Positions 1 through 64,000 of a stretch of 64,000 bases of DNA are shown here, piece by piece. The DNA lies in NCBI RefSeq assembly GCF_964355755.1, contig NC_092676.1, forward strand, positions 4,260,288 to 4,324,287, read 5' to 3'. The notes below the pieces were generated by a model. That model saw nothing but the letters and a program-made list of their open reading frames with translations, searched no databases and was not told the DNA's origin. Both the position numbers and the translations under genes were made by a program. Each line of letters opens with the position of its first letter. Within the stretch, counting starts at the first letter, position 1. Origin of the DNA: Antedon mediterranea. Its lineage: Eukaryota > Echinodermata > Crinoidea > Comatulida > Antedonidae.

Positions 1-311
1 AATCCAGCCAGAGACATTTGTTCATACAACTAAAAAATACGGAACTTTCGCCAATGAGCTATGCTCGACGCGATTATGAGATCATGTTCCGAATATGAGC
101 ACTGTTTCTATAATTTACAGTATGATTTATATATAATTTACACAGTGCTACGCAACATCATTGATTTACATATACACAATATTATTTAAAAAACCGTTGC
201 GAATTAAAGTTGGAATTTATTCTGACTTGTCAAGCCTCCACTGATTGTGAGGGCGTTTGTTGTATGAGAGAATGTATCTGGTGGGTGAAAATCTGTGATA
301 ATACCATACAT

Positions 312-383
312 GGCTCTGTGGTCTAGTGGTATGATACTCGCCCTGTAAGCGAGAGGTTGCAGGTTCGAATCCAGCCAGAGACA
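312..383 (+). tRNA. tRNA-Thr(UGU)-like gene, array copy 1
   Basis: About 72 bases that fold as a cloverleaf. The anticodon stem is CTCGC/GCGAG around loop CCTGTAA, giving anticodon TGT (Thr, codon ACA). A-box-like GTGGTCTAGTGG and B-box GGTTCGAATCC are present. Two oddities: a G-A mismatch at the second acceptor pair and an A-A mismatch in the T stem. It may therefore be a tRNA pseudogene amplified as a satellite. The backbone resembles tRNA-Pro more than typical tRNA-Thr. Confidence 0.7.
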
Positions 384-678
384 TTTGTTCATACAACTAA
401 AAAATACGGAACTTTCGCCAATGAGCTATGCTCGACGCGATTATGAGATCATGTTCCGAATATGAGCACTGTTTCTATAATTTACAGTATGATTTATATA
501 TAATTTACACAGTGCTACGCAACATCATTGATTTACATATACACAATATTATTTAAAAAACCGTTGCGAATTAAAGTTGGAATTTATTCTGACTTGTCAA
601 GCCTCCACTGATTGTGAGGGCGTTTGTTGTATGAGAGAATGTATCTGGTGGGTGAAAATCTGTGATAATACCATACAT

Positions 679-750
679 GGCTCTGTGGTCTAGTGGTATG
701 ATACTCGCCCTGTAAGCGAGAGGTTGCAGGTTCGAATCCAGCCAGAGACA
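679..750 (+). tRNA. tRNA-Thr(UGU)-like gene, array copy 2
   Basis: Same sequence as the copy at 312-383, exactly 367 bases downstream, with the same TGT anticodon and the same two stem mismatches. Confidence 0.7.
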
Positions 751-1045
751 TTTGTTCATACAACTAAAAAATACGGAACTTTCGCCAATGAGCTATGCTC
801 GACGCGATTATGAGATCATGTTCCGAATATGAGCACTGTTTCTATAATTTACAGTATGATTTATATATAATTTACACAGTGCTACGCAACATCATTGATT
901 TACATATACACAATATTATTTAAAAAACCGTTGCGAATTAAAGTTGGAATTTATTCTGACTTGTCAAGCCTCCACTGATTGTGAGGGCGTTTGTTGTATG
1001 AGAGAATGTATCTGGTGGGTGAAAATCTGTGATAATACCATACAT

Positions 1046-1117
1046 GGCTCTGTGGTCTAGTGGTATGATACTCGCCCTGTAAGCGAGAGGTTGCAGGTTC
1101 GAATCCAGCCAGAGACA
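1046..1117 (+). tRNA. tRNA-Thr(UGU)-like gene, array copy 3
   Basis: Third copy, 367 bases after the second, with identical cloverleaf and anticodon. Confidence 0.7.
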
Positions 1118-1412
1118 TTTGTTCATACAACTAAAAAATACGGAACTTTCGCCAATGAGCTATGCTCGACGCGATTATGAGATCATGTTCCGAATATGAG
1201 CACTGTTTCTATAATTTACAGTATGATTTATATATAATTTACACAGTGCTACGCAACATCATTGATTTACATATACACAATATTATTTAAAAAACCGTTG
1301 CGAATTAAAGTTGGAATTTATTCTGACTTGTCAAGCCTCCACTGATTGTGAGGGCGTTTGTTGTATGAGAGAATGTATCTGGTGGGTGAAAATCTGTGAT
1401 AATACCATACAT

Positions 1413-1484
1413 GGCTCTGTGGTCTAGTGGTATGATACTCGCCCTGTAAGCGAGAGGTTGCAGGTTCGAATCCAGCCAGAGACA
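1413..1484 (+). tRNA. tRNA-Thr(UGU)-like gene, array copy 4
   Basis: Fourth and last complete copy. Its downstream spacer is truncated by the TA repeat at 1636. Confidence 0.7.
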
Positions 1485-1631
1485 TTTGTTCATACAACTA
1501 AAAAATACAGAACTTTCGCCAATGAGCTATGCTCGACGCGATTATGAGATCATGTTCCGAATATGAGCACTGTTTCTATAATTTACAGTATGATTTATAT
1601 ATAATTTACACAGTGCTACGCAACATCATTG

Positions 1632-1635
<4 letters not shown>

Positions 1636-1687
<52 letters not shown>

Positions 1688-1747
1688 CCGTCTCACAATG
1701 GACTTTTTACTGCCTGTGTGAGCGCACAATGGCATGCGTTCTGCCAT

Positions 1748-1796
<49 letters not shown>
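1636..1796. repeat. Two TA microsatellites flanking a short unique stretch
   Basis: Runs of TA at 1636-1687 and 1752-1796 separated by about 65 bases. They mark the junction between the two tRNA arrays. The open frame through them (1529-1846) reads IYIYIY and is not a gene. Confidence 0.9.
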
Positions 1797-1799
<3 letters not shown>

Positions 1800-2122
1800 A
1801 AATCAGGCACAGAACATTAATTCTAAACCGCCCAGTGATATACTGAAATTTAATTAATTAATTTGAAACGATAAAGATGAGGAAATCTGTGAGAATGAGA
1901 AAAAGTCGGTTTAGAATTAATGTTCTGTGCCTGATTTGTTTATATATATAAAAGTATCTCTTCTGAGATCCCGCCTCGTGAATAAAAATACTGTAAGATG
2001 AGGGCGTATCAATTTGATCTCTGGTGCGCGTGCGTACAACCGAGGACTAGTGCTGTTCCGCCGTTCCACGCCGAGAATGTTAAAGAGTCGCTATCCAATC
2101 GAGTTCGAACAATACCATGAAA

Positions 2123-2194
2123 GCCCCAGTGGTCTAATGGTTAGGACATCTGCATATCAAGCAGACGGTCCGAGTTCGAGTCTCGGTTGGGGCG
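2123..2194 (+). tRNA. tRNA-like gene with anticodon AUC (Asp-type)
   Basis: A well-formed cloverleaf. Acceptor GCCCCAG pairs with TTGGGGC, the D stem is GGTC/GGAC, anticodon stem TCTGC/GCAGA surrounds loop ATATCAA, and T stem CCGAG/CTCGG surrounds TTCGAGT. The loop gives anticodon ATC, which would read GAU. Eukaryotic tRNA-Asp normally uses GUC, so this is an unusual isoacceptor or a tRNA derived from another family (the D arm resembles tRNA-Glu). Confidence 0.75.
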
Positions 2195-2486
2195 ACTTTT
2201 TCTCATTCTCACAGATTTCCTCATCTTTATCGTTTCAAATTAATTAATTACATTTTAGTATATCACCGGGCGGTTTAGAATTAATGTTCTTTGCCTCTTG
2301 TGTTTATATATATAAAAGTATCTCTTCGGAGATCCCGCCTCGTGAATAAAAATACTGAAAGATGAGGGCATATCAATTTGATCTCTGTTGCGCGTGCGTA
2401 CAACTGAGGACTAGTGCTGTTCCGCCGTACCACGCCGAGAATGTTAAAGAGTCGTTATCCAATCGAGTTCGAACAATACCATGAAA

Positions 2487-2558
2487 GCCCCAGTGGTCTA
2501 ATGGTTAGGACATCTGCATATCAAGCAGGCGGTCCGAGTTTGAGTCTCGGTTGGGGCG
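2487..2558 (+). tRNA. Second AUC tRNA-like gene, slightly degraded
   Basis: Copy of the gene at 2123, 364 bases downstream. The anticodon stem now has a T-G wobble (GCAGG) and the B box changes from TTCGAGT to TTTGAGT. Both changes would weaken transcription or folding, so it may be decaying. Confidence 0.65.
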
Positions 2559-2640
2559 ACTTTTTCTCATTCTCACAGATTTCCTCATCTATATCGTTTC
2601 AAATTAATTAATTAAATTTTAGTATATCACCGGGCGGTTT

Positions 2641-2948
2641 ATTCCCATTATATTCATTTTCTCATTTAGAATGTTCAATTCTTGCAAACATTCTTAAACA
2701 ATATGTTACCTTCAATTGCATTTATCCTTTGTTCTAAAAAACCTTTCTATACACTTTCTTAGAAAATAATCAATAGTACAAATAGTAAATTCACATTCAT
2801 TACTGTTTATCTTCAATCTATATATGCAATTACTTAACAAAAACAATTAAATATTAATATCAACCACTAAGCAAAGTAATACACCTGGTGAACTGATTTA
2901 TCTTAATTATTTAAACTCTTTTGCAACAATACTAAAAGAAACAATATT
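2641..2948. other. AT-rich stretch with no recognised feature
   Basis: About 300 bases of AT-rich DNA between the tRNA arrays and the candidate first exon. Any promoter of the SRCR gene would be expected here, but I see no convincing TATA or initiator sequence. Confidence 0.4.
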
Positions 2949-3096
2949 ATGTCAAACGTTGAGATGACTTTGGGAGATAAAGTTTACTACGCACATCACG
3001 GTACTGAATTGCGTAAGAAGATGTTTGTCTTTAAAGTGGTAATCATATTGATGGAGTTATCGTTTTCTAGTTGTGCTGATGTTGATTCAAATTCCG
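2949..3096 (+). CDS. Candidate first exon encoding a signal peptide
   Basis: Open from ATG at 2949 to a GT donor at 3097 (TCCG|GTATGA). A second in-frame ATG at 3021 (residue 25) has adenine at -3 and begins a classical leader: basic KK just before it, hydrophobic [18 protein letters not shown], then a polar, likely cleaved region ADVDSNS. The exon ends after the first base of a codon (G), which with the TA that opens every SRCR exon makes a valine codon. This phase match is the main reason to link it to the SRCR array. The 5.2-kb gap to the first intact SRCR exon is filled mostly by a satellite. The start at 3021 is preferred if the N-terminal 24 residues are untranslated. Confidence 0.5.
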
Positions 3097-6000
3097 GTAT
3101 GATTACTTCTCTTAATATTTATCATTTCTAATAGATTTTATAATATAGTAGGGCATTATAATAATTGATGACCTTTTCAGAATTTGTGGCAGGTCTAACC
3201 ATCCTTATTTTACAACATTTATTATTCTATAATGTTTTATTGAAATGAAATGAAAATATTGTTTCGAACTAAACATTTTACCTTTATCATAATTATACTG
3301 TGATCAAATTCTTTAGTTAATGTTGTCAATAGTTTACCTTTCAGTGAACAAATAGTAAAATTTGAATTGCAAGAATTTTTCCCATTTGTTCATAAACTAA
3401 TATTTTGCTCTATTTTGTCCACCTTTCGATGTATTCACACACTTAAGGCCGGTTCACACTGAGCGCTACACGCGCGTCAAGCGTCAAACCGAAACAACTC
3501 GCGACTAAGCTTGAAAAAGTTGCCTATGTTGGGGAGCAACAACTGAAAATATAACATACACTATATACCGTATTTATAAGCTGTCTGCGAGCTGTACAGT
3601 CTTAAGATCATTTCATAAATTTGTCAAAACACATTAAAGTATTATTGTATTTCCCAGAATATATAACATTTTATCATTATTGTTATTGGTGCAGAATATT
3701 TCCCATAGATCTAACTCATTATGCTAAATTAAACAAAACACGTCTCAATTTCCCCGCATCATCATCATCATTTCGTCGTCGGTCGTCGCAATCCGTCGCA
3801 GAGACAGTACATTACATTTTCTGTGTAGGTCTAGGCCTATATGGTTACAAGAGACACGGAGACAATGGCTATATGAAACTAATTTACATATTATTCAGGT
3901 GTAAGCAAACATAACATCTAACTCATTATTCTAAATTAAATCTTTTGTTTTTAGTCATTAGTTTTAGAACATTAGTTCTTCTCTTATACATTGCAATGCA
4001 TCTCAACTAAATATAAAGTGAGATATGTCCTCCATGCTTCCACATTTCCATAATGTAGATAATTTTCCTCGGTACATTTTCTTAATAATTTAAAGGTATA
4101 TATAGTATTGGAACGGACTTCACATTTAAGACAATAAAATAAGTCTTCGATTTTAATTTCACATACAAATTGTTGATTACCTAAAATATTTTGTTTTAGT
4201 AAATTAAACAAACATTGGTTCGAATGTTAGTAACAATTAACTGAAGCGAATTTATACGCGCAGAGGCTCCGCAAGTTCAGCATTCTCCACGTTTAGAGTT
4301 AAAAATCGACTGACGCTTGTCACATTCGATTTCATGTTCCCCCTGATGATATTGTTTTTTGCCATTTGGTGTGTGTTCTTTCGCGTGTGGATTGCTCAGT
4401 GCGTGCACAATACGTAGCAATATGGAGCTTTGATTTGCGACGACCCAATTAGGTCAGGTCAATCGATGTGTCGTCGATCGCCGCCTCCTGGACCTACAAA
4501 CCATTATAATGTGTGTAGGTGGGGAGCGTCCCAATTTCACCGCATGCGAACAATGAATAAAATGACATCATTTCGTCGTCGGTCGTCGTATAGCTCCCTA
4601 TACCCTCGCAAAGACAGTACTTTTAATATTACAAGAGAAACGGAGACAATGGCTACTATTATGAAGCTAATTTACATAATATTAAAGTTAAGGTAATACA
4701 ATTAACATTTTCCTTTCCTTGACATAATTTCATTAAACATCCACATACAGTACAACTCTTCTTAACAACATTTTTTTCAATCTTCTATCAACTAAAAGTC
4801 GTAGTTAGTCATGTCTCGGGTCACATTCTATGGTCACCGTACAGATAGGCTACTACATCAGTACTTCTATGAATGGATGACTAGTTGGTGACAAGAACGC
4901 TAGTTGGTCATACCCAGTACCGTTTTGATTTTACGATCATTCGGGAAACCACCTCACGACGATACTATTATTCAAATTAAACACTCTCTTTTCGTTAAAG
5001 TAATACAATTAACATTTTCCTTTAGTGTCAAATTAAATTTCAACTTCGTATTATCACATACGATTGTTAGGTCACACTTTATAAGATTTGACTGGTTTTA
5101 ATCGCCGGACATCACTTCCATTTTGTATGCGTATTATCACATACGATTGTTAGGTCACACTTTATAAGATTTGACTGGTTTTGATCGCCGGACATCACTT
5201 CCATTTTGTATGCGTATTATCACATACGATTGTTACGTCACACTTTATAAGATTTGACTGGTTTTAATCGCCGGACATCGCTTCCAATTTGTATGCGTAT
5301 TATCACATACGATTGTTACGTCACACTTTATAAGATTTGACTGGTTTTAATCGCCGGACATAACTTCCATTTTGTATGCGTATTATCACATACGATTGTT
5401 ACGTCACACTTTATAAGATTTGACTGGTTTTGATCGCCGGACATCGCTTCCATTTTGTAAGCGTAATATCACATACGATTGTTACGTCACACTTTATAAG
5501 ATTAGGCTGGTTTTAATCGCCGGACATCGCTTCCATTTTGTATGCGTATTACCACATACAATTGTTACGTCACACTTTATAAGATTAGGCTGGTTTTAAT
5601 CGCCGGACATCACTTCCATTTGGTATACGTATTATCACATACGATTGTTACGTCACACTTTATAAGATTAGGCTGATTTTAATCGCCAGACGTCACTTCC
5701 ATTTTGTATGCGTATTATCACATACGAATGTTACGTCACACTTTATAAGATTAGGCTGGTTTTAATCGACGGACATCGCTTCCATTTTGTATGCGTATTA
5801 TCACATACGATTGTTACGTCGCACTTTATAAGATTTGGCTGGTTTTGATCGCCGGACATCACTTCCATTTTGTATGCGTATTATCACATACGATTGTTAC
5901 GTCACACTTTATAAGATTTGACTGGTTTTAATCGCCGGACATCGCTTCCATTTTGTATACGTATTATCACATACGATTGTTACGTCACACTTTATAAGAT

Positions 6001-9000
6001 TTGACTGGTTTTGATTGCCGGACATCACTTCCATTCTGTATGCGTATTATCACATACGATTGTTAGGTCACACTTTATAAGATTTGATTGATTTTAATCG
6101 CCGGACATTGCTTCCATTTTGTATGCGTATTATCACATACGATTGTTAGGTCACACTTTATAAGATTTGACTGGTTCTGATCGCCGGACATCACTTCCAT
6201 TTTGTATGCGTATTATCACATACGATTGTTACGTCACACTTAATAAGATTGACATCGCTTCCATTTTCGTTGCTTATTATTACTAACCATTGCTACGTCA
6301 CACTTTATAATATTTGGCTGGTTTTGTCGCCGGACATCGCTTCCATTTTGTATGCGTATTAGCACATACGATTGTCTTTATAAGATTTGGCTGGTTCTGA
6401 TCGCCGGACATCACTTCCATTTCCGTTGCATAGTATCACATACGATTGTTACGTCACACTTTATAAGATTCGGCAGGTTTTGATCGGCGGACATCGCTTC
6501 CATTTTCGTTGCATAGTATCACATACGATTGTTACGGCACACTTTATAAGATTCGGGAGGTTTTGATCGGCGGACATCGCTTCCATTTTCGTTGCATAGT
6601 ATCACATACGATTGTTACGTCACACTTTATAAGATTTGACTGGTTTTGATTGCCGGACATCACTTCCACTTTGTATGCGTATTATCACATACGATTGTTA
6701 GGTCACACTTTATAAGATTTGACTGGTTCTGATCGCCGGACATCACTTCCATTTTGTATGCGTATTATCACATACGATTGTTACGTCAAACTTTATAAAA
6801 TTCGGCAGGTTTTGATCGGCGGACATCGCTTCCATTTTCGTTGCATAGTATCACATACGATTGTTACGTCACACTTTATAAGATTTGACTGGTTTTGATT
6901 GCCGGACATCGCTTCCATTTTCGTTGCATGTATCACATACGATTGTTACGTAGCACTTTATCAGATTTGACTGGTTTTAATCGCCGGACATCACTTCCAT
7001 TTTGTATGCGTATTATCACATACGATTGTTATGTCGCACTTTATAAGATTTGACTGGTTTTAATCGCCGGACATCACTTCCATTTTGTATGCGTATTATC
7101 ACATACGATTGTTATGTCGCACTTTATAAGATTTGACTGGTTTTAATCGCCGGACATCACTTCCATTTTGTATGCGTATTATCACATACGATTGTTACGT
7201 CACACTTTATATAAGATTTGACTGGTTTTAATCGCCGGACATCACTTTCATTTTGTATGCGTATTATCACATACGATTGGTAGGTCACACTTTATAAAAT
7301 TTGACTGGTTTTGATCGCCGGACATTGCTTCCATTCTGTTGCATATGATCACATACGATGGTTACGTCACACTTTATAAGATTTGACTGGCTTTGATCGC
7401 CGGACATCCCTTACATTCTGTATGCATATGATCACATACGATTGTTACGTAACACTAAGATTCGGCAGGTTTTGATCTCTGCACATCACTTTCATTTTCG
7501 TTGCATAGTATCATATTACTATTTTATCTAATTGTCGCATTTGATAATTTAAAGATTATAAGCAGTAATTACTATAATTAAGTAATAATAATTTAATTTA
7601 AGGCTTCAGTAAACATTTTCCGCAAACTATATATTTACTTATTTGTAGGGCAGAATATTATTACCCCTCACTTTAAGAATACCGTGCAAAAGTACTACTA
7701 CTACTGCACCACTACCACCCCTACCACCACTACTACTAACATTCAGTAGGATTAATAGCAGTATACATTTAAATAAAGAAATGTTTTAAACTATATTGTA
7801 ATTGTTGTTATGCAGACATTAGACTTGTGGATGGCAGCAATATTTATGAGGGGCGAGTTGAAGTTTACGATGGTACAGAATGGGGTACAATATGTGATGA
7901 TGACTGGGACAATACACACACACAATACAAACTTCGAATTCAAATTCATTTATTGCAACTGAGTAAACATTGTTGAACTTACAAAAGTACTGGTAAAACA
8001 TTAATAAATATGAAAAATACAAATTCACATACATGAAAAATACATCAACATATTTACAAAGGCAAAAGTAAATTATATAGTTATCTAATAGTTATTTTTA
8101 TTTATTTATTTTGGTTCAAGTTCCGGTACATTTATTTATCATAATTTAATATATATTATACAGTAATAAAGTACAGGAGGAGTGTTATTTATCTAATTGT
8201 CATTATTGGATAATTTAAAGATGATAACAGTAATTAATATAATTAATTAATATTACATTTATAAAGAAACTTGTACATTTGTTTAATTTTAATAGTAAAC
8301 ATTAGACTTGTGGATGGCAGCAATATTTATGATGGGCGAGTTGAAGTTTACGATGGTACAGAATGGGGTACAATATGTGATGATGACTGGGACATTAACG
8401 ACGCTCAGGTTGTATGTCAACAATTAAGACTAGGACAAGCTATCCAAGCTCCAGGGCAAGCTCATTTTGGTCAAGGGACTGGTCCGATTATGCTTGATAA
8501 TGTTCGGTGTTCAGGAAATGAGACATCTATCACAGACTGTCCTAATAATGGAATGAGGGCACACAATTGTGGACATTCTGAGGATGCTAGTGTTGTTTGT
8601 GGTAGGTAAAGTAGAAACTGTATAAAAAGGATCACTAAATACAGACAACAACAATACTCTAAGGCCAAGACACTTTTTTAACTAGGAAATGTCAATATGT
8701 TTATCTCAGTTTAAAAAGAAAATGTGTTTTTTTTCATATTTTTGTTCATTGCCACCATTCAGACTTTGTGTCCTTTGTATCCTTACTTTGTGAGTGGCCG
8801 AGCGGTTAAGACAGTCGAACCGTAATTACGTAGCCATAACATCGGCAGGGGTTCGAGGCTCACTCACTCCATGGTTCTGGTGGTAGAACGAGTCTTCTCG
8901 GATAAGGACTATAAACCGTAGGTCCAGTGTACACAACTAGCTCGTGTGCACTTTAAAGAACCTAGTACATCTTTCGAGACGAGTAGGGGGTTACCCCGGT

Positions 9001-12000
9001 GTACTAGTACGTCACAGCCACGGATCACCAGCTGGACACTCTGGGAGACCAGTCTTTGACTGAAGAGGTCACCCAGTATAAATATATATTTCAATCAATC
9101 AATCCACGTCCCAGTTATATTACTCATTAAATGTTAAAATAAAAACGTTAAGCAATTTCAAGTTGTTACTCATCTTATAAAATAATGGGCAGTTTGTCAG
9201 AGTTGGAAAACAGAACCAGTTGTTATTTTTATTTGGTTTCAATCTCAAAATCATAATTTGAAATTTATTATCCATTTACACATTTTCATTCATCATTTAA
9301 TTTTATATCTGTTCATTTTATATCTGTTCATTTTATATCTGTTCATTTTATATCTGTTCATTTTATATCTGTTCATTTTATATCTGTTCATTTTATATCT
9401 GTTCATTTTATATCTGTTCATTTTATATCTGTTCATTTTATATCTGTTCATTTTATATCTGTTCATTTTATATCTGTTCATTTTATATCTGTTCATTTTA
9501 TATCTGTTCATTTTATATCTGTTCATTTTATATCTGTTCATTTTATATCTGTTCATTTTATATCTGTTCATTTTATATCTGTTCATTTTATATCTGTTCA
9601 TTTTAGTTCATTCAATTTTTACAAAACAGTAGACATAAATGTTAAAAGGTACCAGAAAATAATAAATAATAATGAAGATAATGTTATTTAGTGATGAAAG
9701 CTTAAAATGTTTCTATGGGCAGATATTATCTCATATTAAGATATACCTCATCATTTAATTATTCTTTATATTGAACAGATTTTAAATTTAGGAATAAAGT
9801 GTTTAATAGCAGTAATTAATAATACTATATTAGGTACCCTTACAATGGACGGGCGCCATCTTATGATTATTTTAAGGTTCGGGAATCAAAAAGATATTAC
9901 AGTAATATAATGTAATGTCCTGAGATACTTGTGTCAGATTTACATCAGCTATTCAAATAGACTTAACGAGAGTATAGCTTCACAGTGAGAGATATATCAA
10001 TATAAGAACTGATTTTAACTTGTACCTTTTGTTTCATTTAGTAAACATTAGACTTGTGAATGGCAGCAATATCAATGAGGGACGAGTTGAAGTTTACGAT
10101 GGTACAGAATGGGGTACAATATGTGATGATGGCTGGGAAATCAACGACGCTCAAGTTGTATGTCGACAATTAAGACTAGGACCAGCTACACAAGCTCCAA
10201 GGCAAGCTCATTTTGGTCAAGGGACTGGTCCGATTATGCTTGATGATGTTCAGTGTTCAGGAAGTGAGACATCTATCACAGACTGTCCTAATAATGGAAT
10301 GAGGGTACACAATTGTGAACATTCTGAGGATGCTAGTGTTATTTGTGGTAGGTAAAGTAGTAACTGTAAAAAGGATTAACACAGAAAACAACAATACTGT
10401 AAGGCCAAGACAACTTTTTTAACTAGGAAATGTTTATCCCAGTTGAAAAGGAAAATCAATTTTGTTTTGTTCATAAGCTAATCTTTTTAATATTTTTGTT
10501 TATTTCCACCATTTAAATTTTTATTCACGTCCCAGTTATATTCATTAAATGTTAAAATAAAAACGTCAAGAAATTTCAAGTTGCTACTCATTTTATAAAA
10601 TAATGGGCAGTTTGTCGGAGTTGGAAAACAGAACCAGTTGTAATTTTTATTTGGTTGCAATCTCAAAATCATATTTTGTTTAAGAAATGTATTGTCCATT
10701 TACACATATTCATTCATCATTTAATTTTATATCTGTTTATTTCAGTTCATTCAATTTTTACAAAACAGTAGACATAAATGTAAAAAGGTACCAGAAAATA
10801 ATAAATAAACTAATAATGAAGATAATGTTATTTAGTGATGAAAGCTTAAATGTTAAAAATATTTCTAAGGGCAGATATTATCTCATATTAAGATATACCT
10901 CATCGTTTAATTATTCTTTATATTGAACAGGTTTTAAATTTAGGAATAAATTGTTTAATAGCAGTAATTAATAATACTATATTAGGTACCCTTACAATGG
11001 ACGGGCGCCATCTTATGATTATTTTAAGGTTCGGGAATCAAAAAGATATTACAGTAATATAATGTAATGTCCTGAGTTACTTGTGTCAGATTTACATCAG
11101 CTATTCAAATAGACTTAACGAGAGTATAGCTTCACAGTGAGAGATATATCAATATAAAGAATTGATTTTAACTTGTACATTTTGTTTCATTTAGTAAACA
11201 TTAGACTTGTGAATGGCAGCAATATAAATGAGGGACGAGTGGAAGTTTACGATGGCACAGAATGGGGTACAATATGTGATAATGGCTGGGACATCAACGA
11301 CGTTCAAGTTGTATGTCGACAATTAAGACTAGGACCAGCTATCCAAGCTCCAAGACAAGCTTATTTTGGTCAAGGGACTGGTCCGATTATGCTTGATGAT
11401 GTTCAATGTTCAGGAACTGAGACATCCATCACAGACTGTCCTAATAATGGAATGAGGGTACACAATTGTGGACATTATGAGGTTGCTAGTGTTATTTGTG
11501 CAGGTAAAAACACACACACTAAATACAAACTTCGAATTCAAATTAATTTATTGTAACAAAGTAACCATTGTTGAACTTACAAAAAGTACAGGTATATAAA
11601 TATGAAAAATATAAATTCATGTACATCACCACCAAAATACATCAACATATTTACAAAGGCAGAAGTACATTATATAGTAATCTAATAGTTATTATTTTTT
11701 ATAAATTTATTTTGGTTCAAGTTCCAGTATTTATCTATCATAATTTAATAGATATTATAATAAAGTACAGAGTAGTGTTATTTACCGTGATAATCTAAAT
11801 ATAATAACAGTAATTATTATAATTAATTAATATTACATTTATAAAGAAACTTGTACATTTGTTTAATTTTAATAGTAAACATTAGACTTGTGGATGGCAG
11901 CAATTTCTATGAGGGGCGAGTTGAAGTTTACGATGGTACAGAATGGGGTACAATATGTGATAATGGCTGGGACATCAACGATGCTCAAGTTGTATGTCGA

Positions 12001-15000
12001 CAAATAAGACTAGAACAAGCTATCCAAGCTCCAGGGCAAGCTCATTTTGGTCAAGGGATTGGTCCGATTATGGTTGATAATGTTCAGTGTTCAGGAAGTG
12101 AGACATCTATCACAGACTGTCCTAATAATGGAATGAGGGCACACAATTGTGGACATTCTGAGGATGCTAGTGTTGTTTGTGGTAGGTAAAATAGTAACTG
12201 TATAAAAAGGATTAATAAATGCAGACAACAACAATACTGTAAGGCCAACACACTTTTTAAACTAGGAAATGTTAATATGTTTATCTCAGTTTAAAAGGAA
12301 AATGTCTTTTTTCATATTTTTGTTCATTGCCACCATTCAGACTTTGTGTCCTTTGTATCCTTACTTTGTGAGTGGCCGAGCGGTTAAGACAGTCGAACCG
12401 TAATTACGTAGCCATAACATCGGCAGGGGTTCGAGGCACACTCACTCCATGGTTGTGGTGGTAGAACGAGTCTTCTCGGATAAGGACTATAAACCGTAGG
12501 TCCAGTGTACACAACTAGCTCGTGTGCACTTTAAAGAACCTAGTACATCTTTCGAGACGAGTAGGGGTTACCCCGGTGTATTAGTACATCACAGCCACTG
12601 ATCACCAGCTGGACACTCTGGGAGACCAGTCTTTGACTGAAGAGGTCACCCAGTATAAATATATATTTCAATCAATCAATCCACGTCCCAGTTATATTAC
12701 TCATTAAATGTTAAAATAAAAACGTTAAGCAATTTCAAGTTGTTACTCATCTTATAAAATAATGGGCAGTTTGTCAGAGTTGGAAAACAGAACCAGTTGT
12801 TATTTTTATTTGGTTTCAATCTCAAAATCATAATTTGAAATTTATTATCCATTTACACATTTTCATTCATCATTTAATTTTATATCTGTTCATTTTATAT
12901 CTGTTCATTTTATATCTGTTCATTTTATATCTGTTCATTTTATATCTGTTCATTTTATATCTGTTCATTTTATATCTGTTCATTTTATATCTGTTCATTT
13001 TATATCTGTTCATTTTATATCTGTTCATTTTATATCTGTTCATTTTATATCTGTTCATTTTATATCTGTTCATTTTATATCTGTTCATTTTATATCTGTT
13101 CATTTTATATCTGTTCATTTTAGTTCATTCAATTTTTACAAAACAGTAGACATAAATGTTAAAAGGTACCAGAAAATAATAAATAATAATGAAGATAATG
13201 TTATTTAGTGATGAAAGCTTAAAATGTTTCTATGGGCAGATATTATCTCATATTAAGATATACCTCATCATTTAATTATTCTTTATATTGAACAGATTTT
13301 AAATTTAGGAATAAAGTGTTTAATAGCAGTAATTAATAATACTATATTAGGTACCCTTACAATGGACGGGCGCCATCTTATGATTATTTTAAGGTTCGGG
13401 AATCAAAAAGATATTACAGTAATATAATGTAATGTCCTGAGATACTTGTGTCAGATTTACATCAGCTATTCAAATAGACTTAACGAGAGTATAGCTTCAC
13501 AGTGAGAGATATATCAATATAAGAACTGATTTTAACTTGTACCTTTTGTTTCATTTAGTAAACATTAGACTTGTGAATGGCAGCAATATCAATGAGGGAC
13601 GAGTTGAAGTTTACGATGGTACAGAATGGGGTACAATATGTGATGATGGCTGGGAAATCAACGACGCTCAAGTTGTATGTCGACAATTAAGACTAGGACC
13701 AGCTACACAAGCTCCAAGGCAAGCTCATTTTGGTCAAGGGACTGGTCCGATTATGCTTGATGATGTTCAGTGTTCAGGAAGTGAGACATCTATCACAGAC
13801 TGTCCTAATAATGGAATGAGGGTACACAATTGTGAACATTCTGAGGATGCTAGTGTTATTTGTGGTAGGTAAAGTAGTAACTGTAAAAAGGATTAACACA
13901 GAAAACAACAATACTGTAAGGCCAAGACAACTTTTTTAACTAGGAAATGTTTATCCCAGTTGAAAAGGAAAATCAATTTTGTTTTGTTCATAAGCTAATC
14001 TTTTTAATATTTTTGTTTATTTCCACCATTTAAATTTTTATTCACGTCCCAGTTATATTCATTAAATGTTAAAATAAAAACGTCAAGAAATTTCAAGTTG
14101 CTACTCATTTTATAAAATAATGGGCAGTTTGTCGGAGTTGGAAAACAGAACCAGTTGTAATTTTTATTTGGTTGCAATCTCAAAATCATATTTTGTTTAA
14201 GAAATGTATTGTCCATTTACACATATTCATTCATCATTTAATTTTATATCTGTTTATTTCAGTTCATTCAATTTTTACAAAACAGTAGACATAAATGTAA
14301 AAAGGTACCAGAAAATAATAAATAAACTAATAATGAAGATAATGTTATTTAGTGATGAAAGCTTAAATGTTAAAAATATTTCTAAGGGCAGATATTATCT
14401 CATATTAAGATATACCTCATCGTTTAATTATTCTTTATATTGAACAGGTTTTAAATTTAGGAATAAATTGTTTAATAGCAGTAATTAATAATACTATATT
14501 AGGTACCCTTACAATGGACGGGCGCCATCTTATGATTATTTTAAGGTTCGGGAATCAAAAAGATATTACAGTAATATAATGTAATGTCCTGAGTTACTTG
14601 TGTCAGATTTACATCAGCTATTCAAATAGACTTAACGAGAGTATAGCTTCACAGTGAGAGATATATCAATATAAAGAATTGATTTTAACTTGTACATTTT
14701 GTTTCATTTAGTAAACATTAGACTTGTGAATGGCAGCAATATAAATGAGGGACGAGTGGAAGTTTACGATGGCACAGAATGGGGTACAATATGTGATAAT
14801 GGCTGGGACATCAACGACGTTCAAGTTGTATGTCGACAATTAAGACTAGGACCAGCTATCCAAGCTCCAAGACAAGCTTATTTTGGTCAAGGGACTGGTC
14901 CGATTATGCTTGATGATGTTCAATGTTCAGGAACTGAGACATCCATCACAGACTGTCCTAATAATGGAATGAGGGTACACAATTGTGGACATTATGAGGT

Positions 15001-18000
15001 TGCTAGTGTTATTTGTGCAGGTAAAAACACACACACTAAATACAAACTTCGAATTCAAATTAATTTATTGTAACAAAGTAACCATTGTTGAACTTACAAA
15101 AAGTACAGGTATATAAATATGAAAAATATAAATTCATGTACATCACCACCAAAATACATCAACATATTTACAAAGGCAGAAGTACATTATATAGTAATCT
15201 AATAGTTATTATTTTTTATAAATTTATTTTGGTTCAAGTTCCAGTATTTATCTATCATAATTTAATAGATATTATAATAAAGTACAGAGTAGTGTTATTT
15301 ACCGTGATAATCTAAATATAATAACAGTAATTATTATAATTAATTAATATTACATTTATAAAGAAACTTGTACATTTGTTTAATTTTAATAGTAAACATT
15401 AGACTTGTGGATGGCAGCAATTTCTATGAGGGGCGAGTTGAAGTTTACGATGGTACAGAATGGGGTACAATATGTGATAATGGCTGGGACATCAACGATG
15501 CTCAAGTTGTATGTCGACAAATAAGACTAGAACAAGCTATCCAAGCTCCAGGGCAAGCTCATTTTGGTCAAGGGATTGGTCCGATTATGGTTGATAATGT
15601 TCAGTGTTCAGGAAGTGAGACATCTATCACAGACTGTCCTAATAATGGAATGAGGGCACACAATTGTGGACATTCTGAGGATGCTAGTGTTGTTTGTGGT
15701 AGGTAAAATAGTAACTGTATAAAAAGGATTAATAAATGCAGACAACAACAATACTGTAAGGCCAACACACTTTTTAAACTAGGAAATGTTAATATGTTTA
15801 TCTCAGTTTAAAAGGAAAATGTCTTTTTTCATATTTTTGTTCATTGCCACCATTCAGACTTTGTGTCCTTTGTATCCTTACTTTGTGAGTGGCCGAGCGG
15901 TTAAGACAGTCGAACCGTAATTACGTAGCCATAACATCGGCAGGGGTTCGAGGCACACTCACTCCATGGTTGTGGTGGTAGAACGAGTCTTCTCGGATAA
16001 GGACTATAAACCGTAGGTCCAGTGTACACAACTAGCTCGTGTGCACTTTAAAGAACCTAGTACATCTTTCGAGACGAGTAGGGGTTACCCCGGTGTATTA
16101 GTACATCACAGCCACTGATCACCAGCTGGACACTCTGGGAGACCAGTCTTTGACTGAAGAGGTCACCCAGTATAAATATATATTTCAATCAATCAATCCA
16201 CGTCCCAGTTATATTACTCATTAAATGTTAAAATAAAAACGTTAAGCAATTTCAAGTTGTTACTCATCTTATAAAATAATGGGCAGTTTGTCAGAGTTGG
16301 AAAACAGAACCAGTTGTTATTTTTATTTGGTTTCAATCTCAAAATCATAATTTGAAATTTATTATCCATTTACACATTTTCATTCATCATTTAATTTTAT
16401 ATCTGTTCATTTTATATCTGTTCATTTTATATCTGTTCATTTTATATCTGTTCATTTTATATCTGTTCATTTTATATCTGTTCATTTTATATCTGTTCAT
16501 TTTATATCTGTTCATTTTATATCTGTTCATTTTATATCTGTTCATTTTATATCTGTTCATTTTATATCTGTTCATTTTATATCTGTTCATTTTATATCTG
16601 TTCATTTTATATCTGTTCATTTTATATCTGTTCATTTTAGTTCATTCAATTTTTACAAAACAGTAGACATAAATGTTAAAAGGTACCAGAAAATAATAAA
16701 TAATAATGAAGATAATGTTATTTAGTGATGAAAGCTTAAAATGTTTCTATGGGCAGATATTATCTCATATTAAGATATACCTCATCATTTAATTATTCTT
16801 TATATTGAACAGATTTTAAATTTAGGAATAAAGTGTTTAATAGCAGTAATTAATAATACTATATTAGGTACCCTTACAATGGACGGGCGCCATCTTATGA
16901 TTATTTTAAGGTTCGGGAATCAAAAAGATATTACAGTAATATAATGTAATGTCCTGAGATACTTGTGTCAGATTTACATCAGCTATTCAAATAGACTTAA
17001 CGAGAGTATAGCTTCACAGTGAGAGATATATCAATATAAGAACTGATTTTAACTTGTACCTTTTGTTTCATTTAGTAAACATTAGACTTGTGAATGGCAG
17101 CAATATCAATGAGGGACGAGTTGAAGTTTACGATGGTACAGAATGGGGTACAATATGTGATGATGGCTGGGAAATCAACGACGCTCAAGTTGTATGTCGA
17201 CAATTAAGACTAGGACCAGCTACACAAGCTCCAAGGCAAGCTCATTTTGGTCAAGGGACTGGTCCGATTATGCTTGATGATGTTCAGTGTTCAGGAAGTG
17301 AGACATCTATCACAGACTGTCCTAATAATGGAATGAGGGTACACAATTGTGAACATTCTGAGGATGCTAGTGTTATTTGTGGTAGGTAAAGTAGTAACTG
17401 TAAAAAGGATTAACACAGAAAACAACAATACTGTAAGGCCAAGACAACTTTTTTAACTAGGAAATGTTTATCCCAGTTGAAAAGGAAAATCAATTTTGTT
17501 TTGTTCATAAGCTAATCTTTTTAATATTTTTGTTTATTTCCACCATTTAAATTTTTATTCACGTCCCAGTTATATTCATTAAATGTTAAAATAAAAACGT
17601 CAAGAAATTTCAAGTTGCTACTCATTTTATAAAATAATGGGCAGTTTGTCGGAGTTGGAAAACAGAACCAGTTGTAATTTTTATTTGGTTGCAATCTCAA
17701 AATCATATTTTGTTTAAGAAATGTATTGTCCATTTACACATATTCATTCATCATTTAATTTTATATCTGTTTATTTCAGTTCATTCAATTTTTACAAAAC
17801 AGTAGACATAAATGTAAAAAGGTACCAGAAAATAATAAATAAACTAATAATGAAGATAATGTTATTTAGTGATGAAAGCTTAAATGTTAAAAATATTTCT
17901 AAGGGCAGATATTATCTCATATTAAGATATACCTCATCGTTTAATTATTCTTTATATTGAACAGGTTTTAAATTTAGGAATAAATTGTTTAATAGCAGTA

Positions 18001-21000
18001 ATTAATAATACTATATTAGGTACCCTTACAATGGACGGGCGCCATCTTATGATTATTTTAAGGTTCGGGAATCAAAAAGATATTACAGTAATATAATGTA
18101 ATGTCCTGAGTTACTTGTGTCAGATTTACATCAGCTATTCAAATAGACTTAACGAGAGTATAGCTTCACAGTGAGAGATATATCAATATAAAGAATTGAT
18201 TTTAACTTGTACATTTTGTTTCATTTAGTAAACATTAGACTTGTGAATGGCAGCAATATAAATGAGGGACGAGTGGAAGTTTACGATGGTACAGAATGGG
18301 GTACAATATGTGATGATGGCTGGGACATCAACGACGTTCAAGTTGTATGTCGACAATTAAGACTAGGACCAGCTATCCAAGCTCCAAGACAAGCTTATTT
18401 TGGTCAAGGGACTGGTCCGATTATGCTTGATGATGTTCAATGTTCAGGAACTGAGACATCCATCACAGACTGTCCTAATAATGGAATGAGGGTACACAAT
18501 TGTGGACATTATGAGGTTGCTAGTGTTATTTGTGCAGGTAAAAACACACACACTAAATACAAACTTCGAATTCAAATTAATTTATTGTAACAAAGTAACC
18601 ATTGTTGAACTTACAAAAAGTACAGGTATATAAATATGAAAAATATAAATTCATGTACATTACCACCAAAATACATCAACATATTTACAAAGGCAGAAGT
18701 ACATTATATAGTAATCTAATAGTTATTATTTTTTATAAATTTATTTTGGTTCAAGTTCCAGTATTTATCTATCATAATTTAATAGATATTATAATAAAGT
18801 ACAGAGTAGTGTTATTTACCGTGATAATCTAAATATAATAACAGTAATTATTATAATTAATTAATATTACATTTATAAAGAAACTTGTACATTTGTTTAA
18901 TTTTAATAGTAAACATTAGACTTGTGGATGGCAGCAATTTCTATGAGGGGCGAGTTGAAGTTTACGATGGTACAGAATGGGGTACAATATGTGATAATGG
19001 CTGGGACATCAACGATGCTCAAGTTGTATGTCGACAAATAAGACTAGAACAAGCTATCCAAGCTCCAGGGCAAGCTCATTTTGGTCAAGGGATTGGTCCG
19101 ATTATGGTTGATAATGTTCAGTGTTCAGGAAGTGAGACATCTATCACAGACTGTCCTAATAATGGAATGAGGGCACACAATTGTGGACATTCTGAGGATG
19201 CTAGTGTTGTTTGTGGTAGGTAAAATAGTAACTGTATAAAAAGGATTAATAAATGCAGACAACAACAATACTGTAAGGCCAACACACTTTTTAAACTAGG
19301 AAATGTTAATATGTTTATCTCAGTTTAAAAGGAAAATGTCTTTTTTCATATTTTTGTTCATTGCCACCATTCAGACTTTGTGTCCTTTGTATCCTTACTT
19401 TGTGAGTGGCCGAGCGGTTAAGACAGTCGAACCGTAATTACGTAGCCATAACATCGGCAGGGGTTCGAGGCACACTCACTCCATGGTTGTGGTGGTAGAA
19501 CGAGTCTTCTCGGATAAGGACTATAAACCGTAGGTCCAGTGTACACAACTAGCTCGTGTGCACTTTAAAGAACCTAGTACATCTTTCGAGACGAGTAGGG
19601 GTTACCCCGGTGTATTAGTACATCACAGCCACTGATCACCAGCTGGACACTCTGGGAGACCAGTCTTTGACTGAAGAGGTCACCCAGTATAAATATATAT
19701 TTCAATCAATCAATCCACGTCCCAGTTATATTACTCATTAAATGTTAAAATAAAAACGTTAAGCAATTTCAAGCTGTTTCTCATCTTATAAAATAATGGG
19801 CAGTTTGTCAGAGTTGGAAAACAGAACCAGTTTATTTTTTATTTGGTTGCAATCTTAAAATCATAATTTGTTTAAGAAATGTATTATCCATTTACACATA
19901 TTCATTCATCATTTAATTTTATATCTGTTTATTTCAGTTCATTTAATTTTTACAAAACAGTAGACATAAATGTAAAAAGGTACCAGAAAATAATAAATAA
20001 TAATGAAGATAATGTTATTTAGTGATGAAAGCTTAAAATGTTTCTATGGGCAGATATTATTTCATATTAAGATATACCTCATCATTTAATCATCCTTTAT
20101 ATTGAACAGGTTTTAAATTTAGTTTTAAACTGTTTAATAGCAGTAATTAATGATACTATATTAGGTACCCTTACAATGGACGGGCGCCATCTTATGATTA
20201 TTTTAAGGTTCGGGAATAAAAAATATTACAGTAATATAATGTAATGTCTTGAGATACTTGTGTCAGATTTACATCAGCTATTCAAATAGACTTAACGAGA
20301 GTATAGCTTCACAGTGAGAGATATATCAATATAAAGAACTGATTTTAACTTGTACCTTTTGTTTCATTTAGTAAACATTAGACTTGTGAATGGCAGCAAT
20401 ATTTATGAGGGACGAGTTGAAGTTTACGATGGCACAGAATGGGGTACAATATGTGATAATAGCTGGGACATCAACGACGCTCAAGTTGTATGTCGACAAT
20501 TAAGACTAGGACCAGCTATCCAAGCTCCAAGGCAAGCTCATTTTGGTCAAGGGACTGGTCCGATTATGCTTGATGATGTTCAGTGTTCAGGAAGTGAGAC
20601 ATCTATCACAGGCTGTCCTGATAATGGAATGAGGGTACACGAGTGTGGACATTCTAAGGATGCTAGTGTTATTTGTACAGGTAAAAATACACACACTAAA
20701 TACAAACTTCGAATTCAAATTAATTTATTGCAACAGATTAAACATTGTTGAACTTACAAAAGTACAGGTAAAACATTAATAAATATGAAAAATACAAATT
20801 CACATACATGAAAAATACATCAACATATTTACAAAGGCAAAAGTAAATTATTTAGTAATCTAATAGTTATTATTTTTTATTTATTTATTTTGGTTCAAGT
20901 TCCGGTATATTTATTTATCATAATTTAATAGATATTATAATATAGTACAGAAGTAGTGTTATTTATCTAATTGTCATATTTGATAATTTAAAGATTATAA

Positions 21001-24000
21001 CAGTAATTAATATAATTAATTAATATTACATTTATAAAGAAACTTGTACATTTGTTTAATTTTAATAGTAAACTATATTAGATTTGTGAATGGCAGCAAT
21101 ATCTATGAGTTGAAAAGTAAAATCAATTTTGTTTTGTTCATAAGCTAATCTTTTCAATATTTTTGTTCATTGCCACCATTCACACTTTGTATCCATGTCC
21201 CAATTATATTACTCATTAAATGTTAAAATAAAAACGTTAAGAAATTTCAAGTTGCTTCTCATCTTATAAAATACTAGGCAGTTTGTCAGAGTTGGAAAAC
21301 AGAACCAGTTAATTTTTTATTTAGTTGCAATCTCAAAATCATAATTTGGTTAAGAAATTTATTATCCATTTACACATTTTCATTCATCATTTCATTTAAC
21401 TAAGTACAGAGTAGTGTTATTTACCGTGATAATCTAAAGATAATAACAGTAATTATTATAATTAATTAATATTACATTTATAAAGAAACTTGTACATTTG
21501 TTTAATTTTAATAGTAAACATTAGACTTGTGGATGGCAGCAATATTTTTGAGGGGCGAGTTGAAGTTTACGATGGTACAGAATGGGGTACAATATGTGAT
21601 GATGACTGGGACATCAACGACGCTCAGGTTGTATGTCGACAATTAAGACTAGGACAAGCTATCCAAGCTCCAAAGCGAGCTCATTTTGGCCAAGGGACTG
21701 GTCCGATTATGCTTGATAATGTTCAGTGTTCAGGAAGTGAGACATTTATCACAGGCTGTCTTAATAGAGGAATGAGGGTACACAATTGTGGACATTCTGA
21801 GGATGCTAGTGTTATTTGTGGAGGTAAAGTAGCAACTGTAAAAAGGATTAACACAGAAAACAACAATACTCTAAGGCCAAGACACTTTTTTAACTAGGAA
21901 ATGTCAATATGTTTATCTCAGTTTAAAAGGAAAATGTGTTTTTTTCATATTTTTGTTCATTGCCACCATTCAGACTTTGTGTCCTTTGTATCCTTACTTT
22001 GTGAGTGGCCGAGCGGTTAAGACAGTCGAACCGTAATTACGTAGCCATAACATCGGCAGGGGTTCGAGGCTCACTCACTCCATGGTTGTGGTGGTAGAAC
22101 GAGTCTTCTCGGATAAGGACTATAAACCGTAGGTCCAGTGTACACATCTAGCTCGTGTGCACTTTAAATAACCTAGTACATCTTTCGAGACGAGTAGGGG
22201 GTTACCCCGGTGTACTAGTACGTCACAGCCACTGATCACCAGCTGGACACTCTGGGAGACCAGTCTTTGACTGAAGAGGTCACCCAGTATAAATATATAT
22301 TTCAATCAATCAATCCACGTCCCAGTTATATTACTCATTAAATGTTAAAATAAAAACGTTAAGCAATTTCAAGTTGCTACTCATCTTATAAAATAATGGG
22401 CAGTTTGTCAGAGTTGGAAAACAGAAACAGTTGTAATTTTTATTTGGTTTCAATCTCAAAATCATAATTTGTTTAAGAAATGTATTATCCATTTACACAT
22501 TTTCCTTCATCATTTAATTTTATATCTGTTCATTTCAGTTCATTCAATTTTTACAAAACAGTAGACAGAAATGTAAAAAGGTACCAGAAAATAATAAATA
22601 AACTAATAATGAAGATAATGTTATTTAGAGATGAAAGCTTAAAATACAAAAAATAGTATTTTTCTATGGGCAGATATTATCTCATATTAAGATATACCTC
22701 ATCGTTTAATCATCCTCTATTGAACAGGTTTTAAATTTAGGAATAAACTGTTTAATAGCAGTAATTAATAATACTATATTAGGTACCCTTGCAATGGACG
22801 GGCGCCATCTTATGATTATTTTAAGGTTCGGGAATAAAAAAGATATTACAGTAATATAATGTAATGTCCTGAGATACTTGTGTCAGATTTACATCAGCTA
22901 TTCAAATAGACTTAACGAGAGTATAGCTTCACAGTGAGAGAGATATCATATATCATATAGTACAGTAGTTGTATTAGTGTAGTCGCTAACGTCCTGAATT
23001 GCTTACGTCAGATATACATCAGCAATTCAAATAGACTTAACGAGTGTATAGCTTCACAGTGAGAGATATATCAATATAAAGAACTGATTTTAACTTGTAC
23101 ATTTGTTTCATTTAGTAAACATTAGACTTGTGAATGGCAGCAATTTCTATGAGGGACGAGTTGAAGTTTACGATGGCACAGAATGGGGTACAATATGTGA
23201 TAATGTCTGGGACATCAACGACGCTCAAGTTGTTTGTCGACAATTAAGACTAGGACCAGCTATCCAAGCTCCAGGGCGAGCTTATTTTGGTCAAGGGACT
23301 GGTCCGATTATACTTGATAATGTTCAATGTTCAGGAAATGAGACATCTATCACAGACTGTCCTAATAATGGAATAAGGGTACACGATTGTGGACATTATG
23401 AGGATGCTAGTGTTATTTGTCAAGGTAGGGAAAATACACACACACACAATACAAACTTCGAATTCAAATTAATTTATTGCAACTGAGTAAACATTGTTGA
23501 ACTTACAAAAGTACTGGTAAAACATTAATAAATATGAAAAATACAAATTCACATACATGAAAAATACATCAACATATTTACAAAGGCAAAAGTAAATTAT
23601 ATAGTAATCTAATAGTTATTTTTTATTTATTTATTTTGGTTCAAGTTCCGGTACATTTATTTATCATAATTTAATATATATTATACAGTAATAAAGTACA
23701 GGAGGAGTGTTATTCTAATTGTCATTATTTGATAATTTAAAGATTATAAAAGTAATTAATATAATTATTTAATATTACATTTATTAAGAAACTTGTACAT
23801 TTGTTTAATTTTAATAGTAAACATTAGACTTGTGGATGGCAGCAATATTTATGAGGGGCGAGTTGAAGTTTACGATGGTACAGAATGGGGTACAATATGT
23901 GAGGATGACTGGGACATTAACGACGCTCAGGTTGTATGTCAACAATTAAGACTAGGACAAGCTATCCAAGCTCCAGTGCGAGCTTATTTTGGTCGAGGGA

Positions 24001-27000
24001 CTGGTCCGGTTATGCTTGATGATGTTCAATGTTCAGGAAGTGAGACATCTATCACAGGCTGCCCTAATAATGGAATGAGGGTACACAAGTGTGGACAATA
24101 TGAGGATGCTAGTGTTATTTGTGGTAGGTAAAGTAGTAACTGTAAAAAGGATTAACACAGAAAACAACAATACTGTAAGACCAAGACAACTTTTTTAACT
24201 AGGAAATGTTTATCCCAGTTTAAAAGGAAAATCAATTTTGTTTTGTTCATAAGCTAATCTTTTCAATATTTTTGTTCATTGCCGCCATTCACACTTTGTA
24301 TCCATGTCCCAATTATATTACTCATTAAATGTTAAAATAAAAACGTTAAGAAATTTCAAGTTGCTTCTCATCTTATTAAATACTAGGCAGTTTGTCAGAG
24401 TTGGAAAACAGAACCAGTTAATTTTTTATTTAGTTGCAATCTCAAAATCAAAATTTGGTTAAGAAATTTATTATCCATTTACACATTTTCATTCATCATT
24501 TCATTTTATATCTGTTCATTTTATATCTGTTCATTTTATATCTGTTCATTTGATATCTGTTCATTTTATATCTGTTCATTTTATATCTGTTCATTTTATA
24601 TCTGTTCATTTGATATCTGTTCATTTGATATCTGTTCATTTTATATCTGTTCATTTTATATCTGTTCATTTTATATCTGTTTATTTCAGTTCATTCAATT
24701 TTTACAAAACAGTAGACATAAATGTAAAAAGGTACCAGAAAATAATAAATAAACTAATATTAATGAAGATAGCATTATTTAGAGATGAAAGCTTAAAATG
24801 TTAAAAATGTTTCTATAGGCAGATATTATCTCATATTAAGATATACCTCATCGTTTAATCATCCTCTATTGAACAGGTTTTAAATTTAGGAATAAACTGT
24901 TTAATAGCAGTAATTAATAATACTATATTAGGTACCCTTACAATGGACGGGCGCCATCTTATGATTATTTTAAGGTTCGGGAATCAAAAACATATTACAG
25001 TAATATAATGTAATGTCTTGAGATACTTGTGTCAGATTTACATCAGCTATTAAAATAGACTTAACGAGAGTATAGCTTCACAGTGAGAGATATATCAATA
25101 TAAAGAACTGATTTTAACTTGTACATTTGTTTCATTTAGTAAATATTAGACTTGTGAATGGCAGCAATATCTATGAGGGACGAGTTGAAGTTCACGATGG
25201 CACAGAATGGGGTACAATTTGTGATAATGGCTGGGACATCAACGACGCTCAAGTTGTATGTCGACAATTAAGACTAGGATCAGCTACCCAACCACCAAGG
25301 CAAGCTCATTTTGGTCAAGGGACTGGTCCGATTATGCTTGATAATGTTCAATGTTCAGGAAATGAGACATCTATCACAAGCTGTCCTAATAATGGAATGA
25401 GGGTACACAATTGTGGACATTATGAGGATGCTAGTGTTATTTGTACAGGTAAAAACACACACACTAAATACAAACTTCGAATTCAAATTAATTTATTGTA
25501 ACAAAGTAACCATTGTTGAACTTACAAAAAGTACAGGTATATAAATATGAAAAATATAAATTCATGTACATTACCACCAAAATACATCAACATATTTACA
25601 AAGGCAGAAGTACATTATATAGTAATCTAATAGTTATTATTTTTTATAAATTTATTTTGGTTCAAGTTCCAGTATTTATTTATCATAATTTAATAGATAT
25701 TGTAACGAAAATCCGTCCTCGGGTTCGTTCCCTTTTGGGGAAAGGTCTGCGGTACCACGAATGAACGAAACACACAAATCAATTACTGTACAATCTTAGG
25801 AGTGGCCTCCTTTATTCTTCTATGATTTCTAATTTATTGGTACAAGTGATTATAATAATTATTCTGATTAGTTCTGTTATTACGCCGGACTTGGAATAGT
25901 AGCGTAACCACCGCCCGCACGTAACCTCCACAGCAACGCACACCAACACAATGGTGTAACCTCCAACTGCACGTAACCACCAACACAATGGTGTAACCTC
26001 CAACTGCACGTAACCACCAACAAGGGTGTAACCTCCACAGCGCGTAACCACCAACACAATGGTGTAACCTCCATAGCACGTAACCACCAACACAATGGTG
26101 TAACCTCCACAGCAACGTACACCAACACAATGGTGTAACCTCCAACTGCACGTAACCACCAACTATGGTGTAACCTCCAACTGCACGTAACCACTAACTA
26201 AGGTGTAACCTCCAACTGCACGTAACCACCAACAATGGTGTAACCTCCACAGCACGTAACCACCAACACAATGGTGTAACCTCCAACCGCACGTAACCAC
26301 CAACTAAGGTGGAACCTCCAACTGCACGTAACCACCAATAATGGTGTAACCTCCAACTGCACGTCACCACCAACTAAGGTGGAACCTCCAACTGCACGTA
26401 ACCACCAACTAAGGTGTAACCTCTAACTGCACGTAACCACCAACTAAGGTGTAACCTCTAACTGCACGTAACCACCAACAAGGATGTAACCTCCACAGCG
26501 CGTAACCACCAACACAATGGTGTAACCTCCATAGCACGTAACCACCAACACAATGGTGTAACCTCCACAGCAACGTACACCAACACAATGGTGTAACCTC
26601 CAACTGCACGTAACCACCAACTATGGTGTAACCTCCAACTGCACGTAACCACCAACTAAGGTGTAACCTCCAACTGCACGTAACCACCAACAATGGTGTA
26701 ACCTCCACAGCACGTAACCACCAACACAATGGTGTAACCTCCAACCGCACGTAACCACAAACTAAGGTGTAACCTCCAACTGCACGTAACCACCAACTAA
26801 GGTGGAACCTCCAACTGCACGTAACCACCAATAATGGTGTAACCTCCAACTGCACGTAACCACCAACTAAGGTGGAACCTCCAACTGCACGTAACCACCA
26901 ACTAAGGTGTAACCTCTAACTGCACGTAACCACCAACTAAGGTGTAACCTCCAACTGCACGTAACCACCAACTAAGGTGTAACCTCCAACTGCACGTAAC

Positions 27001-30000
27001 CCCCAACTAAGGTGTAACCTCCACAGCACGTAACCACCAACACAATGGTGCAGCCTCCACAGCAACGTACACCAACACAATGGTGTAACCTCCAACTGTA
27101 GCGTAACCACACACAATGGTATAGCCTCCAACTGTAGTGTAACCACCAACTATGGTGTAACCTCCAACTACACGTAACCACCAACACAATGGTGTAACCT
27201 CCACAGCACGTAACCACCAACTATGGTGTAACCTCCAACTGCACGTAACCACCAACACAATGGTGTAACCTCCACAGCATGTAACCACCAACTATGGTGT
27301 AACCTCCAACTGCGCGTAACCACCAACACAATGGTGTAACCTCCACAGCACGTAACCACCAACTATGGTGTAACCTCAACAGCAACGTACACCAACACAA
27401 TGGTGTAACCTCCACAGCAACGCAACCACCAACACAATGGTGTAACCTCCACAGCAACGTACACCAACACAATGGTGTAACCTCCAATACAAAACAGTGA
27501 GCGTTGCCTCGGGCTAACCTGTCACTTTCTCACTGTTAATTTTGTAACAAGAAATCACGAAACAATACACTTACTACTTACTGTTTCTGTAATTCTCTCT
27601 TTTATTACTCAACTTTAGTTTCCTCATGGACACTTGTTTTCTTTTTAATCTCTCTAATATCTCTGCTCTAAATTATACGTCTGCTCTCTCCTTCCTCTCC
27701 TTTCCAACTCCCAGCTCATCTTTTCTTCCACTCCCTGCTCCTCTGCTGCCCTCTATGTTTTCTATCTTCCCCCAAAATCATTACATCACCCCCCTCCTAA
27801 AATGATCGGTCCCCGATAATAATCCAAAATAATCACCAAAAACAAACAACATTAGGTCAAACATAGAACATAGCTGGTTATTGTTCGTAACGTGCAGGTC
27901 TCCGCCTTACACGTCTCCTGGGATACCTTTTCTCTGGGGGGGGGGGGGTCTGTGGAGATACAGGCGTATTGCCCTGATCACCGGGCTCCTCTGGGATAGT
28001 AAGCAACGGGCCTTCTTCAGGCGTTTCCGGCCGTTGGAGTTCTTCGTCCATTTCCTCCGGGACTGTTGGCGTCTCGTTACCTCCGGCAAGGGTCTCTTGT
28101 GCCACCCGAGCCAACGGACTCTCGTCTCCGGGGAGGATGTCCCAGTGGGCGATCTCCGCGCCCTCATATGGTTTCAGTCGATCCACATGCACGACCTTTG
28201 GTTTCTTTCTCGGTCCCTCTTGGATGCGGTACACCACTTCAGATAGTTTTGTTTTAATTATGTATGGTCCATGCCACTTACACTGAAGTTTCGGCGATTT
28301 TCCTACGGTCTTCGCCGAATTATATAACCACACATATTTCCCTGCCTTGAGATCCTGCTTCTGGGCCTTCTGGTCGTAAGTCGCCTTCTGACGGCAGGCA
28401 CTACTCTTAAGCGTTTCTCTGGCTCTCCCGTGGGCCGCCCGAAGCCTTGCCCTCAACTGCTCCGCGTAGTCGGTCCTCATTTCTCTGTCCTCTGTCTCCA
28501 TTATCGGCATGGTCAAATCAACAGGGAGGGACACCTCTCTCCCAAGGACCATCATGTTTGGTGTCTCTCCCGTCGAGGCATGCGGAGTGGATCGATATGC
28601 GAACGTGGCATACGGCACGTGAACATCCCAGTCTTATTGGTTACAGTGGGGTTCTATCATTATCGCCACCATGTTGACCAAAGTGCGGTTGAACCTCTCG
28701 ATCATCCCGTCTGATTTGGGATTATAGGGCGTCGTCCGAGTCTTGTCTATTCCCAATATCTCGCACAACTCCTAGATTAGGTCAGACTCAAAGTTCCTCC
28801 CCTGATCGGTGTGGAGCTGTCGAGGAACTCCGAATCGCAAAACAAAATTGTCCACGAAACATCTCGCAACGGTTTCCGCCCTCTCGTTGGGAATAGGGTA
28901 TGCTTCTATCCATTTCGAAAAATAGTCGCCTACGACTACAATGTATTTGTTACCTCTGTCGGTCTCAGGCAGTGGGCCTAATATGTCCATAGCAACCCTT
29001 TCCATAGGGTTTCCTACGGGTTGTTGCTGGAGGGGGGCCTTCTTTCTTGGTTGTGTCTTGGTTGTGTCTTCCGCCGAGCACAACCGTCGCATTTACGTAT
29101 CCAGCTCCGGACCCAGGCACCCATTTTTGGCCAGAAATAGCGTTGGACCAACCTTCCGGTAGTTTTAGCCACTCCCAAGTGTCCACTAGTCCTTCCTCCA
29201 TGGAGCTCTTCGAGAACCGTCGGCCTCATTGCTTCAGGAAGCACTAGTCGCCAGGTTATTTCTTTACCATCGTCGGATTCCCACCGGCGATATAACACAT
29301 CATCTCTTACTTCCAACAGGTTCCAGTTCTGCCAGTAACTCTTATAATCAGTTTGCAACCCGGCGATCTCTTCGAACTTTGGTTGGGGCTCTCCTCTCTC
29401 TAGGAATCCCATGACCCATCGGATGGCATCATCTGTCATCTGGGACTGTCGGATGTCTGCGTTCTTCCACGTCGGCTGAAATTGGACTAGCCGTAACGAG
29501 GACCGTGCTCTCGCTTCTTCCTTCCAGGCCAGCTCTTTTTTTCTCGCCATCGTCTCGTCAATTCCGCACTGCACACACGGTTTTCTGGACAGCCCATCTG
29601 CATTGCCATGTTTTAACCCGGGACGGTGGACGATCTTAAAATTATATTCTCCTAGAACTTGAAGCCACCGGGCAAGCTGTCCTTCGGGTTCTTTGAAACT
29701 CATTAACCAACGCAGGGAGGCGTGGTCCGTGCGTACTGTGATCGATTGTCCATACAAGTACTGTCGGAAGTGTTTGAGGTAAGTCACTACGGCCAGCAAT
29801 TCTCGGCGCGTAGCGCAATAGTTTCTCTCCGTCTTACTTAGAGTCCGACTTGCGTAACATATTACATGTTCCTCTCCGTCCTGTTCCTGGGATAATACAG
29901 CGCCGATGCCAACGTCACTCGCGTCGGTGTCGAGAACAAAACGTCCCTCGGGGCGAGGGTAAGCGAGAATTGGTGCCTGTATTAATCGGTCCTTCAGTTC

Positions 30001-33000
30001 TTGAAAGGCCTGCTCACACTCCAGGTCCCAGGAAAATCGTCTGGACTTCTCTGTCAATTTGTGCAGTGGGGCAGCTATGGATGCGAACCCATTTATGAAT
30101 CTCCTATAATAGGACGCCAATCCTAAGAAGCTGCGAACGTCCCGGACGGTAGCTGACGTTGGACATTCTTTTACAGATTCTATCTTCTCAGGATCGGTCA
30201 TCACCCCGGCATGGGAAACTCTGTGTCCGAGGTACGAGACCTCCTGTTTAAATAAGGTGCACTTCTTGGGCTTTAATTTTAATCCGGCCGTTCGTAAGCG
30301 GCAAAACACTTCCTCCAGGCGGTCGATCTCTTCTTCCACCGTCTTTCCATAAACAATCACGTCATCCAAATACACAAGAAGCACTTTCCACTGCAAGCCG
30401 GACAGCACCCGCTCCATGAGCCGCTCAAACGTAGAAGGGGCATTGCAGAGTCCAAATGGCATTACCTTCCAACGATATAAGCCGCCTTGCACGGTGAACG
30501 TGGATTTATCCTTAGCATCGTCATCTAACTCCACTTGCCAGTATCCCGAAGCCAAGTCCAGCGTCGAGAACCATTTGGCACCCGAAAGCGCATCTAAGGA
30601 GTCATTGATTCTAGGGATTGGGTAAGCGTCCTTGATCGTAACCGAATTCAGCCGCCGGTAGTCCACACAGAACCGCTTGGTGCCGTCTTTCTTGGTGACC
30701 AATACGACGTTTGACGCTCACGGACTGTCGGAGGGTTCGATGAGTCCTCTCTCTAGTAAGTCCTCGACTTGACGTTCTATTTCCTTGCTGGCTTTTGCCG
30801 CCTGACGTCTTGGCTGTTCCTTGACTGGCCGAGAAGTTCCAACGTCAATGTGGTGTTTTACTTTATTCCTCCTTCCAAGGTCCGAATCTCCTTCCGAGAA
30901 GACGTCTTGGAACCTACTTAGTAAAGACGCCACCTGCCTGCGATGTTGCGGCTCTAAATCGGTTACGCTTCGGCTTAAGAGGTCCACCAGGTGTTCTGGA
31001 AAAGGTCGCTGGCAGGGCTCGGGGTCCTCCGGATGAAGGGCATTGGCTTCGACCTGGTCTGCAGATACCGGATACAGCTTTCCGACTTTAGTCCCAGCGC
31101 GTAGTACCCTCTTTTCGCCACCAGGATTAAAGATTCTTAGTGGTAGCGCCTGTTGCTTTGCATTCACTAGCGTTCTTGCCATAATGAGTCCTTGTCCAGC
31201 TAGTTCTCCTTCACGATCCGGCTCTATCAGGCCTGTTTCCGTGTTGGTAGGTTGGGACTGGATTAGCCCCAGGATTATGTGTTCGTGCCCTGGCAGGATA
31301 ACCGAAGTGTCCCGTACGATTGTGTTAGGCGAGAACCGTGTCTCATCAGATCCCAGCAGTTCGATCACCTCTCCACCCACCTTCATTTGTAGCCTACAAA
31401 GTAGTCCAGTCAATCTAGTGATATTTAGAGGTAAACCCACCACAAATTGCAATAGTAACGAAACATTGATTTTTTCATTCCAAATGTACTTTAGAATGAC
31501 ATATTAAAAGTCACCGAAAATTGAAGCATTGGAACACATTATTTTTTACGTAATCTCAACAACTATATAGCGATTTTATTCCGTAAATATTTTTGGGGTA
31601 GGGGGTAACATTTATGCCCATAACTTGTGGTTTTTATAATCCAATCTCAATAATCTTGATATCAATGTGTAGAATATATAATTATTTCTTTCTGATATGC
31701 AATTAAAAAAAAACAAAATACAACACCTATTTATATAACTAGAGGTCAAAAGGTTATTGACCTTTTAAAAAAACTCATTTTTTCCATAAAAAAATGATTA
31801 ACTGTAATATCGTATGCCATAATTGTGGATGCATTTAATCAAAATTGTGTTTTTTCTGTACCTATCGATATATAAAATAGGAAACATGATGTTAACTAGA
31901 AAAATTTTAAAAGTAATGATGTACTATTCTTATTGAAATTGATTCTTGATCAAATGTAATGTAAACAATTTTGTGGTAGGGGGTAGCGTTTATGCCTATA
32001 ATCCATTGTTTTATAATCATATCTAAATAGCTTTAGTACCAATGTGTATAGTATATATATCCTACTAATATACATTAAAAAAACAATTAATACAACAGTT
32101 ATACGTAACTAGAGGTCAAAGGGTCATTGACAAACAAAAATTATTAACTGCAATGTCTTATTCCATAATTGCCAATACATTTGATGAAACTTGTGTTAAC
32201 ATTTATGCCTGCCAATAACATCTAAATAACTACAAATGTGTATAATATGTATTTCTTACTCTAAAACCTAATTGATACAACAGTTGTTATGTAACTATAG
32301 AGGTCAGTGACCGTTTACGAAAACTCAAATTTTCTTAAAATAGCGTAAAACTAAATTATGTTTATTTATATATTGGAAGTATTTGGTGAAAATAATGTTT
32401 TCCTGTACATATTGTATCGTCATGAAATAGGAAAAATGCTAGCTAGAAGAACATTGAAATTCATTAGCGGTATGTACTATTGCTGATTAATTAATGAGTC
32501 TTGATAATTTGGAATCAACTCATGATTTACTATAGATAGATTTTTGATGATTTTAGTATCAACGAATGTACGTAATGACAAGTATTGGATCTCCCCAGGG
32601 TTGCGTTCTCTCTCCTCTCCTGTATATTATATACACGGATGAATGTCGCAGCAAACAGGACAATATTCATCTTGTCAAATTTGCTGACGACACTGTCTTG
32701 CTGTCTCTCCTTAAAAATTCACAGGACGGTCATGGTTCCACATTAGATGGAACTCAATGTGACCAAAACCAAGGAGATGATTGTAGATTTTAGGAAGGAG
32801 AAAGGATGCAGCCCTCTGGTATCCCTCATAAATGACGAACCAGCAAAATTGTCCATTCCTTTAAATACCTAGGACAATATCAGCTGGGAATTAAATACAG
32901 AGGCAATAGTAAAGAAAGGGCACCAGAGACTTTATCTGTTAAGGAAGCTGAACCATTTTAATGTCGATAAAGTAATTCTCAGGGTTTTTTATAATTCCTT

Positions 33001-36000
33001 TATTGAGAACGTTTTAACTGTTTTACTTTATATGCTGGTTTTGTATTCTTAGGGCCAAAGAGAGAAACTCACTACAAAGAATTGTTAATTTAAGTTCTAA
33101 ATTAATAGGTTGTCAACTTCGTAGCTTATCTTCCTTCTGTGACATGCAAACTCTAGAAAAAAGTAGAGCTATTCTAAAAAATGTTAACCATGCCTTGTTC
33201 AGTGATTTCGAGCTCATGCCTCATGGGCGTCGCTTTCGGTACCCGGCATGTAGAACACACCGTAAAAGTCATTCTTTTTTGCCAGTTGCCACCCGACTCT
33301 TAAATTCTTGAACTTTGACTCTTGTTATATTGTACCGTGTATTGTGATATTTTTTTATATTTTGTAAGATCATTTTAATCCAGACTTTTTTATTTCAATT
33401 GCCCCGTGTGGGATGATATTGATTAATCCTTGAAATAGAAAAGGACTCAACTATGTCATCAGTATCACTTTCTTGTTCGGGTATCAGTACAGTGCAATGA
33501 CGTTGCATTCACCACATGTAGTTATAGTTACCCCTGAAGGCTTCATGAAGATACTCAGGTGCTGGCTTTAAGTCTGTGTGTAGAGGAACCATGTTTCCAT
33601 CATCTGATCTTCCATCCCCAATCCTCGGTACACATATCAACCCCACTCTCCATTGCTAAAAGATAACTTGAACTTGAACTTGAACATGATGTTATGTACC
33701 TTGGTTGTGGTACGATTATGAAGTTATTATGCGAGGTTGTACTTTTAGATGGGATGGAGTCAAAGGCATTCCACGTTGTCCAGGTCGTCCATTGTACAGA
33801 CACACTAAATCATTTTCTCTAGCAACCACAATGTCATCCTTTGTAGCTTGTTTGCATCTGAAGACTACAGCATAATGTCAGAAATAAGTGCAATGACAAG
33901 CCACTTGTTTTCCAATTCCGAAACTCTGGATGTTTTGTCACCAGTATCGCATGAGCAAACAGAAGGTTATCACAGATGTCTCTCAAAAGTACTGTTTGAA
34001 CCAGTTTGATAGTCCAGCATCTCAGTTCCAGTCTAAAGAATATCACAAGATTTTTTAAATGATTGACTGCAGAGGAGCACTACTAGATAGATCCGTGTCA
34101 TCGGATAATGACCGATGTTTTCCTGTTTGCTGATTCAATGGTTTTTTGTACTATCCGAAATAACATCTGCATCAGCAGCTGCATTCACTCATTGCCATTT
34201 TGTTCAAATACTAATTACGAAGATTTATAAATTGTTGTTTGTTACAGAAAGTGATCCTATTTTGTGGAACATGTCACTGGTAAAATGTACAGGGATACTA
34301 CCACCTGACCCGCCTTACCATGTGCGCCGTCTTTGGTGGATGAGCCACTTTCATAATCATCAAAGACTATGATGGCAGAGCAATATTTGTTACAGATCGC
34401 ATTATAAGTCTCTACACTATTCCATGGAATGCTGTGCAGTAGAGCACTACCATCTAGAATGTAGGCCTACTGGACATAATTCAGTGAGTTGGATGTGTTA
34501 GACTATTCATTGTTTCCACATGGCATCATGTTGGTTTATTAGCTGAAAGTATTGTAAGTTGGTTGTTTCAAAAAGTGCTGGTGGATAACAAAGTTCATGT
34601 TCAAAAACTTCCTTGTTATCACCTCGAGTCTTCTCTGGAACTGTAGGATCGATGCACACATATTTATGTATGTACTTTATTGCCAGGATCTTGAATACAT
34701 TGCAAGACTTTCTGGCCTAACATCCGTCCAAAATATTCAATGAGTCACCTGCAGTAACTCCCGTACCAATGGTATGAAGTCTCTGAGTCGTAACCAAATG
34801 GATTTTTCCATTGCTATTGTGTTCCTGACGTGTGGCCATAAGTTCTTATGTTGGCCGCTGCTGGAGTAACGCCCTGATACTATTGCGAGGCATTACATTC
34901 AGCGCAGATTTTGTCTGGATGTACTCATTCCTAAATCTCTTGTCAAACCTCTGGTTTTCTTTGCGGTTTCTCATAGAAACCTTTTCAATCACCAGGTCTG
35001 TTGACAATCCAGCCCAGATGGTCCGAACGTCATACAACATGGAGGTCATTGTCAAACTGCTGTTGAACATCTTTGTATTTCTACTGGTTAAAAAATCGTT
35101 AAAATACTTACACATCCCAATATAAATACTGTAACCATGGCAACATAAATGCCATCTGGAAAAAATGGAATGTAGATCATCCAGAAGCAACAGAAACAGG
35201 AACTCATCTGCATCTTGAGCTGGTCATGTGTATCGCTTTGGACTGAAATGTTCACCCCAGGGTATCCCTGTGTGTAAACCATTGTTGTTTACAGCGAAAA
35301 CAACATTTTTAGCCAAAATTGACACATTATGTTGTGTTTTTCCGCAAAAATGACATGCTAAATAAAATTTTATGACTATAAGTTTGATATCACTGAATAG
35401 GAAATTTAATAAGCTTTTGGATGACATAAATCACACTTGTATATAATGTATTTCAAATGGTTAAATATATGTAATTAATGGGGCGCAATTAATTTTGACT
35501 TAAAATGACCTTTATAGACCTCTGACCCTTGACCCAATGCTTGGATTTTCGGTGACTTTTAGTATGTCGTTCTACACTTTATATGGAATTCAAAAATACT
35601 TGCTTTGTTACTATTGCAATTTGTGGTGGGTATATCATTAGATTGACTGGACTAAAGGTCTAGTGCCGCTCCTGTTCCTAGTAGATAATTCATCCCAAGT
35701 ACTCCTGAGACTTTTATATCTGCAAACACCACTTCCGTCACCCTAAAAGTGTGGCCAACCTGTAATCCCACCCAGGTACGTCCTCTAGTGTTTAAGCGAC
35801 TGCCGTCCGCTTGTTGGCATTCTCGAGAATCTCGTCTGAGCTCCGGTCGGCGTTCCGTCGGTATTTCGTAGTACAATCGGGATGATAGAACTGTATCCGA
35901 CGCTCCAGTATCAACCAGTAGTGTTGTTCTTGTCCCGTTGACAGTGGCTCCTACGTAATGACCTTCGCTAGGGTGGTATTTGGAGTAATCCGTTTTTTCA

Positions 36001-39000
36001 AGTTGGTTTACTGTCTGGGTGGGGGTGTGGTTTGTGGTTTGTGTGGAGGAGTAGCTCCTCTTTCTCTTTGGTTCACTGGGCCTTCGGTCTCTTCCAGCCT
36101 CCTCTCGACCCCTTGAGTCGGCTGTTCCTCGTTTCCCGAATCTGTCGCTCTGTTACGGCACTGTCTGGCGAGATGGCCCTTCTGTTGGCAATTGTAACAG
36201 ACACTCTTACGCACTCTCTCCTGTCTTTCTTCTCCCGTTTCCCATGGTTTGTCCCGCCTCCTCGGCGTCTGCTGTTCTGTCGAGTGGGGCAGCATGCGTG
36301 CCTCTACCCGTGCCATCCATCTCCCCATTCTTTCTTCAAAATCGTCCTGCCTTTGACGAGGCTCGTTTGTGATCGGCCGTAGGTATTTCGGGGGTGCTCG
36401 TGGGTTCCGTTGCTCCTCCAGCTTGAGGAAACTGTCCGTGGATAGTGCTGCTCTGAGGGCATCATCCAGCGTGGCCGGAGACGCTTTGAAGATTCCTTCT
36501 CCAATCTCTGCTCTCCCCACGGCGTCGCTAAAGTGTCCTTTTGCCAACCGTTCTACTCCTGCTTCTGGAAACTCCGGGTATGCCAGGTAGGATAACTCTC
36601 GGATGGCCTGCCCGAGCTCTTGTAATGTCTCGTTGGGTTTCTGTCTCCTAAGGGCCTGTTTCTGCTGCAACTGCTCAAAATACGGTATAAAATACGGTAT
36701 TTTTATACCGTATTTTTTAGTACCCCGTTTCTGCTAACAATACTTCTTGGGTGGTCGTGTTAAATTTCATCTTTTTTACCCAAATTGCCATTCATTTATT
36801 TGATCGATAATTAAAAGTCGCAATAAAGGAAGTTTTACGTCTCACTTTCAACAGCCTAGCCCTAGTGATAGAGATGTTGTGAGAGCACAGAAACATCGTA
36901 ATGGGGACAATTAATTCGTTCCCTCCCCGAGTTATTGTATTTTGCAATGTTGTACTGCTTTCGCAGGCTCTTCAGCTTTGAGTTTACTTGCTTTGGAGAC
37001 AAGTCTATTCCATACTCCTGCTTTTTTATTTTAGAAATGTCTTTATAAATGTGGTTGTTCCTTTTATTACCTTTTAGTTGGCCAGACATTTTAGCTTCCC
37101 CACACAAATTTATTTAGTAAAACTGTGACGTCTTCGCTTCATATTTTCGCCGAATATATATACACGTGTGTAAAACAGCTGACAGCGACAGAAAATAAAA
37201 ACACGAATGTTGACCTTTTGTCATGTAAAAAAAAAAAACGGTATTTGTTATTGGCAGCAGAAACGGGTACAAAAAATACGGTATAAATTTGTAAATACCG
37301 TATTTTATCCACAAATTTTGTGGGGAAAATACGGTATACAAAATACGGTATATTTTTTATGAGCGCAGTTTCTGCTGCCAAAAATATACCGTATATATAC
37401 GGTATTCAAAAAATGGTTCTAGGACACCTACCCCCTAGACAGTTACCCCCCGGATGTTTACCACCCGGACAACTACCCCCTTAGGACAACTACCCCCGGA
37501 CAACTACCCCCCGGACAACTACCCCCTTAGGACAACTACCCCCTTAGGATAACAACCCCTCGGACAACTACCCCCCGGACAACCACTCCCTTAGGACAAC
37601 TACCCCCTTAGGATAACTACCCCCCCCCCCCGGGTAACTACCCCCCCCCCCTGGGGGTCAACTACCCCCTTCCCCCATCCAAAAGTAGACAAATATATAG
37701 GACCGGTTTCTGTAAAAATGAAATCATCTGTTTTTAACGGGTGTTTCGAAACTAGAGACCCGAGACCAGAGACCTGACACGAGACCCAATACGAAAAGGG
37801 AGACCTATATTTGGGTCTCCCTTTTCGTATATTAGGGTCTCCCTTTTCTTATAGTGGGGTCTCCGTTTTCTTATAGTGGGTCTCCCTTTTCGTATATTTG
37901 GGTTTCCCATTTTGTATATTTGGGTCTCCCTTTCGTATAATTGGGTCTCCCTTTTCGTATATTTAGGTCTCCCTTTTCGTATATTAGGGTCTCCCTTTTT
38001 GTATAGTGGGGTCTCCCTTTTCGTACGTGGGTCTCCCTTTTCGTATATTTAGGTCTCCCTTTTCGTATTGGGTCTCGGCTCTCTGGTCTCTGGTCTCGGG
38101 TCTATAGTTTCGAAACACCCGTTTTTAACCGATTATTCTGTTTAACAGCACGCTAGACCCTAGATGTGCTAGATTTAAAGTACCGTATTTATTGAAAAAA
38201 CGGCCTGGGCTGTTTATTGTTTAGGTGGTTTTAAGGTGGACATTTATTGGAAGAAAGTTGTTTATTCAATGGGAGGGGGTATAATCTAATGGAAATAGAC
38301 GCCGATTATTCCATATGATGTTTCATGGGAGTGACATGGTCACCGTTTATTTGACGGGAATTTATTTAAAGATCGACGTTTATTCGGTGAGTGAACATTG
38401 AGGTCAAATATCAAAAGTGATATTATTCTTCTAGTGTACAAAAATACATATATGACAAATTTGAGACAAAAATTAATTCTTTTAAGACCAGTGGTTATCG
38501 AAGCATTGTCCTGACGCAAAAATTATTATTATTATTAGCGAACCCAGTCTTTACAGTAAATACAGGGAGTACTATATAATACGTTCAACTATCCTATGAT
38601 CATGTGTGACAATCTTCAGTTTATACCAGGCTATATTTATGTTCAATCTTTTACTTTTGTTTACAATAATGAATAGTAATTCGTCAAAGTAACGAATTAA
38701 AATATAGTTATTAATTCCTATTATACACTGTTGCAGAGTCAGGTTGTTGAATGGTCTGGGTGGTTAGGGTGTTCTAAAGGGATAGTTTTCTGGGTGGTAA
38801 TTATCCGGGGGGTAATTGTTCCTAGGGGGTAATTGTCCGGGGGGTAGTTGTCCTAAGGGGGTTGTTGTCCTAAGGGGGTAGTTGTCCGGGGGGTATTTGT
38901 CCGGGGGGTAGTTGTCCTAAAGGGGTAGTTGTCCTAAGGGGGTAGTGGTCCAGGTGGTGGTTGTCCGGGGGGTAGTTGTCCGGGGGGTAAATGTCCAGGG

Positions 39001-42000
39001 GGTGAATATCCGGATACGCAAAAAATACCGTATAATATACGGTATTTAGTTGGCAGCAGAAACAGGGCCTAAGTCTCAGTTCCATTAGGAAGTTTTTTGT
39101 TTTCTTTTCTGGACCGAATCTGTGTTCCAAGGCCGCAATCAGTTCTACGTAGGTTAACTCCCGCTCTGGGGCCACAGCCAATACCTTCAAGGCTGGTCCT
39201 TTTAGGCTGGCTTTGAGGAATGCTCCAGCTTGTTCCTCCGTCCATCCGTTCGCCTCCACGCAGGCCCGAAAATGTTGGAGATAATCCCTCCAAGGCGCCT
39301 TTCCCTCAAACCTATCGGGATGTATGACTGGTCTTTGGCATCGGAGGTTCTTTCCAAACCTCTTCTGCATCGCTTCTGCTCCGCTTATCCTCGGTTCCTG
39401 GGTCAACGGCCATGGTGGAGTAAAGGTGTCAACTTCGGTCGACTGCGACCTTCTCTTTCCTGTTGACTGTCCAACAGGGGACCCTAATACCTCCAGACTA
39501 TCGGTTTCCTCCGCCCTCTGCTCCGAACTATCTCTATCTAAAGGTGCACGTCCGCTACCACCAGTACTCCTCTGGGGCGGGGAGCCGTGTCCAATACTGG
39601 AGCTTAACGGCTGCGCCGGGTCCATGTCCGTCACCTCGTTCTCCAGTCGGTTTATCTCCCTCTGGATAGCATCTAATGACTCTTGTAATTGTTCCATCGT
39701 GTGAGTAATTCCTTCCGCAACACGACCAAATCCCACCGCTGCCACCAATGTAACGAAAATCCGTCCTCGGGTTCGTTCCCTTTTGGGGAAAGGTCTGCGG
39801 TACCACGAATGAACGAAACACACAAATCAATTACAATCTTTGGAGTGGCCTCCTTTATTCTTCTATGATTTCTAATTTATTGGTACAAGTGATTATAATA
39901 ATTATTCTGATTAGTTCTGTTATTACGCCGGACTTGGAATAGTAGCGTAACCACCGCTCGCACGTAACGCAATGGTGTAACCTCCAACTGCACGTAACCA
40001 CCAACACAATGGTGTAACCTCCAACTGCACGTAACCACAAACAAGGGTGTAACCTTCACAGCGCGTAACCACCAACACAATGGTGTAACCTCCACAGCAC
40101 GTAACCACCAACACAATGGTGTAACCTCCACAGCAACGTACACCAACACAATGGTGTAACCTCCAACTGCACGTAACCACCAACTATGGTGTAACCTCCA
40201 ACTGCACGTAACCACCAACTAAGGTGTAACCTCCAACTGCACGTAACCACCAACAATGGTGTAACCTCCACAGCACGTAACCACCAACACAATGGTGTAA
40301 CCTCCAACCGCACGTAACCACAAACTAAGGTGTAACCTCCAACTTCACGTAACCACCAACTAAGGTGGAACCTCCAAACTGCACGTAACCACCAACAATG
40401 GTGTAACCTCCAATTGCACGTAACCACCAACTAAGGTGGAACCTCCAACTGCACGTAACCACCAACTAAGGTGTAACCTCCAACTGCACGTAACCACCAA
40501 CTAAGGTGTAACCTCCAACTGCACGTAACCACCAACTAAGGTGTAACCTCCACAGCACGTAACCACCAACACAATGATGCAACCTCCACAGCAACATACA
40601 CCAACACAATGGTGTAACCTCCAACTGTAGCGTAACCACACACAATGGTATAGCCTCCAACTGTAGTGTAACCACCAACTATGGTGTAACCTCCAACTGC
40701 ACGTAACCACCAACACAATGGTGTAACCTCCACAGCATGTAACCACCAACTATGGTGTAACCTCCAACTGCGCGTAACCACCAACACAATGGTGTAACCT
40801 CCACAGCACGTAACCACCAACTATGGTGTAACCTCAACAGCAACGTACACCAACACAATGGTGTAACCTCCACAGCAACGCAACCACCAACACAATGGTG
40901 TAACCTCCACAGCAACGTACACCAACACAATGGTGTAACCTCCACAGCAACGCAACCACCAACACAATGGTGTAACCTCCACAGCAACGTAGACCAACAC
41001 AATGGTGTAACCTCCAATACAAAACAGTGAGCGTAGCCTCGGGCTAACCTGTCACTTTCTCACTGTTAATTTTGTAACAAGAAATCACGAAACAATACAC
41101 TTACTACTTACTGTTTCTGTAATTCTCTCTTTTATTACTCAACTTTAGTTTCCTCATGGACACTTGTTTTCTTTTTAATCTCTCTGATATCTTTGCTCTA
41201 AATTATACGTCTGCTCTCTCCTTCCTCTCCTTTTCAACTCCCAGCTCATCTTTTCTTCCACTCCCTGCTCCTCTGCTGCCCTCTATGTTTTCTATCTTCC
41301 CCCAAAATCATTACAATATTATAATAAAGTACAAAGTAGTGTTATTTACCGTGATAATCTAAAGATAATAACAGTAATTATTATAATTGATTAATATTAC
41401 ATTTATAAAGAAACTTGTACATTTGTTTAATTTTAATAGTAAACATTAGACTTGTGGATGGCAGCAATTTCTATGAGGGGCGAGTTGAAGTTCACGATGG
41501 TACAGAATGGGGTACAATATGTGATAAAGGCTGGGACATTAACGACGCTCAAGTTGTATGTCAACAATTAAGACTAGGACAAGCTGTCCAAGCTCTAGTG
41601 GGAGCTTATTTTGGTCAAGGGACTGGTCCGATTATGCTTGATAATTTTCGGTGTTCAGGGAGTGAGACATCTATCACAAGCTGTCCTAATAATGGAATGA
41701 GGTTACACAATTATTGTGGACATAATGAGGATGCTAGTGTTATTTGTGGTAGGTAAAGTAGTAACTGTAAAAAGGATTAACACAGACAACAACAATACTG
41801 TAAGGCCAAGACAACTTTTTTAACTAGGAAATGTTTATCCCAGTTTAAAAGGAAAACCAATTTTGTTTTGTTCATAAGCTAATCTTTTCAATATTTTTGT
41901 TCATTGCCACCATTCACACTTTTTATCCACGTCCCAGTTATATTACTCATTAAATGTTAAAATAAAAACGTTCAGCAATTTCAAACTGCTACTCATCTTA

Positions 42001-45000
42001 TAAAATAATGGGCAGTTTGTCAGAGTTGGAAAAAAGAAACAGTTGTAATTTTTATTTGGTTTCAATCTCAAAATCATAATTTGTTTAAGAAATGTATTAT
42101 TTACACATTTTCATTCATCATTTAATTTTATATCAGTTCATTTCAGTTTATTCAATTTTTGCAAAACAGTAGACATAAATATAAAAAGGTACCAGAAAAT
42201 AATAAATAAACTAATAATGAAGATAATGTTATTTAGTGATGAAAGCTTAAAATGTTAAAAATGTTTCTATGGGCAGATATTATCTCATATTAAGATATAC
42301 CTCATCATTTAATTATTCGTTATATTGAACAGGTTTTAAATTTAGTTTTAAACTGTTTAATAGCAGTAATTTATAATACTATATTAGGTACCATTACAAT
42401 GGACGGGCACAATCTTATGATTATTTTAAGGTTAGGGAATCAAAAAGATAGTACAGGAATATAATTTAATGTCCTGAGTTACTTATGTCAGAATCACATC
42501 AGCTTTTATAACTTAACGAGAGTATAGCTTTACAGTGAGAGATACTGTATATCAATTATAAAGAACGGATATTAACTTGTACATTTGTTTCATTTAGTAA
42601 ACATTAGACTTGTGAATGGCATCAATATTTATGAGGGACGAGTTGAAGTTTACGATGGCACAGAATGGGGTACAGTATGTGATAATGGCTGGGACATTAA
42701 CGACGCTCAAGTTGTATGTCGACAATTGAGACTAGGACAAGCTACCCAAGCTCCAGGGCAAGCTCATTTTGGCCACGGGACTGGTCCGATTATGCTTGAT
42801 GATGTTCAGTGTTCTGGAAATGAGACATCTATCACAGACTGTCCTAATAATGGAATAAGGGTAGGCCTACACGATTGTGGGCATAATGAGGATGCTAGTG
42901 TTATTTGTCAATGTAAGAAAAAATTGACACTAAATACAAACTTTAGTACTAACAGACGATATTACAATACACTATGGACTAAGAGAGAGATTTATCAAAA
43001 ATTATATAAAATTTAAAGAAAAAAAGAGGTTAAAGCTACATTTGGCATTTTTTATTCTCCTTGTATATTAACCAGAGGAAACAAACAATACCATTAAATT
43101 AAACAGTGTAATATTGAAGCTTAAATATAATACGCCGTGGTTAGGATTCCGGCACCGGAACTCAACTGCCCAGCGTTAGGGATTCCGACACGCTATTGCG
43201 CATGCCCAGAGCGAGGTAATCGGCGACTCTATACTTATCAACAGCGATGGATTATTTCATAGCTGCGCCACACGGCGAACTAGCCTAGATGCCTTCTAAT
43301 ATGGGATCCACTAATCTAGGCTAGGGCTACCAGTTAGACTACGTGACCAGTGGGCCTATAGTATTTATTTTGTAATTAAAAAGTGGTTGCTTCATTCATA
43401 TATAAAATTCATATCATTATGAATTATATAATTACATGACTAGTTTTTTGATTTTTCATAACGCATTATACTGTACATATACAACATGCAATCACAAGTT
43501 GATTTGTTGACGGTGTTCTAAAATTTTAGGTACCCCCGTAACTGAGTGCACCCCCTATTGAATTACAACAGTAATACGTTGCATGCTCCGCCTACTTTAT
43601 GTTTATTCAACGAATTTTATGCATCACTAACTCTCGCTTCTTTTCCGGGATACAGAATATTTTAGCTTAGTTAAAATTTTCAGTACCCCGTGACAAATTG
43701 CACCCCCTACTCTACGTATTATAAAGTTTTGTCTACGTACTCCCACTTGCACTGATGAAGGGGTAGTGTTTTCCAAAAGCTCTGCTAAGTGTTCAGGCTG
43801 TTTTAATTTATCGTTTTGATTTAGCTTTTTCTTTATTTTATTTTGTATCCAGAGATCCTGTCACTGAAACCCACAACAATTCAGTAATTGTCCGATGTAT
43901 TATATAACTCGATCCTTGGACTATACACTTATTAGGCCTATGATTATTCATTATTATTATTTATTTATTAATAATGAAGTCATGGCCTGTATACGGGCCT
44001 GTATACTACGGTTATATACTGTTTATTTTTCATATGAATCAATGATTTTGATTTGAATGTTCATAACCGTTCTAAGCACCCTAGCGCTCTCCTAATTTTA
44101 TCTATAATATATTTATTTAATCTCAAGTTGTTTTAGGCCCATATAACATTATGTTTAGTTGTCTTATGATTATTTTACGAAGGAAAACGGACACACGCCA
44201 ATTGAACAGGAATACAAGCCCAAAACACCGGGCATTATGCACCAAAAATAAATCACATTGCACCCCCTATATTATAACAGTTAATAACTATATACTATAG
44301 GGGTTGCAATATATTACGGACTGTCTAGAATATTAGGTACCCCGTGACAGATTGCACCCCCTATATTATAACAGTTAATAACTATATACTATAGGGGTTG
44401 CAATATATTACGGACTGTCTAGAATATTAGGTACCCCCGTGACAGATTGCACCCCCTATATTATAACAGTTAATAACTATATACTATAGGGGGTGCAATA
44501 TATTATGGTCTGTCTAGAATATTAGGTACCCCGTGACAGATTGCACCCCCTGTAATATAACAGTTAATAACTATCTATTTTAGGGGTTGCAATATATTAT
44601 GGGCTGTCTAGAATATGAGGTACCCCCGTGACAGATTGCACCCCCTATATTATAACAGGTAATAACTATAGGGGGTGCAATATATTATGGTCTGTCTAGA
44701 ATATTAGGTACCCCGTGACAGATTGCACCCCCTGTAATATAACAGTTAATAACTATCTATTTTAGGGGTTGCAATATATTATGGGCTGTCTAGAATATTA
44801 GGTAACCCGTGACAGATTGCACCCCCTGTAATATAACAGTTAATAACTATATACTAAAGGGGGTGCAATATATTACGGACTGTCTAGAATATTAGGTACT
44901 ATACCCCGTGACAGATTGCACCCCCTATAATATAACAGTTAATAACTATATATTATAGGGGGTGCAATATATTACGGACTGTCTAGAATATTAGGTACCC

Positions 45001-48000
45001 CCGTGACAGATTGCACCCCCTGTATTATAATAGTTAATAACTATATACTATAGGGGGTACAATATATTATGGGCTGTCTAGAATATTAGGTACCCCTTTA
45101 CAGATTGCACCCCCTATATTATAACAGTTAATAACTATATATTATAGGGGGTGCAATATATTATGGGCTGTCTAGAATATTAGGTACCCCCGTGAGAGAT
45201 TGCACCCCCTATATTATAACAGTTAATAACTATATATTATAGGGGGTGCAATATATTATGGGCTGTCTAGAATATTAGGTACCCCGTGACAGATTGCACC
45301 CCCTATATTATAACAGTTAATAACTATATATTATAGGGGGTGCAATATATTACGGACTGTCTAGAATATTAGGTACCCCCGTGAGAGATTGCACCACCTG
45401 TATTATAATAGTTAATAACTATATACTATAGGAGGTACAATATATTATGGGCTGTCTAGAATATTAGGTACCCCGTGACAGATTGCACCCCCTATATTAT
45501 AACAGTTAATAACTATATATTATAGGGAGTGCAATATATTATGGGCTGTCTAGAATATTAGGTACCCCCGTGAGAGATTGCACCCCCTATATTATAACAG
45601 TTAATAACTATATACTATAGGGGGTACAATATATTATGGGCTGTCTAGAATATTAGGTACCCCCGTGACAGATTGCACCCCCTATATTATAACAGTTAAT
45701 AACTATATAATATAGGGGGTGCAATATATTATGGGCTGTCTAGAATATTAGGTACCCCGTGACAGATTGCACCCCCTATAATATAACAGTTAATAACTAT
45801 ATACTATAGGGGGTGCAATATATTATGGGCTGTCTAGAATATTAGGTACCCCGTGACAGATTGCACCCCCTGTAATATAACAGTTAATAACTATATATTA
45901 TAGGGGGTGCAATATATTACGGACTGTCTAGAATATTAGGTACCCCCGTGACAGATTGCACCCCCTATATTATAACAGTTAATAACTATATATTATAGGG
46001 GGTGCAATATATTATGGGCTGTCTAGAATATTAGGTACCCCCGTGACAGATTGCACCCCCCTATATTATAACAGTTAATAAATATATATTATAGGGGGTG
46101 CAATATATTATGGGCTGTCTAGAATATTAGGTACCCCGTGACAGATTGCACCCCCTATATTATAACAGTTAATAACTATATACTATAGGGGATGCAATAT
46201 ATTACGGACTGTCTAGAATATTAGGTACCCCGTGACAGATTGCACCCCCTGTATTATAATAGTTAATAACTATATATTATAAGGGGTACAATATATTATG
46301 GGCTGTCTAGAATATTAGGTACCCCGTGACAGATTGCAACCCCTATATTATAACAGTTAATAACTATATATTATAGGGGGTGCAATATATTACGGACTGT
46401 CTAGAATATTAGGTACCCCGTGACAGATTGCACCCCCTATAATATAACAGTTAATAACTATATACTATAGGGGGTGCAATATATTATGGGCTGTCTAGAA
46501 TATTAGGTACCCCGTAACAGATTGCACCCCCTGTAATATAACAGTTAATAACTATATATTATAGGGGGTGCAATATATTACGGACTGTCTAGAATATTAG
46601 GTACCCCCGTGACAGATTGCACCCCCTATATTATAACAGTTAATAACTATATATTATAGGGGGTGCAATATATTATGGGCTGTCTAGAATATTAGGTACC
46701 CCCGTGACAGATTGCACCCCCTATATTATAACAGTTAATAACTATATACTATAGGGGGTGCAATATATTACGGACTGTCTAGAATATTAGGTACCCCGTG
46801 ACAGATTGCACCCCCTATAATATAACAGTTAATAACTATATACTATAGGGGGTGCAATATATTATGGGCTTTCTAGAATATTAGGTACCCCGTGACAGAT
46901 TGCACCCCCTGTAATATAACAGTTAATAACTATATATTATAGGGGGTGCAATATATTACGGACTGTCTAGAATATTAGGTACCCCGTGACAGATTGCACC
47001 CCCTATATTATAACAGTTAATAATAACTATATATTTTAGGCGATACAATACAATACAATTTTGTTGTTTATTAATTTCATACATGCATTTCAAATTCACA
47101 AATGTCCCGCCCGCGACGTTTTAGGTGGTTTTTTATATTTATTTAAAAAGTAATGATGCAAAAATCATATTTCAAAAATATATTGTTACGGACGGGACAT
47201 TTTTTTTACGGACGGGACATATGATTTAAATCCTAATTATTTCACAAACCATGAATGTTTTAAACATTTTTTGACAGATATAGTTACACTATGACCCTAT
47301 ATTGTACATAGTCAAGCATTTTATAACACATATTTTGTTTATTAAATTTTATATATACATTTCAAAATTCATAATTGTCCCATCCACGACATTTAATAGT
47401 AGTTTTATGGTGTTTTTTACATTTCAGTTAACGTATTGATACCACAATTTAATATTTAGTTTTTTCCTTTTAAAAACTATATGCAGTACATTATAAACAA
47501 ATATTTTGAAACTTTTGGTGAACATATCGTATTTCAAAAATATATTGATGACATTTTTTGTAGGAACGGGACAGACATTTTTGTTAAGGACAGGACATAT
47601 CATTTAAATCCTTTTCATTTAATAAAACCATGCATCTTGTTAACATTTTCCCCATAAATATACTGTAGTTAACTTTTTATTTCACAGTAAGCTCCAATTG
47701 TTCATAATCAAGTACAGTATTTTATTATTGTTTATTAATTTCATACTTGCATTTCAAAATTCATAATTGTTACTTCTGAGACATTTCGATTGAGGTTTTT
47801 TCCTCACTTGTGTTTATTGAAGTAATGGCTCCAAAATTGTTATTTAATTCTTAATTTTCAATTGCAATAGATTTAAACAAGTTTTTTTAATATAAAAAAC
47901 ATTACTATCAAAATTTAGTGAATGTTACGGATGGGAAATTTTTGTTAGGGATGGGATGGCATTATTTTAAGAATTAAAACGTGTTTTTGTACTGTAGGCT

Positions 48001-51000
48001 GGACAGTACTGTACAAAGGTGTTAACTGCTGTTTATTAATCACAAAACATTGTGGTCTGTATTTAAAAAAACAATCCACAAAAGAACAATACCGAAATCC
48101 AAAACAACATGAAAAGTATGAAAGGGAGTATTGGGTGTGGTCATCACTTTGTAGATTTTGTGAATTTGCAACCAAGAATCTTTAAATATCAGATACTAAA
48201 TAATTAAGATTGAAGTTTAATAGAAGTAGGCCTACAGTAACATTAAATCCAAGCAAGGATGCAACTTGGATCCACTTTCTAACAAATTCAGACGTCAAAT
48301 GCCAACGACAATTTTTAAAGATTCTCCTTAAATGTGTTAATAGCTTGAAGTCTTGTGTAATATGCCAAGCACAACTTTTAAATTAGTGTAAATATTATTT
48401 TGATAGCATTTAACAGTATTGCTTCTCTTTATAACTCTTCGAATAATTAATTTTATAAATAAATATTTCATATTTATGAATTTTAATATTTTCACTTGAC
48501 ATAAACTTTTATACAGTGTTTCAAAGGTTGAATTATATTTTGATTTGTAAATAAAGGAGTAAATTGATGTAAAAAACCTCAGAAAAAACTAATTATAAAT
48601 TTTGTTTAACCTGGACAAAAGTGTCCTGTCCGCGATGTTAGAAATGTCCCGTCCGTAACGACATATAAATCATTTTATTAATAAATTTGCAGTTAAAATT
48701 TTATAATTAACAGTCAGTCATCTAAAACAACTATCTGGCAACATAATAATACAAAACAAATTTTAAAATCTCTTTTAAATGAGGAGAAATATTACAATAC
48801 GTAAACCTTCTTAAAACTCATTTCCAATTTGCCGTCATCCACGACGCATACAATTTTCATAATAAAAATATTTTTGTACAGTTTTTTTTTTCTTTTTTTT
48901 TGACTTCATAATTAACATTGGCCACATATGTATACATTCATTCTACTTTGAATCTTGTATTGTTTTTAATTTAAAGATAATGTCACAACAACTAGTTATA
49001 TTCTCAATTCCCTAATATATAGTTATTAACTGTTATATTATAGGGGGTGCAATCTGTCACGGGTTACCTAATATTCTAGACAGGCCGTAATATATTGCAC
49101 CCCCTATAGTATATAGTTATTAACTGTTATATTACAGGGGGTGCAATCTGTCACGGGGTACCTAATATTCTAGACAGCCCATAATATATTGCACCCCCTA
49201 TAATATATAGTTATTATTAACTGTTATAATATAGGGGGTGCAATCTGTCACGGGGTACCTAATATTCTAGACAGCCCATAATATATTTCACCCCTATAAT
49301 ATATAGTTATTAACTGTTATAATATAGGGGGTGCAATCTGTCACGGGTTACCTAATATTCTAGACAGCCCGTAATATATTGCACCCCCTATAGTATATAG
49401 TTATTAACTGTTATATTACAGGGGGTGCAATCTGTCACGGGGTACCTAATATTCTAGACAGCCCATAATATATTGCACCCCCTATAATATATAGTTATTA
49501 TTAACTGTTATAATATAGGGGGTGCAATCTGTCACGGGGTACCTAATATTCTAGACAGCCCATAATATATTGCACCCCTATAATATATAGTTATTAACTG
49601 TTATAATATAGGGGGTGCAATCTGTCACGGGTTACCTAATATTCTAGACAGCCCGTAATATATTGCACCCCTATAGTATATAGTTATTAACTGTTATATT
49701 ACAGGGGGTGCAATCTGTCACGGGGTACCTAATATTCTAGACAGTCCGTAATATATTGCACCCCCTATAGTATATAGTTATTAACTGTTATAATATAGGG
49801 GGTGCAATCTGTCACGGGTTACCTAATATTCTAGACAGCCCGTAATATATTTCACCCCTATAGTATATAGTTATTAACTGTTATATTACAGGGGGTGCAA
49901 TCTGTCACGGGGTACCTAATATTCTAGACAGCCCATAATATATTGCACCCCCTATAATATATAGTTATTATTAACTGTTATAATATAGGGGGTGCAATCT
50001 GTCACGGGGGTACCTAATATTCTAGACAGCCCATAATAGGCCTATATTGCACCTCTATAATATATAGTTATTAACTGTTATAATATAGGGGGTGCAATCT
50101 GTCACGGGTTACCTAATATTCTAGACAGCCCGTAATATATTGCACCCTTATAGTATATAGTTATTAACTGTTATATTACAAGGGGTGCAATCTGTCACGG
50201 GGTACCTAATATTCTAGACAGCCCATAATATATTGCACCCCCTATAATAAATAGTTATTATTAACTGTTATAATATAGGGGGTGCAATCTGTCACGGGGG
50301 TACCTAATATTCTAGACAGCCCATAATAGGCCTATATTGCACCTCTATAATATATAGTTATTAACTGTTATAATATAGGGGGTGCAATCTGTCACGGGGG
50401 TACCTAATATTCTAGACAGTCCGTAATATATTGCACCCCCTATAATATATAGTTATTAACTGTTATAATATAGGGGGTGCAATCTGTCACGGGGGTACCT
50501 AATATTCTAGACATTCCGTAATATATTGCACCCCCTATAATATATAGTTATTAACTGTTATAATATAGGGGGTGCAATCTGTCATGGGGGTACCTAATAT
50601 TCTAGACAGTCCGTAATATATTGCACCCCCTATAATATATAGTTATTAACTGTTATAATATAGGGGGTGCAATCTGTCACGGGGGTACCTAATATTCTAG
50701 ACAGTCCGTAATATATTGCACCCCCTATAATATATAGTTATTAACTGTTATAATATAGGGGGTGCAATCTGTCACGGGGGTACCTAATATTCTAGACATT
50801 CCGTAATATATTGCACCCCCTATAATATATAGTTATTAACTGTTATAATATAGGGGGTGCAATCTGTCACGGGGGTACCTAATATTCTAGACAGCCCATA
50901 ATATATTGCACCCCTTTAATAGATAGTTATTAACTATTATATTAGGCCTATAGGGGGTGCGTCACGGGTGTACCTAATATTCTAGACAGTCCGTAAAATA

Positions 51001-54000
51001 TTGTATCCTACTATAGTAGGCCTATTAACTGTTATATTAGGGGTATAGGGGTGCAACCTGTCACGGGGTACATAATATTGTAGACACCGAGGTTATAGGC
51101 CTACCTAAGCCTACTAGAGTGATTACCGTACTGTTATATTGTACCCTGTCACGAGGGTACAGACATTTGTCACAATATTGGGAATATTAACTCGTCAATT
51201 GCCGTGTATTAGATTATGTCATTCACATGGTTACAGATTAGTTTTTACGGTGCGTTTTTTATATTGTCTATCGTAGGCCTAAAGAATTAGCCACAATTCA
51301 TGATTTATAGTAGGCCTATAATAATGTATTACAGGATGTGAGAAAACTGTTCAATTTTATATTCTTAAGTTGGTCTATTTCGTAGGGAGGCGTGGATCAT
51401 TATTTTAAAAGAGTTACTATAAATGTATCTCCACAATCGGTCGCTATTGGCCAGGCTAGCCAGCCTAGTTCACATCACAGCTATATAAGCAGCTACAGCA
51501 GGCTCGGCTGTTTCGATTCAGAGATATCGGACTTCCGCGTCAGAGGCCTAGGTTATTTTCTCGATAAACAATCATTGCATGGTACATTTATGGATAATGT
51601 AGGTACATGAACAGTAGTATTTTTGTTATTATTACTGTACTAAAGACCTATAGGCTACATAAGTTGTGCGGGAGCGGTAGACATCTAAATATAAAATGTT
51701 ACTTAACATTACGTACGAGCGAGAGGGGATACTAAAAATTATGGGCGGATACAGTATGCTAATTATGTTGTGACGTTATTTGTAATTCAATAGGGGGTGC
51801 ACTCTGTTACGGGGGTACCTAAAATTTTAGAACAACGGCAGCCACCGCGTGGATGTGAAAAAACTGTTCGGGAAGTCAGGGTCACAACGCTAAAAACAGC
51901 ATTACGATTCTTAGATAGATAGGCCTACTGATACTTATTAATATCATTATAATTATTTTAACGCGTGGCGTAGTCATATTTTAATTATTAATTCATGTAT
52001 GGCATAGGCCAAGTTTCATCCATCGCTCTCTCGCTCGCGCAACGACTATCTAGGCTACAGTAAATCCCTATAACACTCCGACTCTCCGTGGTGTGGCACT
52101 ATTAATTATTAGTGCAAGCTATAATTCACTTCCCAGAGCTCTGGACATGCGCAATAGCGTGTCGGATTCCCTAATGATGGGCAGTTGAGTTCCGGTGCCG
52201 GAATCCTAACCACGGCGAATATAATATGTTTTTATTTCACCTGTATCGAATTATAAGAATTTATTTTCATCTTTAAAATACTCATTGTTATCACACCACC
52301 AGTATTCATCATTATCGTAGTGTTCTACTATGTAATTGTAATATAGAAATACATGAATTACTGAATTGTATTATTTACTGCTTGTGTTTTTTTTATACAA
52401 AACCATTATAGTCGGATGCCCAACATATTGCACATGTAATGTCTGGACGTGTGAAGATGATTGTTATAATCTCACTACATGTACTGGATGGAATACAAAT
52501 ATACATACAGAGCTTGTTGACTACAATGTGTATGATCCAATAACAACATTGTAAGTAGAACATTTTTTATCGATATTTTGAAATCTAACTAAATTTATGT
52601 CATACTGTGAGCAAAATCTACAATTTATATTTCTTTGATAATAGGTTCATGCTATTTATACAGCAGGATCATGATAATATTTAACAGAGGGGGAGTGGGT
52701 GGATTTTGTTAATGTGGAACTACTGGTCTTGTGCCGGTCTACAGTATATTTAGGTCGTTTCAGTCAGTTTACGGGCTCATCAGTATTCTGGTCAATTTCC
52801 GTATACGACATTTTACGTAAGAATGTGATAGTAGACTAAAAATTAAAATTATTTATCCACCATGATTGAACTATTTATTTTTGTAAGATCTAAGAATTGA
52901 AACTGAATCTGTATTACATATTAGATAATACATTTATTATAATATGGTTGCTATCAAACAATTACATTTGGTGAAGACATTTTATTTTAAGAAAATAAGT
53001 TATTAAATTATATTTATATTTATAATAATATACCACATTTTAATAAAAAATGACAAAATGTTAATAAGTAGGCCTAATCATGGATTAATAATATGTACCT
53101 TTTGATTCCATGATTATTTACAGTAAACCCAATTTTAAAATCAACATTTTTAAAATTTATCAACCATGATTGAACTATTTATTTTTGTAAGATCTAAGCA
53201 TTGAAACTGAATCTGAATTACATATAGATAATACATTTATTATATGGTTGCTATCAAACAATTTTAATTAGTTGTAGACATTTTATTTTTTAATAAAATA
53301 TACATTTTTATTTTAACATAGTATATTTTGTAAATCACTAAAGTACATACAATAGAGTACATGCAGTATAACTACTGTATAATGTACAGGAATATAGACA
53401 TTTCAACATTTGAGGTGACAGAAAAACTAAAATAATTTAAAAACAGCTTGGATATTGTGATTTACTTATACTGTGGATTCATTTTACTTTTAAGGATTTT
53501 CCCCACTGAACAAATAAGTACATTGCAAGCCAATGCATTTGCTGGTTTGACAGCATTGGAAACACTGTAAGTGTATTGCTTATGTTTGCTTACTTTTACC
53601 AATTTGGTTTTAGATTAGAAATTAAACTAAAAATTATTTTACATTGTTGGTTAAACAATGATAATTGATTAATATTATTGTATAATTTTACAATTTGTGA
53701 TCTTATAAAAATATCTTTATAAATCACTAGTTTTTAGTTTATCCACCATGAATGAACTTTATTTTTTCTGTAATATATATAATATAGGCTTAATATATAT
53801 TAATTCAATATATTCACAATATAAATATCATTATAATGAATGTTACTAAATAATAATATTTGTTTATTTATTAATTTTGTCTTATAAGAATAAAAATTAT
53901 TAAAATTTATATATATATTGTATATTTGTATACATTAAAATGTTGATACAATACAATGCATTGTATTTGTAGGATCAATTATAATAATGGACTAATATGT

Positions 54001-57000
54001 AACTTATGATTTCATGATTATTTACAGTAAAACAAATTTAAAAAGCAACAATTTTTTAATTTATGCACCATGATTGAACTATTTACTTTTGTAAGATATA
54101 ACAATAGAAATTAAATCTGTATACATATTAGATACTACATTTGTTATATGGTTGCTAACAAACAATTTGAAATTCGTGTAGAAATTTTCTTTTAGGAAAA
54201 TAAGTTATTAAAATATATTTATCACATTTTTATTTTAACTTAGTATATTTTGACATATAAGACATGCAGTATAACTACTGTATAATGTACAGGAATGTAG
54301 AAATTTCAACATTTAATTTAGAAACAGCTTGTGATTTACTTGTACTGTGCATTCTTTTTACTTTTAAGGAATTTGAACAATAACCAAATAAGTACATTAC
54401 CAGCCAATGCATTTGCTGGTTTGACAGCATTGGAAACACTGTAAGTGGTGTATTGCTTATGTTTGCTTACTTTTACCAATTTGGTTTTAATTTAGAAAAT
54501 AAACTAAAAATTATTTTACATTGTTGGTTAAACAATGATAATTGATTAATATTATTGTATAATTTTACAATTTGTGATCTTATAAAAATATTTTTATAAA
54601 TCACTAGTTTTTAGTTCATCCACCATGAATGTTTATGTAGTGAGTTTGTTTTATGAGAATAAAAATTATTAAAATATAAATATATTTTATATTTTGACAT
54701 TAAGATGTTGATACAATACAGTGCATGTATTGTAGGATCAATTGTAATAATGGACTAATATGTACCTTATGATTTCATGATTATACAGTCAAACAAATTT
54801 TAAAATCAACATTTTTAAAATTTATCCACCATGATTGAACTATTTATTTTTTAGATTACCGGGTGTCACGAAACCTAAGACCACGAAAGCTAAGACCTCC
54901 TAAGACCTAAGATCACGAAAGCTAAGACCCAAGACCTAAGATTACAAATATTTATCTTTCGCACCTGCCTTGTATTTTAACTCCCAACATTTATTCTGAA
55001 TACCACACCTTAGAATTGGCACTTTCATGAAAAATAATCACATAAAAAGTAACAAATACATTTTTAAATTGATGATTTTACAGACGTTTTTCTCGCACAC
55101 AAAATGACTAGCCTACACTAGTAGGCCTACCCCATGTTCAATGTTTTTGTTTATATGGAATGTCAAAAGAGCAAAAATTATATAGAGGGCTGAAAACTCT
55201 GTGGAGTCCATCTACAGTGTGGATGGAACAATGTAAAATTAAAATTGTAATGATAATAGTATAATCATGCAAGTACGAAGAAATAAATATTGGCAAATAA
55301 ATTTTAACTTAAAAATCATGATAAGTTTTTTTGTTTCGTTTTCTTTCTGTTTTATACTTGTACTATTATTGTTGCTCTTTTGGCGCTCCATAGAAACAAA
55401 AACATTGAGCATGTGGAGCTCGAGGAGTTACATTACAGTATACAAAGAAACACGTCTGTAAAATCATCAATTTAAAGGATTTATTTATTTGTTATTATGT
55501 GTTTCTCCTTCTGAAAGTACTTATAAGTCCTAATTTTAAAGTGTGGTATTCAGGATAAAGTTAGTCAACAAATTTGAAGTCAAAATACAAGAAAGGCAGG
55601 TGCGTAAGAAAAACATCCTCTGAACCAACACATTGGAGTAAATATATACCAACAAACAACCCGTCAAGTTTGTTTGTTGTAAAGAAAAAATATACATTTA
55701 CTCAACGGGTGAAAATAATGTGAGTTTATCTATGTTTTGCGGTAGTATTAAATTATATTTATGGTAATAAATGAAACCTACTGTGTTTAAAATTATGTAT
55801 GGATAAACAAGTATTGTTTTTAAGCTGTAGTATACCTTAGAATTTGTAATCTTAAGTCTTGGGTCTTAGCTTTCGTGATCTTAGGTCTTAGGGGCTCTTA
55901 GCTTTCGTGGTCTTAGGTTTCGTGACACCCTTAGATTACCAATTGAAACTGAATCTGTATACATATAGATAATACATTTATTATATGGTTGCTAACAAAC
56001 AATTTTAATTTGATGTAGACATTTTATTTTTATAAAATAAGTTATTAAAATATACATTTTTATTTTAACATAGTATATTTTGACATAACTAAAGTACATA
56101 ACTACTGTATAATGTACAGGAATGTAGACATTTCAACATTTGAGGTGACAGAAAAACTAAAATAATTTAAAAACAGCTTGGATATTGTGATTTACTTATA
56201 CTGTGGATTCATTTTACTTTTAAGGTATTTGGACAGGAACCAAATAAGTACATTACCAGCCAATGCATTTGCTGGTTTGACAGAATTGGAAAGACTGTGT
56301 ATTGCTTATGTTTGCTTACTTTTACAAATTTGGTTTTAATTTAGAAATTAAACTAAAAATTATTTTACATTGTTGGTTAAAAAATGATAATGGATTAATA
56401 TTATTATATAATTTCACAATTTGTGATCTTTTAAAAAATATCTTTAAAAATCAATAGTTTTTTGCTCATCCAACATGAACATATTTTTTTTGGAATAATA
56501 TTATAATAATTCAAAATAAATTTTTATTGTAAATTCCACAATATAAATATTATTATAACAAATGTTAATAAATAATTAGTATTTGTTTATGTAGTGATTT
56601 TGTTTGATTTTTGAGAATAAAAATTATTAAAATTTAAATATATATTTTGACATTAAAATGTTGATACAATACAGTGCATGTATTGTAGGATCAATTGTAA
56701 TAACGGACTAATAATATGTACCTTATGATTCCATGATTATTTACAGTCAGTCAGTCAGTCAGTCAGTTTAGCTGTATCATCCCCTGTCGGATGTAGCCCT
56801 CCTCATGCTTCTGCCAATCCCGTCTGTTCTGTGCTGTCCTCGCCCACGTGATACCTGCATACTTTGTGATGTCGTCCCTCCATCGCCGTTTCTGGCTTCC
56901 CCTTTTTCTTGTGCCGGTTCTTGGTTGCCATCTGTCATACGTTTTGTCCACCTGTTGTCATCCCTTCTTGCCAGGTGTCCCGCCCAACGCCATTTTGCTT

Positions 57001-60000
57001 CTTTTATTTTGTTCATTATATCTTTGACTTTAGTCAATTTCCTTATTACTGTGTTTCTGATTTTATCCCTATTTGTCACTCCGAGCATCTGCCTTTCCAT
57101 AGCTCTTTGTGCAGTGGTTAGTTTTTGTTCCAAAAATGTTTGTTGTTGTCCATGTTTCACAACCATAAGTCATTGTAGGGAGTACACACTGGGTGAAAAC
57201 TCTTCTCCTGTGAACTATTGGGATTTTCTTGTCGCAAAGGATTTCTCTATATCTGCCAAAGCAGCTCCATCCCGCCTTAATTCTTATGAGAATTTCGTCT
57301 CTTGTGTTGTCAGCCATTTTCACTGTTTGGCCCAGGTACTTGTAGCTATCAACTTGTTCGATCCTATCATTTTCAATTTCTATGGACTCATTGTTATGAA
57401 AGTTTGTCATGAACTTTGTCTTTCCTTTGTGTATTTTCAAACCAATCTTCTTGCTCTCTCTGTTCAGATCATTTAACTGTTCCTCCATGTCTTTGACTGT
57501 TTTGGTTGTCAAAGCAACGTCATCTGCAAATCTAAGGTCAGTTAAACTCTCTCCATCAATGTTGACGCCATGTCTTTCCAGGTTTAAATGTTTGAAAATT
57601 TCTTCCTCTATGGTTGTAGTGAATATTTTTGGTGATATTGTGTCCCCTTGTCTGACACCTCTGTTTATGTGGATGAGTTTAGATACATCTTTGTCAAGGT
57701 GTATTGTTGCAGTGGCATCTGTATAAATGTCTTCAATTATCTGAACATAGCCTTCATTTACTACAGTTTTCCTCAGGGCTCTAAACAGATCAGCATGTTC
57801 TACTGAGTCAAATGCCTTCTCGTAGTCTATGAACCCTACGCATAGATGCAGTTGGTATTCATTTGACTTCTCTATTAATTGGTTTAAAGAATGTAGATGG
57901 TCTGTTGTTGAGAATCCCTGCCTGAATCCAGCCTGCTCTCTTGGTTGGTTTTCATCGAGGATTTGTTTTAGTCTGTTTTGAATTATCCTTGTGAATATCT
58001 TGTATGCATGTGATAAAAGACTGATTGGTCTATAATTCTTGATATCGGCTTTGTCTCCCTTCTTGTGTAATATTATGATTTTTGCCTCTTTCCATTTTAC
58101 TGGTATTCTCTTTTCTCTCAAGATATGATTGCACAGCATAACTTGATAGTGGCAAACACACTATTTAAGAAAAATAAGAATAAATATTGGACCTGGGAGA
58201 GCCCAAATGGAAGAACAAGAAATCAAATAGACTTTATTTTAACCAGCCAACGGGGAATTGTAGAGGACTGCAGTGTAATAACAAATGTAGACATTGGTAG
58301 CGACCACAGGATGGTCAGAGCAAAAATACATCTGAAAAGGAAGCTTGAAAGACTAAAGATCATCAAAAACCAAAAGAAACCAAAACTGAACATATTGAAA
58401 CTGAAAAACAGAAAGGAGGAGTTCCAGTTGGAACTTAAAAATCGATTTGCAAGTCTAGACATTGAAGATGCAGATATAGACACCAAATTTGATCTGATAT
58501 CTTCAACAGTGATTGAGGCAGCTGAAGAAATAGCACCTTTGAACAGAGAGACAAAGCTGACATCTGAGGAGGACAGACTGATTGAGGAGCTTGATATAAA
58601 ACGAAAAGAACTTAGAGAAATTGAAAACAAATCAACATCACAACGAATAGAATATACAGAGTTAGTAAAAACAGTGAGAAAGATGAGAAGAACTAGAAGC
58701 AGAAAAAGGAAGAGAGAGCAAATTGAAACCATCTTGGAAAGTGGTAAAGGACCAAAACAGATCACAAAACTGAACCATAAGAAAACTAGAATTAACCAAA
58801 TGAGGAAGAAAGATGGTAACTTAACCACAGATAGAAAGGAAATCCTAAACATATGCGCAGACTTTTATCAAGAGCTGTACAACTCAACCAAGACAGAAAC
58901 CACAATGGATATCAAGAATAAATCTGTAGATGAAACAGAACTTCCAAAAATAACAGCTAGGGAAGTGGAAAAGGCCATCGAACAGATGAAAGATAATAAA
59001 GTACCAGGCTTAGATGACTTAGCCAGCGATATATTTAAGATAGGAGGGGAGGAGATAAACATTATTAGTTATCCGCTTAGTAGCGGATAACTCCTTGTAA
59101 TCGTCCTGTTACTTTTTTTTTTTTTCTTATTTCTTTCTCCCCCATTTTTGTGTCTCACGTATCTCAAAAACTTGTAAACATAACATTTCATAATTTTGTC
59201 AACATATGGGCATATACGTGAAGTTGTGCACCTCCTATTTTTGAATGACGTCAGAGTTGCGCAACGTGACTTACGCGCGATTTTATGATTTTTTATGATT
59301 GACCATAGATTAAAAACCAAGCGTAATTTTGTTTTGACACTTTGTGAAAATTTAAGTCATATCAAGTGCAAATTTTCTATGGATTAAAAATGGCATGTTT
59401 CACAAGAAGTTACGCGCGCACGCGCATTTAAAATTTCAAAATGCGCAAAATTAATTTCTAATCAACTTTCTACGCTGATCATGACATTTTGAGCTTGTCA
59501 AAAATTCCCACGCGCGCGAAAAAAATTACGCGTAAGGTGCGCACGGAGCATGAAAATCATGTGTTTTTATCTTGAATTGTAATTTTCCAGCCTTTCCTAG
59601 TCATTTTAAAAAAGATTGACATCATTTCAAATTAAAATGACGTCATACGAACACGTTGATTTAGACAATTTGCGTGCGTTTTAGTTGCAAAAGTGACAAA
59701 ATATTGTCAAAATTATGCCTACTTTGAATCTATTATAGCTCCTCAGGATCAACCGTTACCCCAATTTTTTTAATTTAATATGTAAGCAGATATGTTGTAG
59801 ATATGAATTCATGCAGAATCTTTACCCCTCGGATGTTATGACGTCATCGTATGGCCACACGAATGTAAAATATTGGATTTTTGACTGTTTCGTTATTGCT
59901 CATTACATTAAATAGAGCGCATATCGCTTATACGTATTCCATTTCCTCATATATTTTAATACTGTCTAGGTCAATCAACTATCTTTTGCATGAGTAAAAA

Positions 60001-63000
60001 ATATCTTAATTTTTATGACGTCATCATGTCTAAAAATGTAAATAATGCGGTTCACCTATTTTCATCTTTACAGTAAGTTTCAATCTGTTATAGCTCGTCA
60101 GAATAAAAAGTGATAATTATGATTAAAACGTTTTCTGGAAGCTATTGGATTGTAGATACGAATTTATGTAAACATTTTCCCAATCGGATCTTGTGACGTT
60201 ATCATATGGCCAGTTGAATTAAAAAAGTCGTATTTTCATATTTTTCGTCATAGTTCATTATATTTAAAAGAGCGCGCATCAATATTAAACGTATTCAAAT
60301 TTCTTCTACACGTTAATATGTTGTTGCTGAGATAATTTCCTTCCGAAATTGCTATCTTAGTGTTTCATCTTGATACCGTCGCCATGTTACAAATTTGAAT
60401 AAATGGCGGGTCCCGTAATTTCACCTCTTCTACACTGTATGTAACATGTATACAGATTATACTGTTTTCATGTATATACTATATGACACAAAATTGACAG
60501 AATTCAGCACTAACATATCATATTCTTCAGATCAGGTCATAATGCCATAATTTTTTTCTGTGTGCAATATTCTAACGTATGACGTGCACGTGGCGTTTGT
60601 CGTGCGGATAACTAACTCGTCAAAGTGACGAGTTACATGTCTAGTTTACAGTAAAACCACTTTAAAAAGCATATTTTTTAATGTATCAACTATGATTGAA
60701 TTATTTATTTATGTAAGATATAACAATTGAAAGTGAATCTGTATTACATATTAGATAATACATTTATTATATGGTTGCTAACAAAGAATTACATTTGGTG
60801 AAGACATTTTATTTTAAGAAAATAAGTTATTAAATTATATTTACCACATTTTTATAAAAAATGACAAAATGTTTTTAAGTAGGCCTAATCAATATTTCTT
60901 TATGTACTAATTTTGTCTTGAGAATATAAATTATTAAAAAATTGATACATAATAATTAAAAATTAATCTGAAATTGTAAAATTTCACAATATAAATATCA
61001 TCATAATGATTGTTATGCTAAATAATTAGTATTTGTTTATGTAGTGATTTTGTTTTATGATAATACAAATTATTAAAATATAAATATATATTTTATATTT
61101 TGACATCATTAAAATGTTGATACAATACAATGCATGTATTGTAGGATCAATTGTAATAATGGATTAATAATATGTATCAACATTTTTAAAATATATCCAC
61201 CATGATTGAACTATTTATTTTTGTAAGATATAACAAAAATGAATATGTATTACATATTAGATAATACATTTATTATATGGTTGCTAACAAACAATTTGAA
61301 TTTGTTGTAGACATTTTATTTTAATGAAATATAATAAGTTATTAAAATATACATTTTTACTTTAACATAGTATATTTTGACATCACTAAAGTACATACAA
61401 TAGAGTACATGCAGTATAACTACTGTATAATGTACAGGAATGTAGATATTTCAACATTTGAGGTGACAGAAAAATTAAAATAATTTTGAAACAGCTTGGA
61501 TATTGTGATTATACTTATACTGTGCATTCTTTTTACTTTTAAGGTCTTTGGGCAGGAACCAAATAAGTACATTACAAGCCAATGCATTTGCTGGTTTGAC
61601 AGCATTGGAAACACTGTAAGTGTATTGCTTATGTTTGCTTACTTTTACAATTTGGTTTTAATATAGAAATTAAATATAAAATTATTTTACATTGTTGGTT
61701 AAGCAATGATAATGGATTATTATTGTTACTTAATTGTACACTTTGTGATCTAATAAAAATATCTTTATAAATCACTAGTTTTTAGTTCATCCACCATGAA
61801 TGAACTTTATTTTGGTGTAATACATAATAATTCAAAATTAATATTAATTGTAAAATTGTATAATATAAATATCATTATAATGATTGTTATGCTAAATAAT
61901 TAGTATTTGTTTATGTTGTAATTTTGTTTTATGAGAAAAAAATCATCAAAATATAAATACATATTATATATTTTGACATTATTAAAATATTGATACAAAC
62001 AGGTGTGCTTGCATTAATATTATTATATAATTTCACAATTTGTGATCATGTAAAAGATATCTTAAAAATCACTAGTTTTTTGCTCATTCACCATGAATGA
62101 ACTTTTTATAATATATAATTCAAAATAATTGTTATTGTAAATATCACAATATAAATATCATTATAACAAATGTTACTAAATAATTAATATTTGTTTATGT
62201 TGTAAGTTTGTCTTATAAGAAAAAAAATTATTGAAATATAAATATATATTGTGATCATCTTATACAAAATCAATAGTTTTAGTTCATCCACCATGAATGA
62301 ACTTTATTTTTGTGTAATACATATTAATTAAAAATAATAATAATAATTCAAAATCAATCACTATATAAATATCATTATAATAATTACTATTTGTTTATGT
62401 AGTGATTTTGTTTTATGAGAATAAAAATTATTAAATATATATTTTATATTTTGACATTAAAATGTTGATACAATACAGTGCATGTATTGTAAGTTCAATT
62501 GTAATAATGGATTAATATGTACTTTATGATTCAATGATTATTTACAGTAAAACCATTTTAAAAAGCAACAATTTTAAAATGTATCCACCATGATTGAACT
62601 ATTTATTTGTGTAAGATACTAAATATGTATTACATATTAGAAAATACATTTATTGCATGGTTGCTAACAAACAATTTGAATTTGCTGTAAAATTTTCTTT
62701 TGTGAAAATAAGTCATTTAAATATATTTACCACATTTTTATTTTAACATAGTATATTTTGTACATGACTAAAGTACATAAAATAGAGTACATGCAGTATA
62801 ACTACTGTATAATGTACAGGAATGTAGACATTTCAACATTTGAGGTGACAGAAAAACTAAAATAATTTAAAAACAGCTTGGATATTGTGATTTACTTATA
62901 CTGTGCATTCTTTTTACTTTTAAGGTATTTGAACACTAACTTAATAAGTACATTACAAGCCAATGTATTTGCTGGTTTGACAGCATTGGAAACACTGTAA

Positions 63001-64000
63001 GTGTATTGCTTATGTTTGTTTACTTTTACCAATTTGGTTTTAATTTCGAAATTAAATGAAAAGTTATTTTACAAAGTTGGTTAAACAATGATAATGGATT
63101 AATATTATTATATAATTTCACAATTTGTGATCTTATAAAAAATAACTTAAAAAATCAGTAGTTTTTTGCTCATCCACCATGAACAAATTTTAATTTTTTA
63201 AATATTATATAATAATTCAAAATAAATTTTTATTGTAAATGTCACAATAAAAATATCATTATAACAAATAATACTAAAACTAAATAATTAGTATTTGTTT
63301 ATGTAGTGATTTTGTTTTATGAGAATAACAATTATTAAAATAGGAATATATTTTATATTTTAACATTAAAATATTGATACAATACAATGCATGCATTGTA
63401 GGATCAATTGTAATAATGGACTAATCATATGTACCTTATGATTTCATGATTATTTACAGTAAAAAGAATTTTAAAGTCAACATTATTTTTATTTGTAATT
63501 TATCCACCATGATTGAAGTATATATTTTTGTAAGATATAACAATTGAAAGTGAATCTGTATTTAATACATAATAGATAATACATTTATTATATGGTTGCT
63601 ATCAAACAATTACATTTGGTGAAGACATTTTATTTTAAGAAATTAAGTTATTAAATTATATTTACCACATTTTTATAAAACTGACAAAATGTTTCTAAGT
63701 AGGCCTAATCAATATTTGTTTATGTACATTTTTGTTTATTTTAACAAAATAAGTTATTAAAATATACATTTGTATTTTAACATAGTATATTTTGACATAA
63801 CTAAAGTACATACAATAGAGTACATGCAGTATAAACTACCGGTACTGTATAATGTACAGGAATGTAGACATTTCAACATTTGAGGTGACAGAAAAACTAA
63901 AATAATTTAAAAACAGCTTGGATATTGTGATTTACTTATACTGTGCATTCTTTTTACTTTTAAGGAATTTGAGATGGAACCGAATAAGTACATTACAAGC
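2949..64000 (+). CDS. Candidate giant SRCR-LRR gene (partial, multi-exon model)
   Basis: Proposed gene made of a signal-peptide exon (2949-3096), 17 intact SRCR exons (8296-42912), an LRRNT exon (52412-52550) and 72-base LRR exons (53495 onward), open at the right edge. What the sequence shows: every SRCR exon begins after AG with TA and ends one base into a codon before GT, so any number can be joined in frame. The leader exon ends in the same phase, and LRRNT starts in it. Only about 405 bases separate the last SRCR exon from LRRNT once the 43133-52217 insertion is discounted, with no AATAAA seen there. Inferred product: a secreted or membrane protein with about 1745 residues of SRCR followed by LRRs, probably a recognition receptor. 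It could instead be two adjacent genes with the LRR leader exon unseen. The transmembrane or C-terminal part is outside the window. Confidence 0.55.
3097..5042. other. Probable intron 1, AT-rich, with a diverged duplication
   Basis: No gene recognised. Two related blocks occur at about 3755-3905 and 4555-4700. They share CATTTCGTCGTCGGTCGTCG, then an AGACAGTAC stretch, then GGAGACAATGGCTA followed by a short ATGAA-CTAATTTACATA reading. They could be duplicated leader-like exons or a repeat. At 3444-3500 lies GC-richer text (GGCCGGTTCACACTGAGCGC) of a type common in dispersed invertebrate repeats. 3984-4211 has an unsupported minus-strand frame. Confidence 0.4.
5043..7515. repeat. 83-bp satellite array, about 29-30 copies
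   Basis: Tandem monomers of about 83 bases built around GTATTATCACATACGATTG, TTACGTCACACTTTATAAG and ATCGCCGGACATC. Copies differ by point changes and a few short deletions (for example near 6245 and 6375). Subfamilies can be seen, such as GTTGCATAGTATCAC variants around 6420-6900. Most copies carry TTACGTCA, the reverse complement of TGACGTAA, a CREB/ATF-type word. It lies in the presumed first intron. Confidence 0.95.
7816..7910 (+). pseudogene. Truncated SRCR exon (first third only)
   Basis: Encodes the start of an SRCR domain, from [16 protein letters not shown] to about DDDW, then jumps at 7911 directly into sequence that elsewhere follows an SRCR donor (AATACACACACACAATACAAAC, compare 23435). 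An internal deletion has therefore removed the last two thirds and the donor. The acceptor is also altered: TATGCAG|ACATTAG lacks the TAA seen in the other copies. It is expected to be skipped. Confidence 0.85.
8296..8601 (+). CDS. SRCR exon 1 (B-type)
   Basis: Complete 102-codon scavenger receptor cysteine-rich domain, opened by acceptor TTTTAATAG and closed by donor G|GTAGGTAAAG, phase 1-1. Hallmarks: [50 protein letters not shown] and [13 protein letters not shown]. Six cysteines are present. The first and fourth cysteines of the eight-cysteine group B pattern are absent. It is the first intact SRCR exon and belongs to the LVDGSN class, whose upstream intron ends in TTTAATTTTAATAG. Confidence 0.92.
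8790..9104 (+). mobile_element. tRNA-derived SINE, copy 1
   Basis: About 315 bases. The head is tRNA-like with A box TGGCCGAGCGG and B box GGGGTTCGAGGC (Ser/Leu-type). The body contains GGATAAGGACTATAAACCG, and the tail is TCAATCAATCAATC. Related introns near 21185, 24297 and 41928 run from ...TTTATCC or TGTATCC straight into ACGTCCC or ATGTCCC, giving empty sites. It differs from the four downstream copies at several positions, so it marks an older duplicate. Confidence 0.85.
9301..9600. repeat. 15-bp minisatellite, 20 perfect copies
   Basis: TTTTATATCTGTTCA repeated 20 times without a visible change, in the intron before the SRCR exon at 10042. The frames across it (LFILY or MNRYK repeats) are trivial products of a 15-base period. 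Confidence 0.98.
10042..10347 (+). CDS. SRCR exon 2 (A-type), unit 1
   Basis: 102-codon SRCR domain between acceptor TTTCATTTAG and donor G|GTAGGTAAAG, phase 1-1. It is LVNGSN class with [18 protein letters not shown] and a distinctive [13 protein letters not shown], in which the usual Gly after the fifth cysteine is Glu. Six cysteines. It is preceded by the 15-bp minisatellite and by a conserved block containing GGACGGGCGCCATCTTATG. Confidence 0.92.
11195..11503 (+). CDS. SRCR exon 3 (A-type), unit 1
   Basis: 103 codons, ending TGT GCA G|GTAAAAAC, so an alanine follows the last cysteine. Sequence features are [35 protein letters not shown] and [10 protein letters not shown]. Splice phase is 1-1. 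The intron to the next exon is only about 370 bases and carries the ACACACACTAAATACAAAC stretch shared by several A-type exons. Confidence 0.92.
11876..12181 (+). CDS. SRCR exon 4 (B-type), unit 1
   Basis: 102-codon SRCR domain, [14 protein letters not shown], with [14 protein letters not shown], where Glu replaces the Gly usual after RL, and [12 protein letters not shown]. Donor G|GTAGGTAAAA. It is the closest relative of the exon at 8296 by position and flanks. Confidence 0.92.
12368..12681 (+). mobile_element. tRNA-derived SINE, copy 2 (unit 1)
   Basis: Same SINE at the same place in the intron after a B-type exon, with CACACTCACTCC in place of CTCACTCACTCC and GTAGGGGTTACC with one G fewer than copy 1. 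It duplicated along with the unit and did not insert independently. Confidence 0.85.
12878..13117. repeat. 15-bp minisatellite, 16 copies
   Basis: TTTTATATCTGTTCA x16. It is the unit 2 counterpart of 9301-9600, four copies shorter. Confidence 0.97.
13559..13864 (+). CDS. SRCR exon 5 (A-type), unit 2
   Basis: Same translation as the exon at 10042, including HNCEHSED, exactly 3517 bases downstream. Phase 1-1, six cysteines. Confidence 0.92.
14712..15020 (+). CDS. SRCR exon 6 (A-type), unit 2
   Basis: Identical translation to 11195-11503 ([18 protein letters not shown]), with the same donor TGTGCAG|GTAAAA. Confidence 0.92.
15393..15698 (+). CDS. SRCR exon 7 (B-type), unit 2
   Basis: Identical translation to 11876-12181 ([16 protein letters not shown]). 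Phase 1-1. Confidence 0.92.
15885..16198 (+). mobile_element. tRNA-derived SINE, copy 3 (unit 2)
   Basis: Counterpart of 12368-12681 at +3517, with no difference noticed. Confidence 0.85.
16395..16634. repeat. 15-bp minisatellite, 16 copies
   Basis: TTTTATATCTGTTCA x16, unit 3 counterpart. Equal copy number to 12878-13117 supports a very recent split of these two units. Confidence 0.97.
17076..17381 (+). CDS. SRCR exon 8 (A-type), unit 3
   Basis: Third copy of the exon at 10042, translation unchanged. Confidence 0.92.
18229..18537 (+). CDS. SRCR exon 9 (A-type), unit 3
   Basis: Third copy of the exon at 11195, with one amino-acid change ([11 protein letters not shown] for [11 protein letters not shown]) and a silent GGC to GGT change. 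These are the only coding differences noticed among the three units. Confidence 0.92.
18910..19215 (+). CDS. SRCR exon 10 (B-type), unit 3
   Basis: Third copy of the exon at 11876, translation unchanged. Phase 1-1. Confidence 0.92.
19402..19715 (+). mobile_element. tRNA-derived SINE, copy 4 (unit 3)
   Basis: Third unit's copy. About 60 bases after its tail the sequence begins to differ from units 1 and 2 (AAGCTGTTTCTCATC), which marks the right limit of the recent amplification. Confidence 0.85.
20372..20680 (+). CDS. SRCR exon 11 (A-type)
   Basis: 103 codons, ending TGT ACA G|GTAAAAAT. Distinct from the amplified units: [44 protein letters not shown]. Six cysteines, phase 1-1. Confidence 0.92.
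21069..21109 (+). pseudogene. SRCR exon stub (about 40 bases)
   Basis: After a normal TTTTAATAG acceptor only the first 40 bases of an SRCR exon remain, with an extra TAT near the start. At 21110 the sequence passes straight into TTGAAAAGTAAAATCAATTTT, which normally lies well inside the downstream intron. A deletion of roughly 400 bases removed the rest of the exon and its donor. Confidence 0.85.
21515..21823 (+). CDS. SRCR exon 12 (B-type)
   Basis: 103 codons, ending TGT GGA G|GTAAAGTA. Features: [50 protein letters not shown]. It is a B-type exon by its LVDGSN start and TTTTAATAG acceptor. Confidence 0.92.
22001..22315 (+). mobile_element. tRNA-derived SINE, copy 5
   Basis: Same SINE site as in the amplified units but with the longer GTAGGGGGTTACC and CTCACTCACTCC forms shared with copy 1. 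Copies 1 and 5 are therefore the older state flanking the recent amplification. Confidence 0.85.
23116..23424 (+). CDS. SRCR exon 13 (A-type)
   Basis: 103 codons, ending TGT CAA G|GTAGGGAA. Features: [56 protein letters not shown]. The intron before it holds an extra partial copy of the TCAGATTTACATCAGC block (about 22885-23040). Confidence 0.92.
23818..24123 (+). CDS. SRCR exon 14 (B-type)
   Basis: 102 codons. Features: [52 protein letters not shown], where Gln replaces the usual His in the C-G-H motif. No SINE follows, so its intron keeps the empty site. Confidence 0.92.
24501..24680. repeat. 15-bp minisatellite, 12 copies with variants
   Basis: Older version of the TTTTATATCTGTTCA array: 12 units, three of which read TTTGATATC. 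Other A-type introns contain only one or two units, so the expansion happened separately in a few introns. Confidence 0.95.
25140..25448 (+). CDS. SRCR exon 15 (A-type)
   Basis: 103 codons, ending TGT ACA G|GTAAAAAC. Features: [47 protein letters not shown]. It is the last SRCR exon before the Gypsy insertion 250 bases downstream. Confidence 0.92.
25701..27785 (-). repeat. 3' LTR of the Gypsy element (left copy, 2085 bp)
   Basis: Starts TGTAACGAAAATCCG and ends CAAAATCATTACA. The central 25905-27485 is a minisatellite of about 35-40-base units (GTAACCACCAAC..AATGGTGTAACCTCCA..). Outside that it matches the right LTR with only scattered substitutions. The CWWLR-like frames on the minus strand across it are repeat artefacts. 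Confidence 0.95.
25905..27485. repeat. Minisatellite inside the left LTR
   Basis: Dozens of variant units with a core of GTAACCACCAAC, (AC)AATGGTGTAACCTCCA and ACTGCAC or CAGCACG. Larger blocks repeat too: about 26050-26400 resembles 26510-26880. Its length explains the 518-base difference between the two LTRs. Confidence 0.93.
27786..27801 (-). promoter_or_regulatory. Polypurine tract of the Gypsy element
   Basis: Immediately inside the left LTR the minus strand reads AGGAGGGGGGTGA, the expected position and composition of the primer for plus-strand DNA synthesis. Confidence 0.8.
27878..28618 (-). pseudogene. Gypsy integrase C-terminal part
   Basis: 246-residue open segment. After the integrase core ([19 protein letters not shown]) comes a GPY/F-type module with [15 protein letters not shown] and [12 protein letters not shown], then an acidic, proline-rich tail ending RRRPARYEQ. 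It is continuous with the integrase core upstream (higher coordinates), separated by an in-frame stop at about 28637-28639. A 13-G run on the plus strand at 27936-27948 encodes part of the proline stretch and is a slippage-prone site. No chromodomain is recognised. Confidence 0.88.
28619..29092 (-). pseudogene. Gypsy integrase catalytic core
   Basis: Contains the first catalytic Asp in [17 protein letters not shown], the second in [10 protein letters not shown], and the Glu in a [14 protein letters not shown]-type motif at about 28690-28715. In-frame stops interrupt it at about 28772-28774 and 28637-28639. It is in a different frame from the zinc-binding N-terminal part upstream because of an 11-base tandem duplication at about 29047-29069. 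Confidence 0.85.
29014..30702 (-). pseudogene. Gypsy reverse transcriptase, RNase H and integrase zinc domain
   Basis: 562-residue open segment. The RT palm has [27 protein letters not shown] and catalytic [10 protein letters not shown] thumb region follows, then RNase H with [16 protein letters not shown] and [11 protein letters not shown], the tether [15 protein letters not shown], and the integrase HHCC zinc domain ([12 protein letters not shown] ... CDGCARRK). The frame is lost after the zinc domain. Upstream it is separated from the rest of pol by one stop codon at 30718-30720. Confidence 0.93.
30718..31401 (-). pseudogene. Gypsy protease-RT linker and RT N-terminus
   Basis: Covers the region between protease and RT fingers: a [12 protein letters not shown] strand, [13 protein letters not shown], then [20 protein letters not shown] and [18 protein letters not shown], typical of Gypsy RT entry regions. 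It ends with an in-frame stop in the fingers. Its N-terminal side is cut at 31401 by the nested TIR element at 31402-35654. Residues read further upstream belong to that element's terminal repeat. Confidence 0.85.
32560..33430 (+). pseudogene. Non-LTR retrotransposon fragment (CR1/L2-like RT)
   Basis: RT motifs [20 protein letters not shown] and [13 protein letters not shown], then in shifted frames [24 protein letters not shown] and [10 protein letters not shown], and a 3' end with GCCCCGTGTGGGATGATATTG. The order fits the RT C-terminal half of CR1/L2-type LINEs. It is 5' truncated and has several frameshifts and stops. Confidence 0.75.
33440..35190 (-). pseudogene. Degraded coding-like sequence of unknown family
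   Basis: Broken minus-strand frames: about 33545-33640 reads [20 protein letters not shown], and 34846-35190 includes [20 protein letters not shown]. Such phrases occur, as far as I recall, in multicopy invertebrate proteins of unclear function, but I cannot name the family. It may be cargo or a remnant of the host TIR element's own gene. Confidence 0.35.
35655..36007 (-). pseudogene. Gypsy aspartic protease
   Basis: Retropepsin-like segment with active-site [13 protein letters not shown] (codons near 35895-35920) and the conserved [17 protein letters not shown], which aligns with the G-(I/V/L)-LG-x-D/N-(Y/F)-L motif of Gypsy proteases. It lies in the -1 frame relative to gag, whose stop is at 36008-36010, so expression by -1 frameshifting is plausible. 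The frame is cut at 35654 by the nested element. Confidence 0.82.
36008..36646 (-). pseudogene. Gypsy gag, C-terminal part with zinc knuckle
   Basis: Capsid C-terminal region ([37 protein letters not shown]), a basic linker and a CCHC knuckle [14 protein letters not shown], then a Pro/Gln-rich tail. It begins at the nested foldback element; the N-terminal part of gag lies on the far side at 39074-39697. Confidence 0.88.
37425..37680. repeat. GGACAACTACCCCC minisatellite, left arm
   Basis: Irregular 14-18-base units (ACAACTACCCCC with CCGG or CTTAGG spacers). It is inverted relative to 38760-39010, forming the arms of the nested foldback element. Confidence 0.9.
37739..38120. mobile_element. 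382-bp MITE with 9-bp target duplication
   Basis: Flanked by GTTTTTAAC on both sides (37730-37738 and 38121-38129). Termini are inverted: GGGTGTTTCGAAACTAGAG.. and ..CTATAGTTTCGAAACACCC, followed inward by GAGACC-type words. The centre is a minisatellite of GGTCTCCCTTTTCGTATAT units. A 9-bp duplication plus GGG-starting TIRs point to a Mutator-like (MuDR/MULE) non-autonomous element. Confidence 0.85.
38130..38759. other. Centre of the nested foldback element
   Basis: AT-rich, no gene seen. At about 38690 TAATTCGTCAAAGTAACGAATTA forms a hairpin resembling the terminal hairpin of the Helentron-like element at 60614-60634, and may be an old Helentron end. Confidence 0.4.
38760..39010. repeat. 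GGGGGTAGTTGTCC minisatellite, right arm
   Basis: Inverted counterpart of 37425-37680, with units such as GGGGGGTAGTTGTCC and AAGGGGGTAGTTGTCCT. Confidence 0.9.
39074..39697 (-). pseudogene. Gypsy gag, N-terminal part
   Basis: Begins at ATG (39695-39697), about 40 bases after the primer-binding site. The N-terminus is a likely coiled coil ([20 protein letters not shown]), then a polar linker, then a capsid-like region ([37 protein letters not shown]). The frame reads through the LTR leader upstream, but this ATG fits the coiled-coil start. It is cut at 39073 by the foldback insertion, whose ends supply the foreign residues seen further on. Confidence 0.87.
39731..39748 (-). promoter_or_regulatory. 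Primer-binding site of the Gypsy element
   Basis: Directly inside the right LTR the minus strand reads TGGTGGCAGCGGTGGGAT. It starts with TGG, complementary to a tRNA CCA end, at the expected place for minus-strand priming. The primer tRNA is not identified. Confidence 0.75.
39749..41315 (-). repeat. 5' LTR of the Gypsy element (right copy, 1567 bp)
   Basis: Same ends as the left LTR (TGTAACG...TTACA). The inner minisatellite (39954-41010) is shorter. In the transcription sense (minus strand) this is the upstream LTR and would hold the promoter. Confidence 0.95.
41440..41748 (+). CDS. SRCR exon 16 (B-type)
   Basis: 103 codons including a one-residue insertion near the fifth cysteine ([15 protein letters not shown]). 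Other features: [32 protein letters not shown]. Donor G|GTAGGTAAAG. The first SRCR exon after the retrotransposon, it shows the array continues across the insertion. Confidence 0.92.
42598..42912 (+). CDS. SRCR exon 17 (A-type), last of the array
   Basis: 105 codons with a short insertion before the fifth cysteine ([19 protein letters not shown]); the inserted bases include AGGCCT. It ends TGT CAA T|GTAAGAAA, the only SRCR exon here whose split codon starts with T instead of G. Joined to the next phase-1 exon (LRRNT, opening TC) it would make a Phe codon. The upstream block is more diverged than in other A-type copies, which suggests age. Confidence 0.9.
42913..43132. other. Left part of the intron between the last SRCR and LRRNT
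   Basis: 220 AT-rich bases after the donor. No AATAAA or ATTAAA-plus-GT-rich end is convincing. It ends in AATATAATA (43124-43132), the target duplication of the foldback element. Confidence 0.5.
44262..47040. repeat. 94-bp satellite, left arm of the foldback element
   Basis: About 29-30 monomers of TCTAGAATATTAGGTACCCC, GTGACAGATTGCACCCCCTA, an AT-rich hinge with AACAGTTAATAACTATAT, and TAGGGGGTGCAATATATTA. Each monomer contains its own palindrome: ATTGCACCCCCTATA pairs with TATAGGGGGTGCAAT. Confidence 0.95.
47041..49011. other. Central spacer of the foldback element
   Basis: About 2 kb, very AT-rich, no gene. The word GGACGGGACAT, its complement ATGTCCCGTCC and near variants occur several times in both orientations (about 47103, 47190, 47210, 47567, 48620, 48643), so the spacer is itself partly repetitive. 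A 76-codon minus frame at 47945-48175 has no recognisable features. Confidence 0.7.
49012..51060. repeat. 94-bp satellite, right arm (inverted)
   Basis: About 22 monomers in the opposite orientation (TAGGGGGTGCAATCTGTCAC, GGGGTACCTAATATTCTAGA). Higher-order pattern: monomers alternate between forms with TTATTATTAACTG and TTATTAACTG over roughly 49100-50400, which points to expansion by multi-monomer blocks. Confidence 0.95.
51061..52217. other. Outer right arm of the foldback element
   Basis: Degenerate satellite pieces, then sequence with several AGGCCTA words, then the terminal inverted repeat. The plus frame at 51392-51610 (72 codons) has no recognisable domain and I do not call it a gene. 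Confidence 0.6.
52412..52550 (+). CDS. LRR N-terminal cap (LRRNT) exon
   Basis: After an acceptor with a pyrimidine tract (ACCATTATAG) the exon reads [17 protein letters not shown], then [16 protein letters not shown], ending DPITTL in phase 2 before GTAAGTAG. The CPxxCxC cluster is the classic LRRNT cap of extracellular LRR proteins. It starts in phase 1 (TC GGA TGC), so it cannot begin a protein and needs an upstream coding exon. The last SRCR exon, in phase 1, is the nearest compatible one. The hydrophobic reading just upstream ([14 protein letters not shown]) has no ATG and coincides with the acceptor tract. Confidence 0.82.
53495..53566 (+). CDS. LRR exon 1
   Basis: 72 bases, phase 2-2, one 24-residue [21 protein letters not shown] then TALETL. 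The first half departs from the xLxxN consensus, as often happens in the repeat next to an N-cap. Acceptor CTTTTAAG, donor CT|GTAAGTG. Confidence 0.85.
54369..54440 (+). CDS. LRR exon 2
   Basis: 72 bases, phase 2-2, reading [18 protein letters not shown] then TALETL. Canonical LxLxxNxIxxL pattern. Intron on the right carries the 1070-bp MITE. Confidence 0.88.
54861..55930. mobile_element. 1070-bp MITE with 10-bp target duplication
   Basis: Flanked by TTAGATTACC at 54851-54860 and 55931-55940. Termini GGGTGTCACGAAACCTAAGA and its complement; then CACGAAAGCTAAGACC words; inverted homology continues inward (CGCACCTGCCTTGTATTTTA versus TACAAGAAAGGCAGGTGCG, and AAATTGATGATTTTACAGACG on both sides). 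No coding capacity: the 64-codon frame at 55267-55461 lies in the centre and looks incidental. The TIR start GGGTGTnnCGAAAC is shared with the 382-bp MITE at 37739, so one Mutator-like family is likely. Confidence 0.88.
56225..56296 (+). CDS. LRR exon 3 with damaged donor
   Basis: 72 bases reading [18 protein letters not shown] then TELERL. The usual donor CT|GTAAGTGTATTGC has lost four bases and now reads CT|GTGTATTGC, so splicing may be weak or absent. If the exon is skipped the frame is kept, because all LRR exons are 72 bases. Confidence 0.75.
56760..58139 (-). pseudogene. RTE-like LINE reverse transcriptase and C-terminus
   Basis: RT motifs in order: [49 protein letters not shown] and catalytic [11 protein letters not shown], then the connection region to [10 protein letters not shown] frameshift at about 57150 leads to the C-terminal [13 protein letters not shown]-type and [14 protein letters not shown] motifs, and a second near 56900 to the end ([11 protein letters not shown]). 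It belongs to the RTE/Craniata-like group by motif style. It begins at the inversion breakpoint. Confidence 0.88.
58125..59063 (+). pseudogene. RTE-like LINE endonuclease C-terminus and RT N-terminus, inverted
   Basis: Contains the end of an APE-type endonuclease ([30 protein letters not shown] with the SDH catalytic motif), a basic, Lys/Arg-rich linker, then the start of the RT domain ([28 protein letters not shown]). The rest of the RT is on the other strand at 56760-58139. The first endonuclease residues are missing (5' truncation). Confidence 0.88.
59066..60644 (+). mobile_element. Helentron-like (Helitron2-type) non-autonomous element
   Basis: 5' end TAGTTATCCGC, with hairpin TTATCCGC-TTAGTA-GCGGATAA at 59069-59090. 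The inverted partner GCGGATAACT sits subterminally at 60604-60613, followed by terminal hairpin AACTCGTCA-AAG-TGACGAGTT (60614-60634), ACATGT and a CTAG end. It inserted between two T bases inside the LINE's right target duplication, with no duplication of its own. These are the structural features reported for Helentron/HINE elements. No ORF. Several TGACGTCA-like words occur inside. Confidence 0.72.
61544..61615 (+). CDS. LRR exon 4
   Basis: 72 bases reading [18 protein letters not shown] then TALETL, phase 2-2, normal donor CT|GTAAGTG. Confidence 0.87.
62925..62996 (+). CDS. LRR exon 5
   Basis: 72 bases reading [18 protein letters not shown] then TALETL. Gln to Leu after the Asn ladder and Ala to Val in the conserved half are the only departures. 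Donor CT|GTAAGTG. Confidence 0.87.
63965..64000 (+). CDS. LRR exon 6 (cut by window end)
   Basis: First 36 bases of another LRR exon after CTTTTAAG, reading [11 protein letters not shown]. The gene continues beyond the window. Confidence 0.82.

Follow-up and report, generated by a model that had tools for sequence, protein, structure and literature searches.

In a 64-kb window of the Antedon mediterranea genome (64 kb being the whole stretch of DNA that was analyzed), 17 intact exons encoding SRCR domains (8296-42912), an exon encoding a cysteine-rich cap and a series of LRR exons follow one another, in this order, on one strand (+). The best reading of this arrangement is that the SRCR, cap and LRR exons probably belong to one hybrid gene. 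A single hybrid receptor gene had been proposed in a sequence-only reading of the same DNA, and the exon layout, the open frame and the spacing of the two arrays speak for that proposal, whereas the splicing that would unite the arrays is predicted and two weak rival exons lie near the junction.

The SRCR exons, all on the + strand and all modeled as phase 1-1, are located at 8296-8601, 10042-10347, 11195-11503, 11876-12181 and 13559-13864 (exons 1-5); 14712-15020, 15393-15698, 17076-17381, 18229-18537 and 18910-19215 (exons 6-10); 20372-20680, 21515-21823, 23116-23424, 23818-24123 and 25140-25448 (exons 11-15); 41440-41748 (exon 16); and 42598-42912 (exon 17, the last of the array). Pfam recognizes 17 SRCR stretches (PF00530) in the full model, placing it in the SRCR superfamily and bearing out the earlier count of at least 17 SRCR domains. 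Exon 17 (315 nt; Pfam SRCR, E 1.8e-31) ends at the donor AAT/GTAAGA, which ranks in the top 0.8% of the 3921 GTs of the window by a position weight matrix (PWM) built from this window. SRCR domains of group A have six cysteines and are encoded by two exons, and those of group B usually have eight cysteines and are encoded by one exon; the exons described here mix traits of the two groups, with six cysteines in each of 17/17 and each domain contained in a single exon. The array also includes a truncated SRCR piece at its 5' extreme (7815-7967), which the model must skip, and a 16-residue fragment match at 21077. In 9 of the 17 exons (8 of exons 1-15, plus exon 16), the phase-1 donor G/GTAGGT is rivaled by a frame-breaking AG/GTAA 4 nt downstream. 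With pN/pS of 0.81 (28 pairs, covering 8 of the 17 exons), the SRCR exons show little purifying selection; the SRCR tabulation that accompanies the LRR substitution counts below covers 10 exons, with five copies and two exons of other length left out. At another place in the window, a unit of 3,517 bp is followed by an identical one (0 differences), a repetition that could stem from recent duplication or from assembly.

Five complete LRR exons, each of 72 nt and phase 2-2 and each with its own intron and splice sites, are present on the + strand at 53495-53566, 54369-54440, 56225-56296, 61544-61615 and 62925-62996, and a sixth (63965-64000) runs into the window end, in agreement with the earlier estimate of at least six repeats. 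The repeats match Pfam LRR_8 (E 1e-41), with an LRR profile of the extracellular type, and their best match among PDB sequences is LGR4. One donor, GTGTAT at 56297, following exon 56225-56296, is non-consensus. At the ligand face, made up of the first six codons of each repeat (xLxxNx), the difference between exons amounts to 37%, compared with approximately 4% in the adjacent intron, and all ligand-face codon pairs that differ do so nonsynonymously (59/59). By substitution counts, 13 of the 18 nucleotide columns of the ligand face are variable versus 7 of the 75 columns of the adjacent upstream intron (Fisher p 1.7e-7). Upstream-intron figures from a MAFFT alignment include the flank of the sixth exon. 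This pattern suggests diversifying selection in the LRR exons, and it holds even if the SRCR and LRR arrays are separate genes. A pattern search of viral contigs yielded no confirmed relatives of either part (0 of 23 matches for the LRR part and 0 of 6 for the last SRCR exon).

Directly ahead of the LRRs lies the cap exon (52412-52550, + strand), with a phase-1 acceptor (TATAG/TC) and a phase-2 donor (ATT/GTAAGT). Its designation as LRRNT in the sequence-only reading is favored by the CPxxCxC...C pattern and by its position, but Pfam returns no family for its 47 amino acids at E<=1, the LRRNT profile (PF01462) included, and a comparison of the cap exon plus the first LRR with PDB sequences produced nothing better than E 0.14. 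The CPxxCxC cap pattern is shared with the LRRNT of the lamprey and hagfish VLR. Among the 23 acceptors of the model, that of the cap exon scores lowest (leave-one-out score of -4.6, with the others between 0.2 and 11.6) and falls within the top 9.8% of the 3,027 AGs of the window; the PWM is small, built from this window and dominated by duplicated exons. The exon has no in-frame start: the upstream frame contains a TGA and no ATG. A hydrophobic in-frame readthrough upstream of the exon (score 2.96) was considered as a leader and rejected for lack of an ATG; its score is unremarkable, given that, among 15 other acceptors, 4 score 3.26, 5 score 2.44-2.50 and 6 score lower.

When the exons from the leader to the fifth LRR are spliced in silico, the resulting model comprises 1,936 codons with zero stops, whereas two other trial ends of the cap exon introduce 15 and 3 stops into the joined model. 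The candidate leader exon (3021-3096, + strand) encodes 25 residues with a hydropathy of 3.04, ends at a phase-1 donor (CCG/GTATGA) and would be part of the SRCR-LRR gene; in a crude signal-peptide test, a charged residue lies ahead of its cleavage site. The phases reported earlier for the two exons at the junction, a phase-1 end of 42598-42912 and a phase-1 start of the cap exon, are both correct, and the SRCR array is thus compatible with the cap exon in phase. However, the phase match is weak evidence: extracellular modules generally have phase-1 boundaries, the SRCR donors were picked by the analyst to be phase 1, and use of the downstream GTAA donor in 9 of the 17 exons would break the frame.

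The spacing of the arrays is, by contrast, strong evidence for the one-gene reading. The left flank of the junction intron (42913-43132, + strand) ends in the 9-bp target site duplication (TSD) AATATAATA, followed by an inserted foldback-type element of approximately 9.1 kb (43133-52217, no strand assigned) that is bounded by 80-bp terminal inverted repeats (TIRs) and contains two satellite arrays of approximately 94-bp units (44257-47040, 29.5 copies, and 49013-51086, 21.7 copies), in opposite orientation as judged by eye, around a center of approximately 2 kb. The TSD is exact over 9 bp (43124-43132 and 52218-52226), a match far beyond chance: random pairs of 9-mers agree in 26 of 2,000,000 draws within the flanks and in 251 of 2,000,000 in the window. 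Because of this exact duplication around the element, the arrays can be placed 405 bp apart before the insertion (flanks of 220 and 194 nt minus one TSD copy), which upholds both the distance of about 405 bases and the exact 9-bp duplication described earlier. The donor after 42912 would then be joined to the acceptor at 52412 across an intron of 9.5 kb. Between 42951 and 52380, no stop-free phase 1-1 cassette exon (60-400 nt, pyrimidine-rich acceptor, GTRAG donor) was found. The first ~31 nt of the left flank, from 42913 on, are homologous to other SRCR introns; the break in homology after this point was considered as a fusion breakpoint but set aside, as the last unit of a tandem duplication would show the same break. 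The exact TSD together with the TIRs, which are 95% identical, shows that the element arrived in one event at one site, and disfavors a misjoin in the satellite arrays.

The main alternative, which we consider doubtful although the strongest of the rivals, is that the window contains two co-oriented neighboring genes: an SRCR gene that ends at or soon after 42912, and an LRR gene that has its promoter and leader within the element or in sequence where they went unrecognized. The SRCR gene could terminate, for example, by readthrough of the last donor to a stop at 43014-43016 or in a short, hydrophobic terminal exon at 52303-52346 (+ strand), in phase after the acceptor CACCAG. The latter favors two genes, in that only 2 of 1000 simulated first-order Markov sequences are as hydrophobic, but a hydrophobic end of 14 residues is short for a membrane anchor. 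For the LRR gene, an in-phase leader-like ORF is available inside the element (51607-51676, + strand; 23 residues, phase-1 donor GCG/GTAGAC), approximately 125 nt downstream of a TATATAAG and within a stretch of the right arm (51460-51700) that is single-copy in the window, both strands considered. This ORF has the highest hydropathy of the 65 leader-like entries in the window, but its hydrophobic core is immediately followed by the charged KTYR, with no uncharged -3/-1 residues and no clean cleavage site (the leader at 3021 is imperfect as well), and such ORFs are common by chance, with 65 overlapping entries in 64 kb, 2 of which, from one ATG, fall in the gap. The earlier statement that the LRRNT exon has no leader of its own in this space stands for the two flanks of the element, where no phase-1 leader ORF exists, and has to be qualified for the element itself; a leader inside the element had been named as an observation that would count against one gene, and 51607-51676 is a candidate of that kind, with poor signal-peptide features. 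The low score of the cap acceptor also fits two genes. The sequence-only reading saw no polyadenylation signal between the arrays, which is incorrect, as ATTAAA occurs at 43093 and 43098; although these sites could serve a separate SRCR gene, their number is at the chance level (2 observed versus 2.2 expected), as is that of AATAAA, and we dropped the polyadenylation argument for either direction. Above all, a terminal exon and polyadenylation site of the SRCR gene as well as the promoter, 5'UTR, leader and intron of the LRR gene would have to be accommodated within the 405 bp that preceded the insertion or be supplied by the element, so that a single gene explains the arrangement with the fewest assumptions.

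A disrupted or relic locus, in which the arrays once formed one or two genes but now yield no productive full-length transcript, appears improbable. The 9.1-kb insertion, the competing out-of-frame donors of the SRCR exons, the truncated SRCR piece, the non-consensus LRR donor at 56297 and the SRCR pN/pS value are all compatible with decay, and transcripts could be terminated prematurely at any of eight AATAAA on the + strand of the element. Nevertheless, 17/17 SRCR frames and 5/5 complete LRR frames are open, and, given that the ligand-face codons are variable and all their differences nonsynonymous, the LRR array appears to have been under recent selection on the protein rather than being a relic. 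An assembly misjoin within the satellite arrays, uniting two unrelated loci, is very improbable: arrays of ~94-bp units are hard to assemble and identical successive 3,517-bp units occur elsewhere in the window, but the same TSD is found on both outer sides (random agreement of about 1e-5 to 1e-4) and the TIRs are nearly identical.

Phrase searches of the open-access literature found no SRCR-LRR protein, and the text consulted of papers that mention both SRCR and LRRNT describes none either, in agreement with the earlier statement that no receptor with this domain order has been described. The partners of SRCR named in the available text of the relevant papers are Ig, collagen, LDL receptor, FN3, Sushi, EGF, kinase, CUB, trypsin and C-type lectin domains, and the sea urchin is reported to have 218 gene models with 1905 SRCR domains; SRCR is reported in many domain combinations (PMC3308324, PMC2575513, PMC7308585, PMC6208332, PMC8242945, PMC11797021). 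The multidomain SRCR proteins of sea urchin, amphioxus, sponge and ctenophore resemble the predicted protein in containing tandem SRCR arrays from expanded families, but their partners named in that text do not include LRRs, a comparison that leaves aside the amphioxus table (PMC2575513 supplement) and the ctenophore figure (PMC11797021).

On the LRR side, the parts consulted of the respective papers describe three comparable systems. Brown-algal LRR-ROCO genes encode one LRR per 72-bp exon with phase 2 introns, evolve by exon shuffling and have positively selected sites on the concave face, and vertebrate gonadotrophin receptors also have phase-2 single-LRR exons (PMC11378527). The 72-bp phase-2 exons and the diversified concave sites (here, by substitution counts) are shared with our locus, but the LRR-ROCO protein is a GTPase with ROC-COR, and SRCR goes unmentioned in that part of the paper (PMC11378527), whereas here the cap and the SRCR array precede the LRRs. 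The 1,936-aa model, from a gene that runs on beyond the window, contains no ROC-COR domain at E<=0.001. Type C LRR-GPCRs, RXFP and GRL101, combine LDLa modules with an LRR ectodomain, usually with one repeat per exon (PMC8286064, PMC11863921); compared up to LRR exon 6, they differ in that the extra module is LDLa rather than SRCR, and the model (1,936 aa) shows no LDLa at a threshold of E<=0.001. The VLR of lamprey and hagfish has an LRRNT cap and 24-residue LRRs and binds antigen on the concave face, but the sole intron of a VLR gene lies in the 5'UTR, and the gene is completed with LRR cassettes that flank it (PMC3308329). At our locus, by contrast, each repeat is a separate exon joined by splicing, so that the LRR region is not intronless, and SRCR domains precede the repeats.

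Under the one-gene reading, the gene would continue past the window end and the window would cover the larger share of its ectodomain, in which a signal peptide is followed by 17 or more SRCR domains, the cysteine-rich LRR cap and six or more LRRs. The C-terminal part, beyond the window, may be of transmembrane, 7TM, TIR or GPI type. The SRCR array, with one domain per phase 1-1 exon, may form a long repeated stalk, and the LRR solenoid, each repeat of which corresponds to a 72-bp phase 2-2 exon, would expose diversified residues on a concave beta-sheet. Both arrays could grow by tandem duplication of exon plus intron, and such lengthening would keep the frame. The predicted product, most likely a germline-encoded recognition receptor or a secreted recognizer, would be located at the surface or secreted, may recognize ligands and may have an immune role. 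More tentatively, the locus may represent an animal germline receptor in which two exon arrays expand independently of each other. One would supply an SRCR stalk and the other an LRR solenoid, in which strong selection diversifies the concave face of one repeat after another but leaves introns and scaffold almost unchanged. Such a receptor would be an animal counterpart of the brown-algal LRR-ROCO exon system and of the VLR binding surface. Should a single transcript cover both arrays, two of the main recognition modules of invertebrates would be fused in one protein, and the LRR part would illustrate how a germline gene can diversify its ligand specificity internally, through duplication of individual 72-bp exons with changes confined to the codons that face the ligand.

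SRCR arrays, introns and retroelements suggest that this AT-rich window (GC 34.9%) comes from an animal, perhaps an echinoderm-like one. Its plus strand carries 17 complete SRCR exons (306-315 nt each; 8296-42912), modelled in phase 1-1, all of which encode six cysteines. A candidate leader exon lies upstream of the array (3021-3096), separated from the first SRCR exon by an 83-bp satellite array (5047-7513), and a truncated SRCR piece located 5' of the array (7815-7967) retains the acceptor and the first half of the exon, lacks the second half, and merges into array intron sequence. At 1-1642 and 1907-2641 lie tRNA genes in repeats: four for tRNA-Thr within a 367-bp tandem repeat, and two tRNA-Asp-like ones (anticodon called ATC) within a 364-bp repeat. 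Within the array, three units of three exons each recur at 3,517-bp spacing (10041-19215), with 0 differences between 10041-13557 and 13558-17074 and a 15-bp repeat tract, ATTTTATATCTGTTC, present once per unit. The intron between exons 15 and 16 contains 35-bp minisatellite arrays (25921-27487 and 39966-41017) flanking minus-strand LTR-retrotransposon-like ORFs, reverse transcriptase/integrase-like at 28-31 kb and gag-like at 36 kb (families assigned by eye). The SRCR exons appear to evolve near neutrality (pN/pS 0.81; 28 pairs among 8 exons). Nine of the 17 (8601-41752) end in overlapping donors, GTAGGTAA, set 4 nt apart: the phase-1 donor G/GTAGGT keeps the frame, and AG/GTAA, 4 nt downstream, breaks it.

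The SRCR array is followed by an inserted foldback-type element (43133-52217) with 80-bp inverted ends that are 95% identical and two ~94-bp satellite arrays, bounded by the exact duplication AATATAATA. With the element discounted, the distance from the last SRCR exon to a cysteine-rich cap exon (52412-52550, plus strand) is 405 nt, as the sequence-only reading had estimated. That reading also placed no LRR leader in this space and, indeed, a phase-1 leader ORF was sought in both flanks and none was found. Furthermore, a search of the gap for stop-free phase 1-1 cassette exons (60-400 nt, pyrimidine-rich acceptor, GTRAG donor) found none, and the cap exon has no in-frame start codon of its own. 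With no leader in the flanks, no such cassette exon and no start, the LRR array would have to be entered from the SRCR array, unless it begins in the element or elsewhere. A small position matrix built from the window ranks the last SRCR donor highly (top 0.8% of 3,921 GTs), and the cap acceptor is the lowest-scoring of the model's 23 (top 9.8% of 3,027 AGs). The supposed lack of a polyadenylation signal in the gap proved incorrect, since the left flank has two copies of ATTAAA, but AATAAA or ATTAAA would be expected 2.2 times in sequence of this kind.

The earlier LRRNT label of the cap exon, which encodes additional cysteines, is based on its CPxxCxC pattern and its position; the exon alone matches no Pfam model at E<=1, and, combined with the first LRR, its best PDB match was no better than E 0.14. 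The plus-strand LRR exons, exactly 72 nt long and in phase 2-2, comprise five complete copies and a sixth truncated where the window stops. One of these (56225-56296) has the donor GTGTAT (56297-56302) where GTAAGT is expected, apparently the product of a short deletion. The LRR introns also harbor an element with inverted ends GGGTGTCACGAAACCTAAGACC (54861-55929; by eye) and a minus-strand non-LTR reverse-transcriptase-like ORF head to head with a similar plus-strand ORF (57069-59090; family by eye). In-silico splicing from the leader to the LRRs yields 1,936 codons with zero stops, an open frame that is partly a product of the modeller's choice of the in-frame SRCR donors, and Pfam detects 17 SRCR stretches and LRR_8 in the full model.

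Taking the 405-nt spacing as the decisive fact, we lean towards a single hybrid gene comprising both arrays. This spacing and the open spliced frame favor the previously proposed SRCR-LRR protein, but a leader-like ORF in the element and the competing donors count against it. It is rather unlikely that the SRCR and LRR arrays are separate genes. That ORF (51607-51676), which could serve as a leader for the second, is in the correct phase, has the highest hydropathy (3.48) of the 65 leader-like entries in the window, and is preceded by TATATAAG 125 nt upstream; however, KTYR immediately follows its hydrophobic core, there is no clean cleavage site, and such ORFs are frequent by chance. The two-gene arrangement would also gain from an in-phase acceptor ending at 52302, which could provide a hydrophobic terminal exon for the SRCR array; equal hydrophobicity was reached in 2 of 1000 first-order simulations, this candidate being one among several features sought post hoc. 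Part of the element's right arm (51460-51700), containing TATATAAG and the 51607 ORF, is not repeated on either strand of the window. More doubtful still is that the locus is a relic. Counted against the hybrid gene are the frame-breaking donors in more than half of the SRCR exons, the truncated first SRCR exon, the GTGTAT donor, the two ATTAAA motifs, although these are near chance expectation, and eight AATAAA motifs on the plus strand of the element. An assembly misjoin of the two arrays, for instance inside the satellites, is highly improbable: two 9-mers agree by chance in only 26 of 2,000,000 cases in the flanks and 251 of 2,000,000 in the window, so the exact duplication shows that the flanks adjoined each other before the element inserted.

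Judging by their sequences, the LRR exons and introns are recent copies. The introns differ between copies by 3.5% over the last 100 nt upstream of the exons, by 5.6% and 7.2% over the first 60 and 100 nt downstream, and by 9.4% and 10.0% over 160-nt stretches. Across the six LRR exons, including the cut one, divergence is 36.7% in the first six codons (xLxxNx; 99/270 comparisons) and 5.1% in the next 17 nt (13/255); nucleotides 20-72 of the five complete exons differ by 4.2% (22/530). Positions x1, x3, x4 and x6 line the concave face of an LRR solenoid. Variable columns number 13 of 18 in xLxxNx vs 7 of 75 in the gap-free adjacent intron (Fisher p 1.7e-7, a guide only, the substitution counts sharing ancestry and being non-independent). 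The adjacent intron, which differs by about 4%, is possibly constrained too next to the acceptor, but the contrast persists when the wider stretches, at 10%, serve as the reference. Among the xLxxNx codons, 59 of 90 comparisons differ, all 59 nonsynonymously; summed over the 10 pairs of complete exons, there are 74 nonsynonymous and 10 synonymous differences (pN 0.139, pS 0.063). We read the xLxxNx excess as a sign of diversifying selection, or else of selective retention, among the tandem exons. In this respect, the exons resemble those of brown-algal LRR-ROCO genes, which are reported to be 72 bp long and in phase 2, with four concave sites under selection (PMC11378527).

For sea urchins, 218 gene models and 1905 SRCR domains are reported (PMC3308324). 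SRCR domains are also reported in many domain combinations in amphioxus (PMC2575513), where they occur in adhesion GPCRs as well (PMC2246102), and in novel ones in ctenophores, where the SRCR partners named in part of a figure legend do not include LRR (PMC11797021). Partners given in reviews and in work on sponges are Ig, collagen, LDL receptor, FN3, Sushi and EGF (PMC7308585, PMC6208332, PMC8242945). Echinoderm LRR-GPCRs are described as carrying LDLa modules alongside LRRs, usually with one repeat per exon (PMC8286064, PMC11863921). Searches of the open-access literature for phrases combining SRCR with LRR found no paper, a weak negative.

The product of the hybrid gene, whose C-terminus lies beyond the window, would most likely be a recognition receptor or a secreted recogniser. 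The SRCR domains would serve as an extended multivalent stalk for the LRR solenoid, whose ligand face would be diversified through exon duplication and selection; with frame-neutral exons (1-1 and 2-2), either array would be free to lengthen.
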